Shown: positions 1-64,000 of the stretch, piece after piece
Numbering within the stretch: position 1 is the stretch's first letter
Layout of the letters: every line of letters begins with the position of its first letter
From: Anadara kagoshimensis
Taxonomy: Eukaryota > Mollusca > Bivalvia > Arcoida > Arcidae
NCBI GenBank assembly: GCA_021292105.1
Contig: CM037874.1
Span: forward strand, 57,266,539-57,330,538
Length of the DNA: 64,000 nt
Direction: 5' to 3'
The notes under the pieces: model-generated
Database searches by the model: none
What the model was told of the DNA's origin: nothing
Seen by the model: only the letters and a program-made list of their open reading frames with translations
Program-made: the position numbers and the translations under genes

Positions 1-130
1 TCAGGCTGTCTTTTTTAAAATATTTTTTTCTTTCTGTCTTTATTCTTATGAGCGTAACATGGTTATCTTTCAGTATAATAAACAATTTATTGCCTTTGTT
101 TGAGGGAGATATGAACATATCTCAAAGGCA
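1..130. repeat. dispersed repeat, second copy near 11158
   Basis: This stretch, including AATAAACAATTTATTGCCTT and the following GAGGGAGATATGAACAT, closely matches 11158-11290. It is AT-rich and non-coding, and lies in a DPH1 intron. Confidence 0.6.
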
Positions 131-285
131 ATAAATGTATAATGTAGATGATATAAATGTGATGGACAGACTGACAGATGGACAAAACATAAATAATTGG
201 CATTGTTTCTTGTGAGGTGAGAGAGAGGCCTGGATTTGTTTTAACTTGTAACAGGTCTCTATGAGGATCAAACCATATGACTTAC

Positions 286-354
286 TTGTAAGCTTCTAAA
301 TGTGGATTATGTATCATGATAGACTCTAAATGGAATCTTCCATCACCAAGGTAA
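286..354 (-). CDS. DPH1: DPH1 exon 8 (last exon in the window)
   Basis: Encodes [20 protein letters not shown] and AY, matching the [11 protein letters not shown] block. The acceptor is ATTACAG and the donor is GTAAGTC at 285-279. The following exon is not found between 1 and 285, so it lies beyond the left edge. Confidence 0.93.
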
Positions 355-3300
355 CTGTAATACAGAAAATATTCAATATAAAATGATAAAATAAAAACAA
401 ATGGCACCCTGCAACAAAAGCCATAGATTAAAAAAGTCACTTTTAGCTCCGCTCAATTACAGATCACCTGGGCCTCTAACTGCCTAATTCCAAGAGAAAC
501 ATCACTTGCAAAAGATTACTGTTAACCAACTTTTATTCACATGGGATTAATTTTTGCTTGTTTTGAGAAGACAAAATAATTGTGAAAGTATATTGTCACA
601 AACTTGTTTCAGAAAATGGTTTTATTTATACAAAATACATGTACTCAGCTTTGTACATACTGCAAAAGTTAAAATAGTCACCAAATGGTTTTCCTGATAG
701 AATCCCGAAAATTAATTTACTGTTGGTTTTACAATAATTTTTTTCTCTGAAATGAGTTGTTACTTACATTAAAGCAGAGACATCTGGTGGTAATTTTGGT
801 GATGTACAACCTAAGATTTCACCGGGTGATAACGGCTTGGCTTGTGGTAGTGTAACCTTGAAGTCTTTATTTAAATCTTTACTTGCAGCCTGTTAAAGTA
901 CAAATCACCCAAATAAAACAATGAATCCACAAATTATAAATCCTGTCTGGAATGAATGAATGGATGGATGGATGGATAGGTGGATGGATGGATGGATGAA
1001 CGAACGAACGAATGAATGAATGGTGTTTTACATCCCAGTCAAGAATATTTCACTTATATCGAGATGTCAGCGGGTATAGGTAAAGTGACAAAACTTTTAC
1101 TTTTGTAATGCACTAAGGCCAATATACAGGGAGGGTTTTTAAAAATGCCAAGCCTGCCATTACTGGTGCATGGTTTTTAAGGTCTCTTACTAAGAACCCT
1201 TGACTTTCATTTCTAAATGCCCATGCATTGCTTGGTGAAAGAACAGTCACTACCGATTTTCAAGTCTTGTTAGAACCCCGCCTAGAATTGAACCCACAAC
1301 CTTCCACATATGAAGTGATCCATCCATCCATCAATCATTATAATATAAATAATGGTCAGTAATCTTATTTTCACGGGGAACAAATATTTTGGCAGTCATA
1401 TTGAAATCCTGATAATGTCTGTATGTCAAAATTTTTTATGCTAAATAATTTTGTATTTATTATGATGGTCACTTGGTTGTAACTTTACGAACAGTTTTCA
1501 GTGACTGAGTTAAAGCTGTATCTTACATCATTGTGTATATATTAAGGGTTTTTATGTTTTGTTATCTTTTTATTCATGCCACTGATAAGCAGGACTCAAA
1601 GTTGTGACTAAAATAGGTGCCACCATGGCAACTAAAAATTTTGATTTTGCAACCATTTTTTGTACACCTTGCCAATTTGGCTACCAAAATTTCCACCATC
1701 AAAATCCAACTTTGACTGTTTTTTTTCAGTTAAAGCTTTTAGTATACAACAGTAAAACATGTTTATAACGAATCCCTCGGGACTCTATTTTGAACTTCGT
1801 TATAATGCCATTATGTTAAATTGTTATATCCTAATATGTAACTTTGTACTATCCATGTATTTGGTGTAGGCATTTTCATTATATTTGAGTTTTACTGTAC
1901 TCTGTTAGAGCATATCATCGGCAACTTATGTCAAAATAAATTTTTTTAGTTGCCATGTGCCTATTTTAGTTGCAACAAAGCCCTGCTCAATTTTTTCTTT
2001 AATTTTTAAGTTTACTAATAATATAAATGGAAGTCTTTGTTCTAAACTGACCTGTAGTGCTGGAACAAACTGGATGGTGCTGACAAGAGCGATGTGACTT
2101 CCTGCTTCAAAGTTAAATCTAATCGTCTCGAGGAAATGGACGATGTCGATCTTAATGTCGACAAAAACATACAACATATGTATACCTTCTGTTTTGTCTA
2201 TGGGAACTGCAAATACAAACAAAATGTAAGTGACTTAATTTCATAATGTCAAATTTTTATGTTTATTTTTTATTTCCTACCTTTCTTGCAGTGTGCATAA
2301 TATTTGTGGATTTATGAAAGTTCAAACTGACTATAATATCAAGTATAACAAAACAGACTATACAATGTATTATGCAAGGTGCTGTATCTAAACAATATTG
2401 ATGTTAACTATGTACAAATGTACTTTTAAGTATTATTATACACATGGTACAAAATTTCATCCATCGAAAATTTTCATCTGCGAAATAAGCGAAAATTAAT
2501 GGACCCCGAATGAAACTACACTTACAGACTAAGTGTAGTTTCATTCGCGGTCCATTAATTTTCGCTTATTTCAGTAATGATAAATTGAGAGCAATCTCAC
2601 ACAGCCTGGTAAAAAGGACTAATTCCCAATCCCAAAAGGTGCCTATTTTTCCAAATTTTGTAGGTACAAATTCACAATTGACGTTGCAAAATAATTCCCA
2701 AATAGTGCCAATTTAAAAATTGCAAAAAAGTGTCCATTTTTCCAAATTCTGTAGGTTAAAATTCCCAATTGAGGTCGCAGGTTTGACTGTAGTTACTGTA
2801 ATTAACACATAAAACAAATTCACTGATGTACATGTAACACCTCCCCACACACACACACACACACACACACACAACCACACATACACACACCAATTTAAAT
2901 CCTATTTTTAGCTATTCCAAAGCAGCGTCACAGCAACTAATGACGTACTAGTGTCAGTGACGTCATTAAATGGCACAATTCAGGCCAAGTTTTCATTCTT
3001 TTTGTGTGTTATTCAAGCATGCTGGGGTTTGTCGGAACATTGTGGGTGTGGCCGGCGATCCGTTAGTCATTGAAATTTCCTATCTTGAAGAAAATAAGAA
3101 TTCCCTGACTTTTTCCCTGGTGTGTGGGATCCATGACCTTCATGTTCCCCTGATCACACATACATGTTCTTTATACACAGATAAGACTAAGATGTGATCA
3201 AATCCTTACTCAGACAACTGTGTCCATAATGTATACATGTTCTTTATACACAGATTAGACTAAGATGTGATCAAATCCTTACTCAGACAACTGTGTCCAT

Positions 3301-3864
3301 AATGTGTACATGTTCTTTATACACAGATAAGACTAAGATGGGATCAAATCCTTACTCAGACAACTGTGTCCATAATGTGTACATGTTCTTTATACACAGA
3401 TAAGACTAAGATGTGATCAAATCCTTACTCAGACAACTGTGTCCATAATGTATACATGTTCTTTATACACAGATTAGACTAAGATGTGATCAAATCCTTA
3501 CTCAGACAACTGTGTCCATAATGTATACATGTTCTTTATACACAGATAAGACTAAGATGTGATCAAATCCTTACTCAGACAACTGTGTCCATAATGTATA
3601 CATGTTCTTTATACACAGATTAGACTAAGATGGGATCAAATCCTTACTCAGACAACTGTGTCCATAATGTGTACATGTTCTTTATACACAGATAAGACTA
3701 AGATGTTATCAAATCCTTACTCAGACAACTGTGTCCATAATGTACCATCAACTGAGCTCCTAGGGCTTTAGCTGTAAAATCGTCAACACAGCACGCACCA
3801 TATGTCACATCACCCATAATTATCGTATCAGCCTCTGTAAATCTAAATTAATTAATTAATTAAC

Positions 3865-3898
<34 letters not shown>

Positions 3899-6800
3899 AA
3901 TTAAAAAATTAATTAAGAACAAAATACATATATAAATAAATTCATTCATTCATTACTTTTAATAAATAATAATTTAGTTTTAATGAATATATGTATCATT
4001 TTTAATTAAAAAAAATTAATTGATTTTAAGAAGTAAATTAATAAATTAATGTATTAGTATGTAAGTTGTATTTTGTCGTCTATGTATTTTTTTAAACTTA
4101 TAAATCTGTATACAATGTATATAAATGTCAAAAAAAAAAAAACATAAATAAATAAAGGAGGAAAAAAAATTAATAAATATAACTAAATGGGGCCAGTAAT
4201 ATTGATTAATCACTAGGTTTGGCAATATTGTGATAACTTTGCTAAATTTTTAAATTATCCAGGAATTTAAGGTGTTATTTTGAAGATTACTTCTAACAGT
4301 TGTGATTAATTTTTTCGAAAAAAAAAGTTCTTACTTTCAAGAAGATTTTCAAAATTTGCTAAATTTAAGTAAAGAAAATCTTAGTTAAGAAATGATTGTT
4401 AAACTGGAGCCAGATCGGAGAATAATTTAGTTATTATAATTTAAATTCAAGATTAGCAGTTGTGTAATCACTGATCTTTGTACAGTAGTAAGTTGAGTTG
4501 AACTGAGTTAAGTAATTGTGTTTAACATCCCAGTCAAGAATATGTCACTTATATCGAGACATGGCCCGCTACAGGCGATTGTGCAGAAATTTTGTCTGTG
4601 CATTGTTCTTATGGCATTATACAGCAGGGTTTTATCATGCCAAACCTACCCTGGCATGGGACCTTGTTTATTTAAAGTCACCATCCAAAAGAAACATAAC
4701 TTTCATTTCGTAATGCGGAGTGCTTGGCAAAGAACAGTCACTACCCACATTCAAGTCTTGGGTCAGACCAGGTTGTGGTTTGGACCCATGACCTCCCACT
4801 TACGAAGCAACCAACTCTACCAACTGAGTTACCCCAGTGGTCCTTTGTACAGTAGCATTGTCATAAAGAAGTAATACACGTTACTCAACTTTCCCCATGT
4901 TTTTATTTCTTTAATAGAAACTCTTGGTTGAATCATTAGATCTACAAAGTACATTCCAATAATAAGACTTTTGCAAGAATTTAACTGACCAACAAAACAC
5001 TTAAAATCTCAAAAACACAGTGTCCACGACTTTGCCAGCTGATGATTAAAGTTCAATTGGGTTAAATTTATTTGTGAGATAAGCCAGGATGCTTCCCTAG
5101 CATGGTTTATATTTTGGTTTTTCGGTTCCAATTGATGTATGGCAGGCCATGCCTTTTATGTTCCAACACTGGCCCCCATCACGGTACCAAAGCAGCATAT
5201 GGTAACTAATGACATACTAGTGTCAGTGACGTCATTAAATGGCACAATTCGGGCAGTGTTTTCATTCTTTTTATTTTCAATTTAAGCATGTCGGTGGATT
5301 GTCGGAACCACCATGGGCCTGACCATCAATCCGTCAATTATGAATCCATGTTTCATATGTATATAGAATCTCTCTGGTTTCTGATTATAAATGCAGAGAG
5401 TGAGCGAGTGAGTAATGGTGTTTAACATACCAGTCAAGAATATTTCACTTATATCGAGACGTCGCAAGCTATAGGCGAAAGTGCAGAAATTTTGCCTGTG
5501 TGTTGTGCTGATGGCATTATACAGCAGGGTTCTTTAGCGTGCCAAGCCCACCGTGACACGGGACCTCGTTTACTTTAAGTTCCCATCCGAAAGAACCATG
5601 ACTTTCATTTCGTAATGCCGAGTGCTTGGCGAAAGAACAGTCATTACCCACTTTCAAGTCTTGGGTCAGACCCGGCCGGGGTTTGAACCCACAACCTCCC
5701 ACTTACGGAGCAAGCCCTCTACCAACTGAGCTACCGCAGTGGTATAAATGCAAAGAGGCTCCTGACTTCAGTGTAATGCATAATTCATCATTCTTTGAAC
5801 ATCAAAAGGATTAGCTCTGTACCATATGATACCCCCTAACGTGTGTGTACGAACTATTATTTCTATTAGCTATGGATTCACATCAGTTAACATCTTCCCT
5901 TGATACTTATGACATTTTTCCATGAATTCTGTTGTAAACTTTTCCCCACAAAATGGTGTTGACCATGTTGTTCAGCAGGAACCTCCATTATGTCATCATA
6001 AACTCTATTCAAAACATGACAGTTCATTGGACATTCAGTTGACAGTTACGTAAGAAGAAAATTAGCGGTAGGAAACTTTCGCATTTTTAAAAAAAAAATT
6101 TACACAAAAAAAAACTTCTAAACTTTTTTTGTGGAAAGAAATGTTCACAGTTCATTCAGACTGTCAGAAAAATGTACAAAGGTTAATAAGAAACTTTCCC
6201 TGAGAAGAAATATTCACAGTACAAAAACCACCATAAAAAATCACAATTTTTTTCCACACCGCTGTCCCTTCTTATACAATAATTGACTTACTCTTCTATT
6301 ATGTCTGCGATGGTACAAGCATATAGCAGGAGTCCCTCTGGGAACTGTAAGGCTGCTACAAAATAAAGTAAAACACACTTATTACATAGAGAATATTATA
6401 CAGTCAACCCTGTCTATAAAGGTCACCCAAGGGAAACAGTAAAAGTGACCTTTATAGACAGGTGGCCTTTATATACAGGTTCAAATAATATGAATAAAAA
6501 ACAATTGGGATATTATCCTGATGGCCTTTATAAGCAGGTGGCTATTATACAGAGATGGCCTTTATAAGCAGGTGGCCATTATACAGAGATGGCCTTTATA
6601 AGCAGGTGGCCATTATACAGATGGCCTTTATAAGCAGGTGGTGGCCATTATACAGAGATGGCCTTTATAAGCAGGTGGCCATTATACAGAGATGGCCTTT
6701 ATAAGCAGGTGGCCATTATACAGAGATGGCCTTTATAAGCAGGTGGCCATTATACAGAGATGGCCTTTATAAGCAGGTGGCCATTATACAGAGATGGCCT

Positions 6801-9800
6801 TTATAAGCAGGTGGCTATTATACAGAGATGGCCTTTATAAGCTGGTGGCCATTATACAGAGATGGCCTTTATAAGCAGGTGGCCATTATACAGAGATGGC
6901 CTTTATAAGCAGGTGGCCATTATACAGAGATGGCCTTTATAAGCAGGTGGCTATTATACAGAGATGGCCTTTATAAGCTGGTGGCCATTATACAGGGATG
7001 GCCTTTATAAGCAGGTGGCTATTATACAGAGATGGCCTTTATAAGCAGGTGGCCATTATACAGAGATGGCCTTTATAAGCAGGTGGCTATTATACAGAGA
7101 TGGCCTTTATAAGCTGGTGGCCATTATACAGAGATGGCCTTTATAAGCATGTGGCCATTATACAGAGATGGCCTTTATAAGCTGGTGGCCATTATACAGA
7201 GATGGCCTTTATAAGCAGGTGGCCATTATACAGAGATGGCCTTTATAAGCTGGTGGCCATTATACAGAGATGGCCTTTATAAGCAGGTGGCCATTATACA
7301 GAGATGGCCTTTATAAGCAGGTGGCCATTATACAGAGATGGCCTTTATAAGCAGGTGGACATTATACAGAGATGGCCTTTATAAGCAGGTGGCCATTATA
7401 CAGAGATGGCCTTTATAAGCTGGTGGCCATTATACAGAGATGGCCTTTATAAGCTGGTGGCCATTATACAGAGATGGCCTTTATAAGCTGGTGGCCATTA
7501 TACAGAGATGGCCTTTATAAGCTGGTGGCCATTATACAGACATGGCCTTTAAGGCAGATTGGACTGTACAGAGATGGCCTTTAAGGCAGGTTGGACTGTA
7601 CACAGAGATGGCCTTTAAGGCAGGTTGGACTGTACAGAGATGGCCTTTAAGGCAGGTTGGACTGTACAGAGATGGCCTTTAAGGCAGGTGGCCATTATAC
7701 AGAGATGGCCTTTATAAGCTGGTGGCCATTATACAGAGATGGCCTTTATAAGCAGGTGGCCATTATACAGAGATGGCCTTTATAAGCAGGTGGCCATTAT
7801 ACAGAGATGGCCTTTATAAGCAGGTGGCCATTATACAGAGATGGCCTTTATAAGCAGGTGGCTATTATACAGAGATGGCCTTTATAAGCTGGTGGCCATT
7901 ATACAGAGATGGCCTTTATAAGCAGGTGGCCATTATACAGAGATGGCCTTTATAAGCAGGTGGCCATTATACAGAGATGGCCTTTATAAGCAGGTGGCCA
8001 TTATACAGAGATGGCCTTTATAAGCTGGTGGCCATTATACAGAGATGGCCTTTATAAGCAGGTGGCCATTATACAGAGATGGCCTTTATAAGCTGGAGGC
8101 CATTATACAGAGATGGCCTTTATAAGCAGGTGGCCATTATACAGAGATGGCCTTTATAAGCAGGTGGCCATTATACAGAGATGGCCTTTATAAGCAGGTG
8201 GACATTATACAGAGATGGCCTTTATAAGCAGGTGGCCATTATACAGAGATGGCCTTTATAAGCTGGTGGCCATTATACAGAGATGGCCTTTATAAGCTGG
8301 TGGCCATTATACAGAGATGGCCTTTATAAGCTGGTGGCCATTATACAGAGATGGCCTTTATAAGCTGGTGGCCATTATACAGAGATGGCCTTTAAGGCAG
8401 ATTGGACTGTACAGAGATGGCCTTTAAGGCAGGTTGGACTGTACACAGAGATGGCCTTTAAGGCAGGTTGGACTGTACAGAGATGGCCTTTAAGGCAGGT
8501 TGGACTGTACAGAGATGGCCTTTAAGGCAGGTGGCCATTATACAGAGATGGCCTTTATAAGCAGGTGGCCATTATACAGAGATGGCCTTTAAGGCAGGTG
8601 GCCATTATACAGAGATGGCCTTTATAAGCAGGTGGCCATTATACAGAGATGGCCTTTAAGGCAGGTGGCCATTATACAGAGATGGCCTTTAAGGCAGGTT
8701 GGACTGTACAGAGATGGCCTTTATAAGCAGGTTGGACTGTACAGAGATGGCCTTTAAGGCAGGTTGGACTGTACAGAGATGGCCTTTAAGGCAGGTTGGA
8801 CTGTACAGAGATGGCCTTTAAGGCAGGTTGGACTGTACAGAGATGGCCTTTAAGGCAGGTTGGACTGTACAGAGATGGCCTTTAAGGCAGGTTGGACTGT
8901 ACAGAGATGGCCTTTAAGGCAGGTTGGACTGTACAGAGATGGCCTTTAAGGCAGGTGGCCATTATACAGAGATGGCCTTTATAAGCAGGTGGCCATTATA
9001 CAGAGATGGCCTTTAAGGCAGGTGGCCATTATACAGAGATGGCCTTTAAGGCAGGTTGGACTGTACAGAGATGGCCTTTATAAGCAGGTTGGACTGTACA
9101 GAGATGGCCTTTAAGGCAGGTTGGACTGTACAGAGATGGCCTTTAAGGCAGGTTGGACTGTACAGAGATGGCCTTTAAGGCAGGTTGGACTGTACAGAGA
9201 TGGCCTTTAAGGCAGGTTGGACTGTACAGAGATGGCCTTTATAAGCAGGTTGGACTGTACAGAGATGGCCTTTAAGGCAGGTTGGACTGTACAGAGATGG
9301 CCTTTAAGGCAGGTTGGACTGTACAGAGATGGCCTTTAAGGCAGGTTGGACTGTACAGAGATGGCCTTTAAGGCAGGTTGGACTGTACAGAGATGGCCTT
9401 TAAGGCAGGTTGGACTGTACAGAGATGGCCTTTAAGGCAGGTTGGACTGTACAGAGATGGCCTTTAAGGCAGGTGGCCATTATACAGAGATGGCCTTTAT
9501 AAGCAGGTGGCCATTATACAGAGATGGCCTTTAAGGCAGGTGGCCATTATACAGAGATGGCCTTTAAGGCAGGTTAGACTGTACAGAGATGGCCTTTATA
9601 AGCAGGTTGGACTGTACAGAGATGGCCTTTAAGGCAGGTTGGACTGTACAGAGATGGTCTTTAAGGCAGGTTGGACTGTACAGAGATGGCCTTTAAGGCA
9701 GGTTGGACTGTACAGAGATGGCCTTTAAGGCAGGTTGGACTGTACAGAGATGGCCTTTAAGGCAGGTTGGACTGTACAGAGATGGCCTTTAAGGCAGGTT

Positions 9801-12800
9801 GGACTGTACAGAGATGGCCTTTAAGGCAGGTTGGACTGTACAGAGATGGCCTTTAAGGCAGGTTGGACTGTACAGAGATGGCCTTTAAGGCAGGTTGGAC
9901 TGTACAGAGATGGCCTTTAAGGCAGGTTGGACTGTACAGAGATGGCCTTTAAGGCAGGTTGGACTGTACAGAGATGGCCTTTAAGGCAGGTTGGACTGTA
10001 CAGAGATGGCCTTTAAGGCAGGTTGGACTGTACAGAGATGGCCTTTAAGGCAGGTTGGACTGTACAGAGATGGCCTTTAAGGCAGGTTGGACTGTACAGA
10101 GATGGCCTTTAAGGCAGGTTGGACTGTACAGAGATGGCCTTTAAGGCAGGTTGGACTGTACAGAGATGGCCTTTAAGGCAGGTTGGACTGTACAGAGATG
10201 GCCTTTAAGGCAGGTTGGACTGTACAGAGATGGCCTTTAAGGCAGGTTGGACTGTACAGAGATGGCCTTTAAGGCAGGTTGGACTGTACAGAGATGACCT
10301 TTAAGGCAGGTTGGACTGTACAGAGATGGCCTTTAAGGCAGGTTGGACTGTACAGAGATGGCCTTTAAGGCAGGTTGGACTGTACAGAGATGGCCTTTAA
10401 GGCAGGTTGGACTGTACAGAGATGGCCTTTAAGGCAGGTTGGACTGTACATGAGATGGCCTTTAAGGCAGGTTGGACTGTACATGAGATGGCCTTTAAGG
10501 CAGGTTGGACTGTACAGAGATGGCCTTTAAGGCAGGTTGGACTGTACAGAGATGGCCTTTAAGGCAGGTTGGACTGTACAGAGATGGCCTTTAAGGCAGG
10601 TTGGACTGTACAGAGATGGCCTTTAAGGCAGGTTGGACTGTACAGAGATGGCCTTTAAGGCAGGTTGGACTGTACAGAGATGGCCTTTAAGGCAGGTTGG
10701 ACTGTACAGAGATGGCCTTTAAGGCAGGTTGGACTGTACAGAGATGGCCTTTAAGGCAGGTTGGACTGTACAGAGATGGCCTTTAAGGCAGGTTGGACTG
10801 TACAGAGATGACCTTTAAGGCAGGTTGGACTGTACAGAGATGGCCTTTAAGGCAGGTTGGACTGTACAGAGATGGCCTTTAAGGCAGGTTGGACTGTACA
10901 CGAGTGTTTAAATATTACTATACCTCAGTCATAAATACTAAAAGTTGATTAAATAAGTGCAGTCACATGGTCAGCCTGACAGGATAAAAATAGCATATTT
11001 TCCCTCACATGATCGAGTTTCAGTATAATACTAGTTTCTCTTATTTGGAACATACCATAAGGGCACAATTATATGACATCATCAATGGAGAGTTGGTAAC
11101 AATGTTCTTGTGTTTGCCTCTGATGATAGGAGAAAAATCAACAAATCAGAAAAAGAATGCTGTTTTTTAACCTTCCAGGTTGTCTTATTTTTAATATTTT
11201 TCTTTTCTTACTGTCAGCTTATTATCTTTCGGAATAATAAACAATTTATTGCTTTTGTTCGAGGGAAATATGAACATTTGTACAAAATGAACATTGTACC
11301 ATGTTGAATTAATAAAATCCGTTGAGTAATTTTTTATGCAAAGAGCCTTGACAAGTTGCCTAAATAAATTATTCAACAAGTTTAATAAATTCCATATTAC
11401 ATAACTATGAATGTAAGATTCTATATATTATATAATCCAGGAAAAATGTTTTTATATGAAAAATAAATACAACCTGTTTTCTCTTTAAGGACCTGATTGA
11501 CTGCACTACACAGAAGTCACATAAAATGTACAAGCAACATAAAAACTACTAAATTTTTCGAGGTACAATAAAGTTTTTTATTATAACCATAAAAACTTTT
11601 CCATATAACAAATAGAAAAAAACATTTTCTTCACCTTATACGAGTGGTATTTTTTTTATGTTTGCAGTGCACTCAGGGAAATGTGCATGTCGTAAGACAG
11701 GGCATCAGTTTTTAAGGTTTCTAAATTTACAGTCAAGAATATTTCACTTACATCGAGACGTTGCCAACTATAGGCAAAGGTGCAGAAATTTTGTCTGTGT
11801 GTTGTGCTGATGGCATTATACAGCAGGGTTCTTTATTGTGCCTAGCCTATCATGACACGGAGGATCTCGTTTATTTTAAGTTCCCATCTAAAAGAACCGT
11901 GACTTTCATTTTGTAATGCCTTGGCGAAAGAACAGTTACTACCAACTTTCAAGTCTTGAAGTCCTCAAGAAGAAGCATAGCTGTTCAAAAATCCTGCCAA
12001 TACTTTAAACATACCACTGTTTATCATTTAATTACCTCTTTTGACACCTAGTGTTCTGATTTTCCATATTGTTTTAGGAATTTCAAAATTGTAATTCTCT
12101 GGAAGCTAGAACAAAAAATATAAAATTTAAATTCATAAATTATAAATTTATATGTATCATAAAACAACATAGTTTGTGATGGGCTATAATGTTGTTTAAC
12201 GTCACATTAGTAATTTTTCAGGTATTCCCGATGAGAGCCAGTTTATTCATCTCTAAGGTTACTCTGAGAACTGATATGTGTATGTGCAAGATGAGACAGT
12301 GTGTTTTATGGTCTTCCTTGTACTTTCACACTCTCAGTGTGACTTTAAGCTGTTAGCTGACAGAATCAGTATGCCACAGACAAGCATATCACTCCCCCAG
12401 TCAAACTATCCTGACACCAGGTGAACCAATTGATACCCTGTCCTCTTAATACTGAAAGCCAGTCATGGAAGCAGTATCCAAAAATTTTAAAGTATTATAT
12501 GTATATATGACCTGGCTAAGGTCTGAACCCACAACCCACTTCTTAGTAGACGGATGCTCTGCCACTGAGCCACCGAGGCAGTAAAGCAGTATGGTAATGA
12601 AAAATGTAATACAGAGACAAAAACTGTATAGAGAACCTGGTTAGTCGATAGTCAGTATCATAAGTATGGCAAAAACATAATTCTCGTAATCACACATCCG
12701 AGCACCTGAATTACCTGACTCTTGGAGACACTTGACAACGGGGGAAACAGCAGCCATTATGAATAAAGTTTGAGTAAAGAACTGAAGTGGACATGTTTTC

Positions 12801-15800
12801 AGATTAATTTAGTTTGACAGTCCATTTAACTGTCAGTGTCACAGCAACAGTCTAAGTTAATCAATTTCAACCTTATTTTCCTTTACTTCCAAGTATTTTC
12901 AATCACACGACTTTTTAAGGAATTTTAATTTTGTCAATGTTTGAGAAGTTGGGTGCATTTCAGTAAATGATACTAAATCTCTTATAATCTGTGGATATTT
13001 ATTTATTTGATAAAACCATATATCACAAGAAATTTGCATTTGAAAAAAATCTCATAATTTTCAATTTATCTATGAAAATGTTTCATTATTTATATATGAA
13101 TATATAACCCGGTAAGTCAATAGTCAGTATAAGTATGACAAAAACATATTAGGTATAAACAAATAGTCAGTATAAGTATGACAAAAACATATTAGGTATA
13201 AACAAATAGTCAGTATAAGTATGACAAAAACATATTAGGTATAAACAAATAGTCAGTATAAGTATGACAAAAACATATTAGGTATAAACAAATAGTCAGT
13301 ATAAGTATGACAAAAACATATTAGGTATAAACAAATAGTCAGTATAAGTATGACAAAAACATATTAGGTATAAACAAATAGTCAGTATAAGTATGACAAA
13401 AATATATTAGGTATAAACAAATAGTCAGTATAAGTATGACAAAAACATATTAGGTATAAACAAATAGTCAGTATAAGTATGACAAAAACATATTAGGTAT
13501 AAACAAATAGTCAGTATAAGTATGACAAAAACATATTAGGTATAAACAAATAGTCAGTATAAGTATGACAAAAACATATTAGGTATAAACAAATAGTCAG
13601 TATAAGTATGACAAAAACATATTAGGTATAAACAAATAGTCAGTATAAGTATGACAAAAACATATTAGGTATAAACAAATAGTCAGTATAAGTATGACAA
13701 AAACATATTAGGTATAAACAAATAGTCAGTATAAGTATGACAAAAATATATTAGGTATAAACAAATAGTCAGTATAAGTATGACAAAAACATATTAGGTA
13801 TAAACAAATAGTCAGTATAAGTATGACAAAAACATATTAGGTATAAACAAATAGTCAGTATAAGTATGACAAAAACATATTAGGTATAAACAACACACAC
13901 ATACATGCATTAACTAAAAACCTGCCAAAATTCTCATCTAGCTTCGAGATACCTGTCTAGCTTTGTGATACCAATCTAGTTTTCCAGATACCCATGTAGC
14001 CTTGAGATACCCTTCTGGCTTCCAGATACCAATCTAGCTTGGAGATAATACCATCCTAGCATTATTTAGGTCAACAGTAAATATATTAACCTGTAACTAA
14101 CACTTTTCTACCACTTAACCATTTTTAATTATCAAAACTTTATATATATATATACCTGTTTTACAGCTTGAAGAAGTTTCGGATCATTCAATATTTCATC
14201 TGGAATTTGATGTACAGCTCTTTTTCCACCTAAAAATAAAATGTAGCAGTTTGGATATTTCAGTTGGTTCAGTGAAGGATTAATTGATTGAATAATTGAT
14301 CTGTTGACTTTATCTGTTGATTGATTGATTTATGATCTGTTGATTGATTGATTGAGTGAATAATTGATCTGTGGATTGATCTATTGATTGATTGAATGGC
14401 AGTTTACATCCCAGTTAAGAATATCAACAAAGGTCCCAGTTTCAATCATATTCTGACCCTACCTTTAAAGGCTTTATCCTGATCAACAATCAGAGGCAGC
14501 TGACCTATGGGTTGTAAAAAAGGGGTTTAACCTGGTGCTATTTCAATTTAAATAGCGGAATTGAACAAAAATGAAAGACAGAAATACAGCAGTTTTGGTA
14601 CCTATAGCTAGGAATATCACTTGCTTGCAGGAAGGCTGATTTCACAGAGTTAACAAGGGAAAGGATAATTCATTTCCAAGTTATTTTACAAAATCAGATC
14701 TAATATCGAGTTTTAAATTCCAATAATATAATTAATTTTGATTTCTGAAAATTTTCAGTCATAATCAGAGTTCAACCACAATTAAAAGATCATTTTGTAT
14801 TATGTGAGTTACAGTCAGACATCATGGATACCACCATGTAACTAGACACAGGAACTTGTAATTAATGTTTAAACTATACTATCCAGCACTAAGAAAAATA
14901 ACACTTGTAATTAATGTTTAAAACTATACTATCCAGACTTTCTATACTATCCAGCACTAAGAAAAATAAGTTATTTTTCTTAGTGCTGGATAGTATAGAA
15001 AGTCTGGATAGTATAGTTTTAAACATTAATTACAAGTTCCTGTGACTAGACAGAAATCTAATAGATCTAACGTACATCGACATAATGTCGTCACCGACCT
15101 TAAGTCGTCAGCACGAAATATTGCAAAATTATTTTTATTTATCGCTCTTAAGAAAGTTGAACAGTGGAAAATTTAAAAGCGGTAAATGTTTTCCATACTT
15201 AAATAACATACTTTATATTATGTAACAGGTTTCTTCATAGTAAAATTGGTATCTTTGACATCACTATCAAAAAGGTACATGTGTCATATCGGGCGACAGA
15301 CTACAGAGAATGACAGTCATTTGGGCGATCGGGTCACAAACATACTTGTCAAGGGTACACAACCCAAACGTCACAATAACCCCTTTTAAATATGTTCCTA
15401 CTATATAAAGAGTTGTCTATCTTTGGCCAGAACATCAGTTAAAAGGTAAAAATATCGTTTTAAAACGACTGACGACTTTCAGGCGTACTGACGACTTAAA
15501 GACTGCATTAAAACCTGCGAATTACCGGTATTCAGTTTTATTTTTAGAACATCTTTTCAGTCATATAAGTGATTTAAGCGTTTTGGCAATATCTGTTTGG
15601 TGAAATTTCAAATTGATATGTGGTTTTTTTAATCTCACTTTCTGACCTTGTTTGGTAAATTCAACTTTTATAGCGAATCAAACAGTTTATATACACATAT
15701 AACATGTCAGGAATGAATCAAACAATACAATTTTGTTCTTTAGATATTTATAATATCAAACACTACTAGCCAAACTAGATTCAATTAAACAAAAACTAAA

Positions 15801-17154
15801 AATCCCTTGGGGATCGAATACGTCTCTGATATTCTCGCACCTGCCGTAATAAGGCAACTAAAATGCCCCATTTCACGATCTAAGCGTGTCACTCTTGAGA
15901 CCCCTTACTGCATAGTGTAACTGCCATTAATGAACAACTGATATATTGCTTTTTGTCAGTTACCTAGGCTAGCTGAAGTCGTTTCGATATAAGTGAAATA
16001 ATATAGACTGAGTTTTGAGATATAATAATAAAGCGGAGGTTGGCAATCTGAAAAGAGTAAGTGGGTACACCATTTTGAACAAAGCCTATTTCTGCAAAAC
16101 TGGAGGTTCAATACACGTTGAAGTTCTAACCAATGTAATTTCAAAACAAGAACACAATAATGTGTTACTTTATGTGTACTACAAGTTTGCCTTAAGATAG
16201 TTCAAATATATATTGTGTTTTCAGAAATGCAGTTAACCGCAAAATAAAAGAGTAGCTCAGTGAAATAAACGTGCTTGAAACAGCCAGATCCTCCAAGAAC
16301 AAACGTCGGACAGCAAAACTAAGACCAAAAAAAAAAAAAAAAAAAAAAATAGAAAAAGCAAAGCATGATAATACATAATACACTAATTTCGATACGTCGC
16401 CAGCTTTAGGCGAAAGTGCAGAAATTTTGCCTGTGCGTTGCGCTGATGGCATTATACAGCAGGGTTCTTTAGCAAAATAGCCCACCGTGACACGAGACCT
16501 CGTTTATTTTAAGTTCCCATACGAAAGAACCGTGTGCTTGGCGAAAAGTACAGTCACTACCCACTTTCAAGTCTTGGGTAAGACCAGGTTGGGTTTCGAA
16601 CCCATGAACGACCTCCCACTTACGTAGCGAGCACTCTACCAACTGAGCTACCGCAGTGGTTAATCAATACAAAGAGAAAAGTAAATAAATAAACACTCAA
16701 TCAAGGCGAAAAGGGTAGTGACGACATTGGGTTAGCTAGGATGACGAGTTTTGGAATGCACAGTCTGAAAGTCGTCAGGTGCACCCCACTGCTGTTTCAA
16801 GTAGTTTATTTCAATGAAAATCTTCATTTAGGCCTACACAAACGGTTTTGTTTTGTCTAAAAATATTTTTTCTTTCCGATCCCACTAAACAACACATGCT
16901 AGAAGAATATACTTAACGACTATAATGCAATATATGGCGTACCATGACGACATTATGTCGATGTACGTTAGTCTAATAAATCTAATCAAACTATTTATTG
17001 TATAAATAACTCCCAAAGTCCATACAATAAAAGACGTATCATATCTCACATTCCCTCACTATTAATCTCTCTCTACTTTACCAGAAAATACTTTTCTGTC
17101 CTGTTTTGCTGAAACAACCACAGGACCATGTTGACCTGTCATGGGCGCAGCCAT
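286..17154 (-). CDS. DPH1: DPH1, diphthamide biosynthesis subunit 1 (partial, 3' end off the left edge)
   Basis: Eight coding exons, in transcript order 17154-17082, 14229-14156, 12105-12036, 6355-6292, 3842-3721, 2206-2052, 889-768 and 354-286, join in one frame (749 nt, 249 codons plus 2 nt) with GT/AG ends at every junction. The product matches the N-terminal half to two thirds of animal DPH1, which with DPH2 forms the cytosolic iron-sulfur enzyme that moves the 3-amino-3-carboxypropyl group of S-adenosylmethionine onto a histidine of elongation factor 2, the first step of diphthamide synthesis. Recognisable blocks are [57 protein letters not shown] and [14 protein letters not shown]. Two of the three cluster-binding cysteines are visible (about Cys111 in GACC and Cys214 in LGCTS); the third would lie in the missing C-terminal part. 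The family is usually about 440 residues. No internal stop or frameshift is seen, so the gene looks intact. Confidence 0.95.
768..889 (-). CDS. DPH1: DPH1 exon 7 (second cluster cysteine)
   Basis: Encodes [16 protein letters not shown] followed by PPDVSAL. Cys214 of LGCTS corresponds to the second iron-sulfur ligand. The acceptor is TAACAG and the donor is GTAAGT, with two bases carried over to exon 8. Confidence 0.95.
955..1019 (+). repeat. (GGAT)n / (CGAA)n microsatellite
   Basis: Runs of GGATGGAT followed by CGAACGAACGAATGAA directly abut the 3' end of the neighbouring SINE copy, as often seen at SINE tails. Confidence 0.85.
1020..1318 (-). repeat. tRNA-derived SINE, 5' truncated
   Basis: Read on the minus strand it carries the B-box-like tract, then CAAGACTTGAAAATCGG, AACAGTCACT and the tail AAGTGAAATATTCTTGACTG shared with the full copy at 24475. 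The A box is missing. It lies in a DPH1 intron in sense orientation. The rest of the intron (890-2051) shows nothing else I recognise. Confidence 0.75.
2052..2206 (-). CDS. DPH1: DPH1 exon 6
   Basis: Encodes PIDKTEG, then [20 protein letters not shown] and [15 protein letters not shown], all close to animal DPH1. The acceptor is TTGCAG and the donor is GTCAGT, phase 0. Confidence 0.95.
2482..2572. repeat. 43-bp inverted repeat (hairpin)
   Basis: Arms 2482-2524 and 2530-2572 are complementary with one mismatch and a 5-nt loop (CAGAC). It lies in the DPH1 intron between exons 5 and 6 and resembles a foldback element or the fused ends of a MITE. Confidence 0.85.
2847..2890 (+). repeat. (CA)n microsatellite
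   Basis: A nearly pure CA run interrupted by ACCACACATA. Confidence 0.9.
2920..3083. repeat. dispersed repeat, second copy at 5190-5345
   Basis: Shares AGTGTCAGTGACGTCATTAA and flanking sequence with the other copy. It contains a CRE-like TGACGTCA core, but there is no evidence that the site is used. Confidence 0.65.
3162..3745 (-). repeat. 73-bp minisatellite containing a DPH1 exon end and splice donor
   Basis: Eight near-identical 73-bp units begin at 3162, 3235, 3308, 3381, 3454, 3527, 3600 and 3673. Read on the minus strand, each holds the coding end of exon 5 (CATTATGGACACAGTTGTCTGA, HYGHSCL; the unit at 3673 is the real exon end) followed by the donor GTAAGGATTTG. The array therefore offers eight candidate 5' splice sites in a row. 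Use of any but the exon-proximal one reads into TAG within a few codons. Confidence 0.93.
3721..3842 (-). CDS. DPH1: DPH1 exon 5 (first cluster cysteine)
   Basis: Encodes [20 protein letters not shown], then [20 protein letters not shown]. Cys111 of GACC corresponds to the first iron-sulfur ligand of the family. The acceptor is TTTAG at 3843-3844 and the donor is GTAAGG at 3720-3715. The last 28 or so nucleotides and the donor are copied seven more times in the adjoining intron. Confidence 0.95.
3843..4180. other. AT-rich intron stretch
   Basis: Dominated by AAAT/TAAT runs, including (AAAT)n at about 3865-3895. No gene is seen here. The following bases to 4410 resemble a dispersed AT-rich element also seen near 17750-18000 and 19705-19830. 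Confidence 0.6.
4195..4412. repeat. degenerate dispersed element (MITE-like)
   Basis: Shares AATTTAAGGTGTTATTTTGA and a terminal GGAGCCAG-type motif with 19705-19830, and the motif order with 17685-18000. The copies are diverged and the ends are uncertain. Confidence 0.35.
4513..4841 (-). repeat. tRNA-derived SINE, near full length
   Basis: On the minus strand: head ACTGGGGTAACTCAGTTGG (A-box-like), a B-box region, the AAGACTTGAATGTGGGTAGT body and the AAGTGACATATTCTTGACTG tail. Same family as 24475-24800; it lies in a DPH1 intron in sense orientation. Confidence 0.85.
5170..5345. repeat. dispersed repeat, second copy of 2920-3083
   Basis: Matches 2920-3083 through AGTGTCAGTGACGTCATTAA and the GTTTTCATTCTTTTT segment. 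Both copies lie in DPH1 introns. Confidence 0.6.
5412..5743 (-). repeat. tRNA-derived SINE, full length
   Basis: On the minus strand it runs from ACCACTGCGGTAGCTCAGTT through the B box GTGGGTTCAAACC to the CTTGACTGGTATGTTAAACA tail. Intact A and B boxes suggest a young copy; sense orientation within DPH1. Confidence 0.88.
6292..6355 (-). CDS. DPH1: DPH1 exon 4
   Basis: Encodes [20 protein letters not shown], equivalent to the conserved QxPEGLLxFAC block. The acceptor is TTGTAG and the donor is GTAAGT. It is separated from exon 3 by a 5.7-kb intron that carries the 34/32-bp satellite. Confidence 0.95.
6399..6490. repeat. transposon-like terminal sequence at the edge of the satellite
   Basis: CAGTCAACCCTGTCTATAAA and an inverted partner about 30 nt later form a terminal-repeat-like end. 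The reverse complement of the 32-bp satellite monomer is a variant of this same sequence. Confidence 0.6.
6520..10901. repeat. 34/32-bp satellite array (4.4 kb)
   Basis: About 130 units in a DPH1 intron. The left part is mainly a 34-bp unit built on GGCCTTTATAAGCAGGTGGC plus CATTATACAGAGAT; the right part is mainly a 32-bp unit built on GGCCTTTAAGGCAGGTTGGA plus CTGTACAGAGAT. The middle (about 7540-9600) mixes both types in repeated blocks, for example 7356 and 8199 onward (843 bp apart). The unit lengths are not multiples of three, and no open frame runs through it. Confidence 0.97.
11158..11290. repeat. dispersed repeat, second copy of 1-130
   Basis: AATAAACAATTTATTGCTTT and GAGGGAAATATGAACAT match the left edge of the window in the same orientation. 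Confidence 0.6.
11291..11727. other. intron stretch without recognisable features
   Basis: AT-rich sequence within the DPH1 intron between exons 3 and 4. I see no gene or clear repeat. Confidence 0.5.
11728..11960 (-). repeat. tRNA-derived SINE, 5' truncated
   Basis: Carries the 3' tail AAGTGAAATATTCTTGACTG and the body up to the AAGACTTGAAAGTTGG segment on the minus strand; the tRNA head is missing. Sense orientation within DPH1. Confidence 0.75.
12036..12105 (-). CDS. DPH1: DPH1 exon 3
   Basis: Encodes [17 protein letters not shown] and VKR, one of the most conserved DPH1 blocks. The acceptor is TTCTAG and the donor is GTAATT. The last base joins exon 4 to give an Ala codon. Confidence 0.95.
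12190..12591 (-). repeat. second SINE-like family with a tRNA-like head
   Basis: On the minus strand the head CTGCCTCGGTGGCTCAGTGG resembles an A box, and GTGGGTTCAGACC resembles a B box. The body (GACTGGGGGAGTG segment) is shared with a fragment at 46531-46620 but not with the main SINE family. Confidence 0.65.
12641..12690. repeat. diverged solitary relic of the 43-bp satellite
   Basis: GATAGTCAGTATCATAAGTA with the following GGCAAAAACATA is a diverged copy of the unit that is amplified from 13111 onward. Confidence 0.5.
12692..13092. other. intron stretch without recognisable features
   Basis: AT-rich sequence between DPH1 exons 2 and 3. No gene or clear repeat was seen. Confidence 0.5.
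13111..13893. repeat. 43-bp satellite array, about 18 copies
   Basis: The unit contains AATAGTCAGTATAAGTATGA and CAAAAACATATTAGGTATAA. Copies are almost identical (one C/T variant recurs at two places), which indicates recent expansion or homogenisation. It lies in the DPH1 intron between exons 2 and 3. Confidence 0.97.
13935..14055. repeat. short degenerate tandem repeat (about 28 bp)
   Basis: Repeats of the type ATCTAGCTTCGAGATACC occur about four times with substitutions. Confidence 0.6.
14156..14229 (-). CDS. DPH1: DPH1 exon 2
   Basis: Encodes [19 protein letters not shown] and a few more residues, matching the conserved NQIPxEILxxPxL block of DPH1. The acceptor is TTTTAG and the donor is GTATAT, phase 0 at the 3' end. 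Confidence 0.92.
14838..15050. repeat. near-perfect palindrome, 66-bp arms with a 1-nt centre
   Basis: Arms 14904-14969 and 14971-15036 are exact reverse complements around one G. An additional partial copy of the arm, AACTTGTAATTAATGTTTAA, begins at about 14851, and the outer flank CACAGGAACTTG is mirrored at 15031-15043. It lies in the first intron of DPH1. It could be a foldback element, a palindromic duplication, or an assembly fold-back. Confidence 0.9.
15051..16387. other. DPH1 intron 1, unassigned part
   Basis: No convincing coding exon. The motif AATGTCGTCA...GACGACTT occurs near 15085-15110 and 15465-15500, and a mirrored ATGTACGTTAG motif lies near 16955-16975, so an old element about 1.9 kb long (about 15060-16980) is possible. 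The SINE at 16388 would then be nested in it. Confidence 0.35.
16388..16660 (-). repeat. tRNA-derived SINE, 3' truncated
   Basis: On the minus strand: head ACCACTGCGGTAGCTCAGTT, a B box, and the body up to the GGCGACGTATCGA segment, then truncation before the usual tail. Next to it on the left is a 25-nt poly-A run (about 16327-16349). Confidence 0.85.
17082..17154 (-). CDS. DPH1: DPH1 exon 1 (start codon)
   Basis: The ATG at 17154-17152 opens a 24-codon exon starting [10 protein letters not shown] and ending in a GTAAAG donor, phase 1. The N-terminus of DPH1 is poorly conserved, so the start rests on frame continuity with exon 2 and on the lack of a better ATG. The exon could in principle have further 5' UTR upstream of 17154. 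Confidence 0.75.
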
Positions 17155-18154
17155 TTTTCTCTTGTGAAATCCTTACTATTGGCGGAGCACTACGTGTACT
17201 ATTCTAGTAGTTCTATACTTAGAAGGTCATTTATTAATTTAATGCTAAATGCTATGGTCATTATAAGAACAATTGTATTTGATATGTTTGTGATGTTTCT
17301 AATTATTCTTTCAACTACAATATTTAGTCACTAAATAGCAGCTACATCCTGTGTACTAGGTATTCAGGCTGACTAATTCGACGAATTTATCCGTTTTTCA
17401 GTTTTTGACGGATTTGTACATGAAAACGGATAAATGGACGGATAAAATGAAAAGGTCAAATTAGACGGATTTTCCCATTTTCGTCGTTTTTTTAAATTAA
17501 AAGTAATAAAAATTCGGACTTTTTGTATCATCGGGAAATTGTATAAAAATCAAACACTTAATGATAAAAAAGTACCTAAATTGCAACCTTGTGCGCTAAA
17601 AATGTACCAATCCGCTGTGATTTGATTGGTCAGCCTGGGTAATTTTAGATTATCAAAAGTCAATTAATTGGATTCAGGTCCCCAGTTTCATCAGCGACAT
17701 TTAATTTATGTATTATTCAATGCCGCTGGTTTCATAATCAATTCAGTTAACAAAGATTTTCCTTCAAATAAATGTAGCAAATTAAAAACCTTTATAATTT
17801 TGTTAATTGATATTGTTAAGGTAGTGGACTGAGAATTTATTAAATTTTAAGGTGACATTTTAATGATTATATCAAACCTATGACATCTACATTAGTTTTC
17901 ACAAAAAATCGTAGTCACCAAAAAGAGCTTGCAAAAATTTGCTAGTTAAGGAATACTTAGCATCTTAACTAAAAAAAATATTGTGAAAGCCAGACCTGGT
18001 ATATATGTCGCTGGTCAGTGCATGAATAGTATCGTTTTATGACTTTATGGTGGTCATTTCACACACCGGCGACATTCATAATACAGCTCTCAGTGTATTA
18101 AATGTCGCTGCACACACGTGTGTACACACACACACACACACGTGCACACACAAG

Positions 18155-18191
<37 letters not shown>

Positions 18192-18480
18192 CTAATAGTG
18201 TCTAAATAACGTGAATAAGCACTTTAAACGCCATTTCGAGACGGCAGTTAATGGTTAATACCGTTATGTTTACATTTCGCTTCTTTTTCAAAATTTTATT
18301 TTGTTTTTTTTTAATCCTGAAATAAATTTAAAACACTGACTGTCGTGTACCACATGCGATTGCCGAATTTCAATCGCTGGAATAGCGATCCGTCCGCTAT
18401 GACATCAGGCGTATACATGTATAGGCATAAGCAACAGTGAGAAATGAGTGAAATTAATTCATTTAGTCTCAGGAAAGAGA
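17155..18480. other. intergenic region between the divergent DPH1 and EF-hand genes, left part
   Basis: Must hold the DPH1 promoter, but no TATA box stands out. 17365-17470 resembles 48418-48540 (TCAGGCTGAC, TTCGAC and TTATCCG motifs), and 17685-18000 resembles the AT-rich MITE-like element at 4195. CA and GA microsatellites occupy 18118-18191. Confidence 0.5.
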
Positions 18481-18487
18481 AAAATGC

Positions 18488-18561
18488 AGGGTCGGACCGG
18501 GGATTGAACCCACGATCTCCCGCACTAAAGGCGAGTACTCTACCACTGAGCTACATTCCTC
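18488..18561 (-). repeat. tRNA-like head of a dispersed repeat
   Basis: On the minus strand TAGCTCAGTGGTAGAG is an A box and GTGGGTTCAATCCCC is a B box, with a 5-bp anticodon stem. The acceptor ends do not pair, so a functional tRNA is unlikely and a SINE origin is preferred. Confidence 0.7.
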
Positions 18562-18690
18562 TCTTCCTTTTTTCGATTCAACTCCTTTGAATCGGAACCA
18601 CCAGGTCCCCTGGGACCAACCTGTTGGTCGGCCACTTCCCAGGGTCGGACGAGCCCCCAAATGTAACAGGAAAGAGAACTTAGAAAAATG

Positions 18691-18757
18691 GACCAGGGAT
18701 TGAAACCGGGACCTCCCGTACTATAGGCGAATGCCCTACAACTGAGCTCAGTACCTA
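18691..18757 (-). repeat. second tRNA-like unit, diverged
   Basis: GAGCTCAGTTGTAGGGC and a B-box-like CGGTTTCAATCCC lie on the minus strand about 200 bp from the first tRNA-like unit. Both are preceded by an AGGAAAGAG segment, which suggests a tandem or dimeric element. Confidence 0.6.
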
Positions 18758-19129
18758 GACCGCTACAGTTTAATCCAATAAAACAACAATAAATGATCCC
18801 GCGGAACTCTGGTTTTCTACATCCATCAAATTATGCCGTTGCAATGTGCCAATATTTAAGTATTTATATAAAATAAAATATTCAAAAAATAGCGTAACCT
18901 GGTAACATCTCTAAAAGACACTTAAAATCTAGAGTAGCCGTTAACCATGTGCTGAAATTCCCATTCTTTACACATTTGTTTCGGGAGATTAAAACTTAAA
19001 AGTTCCCACTCATTTTAAAACTAAAATGATTGATAAAGTTTTCGGTATTTGACGGTGGGAGAGTTCATTGCTTATCACATCCAATAGGGACTCAACACGT
19101 AACAATAGAAGAGGCATGGAATTAAATTC

Positions 19130-19178
19130 TATACAGCGAGATAAGATTCTCTGTACAACGTGTCTTTTGTGAGTTCAG
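19130..19178 (+). other. likely 5' UTR exon end of the EF-hand gene
   Basis: TTGTGAGTTCAG is followed by a strong donor GTAAGAGG at 19179. The first coding exon begins with an acceptor (TTTATTTCAG, ending at 20073), so an upstream non-coding exon is required; this is the best candidate. The start shown is a guess. Confidence 0.4.
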
Positions 19179-19365
19179 GTAAGAGGATTTACAATTTTCT
19201 CGCGAAAAAACTCAACTCAAGATTTTTGTTTTAAAAAAAATACTGATTTTATTACTAGTAAGTATTACCCATGCGTTGTTTATATCTAAATTGGCATGTC
19301 TGTGTTGTCTACTTAAATCAGGACAACGCCGGCTCGCGGAGTGGAATGTAACTGCTTGCTATAAA

Positions 19366-19430
19366 TAGCGCGCGCGCGTGTGTGTGTGACCGACCAACCA
19401 AGTGCGTGTGTGTGACCGACCAACCAAGTT
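19366..19430 (+). repeat. short tandem repeat (CG/TG with ACCGACCAACCAAG)
   Basis: GTGTGTGTGACCGACCAACC is present twice after a (CG)n run. Confidence 0.75.
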
Positions 19431-19704
19431 TACTAAGCCCCGATTTTATTTTTTCTCAACAAGATTAGATCACATAAAAATTATAATGGGAGTTTAGTTG
19501 GCAGATCATAGTAATTGAACTATATAATAAATTTATGAGAAGTGGAGAGAAACTCAATCGAGGGGCTATTTTAAGACTGGCAAGTAGATAATACACACAC
19601 CTCCACCGTGGGCCACCCAACACGACATCAAAAATACTATTTATGATTTCATTTATATTTTATCCTCCGCCTTTCAAAGAATGGGGAGATATCATTCGCC
19701 CAGG

Positions 19705-19830
19705 CTCCAGTTTCACAATCATTCCTTAGGCTAAGATTTCTATAGCAAAATTGAACAGTAGATTTTGTTATTATCATCATCATCGCGGCAAAAAATTCAG
19801 AAATTTAAGGTGTCATTTTGAAGATCACGC
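19705..19830. repeat. MITE-like fragment
   Basis: Starts CTCCAGTTTCACAATCATTC and contains AATTTAAGGTGTCATTTTGA, both shared in order with 4195-4412. The TTTCACAATCAT motif also recurs at 46114. Confidence 0.4.
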
Positions 19831-20088
19831 TTAGCTTATTACCAATTTACGGTACAATAATGAAACATTTTGTTTGTAATACCATGATTAAAGGGTTATG
19901 ACCCTTTAAACAAGAATAAATCACAAAATATGCTACATTGATAGGAGATGCGTATATCATTAACCAGAGCTGGTTTGATCATTTTCCTGTGAGTTATGAC
20001 CCTTTGAACATAATAAAGTGTTTACTGGCGGGATATGTTTATTCACGTAATTTGCATGTTTCCTTTATTTCAGGAACCAGCCATCAAG

Positions 20089-20141
20089 ATGATGATAAAC
20101 TTAGTCACAATAACCTTCATCACTATAACTGTAGTGTTATG
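20089..20141 (+). CDS. EF-hand gene, exon 1 (signal peptide)
   Basis: Follows the acceptor TTTATTTCAG ending at 20073. Two ATGs are adjacent (20089 and 20092); the first is used here. The exon codes for the hydrophobic signal peptide and stops in phase 2 at GTTTGT. Confidence 0.8.
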
Positions 20142-21014
20142 GTTTGTATTACGTTATAATTACATTTGATAATGTGACGTCACTCATTTCTTGCTTACGC
20201 ATATAGCCGTGACGTCATTGATTGGCTGTTCCAGCAATTGGAATTGCAAATCGTACACGACACTGTTTTAAGGATTAAAAAACAATAACAAGATTTTCAA
20301 AAATTGTAAATATAACCATTGAACTCTAGAAATGGCGTTTATAGTGCTATAACTTCCATTCCCGTGCAAACCTGAATAACGCGCGATAAGCACTATAAAC
20401 CCCATTTCTAGACAGTTAAATAATTGCGTTCGGAACAAATTTTAAAACTATTTATTATATATTTATCATATATATTGAGTAGTTGAGTAATGGTGCTTAA
20501 CGTCCCAGTCAAGAATATTTCACTTATATCGAGACGTCGCCAGCTATAGACGAAGGTGCAGAAATTTTGCCTGAGCGTTGTGCTGACGGCATGATACAGT
20601 AGGGTTCTTTAGCGTGCCCAGCTCACCGTAACACGGGGTCTCGTTTACTTTAAGTTCCCATCCGAAAGAACCGTTACGTTCATTTCATAATGCCGAGTGC
20701 TTGCCGAAAGAACAGTCACTACCTACTTTCAAGGCTTGGGTGAGACCCGGCCGAAGATCGAACCCATGACCTCCGACTTACGGAGCGAACACTCTACCAA
20801 TTGAGCTACCTCAGTAGTATTTAAAGTATCCTTTTGTCAAAGATCATTTCAATCTTATAGCATTTGTATATTACATTTTTGTCAAAATATTTATTTGTAG
20901 TTCCGAAAAGATGGTCTAAATAAGCTAAATTAATAAACTAAAATCTAATTAGTTAGGGCATGGTGTGAAACCAGGGCCAATTCTTAAAATCAACTGTAGG
21001 TCTAGACTGTTTTT

Positions 21015-21060
<46 letters not shown>

Positions 21061-24000
21061 TTCCAGATCGATCACCGTTTTAGTGGGGACATCACCAAAG
21101 AAGTGGGGGTAAAACTCGCGTCCCCACACCCATGGTAGAGGTTACTTGATATGCTCTACAATTGCAACGCCTTTTTAAATAAAGTTTTTTGTTATGTTGG
21201 GACATTTGAAAAACTTTTCCAGTCACATTGCAAGTGTCTGGACCACTGTACATCCCTTTTATCTCACAATTGTCCTCACTATTTATCTCACATTGTCCTC
21301 ACTATTTATCTCACATTGTCCTCACTATTTATCTCACATTGTCCTCACTATTTATCTCACATAAACCTCACTATTTATCTCACATAAACCTCACTATTTA
21401 TCTCACATTGTTCTCACTTTTTGTCTCGCATGGTCCTCGCTATTTCTCTCACAATTGTCCTCACTATTTATCTCACATTGTCCTCACTATTTATCTCACA
21501 TTGTTCTCACTTTTTATCTCACATTGTCCTCAGTATTTATCTCACATTGTTCTCACTATTTATCTCACATTGTTCTCACTTTTTGTTTCACATTGTCGTC
21601 ACTATTTATCTCACATAATCCTCACTATTTATCTCACATTTTTCTCACTATTTAATTCACATTGTCGTCACTATTTATCTCACATTGTCCTCACTATTTA
21701 TCTCACATTGTCCTCACTATTTATCTCACATTGTTCTCACTTTTTATCTCACAATTGTCCTCACTATTTATCTCACATTGTCCTCACTATTAATCTCACA
21801 TTGTCCTCCCAATTTATCTCACATTGTCCTCACTATTTATCTCACATAAACCTCACTATTTATCTCACATTGTTCTCACTTTTTGTCTCGCATGGTCCTC
21901 GCTATTTCTCTCACAATTGTCCTCACTATTTATCTCACATTGTCCTCACTATTTATCTCACATTGTTCTCACTTTTTATCTCACATTGTCCTCAGTATTT
22001 ATCTCACATTGTTCTCACTATTTATCTCACATTGTTCTCACTTTTTGTTTCATATTGTCGTCACTATTTATCTCACATTGTCCTCACTATTTATCCAATA
22101 TTGTCCTCACTATTTATCTCACATTGTCCTCACTATTTATCTCACATTGTCCTCACTATTTATCTCACATAAACCTCACTATTTATCTCACATTGTTCTC
22201 ACTTTTTGTCTCGCATGGTCCTCGCTATTTCTCTCACAATTGTCCTCACTATTTATCTCACATTGTCCTCACTATTTATCTCACATTGTTCTCACTTTTT
22301 ATCTCACATTGTCCTCAGTATTTATCTCACATTGTTCTCACTATTTATCTCACATTGTTCTCACTTTTTGTTTCACATTGTCGTCACTATTTATCTCACA
22401 TAATCCTCACTATTTATCTCACATTTTTCTCACTATTTAATTCACATTGTCGTCACTATTTATCTCACATTGTCCTCACTATTTATCTCACATTGTCCTC
22501 ACTATTTATCTCACATTGTTCTCACTTTTTATCTCACAATTGTCCTCACTATTTATCTCACATTGTCCTCACTATTAATCTCACATTGTCCTCCCAATTT
22601 ATCTCACATTGTCCTCACTATTTATCTCACATAAACCTCACTATTTATCTCACATTGTTCTCACTTTTTGTCTTGCATGGTCCTCGCTATTTCTCTCACA
22701 ATTGTCCTCACTATTTATCTCACATTGTCCTCACTATCTATCTCACATTGTTCTCACTTTTTATCTCACATTGTCCTCAGTATTTATCTCACATTGTTCT
22801 CACTATTTATCTCACATTGTTCTCACTTTTTGTTTCATATTGTCGTCACTATTTATCTCACATTGTCCTCACTATTTATCCAATATTGTCCTCACTATTT
22901 ATCTCACATTGTCCTCACTATTTATCTCACATTGTTCTCACTATTTATCTCACATTGTCATCAATATTTATTTCACATTGTCCACACTATTTATATCACA
23001 TTGTCCTCACTATTTATCTCACATTGTTCTCACTTTTGTCTCACATTGTTCTCACTTTTGTCTCACATTGTTCTCACTATTTATCTCACATTGTCTTCAC
23101 TATTTATCTCACGGTTCTCAATATTTATCTCACATTATTCCACTTTTTATCTCAAATTGTCCTCAGTATTTATCTCACATTGTTCTCACTTTTTATCTCA
23201 CATTGTCCTCACTATTTATCTTACATTGTCCTCAATATTTATCTCACAGTGTCCACACTATTTATCTCACATTGCCCTCACAGAGAATGCTATTTGCGTT
23301 CTATGGAAAGAGTTGTATCATATTATTTTTTTTGTTATTTTTTTTAACAGTGAAAATGTCAAAAATTTGTCGGTCGACCAGGTGGCTAATAAACTATGGA
23401 GAGATATGAAACGTGGAGAACATGGTACATTGGATGCTACAGATTTAGACAAAGAGTTTGTGAAAATATTCGATATGGACGGTAAATAATTATTGTAATA
23501 TTATAACAGTCCTTATTGAAGGCTTGACAAATCTGTGATTCAGCGAATGATGAAAATACAGGGGCCAGTTTCATAATAAATTTAAAAAATACCCATAAGT
23601 ATATAAAAAAGAGTAAAGGGGAACAACAAATCAGATCTTTGACTTGTAGGTGCTCCGACAAAATTCTACATTACTTTTTTAATTTGTGTCCGATCATCGT
23701 GATCTTGGTGTCATTTTGTTACCAGATAAGTATTCTTTAAATTGACATTAAATTTTTGGACATAACTTAAAATTTTAATAAAATGTTCACACGGAAAACA
23801 CAGAAAAATGTTGTAATTTTGCCCGATGTAGCTAAGCCCGTCCATGTAAAAGTAGCTTAAAATTCGCATTATGATCATGTTTTTCACTATCAGCGTCCTT
23901 GTCAACTACAAATGCTGATGTGGATCGAAGAACTAAATAAAAAGCAATAAACTCAAAGGTAACCGGTTGCTTACTTCTAAATCTACAAGCTATACTATCC

Positions 24001-24388
24001 TAATTCGTTCCAACACGGACCCACTTTGATACAGTGATATGGCCAGAAGAAAAATGTACATATTTTTGCTGGCTTTTGATGCTTTTTATGTTTACAATTT
24101 ATAAATTCAGGAAGACATTTGCAGAATGGCAAATGACAGATTAAATTCATTTTAAAAAATTATAAAAAAAATATGTGTATGTGCAAGCACGGGATCATTG
24201 GCTTATATGCATGCTACGCACTGGTCGAGACCTTGGGAACCTTTTTTTCAAAATGCGTAAAGACTGTACACGAAATGTTGTCCTCGTATTAAGTAGATGT
24301 AGGTCGTCCTTAGAAAACCTAAACGCATCCTGAACTCTCTTCTGATTTCTTTTTAATAAGCTTGTTGTAGTTGGAAAAATTAGCCCAT

Positions 24389-24436
<48 letters not shown>

Positions 24437-26098
24437 GGACAGCAATAAATCAATCAGGACATCAATCAATCAAACCACTGCGGTAGCTCAGTTGGTAGAG
24501 TGCTCGCTCCGTAAGTGGAAGGTCGTGGGTTCGATCCCCGACCGGGTCTGACCCAAGACTTGAAAGTGGGTAGTGACTGTTCTTTCGCCAAGCACTCGGC
24601 ATTACGAAATGAAAGTCACGGTTCCGTAAAATAAACGAGGTCCCGTGTCACGGTGGGCTTGGCACGCTAAAGAACCCTGCTGTATAATGCCATCAGCGCG
24701 ACGCACAGGCAAAATTTCTGCATCTTCGCCTATAGCTGGCGACGTCTCGATATAAGTGAAATATTCTTGACTGGGACGTTAAACACCATTACTCAACTCA
24801 ACTTAACTCAATCAATCAATCAATCATGACATCAATCAATCAAGACATCAATCAAGACATAAAGACATCAATCAAGACATCGATCAATCAAGATATCAAT
24901 CAATCAATCAATCAACCAAGATCGACCAGCAACCATATTCACTGACTTACCGACTGACTATAGATTAATAAAGAGGTGCGTTCGGTTTCAGGAGATGGTG
25001 AGGTTAAAAAGTTTGAATTTGTGGAGAAATGGTTCCAGAATTACTTCGACTCAAAAGATGTAGCCGAAAATATGTTTGATCGGTTTGACATTGCCAGAGA
25101 TGGAAAATTAACAAAATTAGATTATGACGCCCATTTTAAGGCTGCTGATAGAGACAGTGAGTATCTCCATAGTGATAAAAATAAAAAAAATTATGTGCAT
25201 CATCAATACCATATAAAAAATTAAAATTATTATGTTCATTTTAATCCTGCTAACAAAGTATTTCGACAGTGATAAGTAATGTGTATAGACTGTTGCCAAA
25301 AAAAATATTGGCATCATCAATGTCATGTAACAAATTATGATTATACAGTTAAACCGATTTACCATATTATGATGGACATTGCACCAAAAATAATCACCAC
25401 TCATATGTACAGGTTTTAGAATTTCCTTCATCGTGGGTGACCTCTCGATAAGTGAAGCGATCTTGACTGGGATATAAAAACTAAAAATTACAAAATCAAT
25501 TACTTGTATATATAAACACAGAATATAAAACACATTATTAAGCTCATTTTGTTGTAATTTATTTTTTTTTAAATTTTAGCTAACAAAGTTTTAAGTTCGT
25601 CAGAGTTTACCAGATTTATAGTGATGGTAAGTGTTTATATCAGAATTAAAGTCGTAAGAAAAATAAATAAATAAATAAATAAATAAAATAAAAATTGAAA
25701 TAAAAAAGAAAAAGAAACATTAAAACATTTAATAATAAGATTTAAAAATGAAAGATGACTTTCCCCGAGGTTATCGAATGGCGATCCCTGAGAGTATTGG
25801 TACTAGTATATATATCGCGATCCATGAGAGTATTGACATATCACGATCCCTGAGAGCATCGATTTATCGCGATCCCGGTATATCGCAAAACTGAGAGCAT
25901 CGATATATTGCGATTCCTGGGGGGTACCGAAAATCACGATCCCCGAGGTATCGATATATTAGCATTATGAACGCGAATTTGACAATCCAAAATTTTCTTA
26001 TTGTATGAATTAATTATAAAAAGCATTTGTTTTTAAAAAAATGTATTTGTTTCATTTGTTAGATGCATCCGGACACCAGGCGACATGACGAATTATGA
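20089..26098 (+). CDS. secreted-pathway EF-hand protein with C-terminal HDEL
   Basis: Five coding exons (20089-20141, 23351-23481, 24992-25156, 25580-25626, 26063-26098) join in frame to 143 residues. Residues 1-18 form a hydrophobic signal peptide (MMINLVTITFITITVVLC). Calcium-binding loops: D59-E70 (DMDGDGEVKKFE) and D114-E125 (DRDTNKVLSSSE) are canonical. D94-D105 lacks the usual acidic residue at position 3 and has Asp at 12, and K38-D49 is a vestigial loop, giving four EF-hands in two pairs. The protein ends in RRHDEL, an ER-retrieval signal of the KDEL/HDEL class, so the likely site is the ER lumen as a calcium buffer or sensor. It is far shorter than the six-EF-hand CREC proteins (about 300 residues), and I do not recognise an orthologue. 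A secreted molluscan EF-hand family is an alternative. The exon-1 donor (GTTTGT) is weaker than the others. Confidence 0.85.
20142..20481. other. intron stretch, EF-hand gene intron 1, start
   Basis: AT-rich; no gene or clear repeat apart from short motifs (CACTATAAACCCCATTTC type) also found near 18215. Confidence 0.4.
20485..20819 (-). repeat. tRNA-derived SINE, near full length
   Basis: On the minus strand it has a GAGGTAGCTCAATTGGTAGA A box, a diverged B box GTCATGGGTTCGATC, and the tail to CTTGACTGGGACGTTAAGCA. Confidence 0.85.
21021..21058 (+). repeat. (GA)n microsatellite
   Basis: Uninterrupted GA repeat. Confidence 0.95.
21256..23285. repeat. 24-bp satellite array with 785-bp higher-order repeat
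   Basis: About 84 units of the type TATTTATCTCACATTGTCCTCAC (about 24 bp). Variant units recur at a fixed distance: the CGCATGGTCCTCGC variant at 21422 and 22207, and at 21884 and 22669 (785 bp apart). Because 24 is divisible by three, all three plus-strand frames stay open for long stretches (up to 507 codons with a SLFISHCPHYLSHIVLT repeat). I read these as artefacts: the array sits wholly within an intron of the EF-hand gene. Confidence 0.97.
23351..23481 (+). CDS. EF-hand gene, exon 2
   Basis: Preceded by a long T tract and AACAG. It encodes the vestigial first EF-hand and the start of the second (KIFDMDG), then the donor GTAAAT. It begins only about 65 bp after the end of the 24-bp satellite. 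Confidence 0.88.
23559..23713 (+). repeat. short dispersed element, inverted copy at 50640-50792
   Basis: Begins CAGGGGCCAGTTTCATAATA and matches the reverse complement of 50640-50792 over about 150 bp. The same terminal motif forms the inverted repeat at 50933-51013. Confidence 0.7.
23714..24367. other. intron stretch without recognisable features
   Basis: Between EF-hand exons 2 and 3; no gene or clear repeat is seen before the ATCA microsatellite. Confidence 0.45.
24390..24474 (+). repeat. (ATCA)n microsatellite, left of the SINE
   Basis: Tandem ATCA with a CAATCAGGACA variant; a matching ATCA array continues right of the SINE (24810-24920), so the SINE appears to be inserted in it or to have seeded it. 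Confidence 0.9.
24475..24800 (+). repeat. tRNA-derived SINE, full-length reference copy
   Basis: Head CCACTGCGGTAGCTCAGTTG has the A box TAGCTCAGTTGG and the B box GTGGGTTCGATCCC. These are followed by a conserved body (CAAGACTTGAAAGTGGGTAG; GAAATGAAAGTCACGG) and the tail AGTGAAATATTCTTGACTGG plus an ACTCAACTCAA end. It is the best preserved member here and the reference for the other copies. I cannot name the family. Confidence 0.92.
24810..24925 (+). repeat. (ATCA)n microsatellite, right of the SINE
   Basis: ATCAATCAATC runs with AAGACATCAATC variants. Confidence 0.9.
24992..25156 (+). CDS. EF-hand gene, exon 3
   Basis: Acceptor TTTCAG and donor GTGAGT. It continues the canonical loop (DGEVKKFEFVEKW), then the degenerate loop around FDIARDGKLTKLD and the helix leading into the fourth EF-hand. 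Confidence 0.9.
25157..25579. other. EF-hand gene intron 3
   Basis: AT-rich. 25425-25470 is a fragment of the main SINE tail (CTCTCGATAAGTGAAG, CTTGACTGGGA). Nothing else was recognised. Confidence 0.55.
25580..25626 (+). CDS. EF-hand gene, exon 4
   Basis: Acceptor TTTTAG and donor GTAAGT. It encodes NKVLSSSEFTRFIVM, completing the fourth EF-hand. Confidence 0.88.
25765..25960. repeat. degenerate short tandem repeat with GATATATCGCGATCC motif
   Basis: CGATCCCTGAGAG and TATCGCGATCCC motifs recur at irregular 30-40 bp spacing in EF-hand intron 4. An (AAAT)n tract lies at 25664-25690. Confidence 0.6.
26063..26098 (+). CDS. EF-hand gene, exon 5 with HDEL terminus
   Basis: Acceptor TTGTTAG, then 11 codons MHPDTRRHDEL and TGA. 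The frame is fixed by exon 4, which ends on a complete codon. Confidence 0.85.
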   Translation: MHPDTRRHDEL

Positions 26099-26138
26099 TA
26101 AATTAGAATTGTAGAAAAAGTTTAATTTAATACGGTAG

Positions 26139-26189
<51 letters not shown>
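26139..26189 (+). repeat. (CT)n microsatellite
   Basis: Nearly pure CT run directly after a possible donor site. Confidence 0.95.
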
Positions 26190-26190
<1 letters not shown>

Positions 26191-26599
26191 TCTCTCTTTA
26201 AAAATATTTTGCAAACAGTGTAGTTATCTTATTCATCATAATGACTCTCTTTGAAAAGACCCCGAAGTTGGTCATTGAATAGTATTTTTAGTTCACTTGT
26301 TGAAAGTACTTAAAGCTAACTTCTTCGGGTACTCCGGTTTCCTTAACCATATAAGACAACTATTGTTGACGGGAACATATAAACAATATTTTCTCAACCA
26401 ATTTTACAAATATAATCCCGTTTTCCAGTATCACAACTGGTCTTACAGCACGAGTACAAATTCCACTTGGACATATCCTTGTTTGCGAAAGTTTGCCGTT
26501 TAGTTTGTGGGTAGATCGATGAAGTTCTCCAGGCACTTCTTCGCCATCTCAGAAGTGTAGCGGGTGTAGCTAGCTAAACAGCAGGTTTTTACCCTTGGA

Positions 26600-26720
26600 G
26601 CGCCCGACCCGATTTCCCCTGGTAGAAGTTCTTTTGTTTGTCAGTTTCAAAGTTTTTGCATTGCTTTGGAACCTTGGTTTGGCCATGGATAGGCATGTTG
26701 TTTTAATATACGTGAATCTT
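26600..26720. repeat. dispersed repeat fragment
   Basis: TTGTCAGTTTCAAAGTTTTT and the CATGGATAGGCATG segment match 46690-46800 and 60090-60210. Confidence 0.6.
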
Positions 26721-27144
26721 GACTGGGACTTAAGATTCAGTTTTCAATGGGAATTCACATATATAGAAGAGTCTTCCCTGGGGTGTAGGCATTATGTCAA
26801 AACTAAATAACATCTCATTTTTCTCTATTTCAGATATAGATTAGCTTGTTGTGACAAGACATTTTAGATTTGTTTGAAATCCTTCAAAAGTGTTTATTTT
26901 TTCATATTTTGTCATTAAATATTATTTGTTGAAGTGATAGTCGTCGTTCTTATTTCCGGGGGATAAACCACCCTCCTACTACATCTGGCAGATGACGCTA
27001 GAAACTATGAAGTACAAAAACGTATGGTCAAATTCTTACGTTCGTTTGCTCTCACAAATTGCAGTAAAATTATCATGGTTCATTTGTGACAGAGTGGTTC
27101 AAGGCGTCGACTTACGAATCTGCCCCTCACTATCTAGGTTCAAC

Positions 27145-27466
27145 CACACCAGTAGCCCAGTTGGCAGAGTGCTCGCTTCGTATGTAGGAGGTCGTTGATT
27201 TGAAACTCGGCCGCGTCTTACCAAGACTTGAAAATAGGCAGTGACTGTTCTTTCGCCAAACACTCGGCATTTAGAAATTAAAGTCATGGGGTCCTTCGGA
27301 AGAGGCCTTAAAAACCGATGTCCTGTGTCACGGCAGGCGTGGCACGTTAAAGAACCCTCTCTGCACATACCCCCAAACGCACTGCAAAGGCCAAAATGTT
27401 TGCATTTTTTCAGCTGGTGACGTCTCGATTTGATTAAAATATTCTTGACTTGGACGTAAATTCCCA
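27145..27466 (+). repeat. tRNA-derived SINE, diverged
   Basis: Head CACACCAGTAGCCCAGTTGG, GTGCTCGCTTCGTATGTAGG, then the CAAGACTTGAAAATAGGCAG body and an ATATTCTTGACT tail. Old copy of the main family. Confidence 0.8.
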
Positions 27467-27780
27467 TCTATCAGTCATCGCCTAGGCTCGAATCACAATC
27501 GAGAAGATCTAAGTTTGAAAAAGTTTTGTCAGTTCGCGTGTTGAAGGTAGCCAGTTTTTTTTCACCGAGCACTGCGGTTCCATCTAACGTCACAAAACAG
27601 ACCGCCTCGATATAAGCGAAAGAATCTTGACCGGAGCGTAAATTCCATTGCTCCCTCCACCATCGTAAATTTACCCATAAGGACCGGGTTGTATACTGTG
27701 TTTTTATGTGGAGGGTCACAGCCCTGTCCCATTTTTGGGTATTCCCGAATAAATTTGGGGAAAAATACCCATACATAGCT
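27467..27780. other. intergenic stretch
   Basis: Contains another fragment of the main SINE tail (27600-27650) and no convincing gene. Open frames on the minus strand here do not resemble a known protein. Confidence 0.45.
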
Positions 27781-27990
27781 AGAACTGTCTCTTAAGAGCC
27801 AAATACCCCGACTCAACATCTAGAGGGATTTATTGTTTTCCCGTGACCTTGGCCTTTCCAATTTGACCTTGTTTCAAGGTCATGACACCATGGAGATAAT
27901 TCATGTGAAGCGTTATGACAGTTGTCCAAATCAGCTATGAGATAGGGTCCGGACACAATTTTACACAGACGGACAGACAGACATTGGTGA
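27781..27990 (+). repeat. dispersed repeat flanking the 16-kb satellite, left copy
   Basis: AGAACTGTCTCTTAAGAGCC, then TTATGACAGTTGTCCAAATC and AGCTATGAGATAG match 44794-44972 in the same order and orientation. Confidence 0.75.
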
Positions 27991-28049
27991 TTCCTATATA
28001 ACTAATCAAACAAGTTTGTCAATACAAACACACACGGAGACCATTGATA

Positions 28050-31000
28050 ATAGCTTTCCCGGCTTTGCGTGGGCACTGGAGTAAATATCTAGTGGTGTGG
28101 TTGTAGTACTTCCAGGCTTTGGGCGGTCACTGGAGTAAATATCTAGTGATGTAGTTGTAGTACTTCCCGGCTTTGGGCGGTCACTGGAGTAAATATCTAG
28201 TGGTGTGGTTGTAGAACTTCCAGGCTTTGCGTGGGCACTGGAGTAAATATCTAGTGGTGTGGTTGTAGTACTTCCCGGCTTTGAGTGGTCACTGGAGTAA
28301 ATATCTAGTGGTGTGGTTGTAGTACTTCAAGGCTTTGGGTGGTCACTGGAGTAAATATCTAGTGGTGTGGTTGTAGTACTTCCCGGTTTTGAGTGGTCAC
28401 TGAAGTAATTATCTAGTGATGTAGTTGTTGTGCTTCCCGGCTTTGAGTGGTCACTGGAGTAAATATCTAGTGGTGTGGTTGTAGAACTTCCAGGCTTTGC
28501 GTGGGCACTGGAGTAAATATCTAGTGGTGTGGTTGTAGTACTTCCCGGCTTTGGGTGGTCACTGGAGTAAATATCTAGTGGTGGTTGTAGTACTTCCCGG
28601 TTTTGAGTGGTCACTGAAGTAATTATCTAGTGATGTAGTTGTTGTGCTTCCCGGCTTTGAGTTGTCACTGGAGTAAATATCTAGTGATGTGGTTGTAGTA
28701 CTTCCAGGCTTTGGGTGGTCACTGGAGTAAATATCTAGTGGTGTGGTTGTAGTACTTCCCGGCTTTGGGTGGTCACTGGAGTAAATATCTAGTGGTGTGG
28801 TTGAAGTACTTCCCGGTTTTGAGTGGACACTGGAGTAAATATCTAGTGATGTGGTTGTAGTACTTCCCGGCTTTGAGTGGTCACTGGAGTAAATATCTAG
28901 TGGTGTGGTTGTAGTACTTCCAGGCTTTGGGCGGGCACTGGAGTAAATATCTAGTGGTGTGGTTGTAGAACTTCCAGGCTTTTGGCGGACACTGGAGTAA
29001 ATATCTAGTGGTGTGGTTGTAGTACTTCCCGGCTTTGGGTGGTCACTGGAGTAAATATCTAGTGATAAGGTTGTAGTACTTCCCGGATTTGAGTGGTCAC
29101 TGGAGTAAATATCTAGTGGTGTGGTTGTAGTACTTCCAGGCTTTGGGTGGTCACTGGAGTAAATATCTAGTGGTGTGGTTGTAGTACTTCCAGGCTTTGG
29201 GTGGTCACTGAAGTAAATATCTAGTGGTGTGGTTGTAGTACTTCCCGGCTTTGGGTGGTCACTGGAGTAAATATCTAGTGGTGTGGTTGTAGTACTTCCC
29301 GGCTTTGGGTGGTCACTGGAGTAAATATCTAGTGGTGTGGTTGTAGTACTTCCAGGCTTTTGGCGGTCACTGGAGTAAATATCTAATGGTGTGGTTGTAG
29401 TACTTCCAGGCTTTGGGCAGTCACTGGAGTAAATATCTAGTGGTGTGGTTGTAGTACTTCCAGGTTTTGGGTGTTCACTGGAGTAAATATCTAGTGGTGT
29501 GGTTATAGAACTTCCAGGCTTTGGGCGGTCACTGGAGTAAATATCCAGTGGTGTGGTTGTAGTACTTCCCGGCTTTGGGTGGTCACTGGAGTAAATATCT
29601 AGTGATAAGGTTGTAGTACTTCCAGGCTTTGGGTGGTCACTGGAGTAAATATCTAGTGGTGTGGTTGTAGTACTTCCCGGCTTTCGGTGGTCACTGAAGT
29701 AAATATCTAGTGGTGTGGTTGTAGTACTTCCCGGCTATGGGTGGTCACTGGAGTAAATATCTAGTGGTGTGGTTGTAGTACTTCCCAGCTTTGGGTGGTC
29801 ACTGGAGTAAATATCTAGTGGTGTGGTTGTAGTGCTTCCAGGCTTTTGGCGGTCACTGGAGTAAATATCTAGTGGTGTGGTTGTAGTATTTCCAGGCTTT
29901 GGGTGGTCACTGGAATAAATATCTAGTGGTGTGGTTGTAGTACTTCCCGGCTTTGGGCGGTCACTGGAGTAAATATCTAGTGGTGTGGTTGTAGTACTTC
30001 CCGGCTTTGGGTGGTCACTGGAGTAAATATCTAGTGGTGTGGTTGTAGTACTTCCCGGCTTTGGGTGGTCACTGGAGTAAATATCTAGTGATAAGGTTGT
30101 AGTACTTCCAGGCTTTGGGTGGTCACTGGAGTAAATATCTAGTGGTGTGGTTGTAGTACTTCCCGGCTTTGGGTGGTCACTGGAGTAAATATCTAGTGGT
30201 GTGGTTGTAGTATTTCCCGGCTTTGGGCGGTCACTGGAGTAAATATCTAGTGGTGTGGTTGTAGTACTTCCAGGCTTTGGGTGGTCACTGAAGTAAATAT
30301 CTAGTGGTGTGGTTGTAGTACTTCCAGGCTTTTGGCGGTCACTGAAGTAAATATCTAGTGGTGTGGTTGTAGTACTTCCCGGCTTTTGGTGATCACTGGA
30401 GTAAATATCTAGTGATGTAGTTGTAGTACTTCCCGGCTTTGGGTGGTCACTGGAGTAAATATCTAGTGGTGTGGTTGTAGTACTTCCAGGCTTTTGGCGG
30501 TCACTGAAGTAAATATCTAGTGGTGTGGTTGTAGTACTTCCCGGCTTTTAGAGATCACTGAAGTAAATATCTAGTGGTGTAGTTATAGTACTTCCAGGCT
30601 TTTGGCGGACACTGGAGTAAATATCTAGTGATGTGGTTATGGTACTTCCAGGCTTTGGGTGGTCACTGGAGTAAATATCTAGTGATGTGGTTGTAGTACT
30701 TCCCGGCTTTGAGTGGTCACTGGAGTAAATATCTAGTGGTGTGGTTGTAGTACTTCCCGGCTTTGGGTGGTCACTGGAGTAAATATCTAGTGGTGTGGTT
30801 GTAGAACTTCCCGGCTTTGGGTGGTCACTGAAGTAAATATCTAGTGGTGTGGTTGTAGTACTTCCCGGCTTTGGACGGTCACTGGAGTAAATAACTAGTG
30901 GTGTGGTTGTAGTACTTCCCGGTTTGGGCGGTGACTGGAGTAAATATCTAGTGGTGTGGTTGTAGTACTTCCCGGCTTTGGGCGGTCACTGGAGTAAATA

Positions 31001-34000
31001 TCTAGTGGTGTGGTTGTAGAATTTCCCGGCTTTGGGTGGGCACTGGAGTAAATATCTAGTGATGTGGTTATAGTACTTCCTGGCTTTGAGTGGTCACTGG
31101 AGTAAATATCTAGTGGTGTGGTTGTAGTACTTCCCGGCTTTGGGTGGTCACTGGAGTAAATATCTAGTGATGTGGTTGTAGTACTTCCCGGCTTTGGGCG
31201 GTCACTGGAGTAAATATCTAGTGGTGTAGTTGTAGTACTTCCAGGCTTTGGGTGGTCACTGGAGTAAATATCTAGTGGTGTGGTTGTAGTACTTCCAGGC
31301 TTTGGGCGGGCACTGGAGTAAATATCTAGTGATGTGGTTGTAGTACTTCCAGGCTTTGGGCGGTCACTGGAGTAAATATCTAGTGGTGTGGTTGTAGTAC
31401 TTCCCGGCTTTGGGTGGTCACTGGAGTAAATATCTAGTGATGTAGTTGTAGTGCTTCCCGGCTTTGGGTTGTCACTGGAGTAAATATCTAGTGGTGTGGT
31501 TGTAGTATTTCCCGGCTTTTGGCGGTCACTGGAGTAAATATCTAGTGATGTGGTTGTAGTACTTCCCGGCTTTGGGCGGTCACTGGAGTAAATATCTAGT
31601 GATGTGGTTATAGTACTTCCCGGCTTTGGGTGGTCACTGGAGAAAATATCTAGTGATGTGGTTGTAGTACTTCCCGGCTTTGGGCGGTCACTGGAGTAAA
31701 TATATAGTGATGTGGTTGTAGTACTTCCAGGCTTTGGGCGGTCACTGGAGTAAATATCTAGTGATGTAGTTGTAGTGCTTCCCGGCTTTAGGTGTTCACT
31801 GGAGTAAATATCTAGTGGTGTGGTTATAGAACTTCCAGGCTTTGGGCGGTCACTGGAGTAAATATCCAGTGGTGTGGTTGTAGTACTTCCAGGCTTTGGG
31901 TGGTCATTGGAGTAAATATATAGTGGTGTGGTTGTAGTACTTCCAGGCTTTGGGTGGTCACTGGAGTAAATATCTAGTGGTGTGGTTGTAGTACTTCCCG
32001 GCTTTGGGCGGTCACTGGAGCAAATATCTAGTGGTGTGGTTGTAGTACTTCCCGGCTTTTGGTGATCACTAGAGTAAATATCTAGTGGTGTGGTATAGTA
32101 CTTCCAGGCTTTTGGCGGACACTGGAGTAAATATCTAGTGTGTGGTTATAGTACTTACAGGCTTTGGGCGGTCACTGGAGTAAATATCTAGTGGTGTGGT
32201 TGTAGTACTTCCAGGCTTTGGGCGTCACTGAAGTAAAAATCTAGTGATGTGGTTGTAGTACTTACATGGCTTTGGGCGATCACTGGAGTAAATATCTAGT
32301 GGTGTGGTTGTAGTACTTCCCGGCTTTGGGCGGGCACTGGAGTAAATATCTAGTGATGTGGTTGTAGTACTTCCAGGCTTTGGGCGGTCACTGGAGTAAA
32401 TATCTAGTGGTGTGGTTGTAGTACTTCCCGGCTTTGTGGTCACTGGAGTAAATATCTAGTGGTGTGGTTGTAGTACTTCAAGGCTTTGGGCGGTCACTGG
32501 AGTAAATATCTAGTGGTGTGGTTGTAGTACTTCCAGGCTTTGGTGGTCACTGGAGTAAATATCTAGTGGTGTGGTTGTAGTACTTCCAGGCTTTGGGTGG
32601 TCACTGGAGTAAATATCTATTGGTGTGGTTGTAGTACTTCCAGGCTTTGGGTGGTCATTGGAGTAAATATCTAGTGGTGTGGTTGTAGTACTTCCAGGCT
32701 TTGGGTGGTCACTGGAGTAAATATCTAGTGGTGTGGTTGTAGTACTTCCAGGCTTTGGGTGGTCATGGAGTAAATATCTAGTGGTGTGGTTGTAGTACTT
32801 CAAGGCTTTGGGCGGTCACTGAGTAAATATCTAGTGGTGTGGTTGTAGTACTTCCAGGCTTTGGGTGGTCACTGGAGTAAATATCTAGTGGTGTGGTTGT
32901 AGTACTTCCAGGCTTTGGGTGGTCACTGGAGTAAATATCTATTGGTGTGGTTGTAGTACTTCCAGGCTTTGGGTGGTCATGGAGTAAATATCTAGTGGTG
33001 TGGTTGTAGTAACTTCCAGGCTTTGGGTGGTCACTGGAGTAAATATCTAGTGTGTGGTTGTAGTACTTCCAGGCTTTGGTGGTCATTGGAGTAAATATCT
33101 AGTGGTGTGGTTATAGTACTTCCGGCTTTGGTGATCACTGGAGTAAATATCTAGTGGTGTGGTTATAGTACTTCCAGGCTTTTGGCGGACTGGAGTAAAT
33201 ATCTAGTGATGTGGTTATAGTACTTACAGGCTTTGGGCGGTCACTGGAGTAAATATCTAGTGGTGTGGTTGTAGTACTTCCAGGCTTTGGGCGGTCACTG
33301 GAGTAAAAATCTAGTGATGTGGTTGTAGTACTTCCAGGCTTTGGGCGGTCACTGGAGTAAATATCTAGTGGTGTGGTTGTAGTACTTCCCGGCTTTGGGC
33401 GGGCACTGGAGTAAATATCTAGTGATGTGGTTGTAGTACTTCCAGGCTTTGGGCGGTCACTGAAGTAAATATCTAGTGGTGTGGTTGTAGTACTTCCCGG
33501 GTTTGGGTGGTCACTGGAGTAAATATCTAGTGGTGTGGTTATAGTACTTCCAGGCTTTGGGTGGTCATGGAGTAAATATCTAGTGGTGTGGTTGTAGTAC
33601 TTCCAGGCTTTGGGCGGGCACTGGAGTAAATATCTAGTGATGTGGTTGTAGTACTTCCAGGCTTTGGGTGGTCATTGGAGTAAATATCTAGTGGTGTGGT
33701 TGTAGTACTTCCAGGCTTTGGGTGGTCATTGGAGTAAATATCTAGTGGTGTGGTTATAGTACTTCCAGGCTTTGGGCGGTCACTGGAGTAAATATCTAGT
33801 GGTGTGGTTGTAGTACTTCCAGGCTTTGGGTGGTCACTGGAGTAAATATCTAGTGGTGTGATTGTAGTACATCCAGGCTTTGGGTGGTCACTGGAGTAAA
33901 TATCTAGTGATGTGGTTGTAGTACTTCCCGGCTTTTGGTGATCACTGGAGTAAATATCTAGTGGTGTGGTTATAGTACTTCTAGGCTTTTGGCGGACACT

Positions 34001-37000
34001 GGAGTAAATATCTAGTGATGTGGTTATGGTACTTCCAGACTTTGGGTGGTCACTGTAGTAAATATCTAGTGATGTGGTTGTAGTACTTCCCGGCTTTGAG
34101 TGGTCACTGAAGTAAATATGTAGTGGTGTGGTTGTAGTACTTCCCGGCTTTTGGTGATCACTGGAGTAAATATCTAGTGGTGTGGTTATAGTACTTCCAG
34201 GCTTTTGGCGGACACTGGAGTAAATATCTAGTGATGTGGTTATAGTACTTACAGGCTTTGGGCGGTCACTGGAGTAAATATCTAGTGGTGGTTGTAGTAC
34301 TTCCAGGCTTTGGGCGGTCACTGGAGTAAAAATCTAGTGATGTGGTTGTAGTACTTCCAGGCTTTGGGCGGTCACTGGAGTAAATATCTAGTGGTGTGGT
34401 TGTAGTACTTCCCGGCTTTGGGCGGGCACTGGAGTAAATATCTAGTGATGTGGTTGTAGTACTTCCAGGCTTTGGGCGGTCACTGGAGTAAATATCTAGT
34501 GGTGTGGTTGTAGTACTTCCGGGTTTGGGTGGTCACTGGAGTAAATATCTAGTGGTGTGGTTATAGTACTTCCAGGCTTTGGGTGGTCATTGGAGTAAAT
34601 ATCTAGTGGTGTGGTTGTAGTACTTCCAGGCTTTGGGCGGGCACTGGAGTAAATATCTAGTGATGTGGTTGTAGTACTTCCAGGCTTTGGGTGGTCATTG
34701 GAGTAAATATCTAGTGGTGTGGTTGTAGTACTTCCAGGCTTTGGGTGGTCATTGGAGTAAATATCTAGTGGTGTGGTTATAGTACTTCCCGGCTTTGGGC
34801 GGTCACTGGAGTAAATATCTAGTGGTGTGGTTGTAGTACTTCCAGGCTTTGGGTGGTCACTGGAGTAAATATCTAGTGGTGTGATTGTAGTACATCCAGG
34901 CTTTGGGTGGTCACTGGAGTAAATATCTAGTGATGTGGTTGTAGTACTTCCCGGCTTTTGGTGATCACTGGAGTAAATATCTAGTGGTGTGGTTATAGTA
35001 CTTCTAGGCTTTTGGCGGACACTGGAGTAAATATCTAGTGATGTGGTTATGGTACTTCCAGACTTTGGGTGGTCACTGTAGTAAATATCTAGTGATGTGG
35101 TTGTAGTACTTCCCGGCTTTGAGTGGTCACTGAAGTAAATATGTAGTGGTGTGGTTGTAGTACTTCCCGGCTTTGGGTGGTCACTGGAGTAAATATCTAG
35201 TGGTGTGGTTGTAGAACTTCCCGGCTTTGGGTGGTCACTGAAGTAAATATCTAGTGGTGTGGTTGTAGTACTTCCAGGCTTTGGGCGGTCACTGGAGTAA
35301 ATATCTAGTGGTGTGGTTGTAGTACTTCCCGGCTTTGGGCGGTCACTGGAGTTAATATCTAGTGGTGTGGTTGTAGTACTTCCCGGCTTTGGGCGGTCAC
35401 TGGAGTAAATATCTATTGGTGTGGTTGTAGTACTTCCCGGCTTTGGGCGGTCACTGAAGTAAATATCTAGTGATGTGGTTGTAGTACTTCCCGGCTTTGG
35501 GCGGTCACTGGAGTAAATATCTAGTGGTGTAGTTGTAGTACTTCCAGGCTTTGGGTGGTCACTGGAGTAAATATCTAGTGATGTAGTTGTAGTGCTTCCC
35601 GGCTTTGGGTGTTCACTGGAGTAAATATCTAGTGGTGTGGTTATAGAACTTCCAGGCTTTGGGCGGTCACTGGAGTAAATATCCAGTGGTGTGGTTGTAG
35701 TACTTCCCGGCTTTGGGTTGTCACTGGAGTAAATATCTAGTGGTGTGGTTGTAGTATTTCTCGGCTTTTGGCGGTCACTGGAGTAAATATTTAGTGATGT
35801 GGTTGTAGTACTTCCCAGCTTTGGGCGGTCACTGGAGTAAATATCTAGTGATGTGGTTATAGTACTTCCCGGCTTTGGGTGGTCACTGGAGAAAATATCT
35901 AGTGATGTGGTTGTAGTACTTCCCGGTTTTGGGCGGTCACTGGAGTAAATATATAGTGATGTGGTTGTAGTACTTCCAGGCTTTGGGCGGTCACTGGAAT
36001 AAATATCTAGTGATGTAGTTGTAGTGCTTCCCGGCTTTGGGTGTTCACTGGAGTATATATCTAGTGGTGTGGTTATAGAACTTCCAGGGTGGGCGGTCAC
36101 TGGAGTAAATATCCAGTGGTGTGGTTGTAGTACTTCCAGGCTTTGGGTGGTCATTGGAGTAAATATCTAGTGGTGTGGTTGTAGTACTTCCAGGCTTTGG
36201 GTGGTCACTGGAGTAAATATCTAGTGATGTGGTTGTAGTACTTCCCGGCTTTGGGCGGTCACTGGAGTAAATATCTAGTGGTGTGGTTGTAGTACTTCCC
36301 GGCTTTTGGTGATCACTGGAGTAAATATCTAGTGGTGTGGTTATAGTACTTCCAGGCTTTTGGCGGACACTGGAGTAAATATCTAGTGATGTGGTTATAG
36401 TACTTACAGGCTTTGGGCGGTCACTGGAGTAAATATCTAGTGGTGTGGTTGTAGTACTTCCAGGCTTTGGGCGGTCACTGGAGTAAATATCTAGTGGTGT
36501 GGTTGTAGTACTTCTCGGCTTTGGGCGGGCACTGGAGTAAATATCTAGTGATGTGGTTGTAGTACTTACAGGCTTTAGGCGGTCACTGGAGTAAATATCT
36601 AGTGGTGTGGTTGTAGTACTTCCCGGCTTTGGGTGGTCACTGGAGTAAATATCTAGTGGTGTGGTTGTAGTACTTCAAGGCTTTGGGCGGTCACTGGAGT
36701 AAATATCTAGTGGTGTGGTTGTAGTACTTCCAGGCTTTGGGTGGTCACTGGAGTAAATATCTAGTGGTGTGGTTGTAGTACTTCCAGGCTTTGGGTGGTC
36801 ACTGGAGTAAATATCTAGTGGTGTGGTTGTAGTACTTCCAGGCTTTGGGTGGTCATTGGAGTAAATATCTAGTGGTGTGGTTGTAGTACTTCCAGGCTTT
36901 GGGTGGTCACTGGAGTAAATATCTAGTGATGTGGTTGTAGTGCTTCCCGGCTTTGGGTGGTCATTGGAGTAAATATCTAGTGGTGTGGTTGTACTTCCAG

Positions 37001-40000
37001 GCTTTGGGTGGTCATTGGAGTAAATATCTAGTGGTGTGGTTATAGTACTTCCCGGCTTTTGGTGATCACTGGAGTAAATATCTAGTGGTGTGGTTATAGT
37101 ACTTCCAGGCTTTTGGCGGACACTGGAGTAAATATCTAGTGATGTGGTTATAGTACTTACAGGCTTTGGGCGGTCACTGGAGTAAATATCTAGTGGTGTG
37201 GTTGTAGTACTTCCAGGCTTTGGGCGGTCACTGGAGTAAAAATCTAGTGATGTGGTTGTAGTACTTCCAGGCTTTGGGCGGTCACTGGAGTAAATATCTA
37301 GTGGTGTGGTTGTAGTACTTCCCGGCTTTGGGCGGGCACTGGAGTAAATATCTAGTGATGTGGTTGTAGTACTTCCAGGCTTTGGGTGGTCACTGGAGTA
37401 AATATCTAGTGGTGTGGTTGTAGTACTTCAAGGCTTTGGGCGGTCACTGGAGTAAATATCTAGTGGTGTGGTTGTAGTACTTCCAGGCTTTGGGTGGTCA
37501 CTGGAGTAAATATCTAGTGGTGTGGTTGTAGTACTTCCAGCCTTTGGGTGGTCACTTGAGTAAATATCTAGTGGTGTGGTTGTAGTACTTCCAGGCTTTG
37601 GGTGGTCATTGGAGTAAATATCTAGTGGTGTGGTTGTAGTACTTCCAGGCTTTGGGCGGTCACTGGAGTAAATATCTAGTGGTGTGGTTGTAGTGCTTCG
37701 CGGCTTTGGGTGGTCATTGGAGTAAATATCTAGTGGTGTGGTTGCAGTACTTCCAGGCTTTGGGCGGTCACTGGAGTAAATATCTAGTGGTGTGGTTGTA
37801 GTACTTCCAGGCTTTGGGTGGTCATTAGAGTAAATATCTAGTGGTGTGGTTATAGTACTTTCAGGCTTTGGGTGGTCATTGGAGTAAATATCTAGTGGTG
37901 TGGTTGTAGTACTTCCAGGCTTTGGGCGGGCACTGGAGTAAATATCTAGTGATGTGGTTGTAGTACTTCCAGGCTTTGGGTGGTCATTGGAGTAAATATC
38001 TAGTGGTTGGTTGTAGTACTTCCAGGCTTTGGGTGGTCATTGGAGTAAATATCTAGTGGTGTGGTTATAGTACTTCCCGGCTTTGGGCGGTCACTGGAGT
38101 AAATATCTAGTGGTGTGGTTGTAGTACTTCCAGGCTTTCTGTGGTCACTGGAGTAAATATCTAGTGGTGTGGTTGTAGTACTTCCAGGCTTTGGGTGGTC
38201 ACTGGAGTAAATATCTAGTGATGTGGTTGTAGAACTTCCAGGGTTTGGGCGGGCACTGGAGTAAATATCTAGTGGTGTGGTTGTAGTACTTCCAAGCTTT
38301 TGGTGGTCACTGGAGTAAATATCTAGTGGTGTGGTTGTAGAACTTCCAGACTTTGGGTGGGCACTGGAGTAAATATCTAGTGATGTGGTTGTAGTACTTC
38401 CCGGCTTTTGGCGGTCACTGGAGTAAATATCTAGTGGTGTGGTTGTAGTACTTCCAGGCTTTTGGCGGTCACTGGAGTAAATATCTAGTGATGTGGTTGT
38501 AGTACTTCCAGGCTTTAGGTGGGCACTGGAGTAAATATCTAGTGATGTGGTTGTAGTACTTCCAGACTTTGGCGGGCACTGGAGTAAAATATCTAGTGAT
38601 GTGGTTGTAGTACTTCCAGCTTTGGGCGGGCACTGGAGTAAATATCTAGTGATGTGGTTGTAGTACTTCCAGACTTTGGGCGGGCACTGGAGTAAATATC
38701 TAGTGATGTGGTTGTAGTACTTCCAGGCTTTGGTGGTCATTGGAGTAAATATCTAGTGGTGTGGTTGTAGTACTTCCAGGCTTTGGGTGGTCATTGGAGT
38801 AAATATCTAGTGGTGTGGTTATAGTACTTCCGGCTTTGGGCGGTCACTGGAGTAAATATCTAGTGGTGTGGTTGTAGTACTTCCCGGCTTTTGGTGATCA
38901 CTGGAGTAAATATCTAGTGGTGTGGTTGTAGTACTTCCAGGCTTTGGGTGGTCACTGGAGTAAATATCTAGTGGTGTGGTTGTAGTACTTCCAGGCTTTG
39001 GGTGGTCATTGGAGTAAATATCTAGTGGTGTGGTTGTAGTACTTCCAGGCTTTGGGTGGTCACTGGAGTAAATATCTAGTGATGTGGTTGTAGTGCTTCC
39101 CGGCTTTGGGTGGTCATTGGAGTAAATATCTAGTGGTGTGGTTGTAGTACTTCCAGGCTTTGGGTGGTCATTGGAGTAAATATCTAGTGGTGTGGTTATA
39201 GTACTTCCCGGCTTTTGGTGATCACTGGAGTAAATATCTAGTGGTGTGGTTATAGTACTTCCAGGCTTTTGGCGGACACTGGAGTAAATATCTAGTGATG
39301 TGGTTATAGTACTTACAGGCTTTGGGCGGTCACTGGAGTAAATATCTAGTGGTGTGGTTGTAGTACTTCCAGGCTTTGGGCGGTCACTGGAGTAAAAATC
39401 TAGTGATGTGGTTGTAGTACTTCCAGGCTTTGGGCGGTCACTGGAGTAAATATCTAGTGGTGTGGTTGTAGTACTTCCCGGCTTTGGGCGGGCACTGGAG
39501 TAAATACTATGATGTGGTTGTAGTACTTCCAGGCTTTGGGTGGTCACTGGAGTAAATATCTAGTGGTGTGGTTGTAGTACTTCAAGGCTTTGGGCGGTCA
39601 CTGGAGTAAATATCTAGTGGTGTGGTTGTAGTACTTCAGGCTTTGGGTGGTCACTGGAGTAAATATCTAGTGGTGTGGTTGTAGTACTTCCAGCCTTTGG
39701 GTGGTCACTTGAGTAAATATCTAGTGGTGTGGTTGTAGTACTTCCAGGCTTTGGGTGGTCATTGGAGTAAATATCTAGTGGTGTGGTTGTAGTACTTCCA
39801 GGCTTGGCGGTCACTGGAGTAAATATCTAGTGGTGTGGTTGTAGTGCTTCGCGGCTTTGGTGGTCATTGGAGTAAATATCTAGTGGTGTGGTTGTAGTAC
39901 TTCCAGGCTTTGGGCGGTCACTGGAGTAAATATCTAGTGGTGTGGTTGTAGTACTTCCAGGCTTTGGGTGGTCATTGGAGTAAATATCTAGTGGTGTGGT

Positions 40001-43000
40001 TATAGTACTTTCAGGCTTTGGGTGGTCATTGGAGTAAATATCTAGTGGTGTGGTTGTAGTACTTCCAGGCTTTGGCGGGCACTGGAGTAAATATCTAGTG
40101 ATGTGGTTGTAGTACTTCCAGGCTTTGGGTGGTCATTGGAGTAAATATAGTGTTGGTTGTAGTACTTCCAGGCTTTGGGTGGTCATTGGAGTAATATCTA
40201 GTGGTGTGGTTATAGTACTTCCCGGCTTTGGGCGGTCACTGGAGTAAATATCTAGTGGTGTGGTTGTAGTACTTCCAGGCTTTCTGTGGTCACTGGAGTA
40301 AATATCTAGTGGTGTGGTTAGTACTTCCAGGCTTTGGGTGGTCACTGGAGTAAATATCTAGTGATGTGGTTGTAGAACTTCCAGGGTTTGGGCGGGCACT
40401 GGAGTAAATATCTAGTGGTGGTTGTAGTACTTCCAAGCTTTGGTGGTCACTGGAGTAAATATCTAGTGGTGTGGTTGTAGAACTTCCAGACTTTGGGTGG
40501 GCACTGGAGTAAATATCTAGTGATGTGGTTGTAGTACTTCCCGGCTTTTGGCGGTCACTGGAGTAAATATCTAGTGGTGTGGTTGTAGTACTTCCAGGCT
40601 TTTGGCGGTCACTGGAGTAAATATCTAGTGATGTGGTTGTAGTACTTCCAGGCTTTAGGTGGGCACTGGAGTAAATATCTAGTGATGTGGTTGTAGTACT
40701 TCCAGACTTTGGGCGGGCACTGGAGTAAATATCTAGTGATGTGGTTGTAGTACTTCCAGGCTTTGGGCGGGCACTGGAGTAAATATCTAGTGATGTGGTT
40801 GTAGTACTTCCAGACTTTGGGCGGGCACTGGAGTAAATATCTAGTGATGTGGTTGTAGTACTTCCAGGCTTTGGGTGGTCATTGGAGTAAATATCTAGTG
40901 GTGTGGTTGTAGTACTTCCAGGCTTTGGGTGGTCATTGGAGTAAATATCTAGTGGTGTGGTTATAGTACTTCCCGGCTTTGGGCGGTCACTGGAGTAAAT
41001 ATCTAGTGGTGTGGTTGTAGTACTTCCCGGCTTTTGGTGATCACTGGAGTAAATATCTAGTGGTGTGGTTATAGTACTTCTAGGCTTTTGGCGGACACTG
41101 GAGTAAATATCTAGTGATGTGGTTATGGTACTTCCAGACTTTGGGTGGTCACTGTAGTAAATATCTAGTGATGTGGTTGTAGTACTTCCCGGCTTTGAGT
41201 GGTCACTGAAGTAAATATCTAGTGGTGTGGTTGTAGTACTTCCCGGCTTTGGGTGGTCACTGGAGTAAATATCTAGTGGTGTGGTTGTAGAACTTCCCGG
41301 CTTTGGGTGGTCACTGAAGTAAATATCTAGTGGTGTGGTTATAGTACTTCCAGGCTTTTGGCGGACACTGGAGTAAATATCTAGTGGTGTGGTTATAGTA
41401 CTTACAGGCTTTGGGCGGTCACTGGAGTAAATATCTAGTGGTGTGGTTGTAGTACTTCCAGGCTTTGGGCGGTCACTGGAGTAAAAATCTAGTGATGTGG
41501 TTGTAGTACTTCCAGGCTTTGGGCGGTCACTGGAGTAAATATCTAGTGGTGTGGTTGTAGTACTTCCCGGCTTTGGGCGGGCACTGGAGTAAATATCTAG
41601 TGATGTGGTTGTAGTACTTCCAGGCTTTGGGTGGTCACTGGAGTAAATATCTAGTGGTGTGGTTGTAGTACTTCAAGGCTTTGGGCGGTCACTGGAGTAA
41701 ATATCTAGTGGTGTGGTTGTAGTACTTCCAGGCTTTGGGTGGTCACTGGAGTAAATATCTAGTGGTGTGGTTGTAGTACTTCCAGCCTTTGGGTGGTCAC
41801 TTGAGTAAATATCTAGTGGTGTGGTTGTAGTACTTCCAGCTTTGGTGGTCATTGGAGTAAATATCTAGTGGTGTGGTTGTAGTACTTCCAGGCTTTGGGC
41901 GGTCACTGGAGTAAATATCTAGTGGTGTGGTTGTAGTGCTTCCCGGCTTTGGGTGGTCATTGGAGTAAATATCTAGTGGTGTGGTTGTAGTACTTCCAGG
42001 CTTTGGGCGGTCACTGGAGTAAATATCTAGTGGTGTGGTTGTAGTACTTCCAGGCTTTGGGTGGTCATTGGAGTAAATATCTAGTGGTGTGGTTATAGTA
42101 CTTTCAGGCTTTGGGTGGTCATTGGAGTAAATATCTAGTGGTGTGGTTGTAGTACTTCCAGGCTTTGGGCGGGCACTGGAGTAAATATCTAGTGATGTGG
42201 TTGTAGTACTTCCAGGCTTTGGGTGGTCATTGGAGTAAATATCTAGTGGTTGGTTGTAGTACTTCCAGGCTTTGGGTGGTCATTGGAGTAAATATCTAGT
42301 GGTGTGGTTAGTACTTCCCGGCTTTGGGCGGTCACTGGAGTAAATATCTAGTGGTCTGGTTGTAGTACTTCCAGGCTTTCTGTGGTCATTGGAGTAAATA
42401 TCTAGTGGTGTGATTGTAGTACTTCCAGGCTTTGGGTGGTCACTGGAGTAAATATCTAGTGATGTGGTTGTAGAACTTCCAGGGTTTGGGCGGGCACTGG
42501 AGTAAATATCTAGTGGTGTGGTTGTAGTACTTCCAAGCTTTTGGTGGTCACTGGAGTAAATATCTAGTGGTGTGGTTGTAGAACTTCCAGACTTTGGGTG
42601 GGCACTGGAGTAAATATCTAGTGATGTGGTTGTAGTACTTCCCGGCTTTTGGCGGTCACTGGAGTAAATATCTAGTGGTGTGGTTGTAGTACTTCCAGGT
42701 TTTTGGGTGGTCACTTGAGTAAATATCTAGTGGTGTGGTTGTAGTACTTCAAGGCTTTGGGCGGTCACTGGAGTAAATATCTAGTGGTGTGGTTGTAGTA
42801 CTTCCAGGCTTTGGGTGGTCACTGGAGTAAATATCTAGTGGTGTGGTTGTAGTACTTCCAGCCTTTGGGTGGTCACTTGAGTAAATATCTAGTGGTGTGG
42901 TTGTAGTACTTCCAGGCTTTGGGTAGTCATTGGAGTAAATATCTAGTGGTGTGGTTGTAGTACTTCCAGGCTTTGGGCGGTCACTGGAGTAAATATCTAG

Positions 43001-44303
43001 TGGTGTGGTTGTAGTGCTTCCCGGCTTTGGGTGGTCATTGGAGTAAATATCTAGTGGTGTGGTTGTAGTACTTCCAGGCTTTGGGCGGTCACTGGAGTAA
43101 ATATCTAGTGGTGTGGTTGTAGTACTTCCAGGCTTTGGGTGGTCATTGGAGTAAATATCTAGTGGTGTGGTTGTAGTACTTCCAGGCTTTGGGTGGTCAT
43201 TGGAGTAAATATCTAGTGGTGTGGTTGTAGTACTTCCAGGCTTTGGGTGGTCATTGGAGTAAATATCTAGTGGTTGGTTGTAGTACTTCCAGGCTTGGTG
43301 GTCATTGGAGTAAATATCTAGTGGTGTGGTTATAGTACTTCCCGGCTTTGGGCGGTCACTGGAGTAAATATCTAGTGGTCTGGTTGTAGTACTTCCAGGC
43401 TTTCTGTGGTCACTGGAGTAAATATCTAGTGGTGTGATTGTAGTACTTCCAGGCTTTGGGTGTCACTGGAGTAAATATCTAGTGATGTGGTTGTAGAACT
43501 TCCAGGGTTTGGGCGGGCACTGGAGTAAATATCTAGTGGTGTGGTTGTAGTACTTCCAAGCTGTTGGTGGTCACTGGAGTAAATATCTAGTGGTGTGGTT
43601 GTAGAACTTCCAGACTTTGGGTGGGCACTGGAGTAAATATCTAGTGATGTGGTTGTAGTACTTCCCTTTTGGCGGTCACTGGAGTAAATATCTAGTGGTG
43701 TGGTTGTAGTACTTCCAGGCTTTTGGCGGTCACTGGAGTAAATATCTAGTGATGTGGTTGTAGTACTTCCAGGCTTTAGGTGGGCACTGGAGTAAATATC
43801 TAGTGATGTGGTTGTAGTACTTCCAGACTTTGGGCGGGCACTGGAGTAAATATCTAGTGATGTGGTTGTAGTACTTCCAGGCTTTGGGCGGGCACTGGAG
43901 TAAATATCTAGTGATGTGGTTGTAGTACTTCCAGACTTTGGGCGGGCACTGGAGTAAATATCTAGTGATGTGGTTGTAGTACTTCCAGGCTTTGGGTGGG
44001 CACTGGAGTAAATATCTAGTGATGTGGTTGTAGTACTTCCAGGCTTTGGTGGGCACTGGAGTAAATATCTAGTGATGTGGTTGTAGTACTTCCAGGCTTT
44101 GGCGGGCACTGGAGTAAATATCTAGTGATGTGGTTGTAGTGCTTCCTGATTTTGGACGGGCACTGGAGTAAATATCTAGTGGTGTGTTGTAGTACTTCCA
44201 GGCTTTGGGTGGTTACTAGAGTAAATATCTAGTGGTGTGGTTATAGTACTTCCCAGCTTTGGGCGGGCACTGGAGTAAATATGTAATGGTGTGGTTATAG
44301 TAC
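28050..44303. repeat. 16.3-kb satellite array, 54-bp unit, about 300 copies
   Basis: The unit contains ACTGGAGTAAATATCTAGTG, GTGTGGTTGTAGTACTTCC and AGGCTTTGGGTGGTC. A few positions vary repeatedly (CCAGG/CCCGG, GTGG/GCGG, GGTG/GATG). Higher-order structure is clear: the rare variant GGCTTTCTGTGGTCA recurs near 38133, 40279, 42377 and 43398, with spacings of about 2146, 2098 and 1021 bp. A 54-bp unit is 18 codons, so long minus-strand frames arise (up to 552 codons, with KPGSTTTTPLDIYSSD-type repeats). Frames are repeatedly broken, no start or splice context was found, and I treat the array as non-coding satellite. Confidence 0.97.
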
Positions 44304-44735
44304 AAACTTTTTATGATAGTTTATTAAATTACTTTTTAAGACAGTATCCTTGGATTTCAGTTTTTGTTTTATTTAAAGCTAGTCTGACGCGGCTAATTAT
44401 TAAAAATACTGATACTATGACATATGACATTAATTTATAACTTAAAAGATACATTACCAAAATACCAGTTTTTACACTAAAGTGTGTATATATGTAGCTT
44501 GAGGTGAGGATGTACGCGGTTTCAATTCTCGCGGTTATGGTGGGGACATTAAACAGTTTTAATTGCCAGATTGAAAAAGTGTGTTTTTGGATATTGGTTT
44601 CATCAGGAAATATATTTAGTTATTAAATACGAGGTTTTCCTCTTGTTCTAGACTTATCCTGATTATTGGCCGGTTTTAATTTTCTGTGTACGTGGCACTG
44701 TAGTTACTAGGCAGTCAGAATTGATGAGCTTCCGT
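44304..44735. other. AT-rich stretch right of the satellite
   Basis: No gene or repeat family recognised. Confidence 0.5.
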
Positions 44736-44736
44736 C

Positions 44737-44737
<1 letters not shown>

Positions 44738-44792
<55 letters not shown>
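44738..44792 (+). repeat. (AAAT)n microsatellite
   Basis: Nearly uninterrupted AAAT repeat abutting the flanking dispersed repeat. Confidence 0.95.
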
Positions 44793-44793
44793 A

Positions 44794-44972
44794 CTAGAAC
44801 TGTCTCTTGAGAACCAAATACACCCGCAACCAACTTTTAATGTTGTCACACGACCTTGGCCTTTAAGATATGACCTTAGTTGAAGGTACAGACCTATGAG
44901 GTTTTATGACAGTTGCCAAAGCAGCTATGAGATATAGCCACGACACTATTTTACACGGAAAGACAGACCTAT
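44794..44972 (+). repeat. dispersed repeat flanking the 16-kb satellite, right copy
   Basis: AGAACTGTCTCTTGAGAACC, then TTATGACAGTTGCCAAAGC and AGCTATGAGATAT match the copy at 27781-27990 left of the array. Confidence 0.75.
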
Positions 44973-45040
44973 ATATCCCCCCCCCCCCGCGCTCAAATTT
45001 TGCGGGGTATATTAATAAATAATTGAAATAGAAAAATCTT

Positions 45041-45145
45041 GCATGGGATTGGGTAAGGCCCCTACCCACAAGTCCAGATGTTCGACCCCCTACCCACAAG
45101 TCCAAATCTACAATCCCCTACCTACGATCCCCTAGCCACAAGTCC
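45041..45145. repeat. short C-rich tandem repeat
   Basis: CCCCTACCCACAAGTCCAGA-type units occur about four times with variation; a C9 homopolymer lies at about 44979. Confidence 0.65.
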
Positions 45146-45670
45146 AGGTCTACGATGCTTATTATCCAAGCTAAGCATTTCTAATCGTACCATATCACAA
45201 TTTATTATTACTAGTATTATTATTATTTAATTTATTATACACCTTCATTGGATGGTTAAATTTTGAGATGTAGAAGATAAAATGGTTAAGATTAGAGATT
45301 TTCTCTAGTTCTAAAATCCTATCAATTTATTACATGTATTTGTAATCTTGTTATACATGTAACGTTAAGCATTATATTTAATTGAATAAATATCGTCAAG
45401 TTCACGTGAAAAATTTAATTAGCTTAGTGAGAAAAATTATAAGCTTTGTAATTAAATACTAAATTGTATTTAATATACACCAGGAAAAAAAACAAGGAAA
45501 GCGTTAATTATAAATTAGTTATTATTTCTAATTATTTCATTTTACCATTTAATAAGGAAATTTTTTAAAAAGCAATTCGATTTTCTTTTAATTTTGGTAA
45601 AGAATTAATACAACAAACTCATGTAAATGGTCAAAAATAAATGATGGGGAAATGATTAATTGTAGTTGGA
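45146..45670. other. AT-rich region upstream of the defensin-like gene
   Basis: No coding signal seen; presumably holds upstream control sequence of the gene at 45751. Confidence 0.45.
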
Positions 45671-45681
45671 CTTTACCTGGC

Positions 45682-45688
45682 TATATAA
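45682..45688 (+). promoter_or_regulatory. TATA box of the defensin-like gene
   Basis: TATATAA lies 63 bases before the start codon, which would place the transcription start near 45712 and give a short 5' UTR of about 40 nt. Confidence 0.6.
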
Positions 45689-45750
45689 CTGGTGGCGGGT
45701 CATTAATGACCATTATGGTCAAACTTCTGAGACAGTTGTATCAGCGTAAA

Positions 45751-45793
45751 ATGAAGAAAGGCGGCTTAATACTGATATTTTTATTTTTGAATG
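45751..45793 (+). CDS. defensin-like gene, exon 1 (signal peptide)
   Basis: The ATG lies 63 nt after a TATA box. The exon codes for MKKGGLILIFLFLN and ends in phase 1 at the donor GTATGT (45794). Confidence 0.75.
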
Positions 45794-45809
45794 GTATGTA
45801 GAATATAGT

Positions 45810-45850
<41 letters not shown>

Positions 45851-46885
45851 TTTATAATGTTGTGAGATGGGAGCTGGGGTGGCGGTGACCACAGGGGCAG
45901 TTAAATAAAAATGCCAATGGTATATAAGAAGACAGTTTAATTTTGATATTTTTCATTTTAAACAGTATGTAGAATGTTGTTTATTTATTTAATTTTTTTT
46001 GGTTTATTTATTTATAACGATGTGAGATGGGAGCAGGGATGACGGTGACTACCCAAGGGTCCAATTAAATAAACATACCCATGGTATATAAAACACCACG
46101 GGAGCAGGTTCTATTTTCACAATCATCTCTAACCTAAGAGCTCGGAACACAAGCGGGGAAGTGAATTTTTCTTACCGTTGTCCTTCACAATCATCTCTAA
46201 ACTAAGAGCTCGGAACACAAGCGGGAAAGTGAATTTTCCTTAACGTTGTTCTTCTCAATCATCTCTAAACTAATAGCTCGGAACACAAGCGGGGAAGTGA
46301 ATTTTCCTTAACGTTGTTCTTCACAATCATCTCTAAACTAAGAGCTCGGACCACGTGTAAGGAAGTGAATTTTCCTTAACGTTGTCCTTCTCAATCATCT
46401 CTAAACTAAGAGCTCGGAACACAAGCGGGGAAGTGAATTTTCCTTAACGTTGTTCTTCACAATCATCTCTAAACTAAGAGCTCGGACCACGTGTAAGGAA
46501 GTGAATTTTCCTTGCCGTTGTTCTTTATTGGTTCACCCAGTATCAGTATAACATGACTGGGGGAGTGGTACGCTTGTCTGCGGCGTACTGACTCGGTAAG
46601 CCGGCACCTTAAAATCGCGCGCTGATACAAGACACTCGCACTTCACATACATGTGCGCGAACGTGTGCTTACTCTTCCGGAGCAACCGGCCTCGCTTCCC
46701 CGGTGGAAGTTCACGTATCTAACCTGACTTGTCAGTTCCAAAGTTTTTACTTTGCTTCTGAATTGTGATTCGGACATGGATTAGCATGCCGTTTGTTTTT
46801 GATCATAGATCAATCTATAGAGATTAATAAAGTAGTTCTCGTCGTGAATAGCTGAATAGTTCCATCAATCAATCGATAATCAATA

Positions 46886-46934
<49 letters not shown>

Positions 46935-47274
46935 CTAGAATCCAGTTGGTCTAGAGTGATAAGAGAAAATTGTTTAAATTGTAGGTCTAGTTGAAATAAT
47001 GTGTGATTCTAGCAGTGAAGAAAGTCACGGCAGACGATGGAACAAGCGGCCATATTGGAGGAGAGGTGGAGGGATAGGATTTGACCTTGACCTTGATTTT
47101 GACTTTGGTGGTGGAGGATACCTAGGAGACAGTATATTTATAAGAGGAAGATGTTTGACCAGTGCTGGATGCAGACTTAAATGTAGCGGTATTTTGGAGG
47201 ATAATGCAGGAGTGTGTCTTTATCGATATTGTGTATGCTTCCGTAAGGCTGACATTTGTGATGTAATAGCATAG
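45751..47274 (+). CDS. secreted cysteine-rich peptide with CS-alpha-beta (defensin-like) domain
   Basis: Two exons (45751-45793 and 46985-47274) join in frame to 110 residues. Residues 1-20 form a typical signal peptide (basic MKKGG, then LILIFLFLNG). A basic segment (GRRWNKRPYWRRGGG) and an acidic DLDLDFDF plus Gly-rich stretch follow. The C-terminal domain has cysteines at about 71, 77, 81, 92, 97 and 99 with spacing C-x5-C-x3-C-x10-C-x4-C-x1-C, and the fourth lies in a GVC gamma-core. This is the CS-alpha-beta pattern of invertebrate defensins. A further Cys (106) and Cys21 lie outside it. A role as a secreted antimicrobial or host-defence peptide is inferred from the pattern alone. The Asp- and Gly-rich linker is not usual for defensins and may be a propeptide; dibasic sites flank it. 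Other disulfide-rich secreted peptides remain possible. Confidence 0.75.
45812..45857 (+). repeat. (TTTA)n microsatellite
   Basis: Nearly pure TTTA repeat in the intron of the defensin-like gene. A diverged second copy of the adjoining segment (GTGAGATGGGAGC...GGTGAC) follows at about 46022. Confidence 0.93.
46114..46530 (+). repeat. 67/68-bp tandem repeat, six copies
   Basis: Units CACAATCATCTCTAAACTAA, GAGCTCGGAACACAAGCGGG and AAGTGAATTTTCCTTAACG repeat at about 46118, 46186, 46253, 46321, 46388 and 46456. Two variants (ACACAAGCGGGG and CCACGTGTAAGG) partly alternate. It lies in the intron of the defensin-like gene. Confidence 0.93.
46531..46800 (+). repeat. dispersed repeat fragments
   Basis: 46531-46620 is related to the reverse complement of 12360-12425 (GACTGGGGGAGTG). 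46690-46800 matches 26600-26720 and 60090-60210. Confidence 0.6.
46891..46932 (+). repeat. poly-A run (about 42 nt) in the intron
   Basis: A homopolymer of this length, preceded by repeat sequence, could be a retroelement tail inserted in sense orientation about 50 nt before the acceptor at 46984. Confidence 0.85.
46985..47274 (+). CDS. defensin-like gene, exon 2
   Basis: The acceptor ATTGTAG ends at 46984. The frame set by exon 1 enters the open frame at once and ends at TAG (47272-47274). It carries the basic, acidic and cysteine-rich parts. Confidence 0.8.
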
Positions 47275-47583
47275 AACAGCATCTATTCCGATTACCTCCC
47301 CCATAATACAATGAGACACATTTGGAATATGCAATAGTTGACATCATAGCATAAAATAACATTTATTCCGACCCCCCCCCACCCCCAGCCCATTGAAAAA
47401 TGGGGTACTGGCATATTTGCAATAGTTACAATAAGTTATATTATTAAAACAATATTAATATTTATTATTTGCTTGTGTTGTATATCTCTTGCAGTTCAGT
47501 TTTATTTTTTATGTCACTGTTAATACCAAAGGGGACAGTTTCATATGTTGTATATATATATAAAAATACCAATAGTATATAAA
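47275..47583. other. 3' region of the defensin-like gene
   Basis: No classical AATAAA signal stands out. A short internal duplication (CATAGCATA, AACA, TCTATTCCG and CATAGCATA, AACA, TTTATTCCG) occurs at 47264 and 47343. Confidence 0.45.
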
Positions 47584-48240
47584 ACAAGAGGCATAAAAGG
47601 GCCTGTAATGCTCATCTGACAAAATTTGATCTAATTTGCATATTTTTCTTAAATTGGGTCAATGAAAAATGGATGATTTGAAAAACCCGCTACATATGTT
47701 AAATGGCAAGGTATCTGCTTTCTATATAAATATAGAATTTAAAATTTGAACAAAATCTACGACAGAAATTAGAATTTACAATGACCATTTTAGTGATTTT
47801 GCTCGTTATAGTAATGGCGGCCATCTTGGATATCGTACTGGTGAGGTCTCCTTGTACAAAGTTTGACCAGCCCTAACTAGGAACCTTCCACACCAATCGG
47901 CCCAGTGGTTCCAGAAGAGAAGATTTTCAAGGAAATGGCTCAAATTTGACCTCAATTGTATAACTTGCTAAACAAAGTTACATATGTTTAATTGCTACGT
48001 ATCTAATATACATTCTATATTTCTAATCTGAACAATATCTGTAGAAAATACAATCCACAATAGCCATTTCTAGTAATGGCGGCCGTCTTGTATATCACAC
48101 AAGTCTCCTTTGGTCAACCCCTACACGGAATGGTTTAATTCAATTGGCCCATTAGTTTCTGAGGAGTTCAAAATTTATGCACGTACGTATACACGGACGC
48201 ACGCTTCATTATGTCTTAAGCTCAACTGACTATAGCCAAC
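47584..48240 (-). repeat. dispersed element, partial copy of 55455-56720 in inverse orientation
   Basis: Starts AGGCATAAAAGGGCCTGTAA, the inverse of the end of the other copy, and contains TTGTACAAAGTTTGACC, GGAACCTTCCACACCAATC and GAAGATTTTCAAGGAAATGG, which mirror it. Confidence 0.65.
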
Positions 48241-49527
48241 AGAGTAATAAAGAGGTTATTCACTTGAAGATACTCTGATAAAATTCTACATAACTTTCTA
48301 AAATCTCTGGGTCTGCTACTACAAATCATACATACAAAGTGAAACAAAAGGCGTGTACGTGCAAAGAACATAATTAAATTTGGCTTGTAAGACATGTAAT
48401 GTTATATGTATTGTAATCAGGCTGACCAATTCGACTGATTTGTCCGTTTTCGGTGATAATGCACATATACCGCAAAAACGGATAAACAAATACTAAAGTA
48501 AAAGGACGGATACAAATTTAAAAGACCGATTGTTCAGCGACATTTAATATAGTGTGTATGAAGAGTATTTTTGATCTATCACAAATATGTGACAAAGTCA
48601 GTTGAAAAGCAAGAGGTTTGTTTTTTGATCAATTTAATGACGTGCGTGTACGTTAAATTTGAAGACGGCTGGGCTGAAATTGAATCAGACGCTGGTTCTC
48701 AGGTGGTGGTGGATGAGCAGATCGCAGCGGTAGGGTTATCTTGGTCTCCAGTTTCACTAACGATAAAGTTTATCCAGAAAATACGAGATTCGGTGGAATT
48801 TCTGGCGATGAAATTGGAAAGTTAATTAGTGACCAGGAAAACAAAAACACGAAGAGGAACACGCAATGGGCGGTTAACGTTTTTTAAAAAATGACAATTT
48901 TATTTTGTACAAACTGATAACTTATCACAATTAAGATCATGTGAAAATTGCTTTATTTTGTATATACAGTATATATATTTTTACTAAACTTCCTTTGTCC
49001 GGTCAGTTTTATTCGTATTTTTGTGGTTGTATTACATAATCATAGCGTCTTCTGTAGTGGCCACAGGGGTCTATTATTTTTCGAGTGGTTTAAAATAGAG
49101 GATACAAAACATTGGTGGCATCCGAAAGATTCTAGTAATGAGCTGTTACATCCTTAGTAGGGGCAGGGGTGATTAAAGCTAAAATTAACTCTAAAACACG
49201 GGTAGGCCACAGGGGCGATCCAGGATTCTTTAAAATGGGTTGAGAATTATTAGTATATCAATGGTAGGTGCGAGAGCCTAAGGCGCGAGATTTCAGAGAC
49301 GTGGGGTCTAAACGCGATCCGGAACAACACGTATACAGAAATGGGCTGTTACATTCACATATGGGGTCACATCAGTCAATTTAGTCAGATAGCTCTACTT
49401 CTCTGTCTTTTAAATTTTTCAAAGGCCGGGGGGTTGCAACCCCCGCAACCTCCCCCCCCTTAAACATGCCACTGGGCCAGCCTAGCCGCTTCATAATTTT
49501 TTCTTCTGCTTCTCACGGGCTACATAT
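48241..49527. other. intergenic stretch with repeat fragments
   Basis: 48418-48540 resembles 17365-17470. No gene supported; an 84-codon frame at 48571 has no recognisable product. 49430-49480 is a C- and G-rich tract. Confidence 0.45.
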
Positions 49528-50505
49528 TAAAGAGGTATGGCGGGTTTCATAGGCGCTTTTCACATTGCCCCCTGTTTGAATGGATGAATGACGTAACGGT
49601 GTATTTTTCAACACCTGAGGGTTTCGCGTTCTATAATTAGACCAGGTCTATGAAAAACAAGCGCTTTGTTTGCGTAAACTTGTTTCTCTTTGAAGAACCG
49701 AAGATATTGAACAAACCTTAACATCCATAATCTTTATTTTTCATCTTTATACAATAAACAGAAACACTTGAACAATAAAGTATTAACTTACATCCCGCTT
49801 CACTAAGAATTCACGGGTGATATGCGTAGATTTATTGTATAAAAATGCAACCTGGCTTGATCAGCTGCTAGTAGTGTTTTTTAAGAAGATAATTTCATTT
49901 TTAAAAACTAATATTTGTAAATGAAAAAATCTAACAATAGTATTTTATAAAGAAAAAAATTTAAAAAAAAACCAAGAAGAAGAATAAATTAAAAGATATC
50001 CGGGTGGGATTTGAACCCATGCCGTACAGGTTGCAAAGCGTCCTCGCTACCGACTGAGCTAACCACAGCAGTAAGTGCCAGCCGAGTTAAAATGCAACAT
50101 CAGTTATATGTGCAGTGATCAGTTTTAATTTTCCCTAATTTTCAAAAATTGACCATTTTCTTTTAAGGGGACCAATTTTTTGAAAACTCGTAATGATTGC
50201 ATTTTGAAAATATTTTCAGAAACAATAGCATAAAAAATGGTCTTCCGAGGAGAACACTTTGAAAATAATTATCAAAGAAGGGAAAACCCCTTCATTTTTC
50301 ATTTTTTTAGCATAATAGAGCACAAAGATGATCTTTTTAAGAAAAATACCAATAAAATATACCTTTGTATGAGGCAAAATCTGAAAAGCCAAATAAAATA
50401 CTGCTGCTTTATAAATTAAGTGCAAGAATATTTAGACTTTTATTTTTCAAAAACCAAAACGGTCCATTTAGGACAAAATCACATTAAACCCGCCATACCT
50501 CTTTA
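49528..50505. mobile_element. non-autonomous TIR element (978 bp)
   Basis: Terminal inverted repeats TAAAGAGGTATGGCGGGTTT at 49528 and its exact reverse complement ending at 50505. The TA at each outer end would fit a TA-type target site. There is no transposase frame inside. Confidence 0.7.
49998..50072 (-). repeat. tRNA-like sequence inside the TIR element
   Basis: On the minus strand: GTTAGCTCAGTCGGTAGC (A box) and ATGGGTTCAAATCCCACCC (B box). The acceptor ends do not pair well, so it is more likely a tRNA-derived insertion than a working tRNA gene. Confidence 0.55.
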
Positions 50506-50639
50506 CACAACAGTAAAACATGTTAAATTACAAGTTATGTTTTAGAAAACTTGTTTGGAATATATAAATTTACCCAGCACAAATAATGATGAACTTGATC
50601 GACATATCATGGTAACATTAAACTAATATGTCTAATATC

Positions 50640-50792
50640 ACAAAAAGATCACGATGATCAGACACAAATTAAAAAAGTAATGTAGAATTTGTCGGAGCAC
50701 CTACAAGTCAAAGATCTGATTCGTTGTTCCCCTTTACTCTTTTTTATATACTTATCGGTATTTTTTAAATTTTATTTTGAAACTGGCCCCTG
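50640..50792 (-). repeat. short dispersed element, inverse copy of 23559-23713
   Basis: Ends GAAACTGGCCCCTG; matches the reverse complement of 23559-23713 through the AAAGATCTGATTCGTTGTTC segment. Confidence 0.7.
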
Positions 50793-50932
50793 TGCATCCG
50801 ACTGTCTGTCTTTCTGCTTTACAGAATTATTCGGCAATATGGACCATAATAATTTCTGAAAGATTACCATTTCCGCTTTCCTTGGGGATTAATTATTGTT
50901 AATCCAGTGAGTCACTAAATATATAAGCCGGG

Positions 50933-51013
50933 TCACAGGGGCCAGTTTCATAATAGAATTTTATATACTTGGGGGGTATTTTTTAAATTTTATTATGAAA
51001 CTGGCCCCTGTGA
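50933..51013. repeat. inverted repeat of the CAGGGGCCAGTTTCATAAT terminus
   Basis: Arms of about 28-30 bp (50933 onward and ending at 51013) around a G-rich centre (TTGGGGGG). They are the same termini as the elements at 23559 and 50640, so this may be a very short internally deleted copy. Confidence 0.7.
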
Positions 51014-51204
51014 GCCAAGCCAACGACGGAAAATGTTGTACATTGTTCGAAGCAAATTTTGCATTTAAATTGAAGGATTTTGTGTCAAAAATATCAAAAT
51101 TTTCCGGAGGGGCCTTGCCTCTGGACCCACTAGCTCTACGCGCCTTTGGTGCGTTCGGCTTGCCTCGCCCACAAATCAATCCTAGTTACGGCCCTGAAAG
51201 AACT

Positions 51205-51315
51205 TTGGGGCGCCACTTTTCAATCCGGGCTTTCGAAGAAGTCTAAAAATAGCTTAGGGGACTTCCAGTTAACATATCCTCTGAACGCCATTTTGATTCT
51301 ACACCAGGACGCTGG
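51205..51315 (+). repeat. dispersed repeat copy (TTTCGAAGAAGTCTAAAA family)
   Basis: CTTTCGAAGAAGTCTAAAA, then GGGGACTTCCAGTTAACA and CGCCATTTTGATTCTACACC are shared with 52873-53095 and partly with 55015-55215. Confidence 0.7.
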
Positions 51316-51667
51316 AAGGTAATAAATAAATATTATCATTTTTCAGATAATTTCTTTACGATCTGATTGGATAATAAGGTCCTTGTAAATACCGATATTA
51401 CAATTTTACAAGGGTGATAAATAATTTACTCGGGTAATAAATAAAAATTACACGGGTAATAAGAAAGAGTGAATAGAGCGGTAAATTATGGCCGCCACCA
51501 TGCAGTTCAATTGGGCAATAAACAGAGTAAAATTTACGCTTAGTTTGTAAGTATCAATCAAATTGACACATGATGTATATTTTATTGTGTATTATCTTAA
51601 TATTCTAGTTAAATTTTGCGCTCTCAATTTCCGATATTATCAATAAATTGAACTCGACATCGCTTAC

Positions 51668-51829
51668 TCCTGGTAACCGATACACGGCGAAAGGGAAGTA
51701 ACTCTCACTAAATTTACATTCTAATTTGAGTCCGACCTGTACATGTGGAGGGCCTCCAAGTGCTTTAAATGCCGGCACCGATGATGGTAGTTGCCATGTG
51801 TGGTGACACTTCAACCGAACCAAACTCAT
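51668..51829 (-). CDS. possible first coding exon of an unknown gene
   Basis: An ATG (51829) opens 54 codons (MSLVRLKCHHTWQLPSSVPA ... VYRLPG) ending on a complete codon at a good GTAAGC donor (51667-51662). Local CpG content is higher than in the surroundings. No downstream exon was found on the minus strand and I do not recognise the product, so this may be chance. Confidence 0.2.
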
Positions 51830-51874
51830 CTTGAAAAAGCTTGAAAATTGATGTTTAAAGATATTCCATGTCAT

Positions 51875-52423
51875 ATTCCTTCAAATTGAATATTGTTTCC
51901 ACATCCCCAAGTTAAAATCGCCGATAACGGACATGTACATATGCATGCTGATCAATGCAAGTATCACCGATGTAAACAAAATATTAAAAAAAACACTTTG
52001 GCAATTGTTTTCATATTATATTTTTAATCATGATTCATTCCATTGTGAAAAAACGAACTTTAAAAAAATTAAATAACACAGCACAAATAATTGATGTGAG
52101 ACGTTCTGACCCCTGAAACCAGCTGATGGGAGTAAAAGTAGTTCACGGTCGGCGTTGCTATGGTTGCGTTATTTTATTGGAGTATAACATGAAAAACGAG
52201 CGCGTACACTTGCACTGTGTTTGTATCACAGCCTGATGTAACAGAATTTAGAAATTAAATTATTCGTTGTTAATTTTTTCATTAAAATTGTTATTTTATG
52301 TTCATTGATAAAGAAAACATAAACCTTATTTTACAAATATACGGTTTTCGGGTTTCTTTTTATTGTAATCTTTTTTCATCTACAAAATTTTAAAAAAATA
52401 AGTCTGAATAAAATGATAAATTC
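51875..52423. other. intergenic stretch without recognisable features
   Basis: AT-rich; no gene or repeat family recognised. Confidence 0.45.
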
Positions 52424-52560
52424 GTTATCTGGTTTTTAGGCAGGTGATATGGAATTTTACAACCTTTCTGAATTTCTTATTTCCTTCGGCTGCGCCTCAG
52501 GAAATAAGAAATTCAGAAAGGTTGTAAAATTCCATATCACCTGCCTAAAAACCAGATAAC
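52424..52560. repeat. 62-bp perfect inverted repeat with a short GC-rich loop
   Basis: Arms 52424-52485 and 52499-52560 are exact reverse complements. The loop TCGGCTGCGCCTC can itself form a small GGC/GCC stem. No target duplication is obvious. It is probably a foldback-type MITE. Confidence 0.9.
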
Positions 52561-52572
52561 TAATAATATTAG

Positions 52573-52790
52573 TTTGTATTTTACCATGTCGGGACTTAAT
52601 TGTGTTTTACAGTGGATGCCGGGATAAAAATTATGCTATACCAAGACACCACCAGCTTCATGTGACTTATTTGTACTACTTTCAGATCATGTAGGACTAT
52701 GGGATAATAAATGGTAACAACAGGGAGGAAACACCTTAAAATGCACTTCTTCATGAAGTTTCCCGGCTGAGGTTCGTACCTAGCCATCGC
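52573..52790. repeat. dispersed repeat copy
   Basis: ACCATGTCGGGACTTAATTG, then a TGGATGCCGGGATA segment and ACACCACCAGCTTCATGTGA are shared with 53000-53215 and 55135-55215. The right end (TTCCCGGCTGAGGTTCG) may be tRNA-like on the minus strand. Confidence 0.65.
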
Positions 52791-52849
52791 GGTTTATCTA
52801 AAGGCGTTTTATTTGTTATAAAATGCTTCAAATCTATTCCTGAGCACCT

Positions 52850-53215
52850 GTGAAAATATCCGGGAAAATAAAATTGGCACCACTTTTTAATCCGGGGCTT
52901 TCGAAGAAGTCTAAAAGTAGATTAGGGGATTTCCAGTTTACACTGGTTAGTCGTAGTTCTACTGTCGCCATTTTGATCCTACACCAGGAAGATAAGACAT
53001 AATAATATACCATATTGGGATATAATTGTGTTGTAGATTTACCCTGGTTGTCGGGATATCAATTATATCTAGATACCACCAGCTTCAGGTGGCATTGTAG
53101 GTTAAGTACTAAATTCATTGCTAAAGTAACAGAGAGAGAAATCGCAGAAAAATAACATATTAATCCACTTCCTCATCGAATGCCCCCGCTGAGGATTGAA
53201 TCTAGCCAGATTGTA
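52850..53215. repeat. dispersed repeat copy, longest version
   Basis: Combines the TTTCGAAGAAGTCTAAAA part with the GATACCACCAGCTTCAGGTG part and the right end CCCCGCTGAGGATTGAAT. The other copies hold one part or the other. Confidence 0.7.
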
Positions 53216-53295
53216 TTTTATATACTTAATTAACCAATCATGGGTCAATTAAAGGGAGATTACTCCACATCACTTTAATAAATTAAAATATACGG

Positions 53296-54168
53296 TGAAT
53301 TCAAGTCAATTGGTCCAACGTTAAATTCGCCCCATCAAACTCGCCCACATTTTCAACAAAATTAGTCCCCATGTCAAAATCGCCCCACTTCTTGCAAATT
53401 CGCCCCTATTTTTCCCCAATGACCACATAGAGACTTAAATCAAATTAAAAGTAAATCTGTTTTGAAGCCATGAACAGAGTTTATATTTTAAAAAATTATG
53501 GTATTAACGATGCTTTGTTTATTTAAAAATATCTTCATTTTACAAATTACCTCGTGTTTTCAATACCTTTTAAACTTTAGAAATGAAACATATTAGTGCA
53601 TCCATTTAATAATGAATTTAACTTCATATATATTCAGTTTATATTTAATTGAAATTTTAAAACAATGGACTTGTACCAGTGTCACAATGGGGTTAGTTTT
53701 TATAGAATTGATAATTTTTAAAACACCTGCCATTGGCATTTTAGACAAAATAGTTTTTATTTTTAAAATACTGACATAGTAGTTTTAAGCGTTCATGCAA
53801 ACAATGCATTTGGTTTTACCAGAGACAGACATGGTTTCGTAAGGAGCGTGTGGTAGGTTGAAAAGGATTGTTTTTAATGATTTCCCTCAACGATGTAATC
53901 TATCAATACTCTAATGTTATATATCTTTTATAAACATTTAATATTTTCTTTTTAATGTACTAAAGCATACCCAAGGTTGTAAAAATCATTTTTATGTTAC
54001 TTTTAAAATCTCAATAAAGACTATTTTTTTTAAAAAAGGGGTGAATTTGACGGAGGTGATTTTTGACAGTGGGGCAATATGCAAGAAGTTGGGGCGATTT
54101 TGAACGGGCGAATTTGTTGAAAGTGGCGGTAAATTTGATTGGAATGAATTTACTTGGGACCCTATACA
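53296..54168. mobile_element. non-autonomous element with about 100-bp TIRs
   Basis: 53311-53408 (AAATTCGCCCC, CAAAATCGCCCCACTTCTTG) is complementary to 54040-54165 with several mismatches and small gaps. The interior is AT-rich without a coding frame. Length is about 870 bp. Confidence 0.7.
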
Positions 54169-54359
54169 GTAATAAGGAGTAAAGGGAACAACCCCTTCAT
54201 ACAATGATTAAATATAGAATGTATTCCACAGGGATTGTGTCAACTTAACAAGAGTATATAATTTTTAATACATTGCATATAAAAAGGTGTGTATATAGTC
54301 AAAATACTAACAAAGATAATACTACACCAACATCATTTCTAATATCAGTCTATGTCAAG

Positions 54360-54970
54360 AATTTCTTGATAAATTGACCCAGTTCATTCATTACTTTCAG
54401 ATCCTCACAGTTTAATATACTAGTAAATAAAAAGTTATCAAATCTATTATATAATGAATTTATATTAATTACAAACTCAAAAGTTTTGTTCTCTCTATAT
54501 TGAAAAATGTACAATCTATCAAATAATGTTTTTCATCTTCAATGTTTTGTAACTGACATTTATGACACAGTGTATATTGCTGAAACGCCCTGTTTCAATT
54601 TTGGGTCTGTGTGTATATATTCTTAGTCTTGTAATATTTTGTCTATAGTAGAAATGATCAAGTAATTTTAAATAATTCTTTGTTCCAAAATCTGTTTTAA
54701 GTTTTAAATAGGTTCTTAATTTCTATCAGAATTGACTTCACATTGTGATATGCTATATTTTTATAAAATGCTCTTAAATGTTTTATCTTTATCTATATCG
54801 CTGTAATGTCCTGTTTCAATTTTAAGTCTGTGTGAAGATATTCTAAGTCTTGTTATATTTTGTCTATAGTAGAAATGATCAAGTAATTTTAAATAAGTTC
54901 TTAATTGCCTTCAGAATTGATTTCACATTGTGATATGCTATATTTTTATAAAATGCTCTTAAAATCCATT
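54360..54970 (-). pseudogene. non-LTR retrotransposon reverse-transcriptase tail (degenerate)
   Basis: On the minus strand, frames read HFYYRQNITRLRIYTHRPKI, ETGRF and, one frameshift later, CHKCQLQNIEDEKHYLIDC. This matches the C-terminal end of LINE-type polyproteins, with a CCHC-like knuckle (C-x2-C ... H-x4-C). A diverged second copy of the first part (RLRISPHRLKIETGRYSD) lies about 215 bp upstream in transcript sense (54785-54965). Several frameshifts and stops; not functional. Confidence 0.7.
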
Positions 54971-55014
54971 TCCTGAGCACCTGTGGGAATACCCGGGAAA
55001 ATAAAAAAAATAGC

Positions 55015-55215
55015 TCTGGGGGTGCCACTTTACAAATTCGAAAACGTTAAAATCAGACGATTTCCAATTAAGTTATATCGCCATTTTGATTTTACACCAG
55101 GAAGATAAGAAATAATTAAAATTAGATTGTGTTTAACCATGTCGATACTTAATTGTGTTTTATTGTGGATGTCGGGATATAAATTATATCAAGATACCAC
55201 CAGCTTAAGTGACAT
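55015..55215. repeat. dispersed repeat copy
   Basis: TATCGCCATTTTGATTTTAC, then GTCGGGATATAAATTATAT and ATACCACCAGCTTAAG match 52850-53215. Confidence 0.65.
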
Positions 55216-55454
55216 TGTACTACATTGATTCGTTGATAATGTACATTAATTTAGAAAAGTACATTCTGCGACGCCTATAATATTTGTTATTTTTTACGAC
55301 TAATTAATGTGAGTTTTCATTTAAAAGGACTTTGGAATTCTTTGCCCGACAGCTACTGACAATAGTTTATTGTTATGCTATCAAATCCAGATGGAATATG
55401 AACATCTAAAATACTACAGGTCAAACTACCTGCCTTAATGTTAAGAAGACGTTT

Positions 55455-56720
55455 TTAGCCCAGCTATAGCCAGCTGAGCTTGTGGCATGGTGAAGTGTAT
55501 GTGTCCATAAATTATGATCTTTTCCTCCTCTGAAACCATTGTGTCAATGAGGTTCGCCGCTGTACCACGTGATCACTACCGCTTAACGTTTGTCCGCAAC
55601 GTTTTGGATAAAGTTAACGTCGCAAATTCCCGGAATAACGTTATTTGTACGGAAGAACGTCATCTTATGTGATTCCATATCCATTTGAAATGAGTGTTCC
55701 CCACAAACTTTAGAGGGTATCACGTGGTACTGCGCCGAACCCCATTGAAACTAAATTTGATGTGGAAGGTCCCTACATGGAGTACCCTACAGGTTTTTCT
55801 GAGAAATTTTTCAATGACCTAATTCTAGCTAATTATGCGAATGAGGTCAACATCATATTTTTAGCCAATTCTTTGAATATCTTCTCCTCAGAAACCACTA
55901 AGCCATTTAAAACCAAACTTGGTGTGGTAGGATCCAAGGTGGAGTATAACAAAGTTTGTACAAGGCAATGCTGCATAAAATCCAAGATGGTCGTTGTTAC
56001 TATAAATAGCCAAATAACTAAAATGACCATTGTGTATTCAATTTTTCAGGGATTTTCTTCACATTTGAAATATAGAAAGTAGATACCTGGCCATTTAACA
56101 TATTGAACAGGTTTTTCAGAGAAAATTTTTATTTTTTATTAAATTGCCCAATTTAAAACAACAATGCAAATAAGATCAAATTTGTAGCCAGTTCTTGAAA
56201 ATCTTCTCAGATAAAACTGAGCCAATTGAAAACAAATTTGGTGTGGAAGGTCCTAAGGTGGAGTAGATCAAAGTTTGTACAAGGCAATCCTGTACAATAT
56301 TCAAAATGCCTGCTGTTACTATAAATAGCAAAATCACTAAAATTATGCAAATGAGGTCAAAGTTTTAGCCAATTCTTTAAATATCTTCTCCTCAGAAACC
56401 ACTAAGCCAGTTAAAACCAAACTTGGTGTGGTAGGATCCAAGGTGGAGTATAACAAAGTTTGTACAAGGCAATCCTGCATAACATCCAAGATGGTCGTTG
56501 TTACTATAAATAGCAAAATCACTAAAATGGGCATTGTGTATTCAATTTTCTACAGATTTTCTTTAAATTTAAAATATAGAAAGTAAATACCTAGCCATTT
56601 GACGAATAAAGCAGGTTTTCTGTGAAATGTTTTGATGACCTTATTTTAGCAAATTATGCAAATTGATTAAATTTAGCCAGTTAGGCATTACAGGCCCTTT
56701 TGGGTCTCTCTGTTGATATT
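55455..56720 (+). repeat. dispersed element with internal duplications
   Basis: CAGAAACCACTAAGCCA..., GGTGTGGTAGGATCCAAGG and GTTTGTACAAGGCAATCCTG repeat at about 55890, 56220 (diverged) and 56395. It ends AGGCATTACAGGCCCTTTTG. The inverse of this end begins the element at 47584. Short open frames here (for example 55762-56082) belong to the repeat. Confidence 0.65.
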
Positions 56721-56776
56721 TCTACCATCATTAATTTATATCCTTGCTCAGTAGCACAGGGTACTGTTACATATTT

Positions 56777-58712
56777 AGCTCACCTGAGCCATAGGCTCAG
56801 ATAAGCTATTGCCATCAATTTTATAGTCCGATCACTTATTCAGTGATGAAAACCGATGTGGTTGAAAAATGATCGTGGATTACTTACCTCAAATTTCATT
56901 AATGTTACATGTAGATCTGTTATTTTTATAATATGTGTTTGAAGAATTTGATTAAATTTCTTATATTAAGTCTAAAATCATATAAAACCAGTTTTTATCA
57001 GACACGCATCTAAATTCAGACGATGCGTGTCACGTAGTAAAATACATTATCGCCAAAAACTACATCTTTTTAGACAAAAATCGTGGCTTTGTTAGATAAG
57101 CTTGAAGGTTTTGTAGTTTTAAAACATTAAATTAAAAAATTGTGTCGTTCTAGGCCGAACATGGATAATTATTATTCTGATGTTTGTTCTCTTTTACCTG
57201 TTGTCCATTCATATTCAAGTGCAATGTGTTAGTCCGTGACGTATACTAGTTAGGAATAGAAACAGATGTATAAACCCGTATCTCGTGAATACGTATTAGC
57301 CAATCAGAACCCAATTATGAATGACTTACATAAATGAAACTGTCGAATATGCCATATCAGAATATCAGAGGGACAACAGCTACCTTTCAATAATTGCTAA
57401 ATTTTGACTCCCAAAAACTCAAAAACTACAGTGAATATTAAAAACTTAACCATGCAAATAGAAAAATACTTATCTTTAAAACAAGACTGCAACGAACAAG
57501 TATTAATTTCTCAACAAACTTTTATCGAAAAAGTTTATAAAAATTTATTCATATAATTTAAAATAAAAAAAAAAAAAGCTGAGAATATTTTTAAAAAATA
57601 TTCAAAATATGAAAAAATATTTTCTAATAACACATGAGAAATTTCAAGTCTATAGAAATTACATCAAGTGAGATATCTGAGTTTGAATCACACCATTCAT
57701 TCAAAACATGTTTTTTCATCACTGAAAATGTAATCGGACTATAGTTTGTCGTCAGTTATGTGTAAATTTTTCTCCTCCAAAACTTTTGGCCTAAATTAAT
57801 TGATATTTAGCAATAATAATATCTAGGTATAGGGTTTTCTGATTTGGACAAATGAAGGGGTTATGCCCCTTTCGGGTCCCATAAAGAATTTGCTAAAATT
57901 AGTGTATTTTTAAATATATCTGGAAAAATATAAACTAAATGTATTTGTATATGATGTATATTAGAATAATAGTAGGTAATGGGATAATGATCATTTTGAT
58001 ATAATGAATGAAGGTCAAATGTTCAAAGGTCAATGTCACGGATGCAAACCCATTCTGAAATGGTTAAATAACTGTATTGTTTATGGATGTATATTAGAAT
58101 ATTGTAGGTGTTGGCATAACAACTATTTTGATATATGAATGAAGGTCATGGGTTCAGAGGTCGAATTTACAGATGCAAAGGAATAATAAAATGGTTAATT
58201 ATCTAAAAAAATCCTACTTTTTTATATGCATGTATACTGGGCTATTAGAATATTGTTTGCCTTGGCTTAATGATCATTTTGATTTCTGAATGGAGATCAT
58301 GGGTTCAAAGGTCAGAGTCACAGATGCAAAGAATAATGAAATGGTTAATTACTTCAAAAACTATAAACGTTTTGTATAGGCATATAGATTCAAATATTGT
58401 AGGTATTGAAATAAAGATCATTTTGATGTATGAATGAAGGTCATGGATTTAATGGACAAGGTCACAGATACAAACAAATACATGTACTGCAATGGCCTAG
58501 TTTTTACTATTTTTGCTGTTTATAAATACAACGTATACTGAAGTAGACTTAGATGCATTTTTAGAACAAGTAATAATAAATTTACAAAAATCCTTGCATA
58601 TTGACTCTAACTGATGATAATTGGACATTGTCTTTAATTAAGATAATTGGCCATTGAACCACTGCTATGTACACATCCTCGGTTGAGCATTAAGGCCCTC
58701 TGGCCTCTTGTT
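56777..58712 (+). mobile_element. molluscan-type dispersed element (about 1.9 kb)
   Basis: Starts AGCTCACCTGAGCC, a terminus widespread in molluscan genomes, and ends GCATTAAGGCCCTCTGGCCT CTTGTT. Near the 3' part, a segment with GAATGAAGGTCATGGGTTCA repeats about four times (near 58010, 58135, 58275 and 58430). There is no transposase frame, so it is non-autonomous or decayed. Confidence 0.6.
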
Positions 58713-59548
58713 ATAAAAAGAAATTAATGAAACGTAATTATATTGTATTTTATTTATTTTCACAGAAAGTAAATTGCAGAAAAAACTTGGTATAATAGTC
58801 TACCCTAGACATGAATTAAAACAATGAATCATTTACAATCCTCTGGAAGATTTAAACAAATCACATAAGACAAAGAACAAGTATGGCATGTTCATCGAAA
58901 ATTACACCAGAATGGTGAATTTTTGCAGGCTTGCAATGTGTATCATTGGTCCTGGTACTGAGATGATTAGAGATATTATGTCGCTTAAAATTCAGCCTTC
59001 GAGTTTGAGAAATCGTGTGTCATATTCAAATTTGAAATTAAATTACCAACAGAAAAAACAATTGAGCATCGGTACTGATCCAGATTATTCTAACTTTGAT
59101 ATATCATTCATGTATTTACTTCTTCGTACGCCTGGTATGTGTATACCACCAATCCCAGCACCAACAAACGGGATGGGGTATTCCACCTTCGTCAACGTAT
59201 CAACGTGACCTTAGGGGATGACATTGAACGTCTGAGAATTTTGAAAAATGATATTTGCTCGCACATCAAAAAGCCGAACTGTCAAAGACGGAGTTTGATG
59301 ATAAAATAGCCGAACTGAAAGATATAGCTCAACGAATTGACAATTTCTTGGCTCCTTCTCAGACCATGTGACAGAATTCGTGAAAAGGAAACAGAAAATA
59401 TGGAGATGAAGTGTGCAACTTCTATATAGAAACAGATCAAAGAATTAAACAGCGTGAACAAGACTTGGTGGAAAAAATCACCAGTGTGGAAGGTAAATGA
59501 ATATTTTAATTTTTTATGTGCCTATTTATGGAACACTGGTTTAAAAAT

Positions 59549-59584
59549 AGTACTATATAACCACACCAATAGACATTTACTCCA
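59549..59584 (-). repeat. solitary monomer of the 54-bp satellite
   Basis: AGTACTATATAACCACACCA plus ATAGACATTTACTCCA matches the reverse complement of a monomer of the 28-44 kb array except for a 2-nt insertion and one substitution. It lies in the first intron of the HEPN gene. Confidence 0.7.
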
Positions 59585-60075
59585 TGTTTGAATGCGTGAC
59601 AAGATCAATCTCCAGGTTTATGGGGGGGCTGCCCAGATAAATCTGGAAATGGCCACTCCAGATTAATTTTTGATGTGGTTGCCCAGATAAATCTAGAGAT
59701 AGTAACCCATTACATATTAATCTTGAGTTGGTCACCAGCCAAGCATTCCAGATTATTTTGAGTTAACTACCAACCCAGCACTTCAGATGGATCTAAAGTT
59801 GGCCTACTCATCCAAGCACTTCAGATGAATCTGGAGTTTGGCTTCACAGCTCAACTTTCAAGAATAATCTGGAGTTGGGAACCCAGCAACCCAGCATTCC
59901 AGATTATTCTAGAGTTGACTGCCAATTCCAGCATTCCAGAGTAATCTAACAGTTTCCCACTCATCCCAACCCAGCAATTCAGTTTAATCTTGATTTAGAT
60001 GAAATCAATCAAAATTACTAGTATATTGAAATGCTTGTCCAGATAAATTCTGATGTGATTCCTCAGAGTTTGCTT
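59585..60075 (+). repeat. degenerate tandem repeat (CCAGATAAATCTGGA type)
   Basis: Motifs like CCAGATAAATCTGGAG, CCAGATTATTCTAGAG and TTCAGATGAATCTGGAG recur about every 50-65 bp with heavy divergence. The motif is partly palindromic. Confidence 0.65.
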
Positions 60076-60079
60076 TCCC

Positions 60080-60733
60080 CTTACCAGAGCACCTGACCTC
60101 ACTTCCCCTGGTGGGAGTTCACATGTTTAACCTAACTTGTCAGTTTTAAAGTTTTACTTTGCTTCTGGATTGTATTTAAACATGGATTAGTATGTTTGTT
60201 TTGATTAATATCTAGGGGGCTACCATCCCATTTTAATCTTTAGGTGACTCTCAAGCTAGATTTATTATTAAGGTTGTAATCTAGATAAATCATGAGGTGT
60301 TCTTAATGTTCCTTGTTCGAAAAGTTAAAAATAAGAAAATTGCTTGTGTTGAATGCCATTGTAAGAAAACCATCAATGGAATGTATTAAATTTTCTATGG
60401 GGTTAACAATACATTTTCCTTAAGTGAATGTTTCCAATGTGATTACATAGTCTCTAACCGTCTAGATTCCTTCTCCGAAGTCTTTCTCTAGCAACAAATT
60501 ACTGACGAAATTATCAAATGCATAAGTTTTCTAAAAAAACCTTGTTTCTTTTGTAGAAATTTCACCTTTCATATACAAAAAAAATTTTGATATTTATATA
60601 TTTATTTATTTATTTTATTAAAATTTATTTATTTATAACTTTAGTTTGTCACATTTTTTTTATGACCTGCCAAAGACTTCTACTACTTCTTAAAGCATTT
60701 TATACAGTGTTTGTATACCTTTAACTGTTACAG
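60080..60733. other. intron stretch of the HEPN gene
   Basis: 60090-60210 is a copy of the dispersed repeat also at 26600 and 46690. The rest is AT-rich without recognised features. Confidence 0.5.
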
Positions 60734-60817
60734 AAAGAACGGATCAGATGAATACTAAATTGGAAGGAACAATACAGAAAGTGGAAACAGTTTCACGTGA
60801 AGTAGAAGTCCAGAAAG
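60734..60817 (+). CDS. coiled-coil exon A of the HEPN gene
   Basis: 84 nt, phase 1 to phase 1, acceptor TTACAG and donor GTAGGC. It encodes ERTDQMNTKLEGTIQKVETV plus SREVEVQK, strongly charged with heptad-like spacing. Confidence 0.6.
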
Positions 60818-60821
60818 GTAG

Positions 60822-61082
60822 GCACACACACATGCACACATACACATGAACAAACATGCATGCACAATTGCAGACACACAGGCACACATACACACATGCA
60901 TGCACAAATGCACACACACACACACATGCACACACTTACACTCACATGCACACACATATCCATGAATGCACACAGGCACACATGCATGCACAAATGCACA
61001 CACACAGAAGCATACACACACACATGCACACACACATATATCCACGCACGCACATATACACACACATACACACACACACGCA
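60822..61082 (+). repeat. CA-rich minisatellite, copy 1
   Basis: ACACATGCATGCACAAATGC units within CA repeats; equivalent tracts lie at 62106-62341 and 63365-63600. Confidence 0.93.
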
Positions 61083-61519
61083 TTGTATTTACTTATTATA
61101 TGTGTAGGTTTACATGTTAAATATGCTATTCCTGACTCTCAAACCAAATGGATATACTTAAATAGAAGATTATTTCTTAAATTTTTAATCATAAAAAATA
61201 TTGTTAACATGTCAGAAACTATAACATTATCGCTACAAAAATTAATTTTATTCAAGATTCCGACAAACAGGTAATTGATTGAACAGCGATTTTCCAAATA
61301 AGGATAGGAACGTCGGGACTAGCATTGAATACTGACCAGTCAAACAATGCATGGCGTAATAGGATCTCATTATATGACATCATCAGATTGTTAAACGTTC
61401 ATAATTAGAGGTCATTACTAGCACCTTATTCACGAGTAATCAAATGCCAGCAAAAACAAATTGTTTCATCAAAAGAAGGTTTAGTTCCAAATGTAAATAA
61501 ATACTTTTAATTGTTACAG

Positions 61520-61582
61520 AAAAAACAAACCAGATGAATACTAAATTGGAAACAGTTTCACAAGAAGTAGACGTCCAGAAAG
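61520..61582 (+). CDS. coiled-coil exon B (shorter duplicate of A)
   Basis: 63 nt, phase 1 to phase 1. It encodes EKTNQMNTKLETVSQEVDVQ K; seven codons shorter than exon A. The following intron contains a SINE and the duplication junction. Confidence 0.6.
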
Positions 61583-61710
61583 GTAGGTACACACACAACT
61601 ACATTTGTGTGTATATGTTGAGGAATTATGCAAACAGATGTTATTGATAACTAGAAGATTTTCTTTAACCTCTATAAATTAATACCAGTGGTTTATGAAA
61701 CCATGTGGGA

Positions 61711-62025
61711 CCATTACAGTAGCTTAGTTGGAAGAGTGCTCACTTCATATGTGGGAGATGCTGGGTTCAAACACCCGATGAGCTCTGACCAAGACTTGAA
61801 AATATGTAGTCACTGTTCTTCCATCAAACACTTAACATTTAGAAATGAAAGTCGTGGAGTCTTTTGAAAAAGAGACCTTAAAACTGATGCCCATTGTCAT
61901 GACAGGCATGGTACATTAAAGAACCATCCCTGCACATTGCCATAAACATAATGCTTGTAACACTCACCCAATAGCTGGTATGTGTTGATATAAGTGAAAT
62001 ATATTTTGACTGGGACCTAAAACTA
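61711..62025 (+). repeat. tRNA-derived SINE, diverged, inside duplication copy 1
   Basis: Head CCATTACAGTAGCTTAGTTG, B-box-like GCTGGGTTCAAACACC, the body CAAGACTTGAAAATATGTAG and the tail AGTGAAATATATTTTGACTG. Confidence 0.82.
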
Positions 62026-62778
62026 CATTCAGTCAATCAGTCAAGCCATATGGACCTCATATTGATCTTAATACTTCAGTAATTATAACAGATATAGAAA
62101 GGTAGGCACACACACAAGAACGCACATGCACACACATACATGCACACATACATGCATGCACAAATGCACACACACACATGCACACTCACTTGCACACACA
62201 CACATATCCATGCTTGCACACATATACACACACACTTACACATACATGCATGCACAAATGCCCTACACTTGCACACACACTGGCACACTCACACATACAC
62301 ACACACACATATCCATGCATGCACACACACACACACACACATGGTATTTACTTATTATATGTGTAGGTTTACATGTTAAATATGCTATTCCTGACTCTCA
62401 AACCAAATGGATATACTTAAATAGAAGATTATTTCTTATATTTTCAATCATAAAAAATATTGTTAACATGTAAGAAACTAAAACATTATCTCTACTAAAA
62501 TTAATTTTATTCAAGATTCCAACAAACATGTAATTGATGGAACAGCCATTTTCCAAATAAGGATAGGAACGTCGGGACTAGCATTGAATGCTGACCAGTC
62601 AAACAATGCATGGAGTAATAGGATGTCATTCTATGACATCATCAGATTGTTAAACGTTCATTATCAGAGGTCATGACTAGCACATTATTCACAAGTAATC
62701 GAATGCTAGCAAAAACAAATAGGTTCTTTAAAAGAAGGTTTAGTTCTAATTGTTAATAAATACTTTTAATTGTTACAG

Positions 62779-62841
62779 AAAAAACAAACCAGATGAATAC
62801 TAAATTGGAAACAGTTTCACAAGAAGTAAACACCCAGAAAG
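62779..62841 (+). CDS. coiled-coil exon C (copy of B, 1259 bp downstream)
   Basis: 63 nt, nearly identical to exon B; differs near the end (EVNTQK for EVDVQK). Exactly 1259 bp separate the two exon starts. The next copy would fall just beyond the right edge. Confidence 0.6.
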
Positions 62842-62969
62842 GTAGGTACATACACAACTACATTTGTGTATATGTGTTGAGGAATTATGCAAACAGATGT
62901 TATTGATAACTAGAAGATTTTCTGAAACCTCTATAAATTAATACCAGTGGTTTATGAAACCATGTGGGA

Positions 62970-63284
62970 CCATTACAGTAGCTTAGTTGGAAGAGTGCTC
63001 ACTTCATATGTGGGAGATGATGGGTTCAAACACCGGATGAGCTCTGACCAAGACTTGAAAATATGTAGTCACTGTTCTTCCATCAAACACTTAACATTTA
63101 GAAATGAAAGTCATGGAGTCTTTTGAAAAAGAGACCTTAAAACTGATGCCCATTGTCATGACAGGCATGGTACATTAAAGAACCCTCCCTGCACATTGCC
63201 ATAAACATAATGCTTATAACACTCACCCAATAGCTGGTATGTGTTGATATAAGTGAAATATATTTTGACTGGGACCTAAAACTA
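62970..63284 (+). repeat. tRNA-derived SINE, duplicate inside copy 2
   Basis: Nearly identical to 61711-62025 at a distance of 1259 bp, so it was copied with the segment and did not insert independently. Confidence 0.82.
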
Positions 63285-64000
63285 CATTCAGTCAATCAGT
63301 CAAGCCATATGGACCTCATATTGATCTAAATACTTCAGTAATTATAACATATATAGAAAGGTAGGCACACACACAAGAACGCACATGCACACACATACAT
63401 GCACACATACATGCATGCACAAATGCACACACACACATGCACACTCACTTGCACACACACACATATCCATGCTTGCACACATATACACACACACTTACAC
63501 ATACATGCATGCACAAATGCCCTACACTTGCACACACACTGGCACACTCACATGTACACACACACACATATCCATGCATGCACACACACACACACACACA
63601 TGGTATTTACTTATTATATGTGTAGGTTTACATGTTAAATATGCTATTCCTGACTCTCAAACCAAATGGATACACTCAAATAGAAGGTTATTTCTTATAT
63701 TTTCAATCATAAAAAATATTGTTAACATGTAAGAAACTAAAACATTATCTCTACTAAAATTAATTTTATTCAAGATTCCAACAAACATGTAATTGATGGA
63801 ACAGCCATTTTCCAAATAAGGATAGGAACGTCGGGACTAGCATTGAATGCTGACCAATCAAACAATGCATGGAGTAATAGGATGTTATTCTATGACATCA
63901 TCAGATTGTTAAACGTTCATTATCAGAAGTCATGACTAGCACCTTATTCACGAGTAATCGAATGCTAGCAAAAACAAATAGGTTCTTTAAAAGAAGGTTT

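Follow-up and report, generated by a model that had tools for sequence, protein, structure and literature searches.

A 73-bp minisatellite multiplies a 5′ splice site of a probable DPH1 gene in Anadara kagoshimensis

The 64,000-nucleotide stretch of DNA analysed here, which will be referred to as the window, contains a 73-bp minisatellite that has multiplied a real 5′ splice site of the gene we read as DPH1. An earlier note on this DNA had put this forward, and the proposal was borne out by the reading frame, by the conserved protein sequence and by a match to the protein family PF01866. The array presents eight identical donors on the minus strand, and it recurs with 14 donors in a second copy of the region. 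We consider it likely that the array is a neutral VNTR lying over a splice boundary and tolerated since the first donor wins, with haplotypes carrying 8 and 14 units.

The gene was assembled by placing exons one by one against human DPH1, the only comparison sequence. Seven coding exons (A-G) were thereby placed within the window, all on the minus strand:

14156-14229, minus strand: DPH1 exon A, the first found but not the first of the gene
12036-12105, minus strand: DPH1 exon B, from the exon-by-exon match to human DPH1 and the exon model
6292-6355, minus strand: DPH1 exon C, from the exon-by-exon match to human DPH1 and the exon model
3721-3842, minus strand: coding exon D of DPH1, 122 nt long and no earlier than fifth in the gene, within the PF01866 match; the 24 nt at its end make up the exonic portion of array unit 1
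2207-3720, minus strand: intron D-E, 1514 nt counted from the first donor
2052-2206, minus strand: DPH1 exon E, from the exon-by-exon match to human DPH1, with the acceptor at 2206
768-889, minus strand: DPH1 exon F, from the exon-by-exon match to human DPH1 and the exon model
286-354, minus strand: DPH1 exon G, from the exon-by-exon match to human DPH1 and the exon model

Three more DPH1 exon matches lie past the left edge of the window (sequence L007). The joined exons A-G encode 224 residues without a stop, and in a profile search they scored 212.7 bits against PF01866 (Diphthamide_syn; cut-off 33.2). A 153-residue part reached 158.5 bits with TIGR00322, the Dph1/Dph2 domain model (cut-off 35), and 52 bits with TIGR00272, the DPH2 equivalog model, which is below its cut-off of 184. 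The human sequence, together with the low DPH2 score of this part, suggests to us that the gene is DPH1 rather than DPH2. A 3′ splice site precedes exon A and requires at least one earlier exon, although none was found upstream of A; exon D is therefore at least the fifth. The number 'exon 5' that had been given to it thus fits as a minimum count, with the coding exons A, B and C and the 3′ splice site before A upstream of it.

Tandem Repeats Finder (TRF) analysis of the window returned a period of 73 bp in 8.0 copies, with 97% matches, no indels and a score of 1107. Minisatellites are made of head-to-tail units of about 10-100 bp, and this array falls into that class. It is real; chance is no source of such a repeat. 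The array and its donors are arranged as follows:

3160-3744, minus strand: 73-bp minisatellite of 8 units (TRF score and unit alignment)
3715-3720, minus strand: authentic donor GTAAGG of unit 1, the sole one of the eight with an open frame
3642-3647, minus strand: copied donor of unit 2, use of which leads to a stop
3569-3574, minus strand: copied donor of unit 3, use of which leads to a stop
3496-3501, minus strand: copied donor of unit 4, use of which leads to a stop
3423-3428, minus strand: copied donor of unit 5, use of which leads to a stop
3350-3355, minus strand: copied donor of unit 6, use of which leads to a stop
3277-3282, minus strand: copied donor of unit 7, use of which leads to a stop
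3204-3209, minus strand: copied donor of unit 8, use of which leads to a stop

Unit 1, next to the exon, covers 3672-3744 and unit 8 covers 3161-3233. In each unit, the 24 bases that close exon D, with a variable edge base, are followed by GTAAGG and 43 more intron bases. The unit had been described as the coding end of the exon plus the donor, and indeed the 24 exonic bases and the donor were present in all eight units. The donors, at 3720, 3647, 3574, 3501, 3428, 3355, 3282 and 3209 on the minus strand, span 511 nt, in agreement with the eight donors within about 520 nt announced by the earlier note. Its term 'near-identical' was too modest, as the donor nine-mer TGAGTAAGG (TGA|GTAAGG) is the same in 8/8 units; the unit alignment of the window array has four variable columns. 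The six main arrays with a period of at least 20 (CA-rich ones excluded) occupy 24,423 of the 64,000 window bases (38%), so that it is not very surprising to meet one of them at a splice boundary here. Every window unit also carries an AG (...ATCTTAG) ahead of its exon-like part; when both copies are counted, 17 of 22 units retain this AG (column +22). The idea that units might serve as cassettes for small cryptic exons was considered in this connection; no good pyrimidine tract was seen by eye at this AG.

The consequences of using each donor were read from the exon model, which does use this boundary, a point on which the proposal could have failed. With donor 3720, exons D and E meet within an isoleucine codon, giving GHSCL|IPIDKTEG in frame. 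All of donors 2-8 (7/7) run into the same stop, SKDLITS*, with exon lengths of 195-633 nt, and the claim that downstream donors lead to an early stop was thus right. The second copy behaves in the same way: its frame is open at the first donor only, and 13/13 later donors, which yield exons of 195-1071 nt, stop after SKDLITS. In both copies every unit has GTAAGG (8/8 and 14/14), and the authentic exon end is the first of them, where alone the frame is open. That splicing must pick the exon-proximal copy is an argument from the frame and stands as a prediction.

The strength of the donor was estimated for eight DPH1 donors with a matrix of human frequencies; a ninth donor (L007, near 4154) lies outside the scored set. 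The array donor was the weakest of the eight, a point absent from the earlier note. Its score on the human matrix was 4.24 compared to 6.38-9.37 for the other seven, and its pairing with the 5′ end of U1 amounted to -5.0 kcal/mol compared to -5.6 to -8.3 kcal/mol. On the minus strand, GT sites that reach at least the score of the array donor on this human matrix occur about 6 times per kb; the score alone would therefore not select the array donor, whereas frame and protein do. The splice site at 3720 appears credible on the frame and the conserved protein, not on its score. From the start of exon D to the acceptor, 5 of 133 GT sites reached at least 5 bits on the human matrix, compared to 4.24 for the array donor, and one of these five lies inside exon D (3798). 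With a weak donor and five better-scoring GT sites nearby, the array donor may be used with lower efficiency, or less exclusively, than has been assumed.

When the genome from which the window comes (1.115 Gb, 36 contigs) was searched at the DNA level, with match counts that are lower bounds, the array was detected a second time on the same scaffold, in the same orientation and about 308 kb away (C18:56963444-56964482). This array has 14 units, and 14/14 donors read GTAAGG. Since the sequence just past the last unit is the same in both copies, the two arrays probably go back to one founding duplication. A single donor copy elsewhere had been named as contrary evidence, and the second copy of the locus was looked at in this respect: it has 14 donors, not one. 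The existence of a second, 14-unit copy indicates that the array is no one-off assembly error and that unit number varies (8 versus 14), probably between alleles. As far as this search reaches, with its lower-bound counts, it gave no locus besides the window's own and the second copy, and a dispersed satellite was rejected. In the coding comparison of the two copies 8 of 676 bases differ, affecting eight codons; seven changes are synonymous and one exchanges I and L, and two of them lie in exon D. The copies can be told apart at positions 19-20 of exon D and at positions 77, 80 and 116 of exon E. Judged by this pattern, both copies look functional.

The second copy ends at C18:56998954, in the middle of a 54-bp array and right before 1,000 N, the matching end point inside the 54-bp array of the window being ambiguous in its exact position. 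The first base after the gap, where the contig of the window starts, aligns within the other contig at C18:56690371, in a gap-free 10-kb stretch, and the implied overlap of the two contig ends is about 308.6 kb. All four probe loci gave collinear blocks at an offset of about 306-322 kb, and none of the four was matched over its whole 10 kb; two of them (L007 and L030) also match repeat arrays elsewhere. Outside the three largest arrays, most aligned blocks of at least 500 bp have an identity of 91.9-97.3%, and the two blocks of lower identity belong to the 23-bp array (88.5%) and to a distant 132/145-bp repeat (77.9%). A copy that ends at an N gap, and a contig that starts inside the homologous stretch, is the pattern of unmerged haplotypes, and we regard it as very likely that the two copies are alleles, that is, unmerged haplotype contig ends of one animal. 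The same orientation and the distance of about 308 kb on one scaffold would also suit a true tandem segmental duplication, with two DPH1 genes instead of two alleles. This is distinctly improbable in our view, as the duplicate stops exactly at the N gap, the other contig begins inside the homologous stretch, and window 44311-64000 is without a match of at least 300 bp at 88% identity or more in the 230 kb compared. A region duplicated in the assembly beside a gap, as unmerged haplotypes are, might likewise raise the suspicion that the assembly process created the array, or the disparity in its unit number, as an artefact. We hold this to be highly improbable, because two contigs with different base variants carry the array and have only two of their unit types in common, and because array lengths of 585 bp and about 1,020 bp should be within the span of long reads.

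The scaffold seems to carry about 308 kb twice, once from window position 1 to inside the 54-bp array and once at C18:56690371-56998954, and gene counts near this part of the assembly may be inflated by what are probably unmerged haplotypes. The second copy also has about 2.1 kb of extra sequence (C18:56964615-56966761), starting about 50 bp upstream of exon D, and a block of 145-bp tandem units from 304 bp upstream of this exon onwards; arrays with the 145-bp unit occur repeatedly on the scaffold.

Alignment of the 22 units of both copies revealed variation in 10 of 73 columns; three of these belong to the 24 exon-derived columns and seven to the 49 intron-derived ones. The donor nine-mer has no variable column in these units and all 22 donors are intact. 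By simple arithmetic, however, nine unchanged columns are expected with a probability of about 0.27 when 10 of 73 vary, so that intact donors are no evidence of function. The same arithmetic gives about 0.03 for the absence of changes from -9 to +13, but this stretch was picked after seeing the data. Selection keeping the donors intact is thus unsupported, the variable columns being spread as expected without selection on the copies. One array contains six unit types and the other eight; that only two are common to both points to turnover within each array.

Other arrays differ between the two copies as well, with 132 compared to 31 units in the 32/34-bp array (window 6520-10900), 18 compared to 8 in the 43-bp array (13119-13893) and 88 compared to 29 in the 23-bp array (21258-23281). 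A difference of 8 versus 14 units is therefore normal array behaviour in this genome. The giant 54-bp minisatellite at window 28056-44303 has about 302 copies (16 kb), of which the second copy keeps about 232 before the gap. On the plus strand, window 23318-25224 contains open stretches resembling parts of an EF-hand protein; one piece gave a Pfam match to EF-hand_8 of 17.9 bits, below the cut-off, and the other piece none. Near-identical CA-rich repeat stretches with the same flanking open frame lie about 1.26 kb apart at 62072-62473 and 63325-63732.

The course of events that we favour would have begun with a 73-bp tandem duplication across the boundary of exon D and its intron. Ordinary VNTR expansion could then have led to 8 units in one sequence and 14 in the other, most likely the two haplotypes of one animal, and the transcript would carry 8 or 14 identical donors. 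Splicing is predicted to occur almost only at the exon-proximal donor, yielding the normal 122-nt exon with its frame kept, the remainder being excised with the intron, while occasional use of a later donor would give an early-stop mRNA that is presumably destroyed. As an intact DPH1 protein needs the first donor, this donor is probably the one mostly used; it ends an exon of ordinary size, and each later one adds 73 nt. RNA structure masking the later donors was rejected, as single units folded no better than shuffled sequences (three units, of which two have the same sequence, gave z = 0.64, 0.03 and 0.03, and another stretch gave -1.10). With accessibilities of 0.011-0.093, the eight donors fall within the 5-95% range of 0.002-0.311 of the 258 GU sites of window 1-4000, which includes the array. 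Neither folding z nor accessibility separated the first donor from the later copies.

Two other views of donor choice have to be weighed against this neutral reading. Later donors might be used appreciably and produce stop-containing RNA, in which case the array would impose a mild load or restrain DPH1 through unproductive splicing. Identical donors do compete, the donor is weak, all downstream choices of both copies (7/7 and 13/13) reach the same early stop, and IFI6 employs downstream repeat donors, according to excerpts of PMC4526556. The F7 precedent, in the excerpted text of PMC6627357, uses the first donor only. Exons of the lengths given above, up to 633 nt in the window and 1071 nt in the second copy, speak against such use as well. 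Lengthened exons of this kind are less favourable for exon definition, and we consider appreciable use of later donors unlikely. The extra donors could instead be functional, with several U1 particles binding the array and helping to define an exon whose donor is weak, so that unit number tunes DPH1 mRNA. The weakest U1 pairing among the eight scored donors and the intactness of all 22 donors are in line with this, as is the correlation of F7 repeat number with mRNA level reported in excerpts of PMC3492156; nevertheless, such intactness is expected about 27% of the time without selection, and exon- and intron-derived columns vary alike. We therefore regard a functional role as unlikely, and its fuller form, a dosage dial in which weak-donor copies recruit U1 to a poorly defined exon and the amount of DPH1 mRNA depends on whether an allele has 8 or 14 units, as less likely still. 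The neutral array with a winning first donor remains the reading we prefer.

Accounts of how a donor is chosen among identical ones differ, as excerpts on F7 describe 'oriented scanning' in favour of the most upstream site (PMC6627357), whereas those of PMC5585400 describe activation of the intron-proximal site by SRSF1. The DPH1 locus offers a natural set of 8 and 14 identical donors behind nearly the same 24-nt exonic lead, probably in one heterozygous animal. Since coding differences, two of them in exon D, mark each copy, donor choice and the effect of unit number would be measurable together by RNA-seq.

Arrays of this kind have been described before. In intron 7 of human F7, which has 37-bp repeats, splicing normally takes place at the most upstream 5′ splice site alone, and mutation of this donor activates intronic downstream cryptic donors, as stated in the excerpts of PMC6627357; unit number varies and is reported to be correlated with mRNA level, in those of PMC3492156. 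F7 differs in that its unit has 37 bp, four to seven repeats being cited, and that gene and animal are unrelated, whereas DPH1 has a 73-bp unit in 8 or 14 copies and its donor use is predicted. The minisatellite of IFI6 (6-16) likewise provides several splice donors (Turri et al. 1995, as cited in PMC4526556 and PMC2572611), and two downstream repeat units act as donors there, giving three mRNAs for different isoforms (excerpts of PMC4526556). In DPH1, by contrast, all downstream choices end in a stop. Competition between donors can also turn out in favour of the intron-proximal site, SRSF1 being one factor with this effect in the excerpted text of PMC5585400; this is opposite to first-donor use. 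Tandem donors are also competing sites at one exon end; as far as the excerpts of PMC2423196 go, they come in pairs that extend the exon by three to six nt, and no minisatellite is involved, whereas DPH1 has an array of units. Intron gain by tandem duplication in a potato RdRp gene (PMC4974935) resembles DPH1 in that duplication is the source of splice-site change, but in DPH1 no new intron arose and the copies sit within an existing one. A literature search that was far from exhaustive returned no donor-multiplying minisatellite outside human F7 and IFI6. The earlier note's description of the array as unusual may hold, but the array is not a new kind, given the precedents of F7 intron 7 and IFI6. 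The DPH1 array is a true example of a kind for which two human genes had already provided cases, with a second copy that had not been foreseen.
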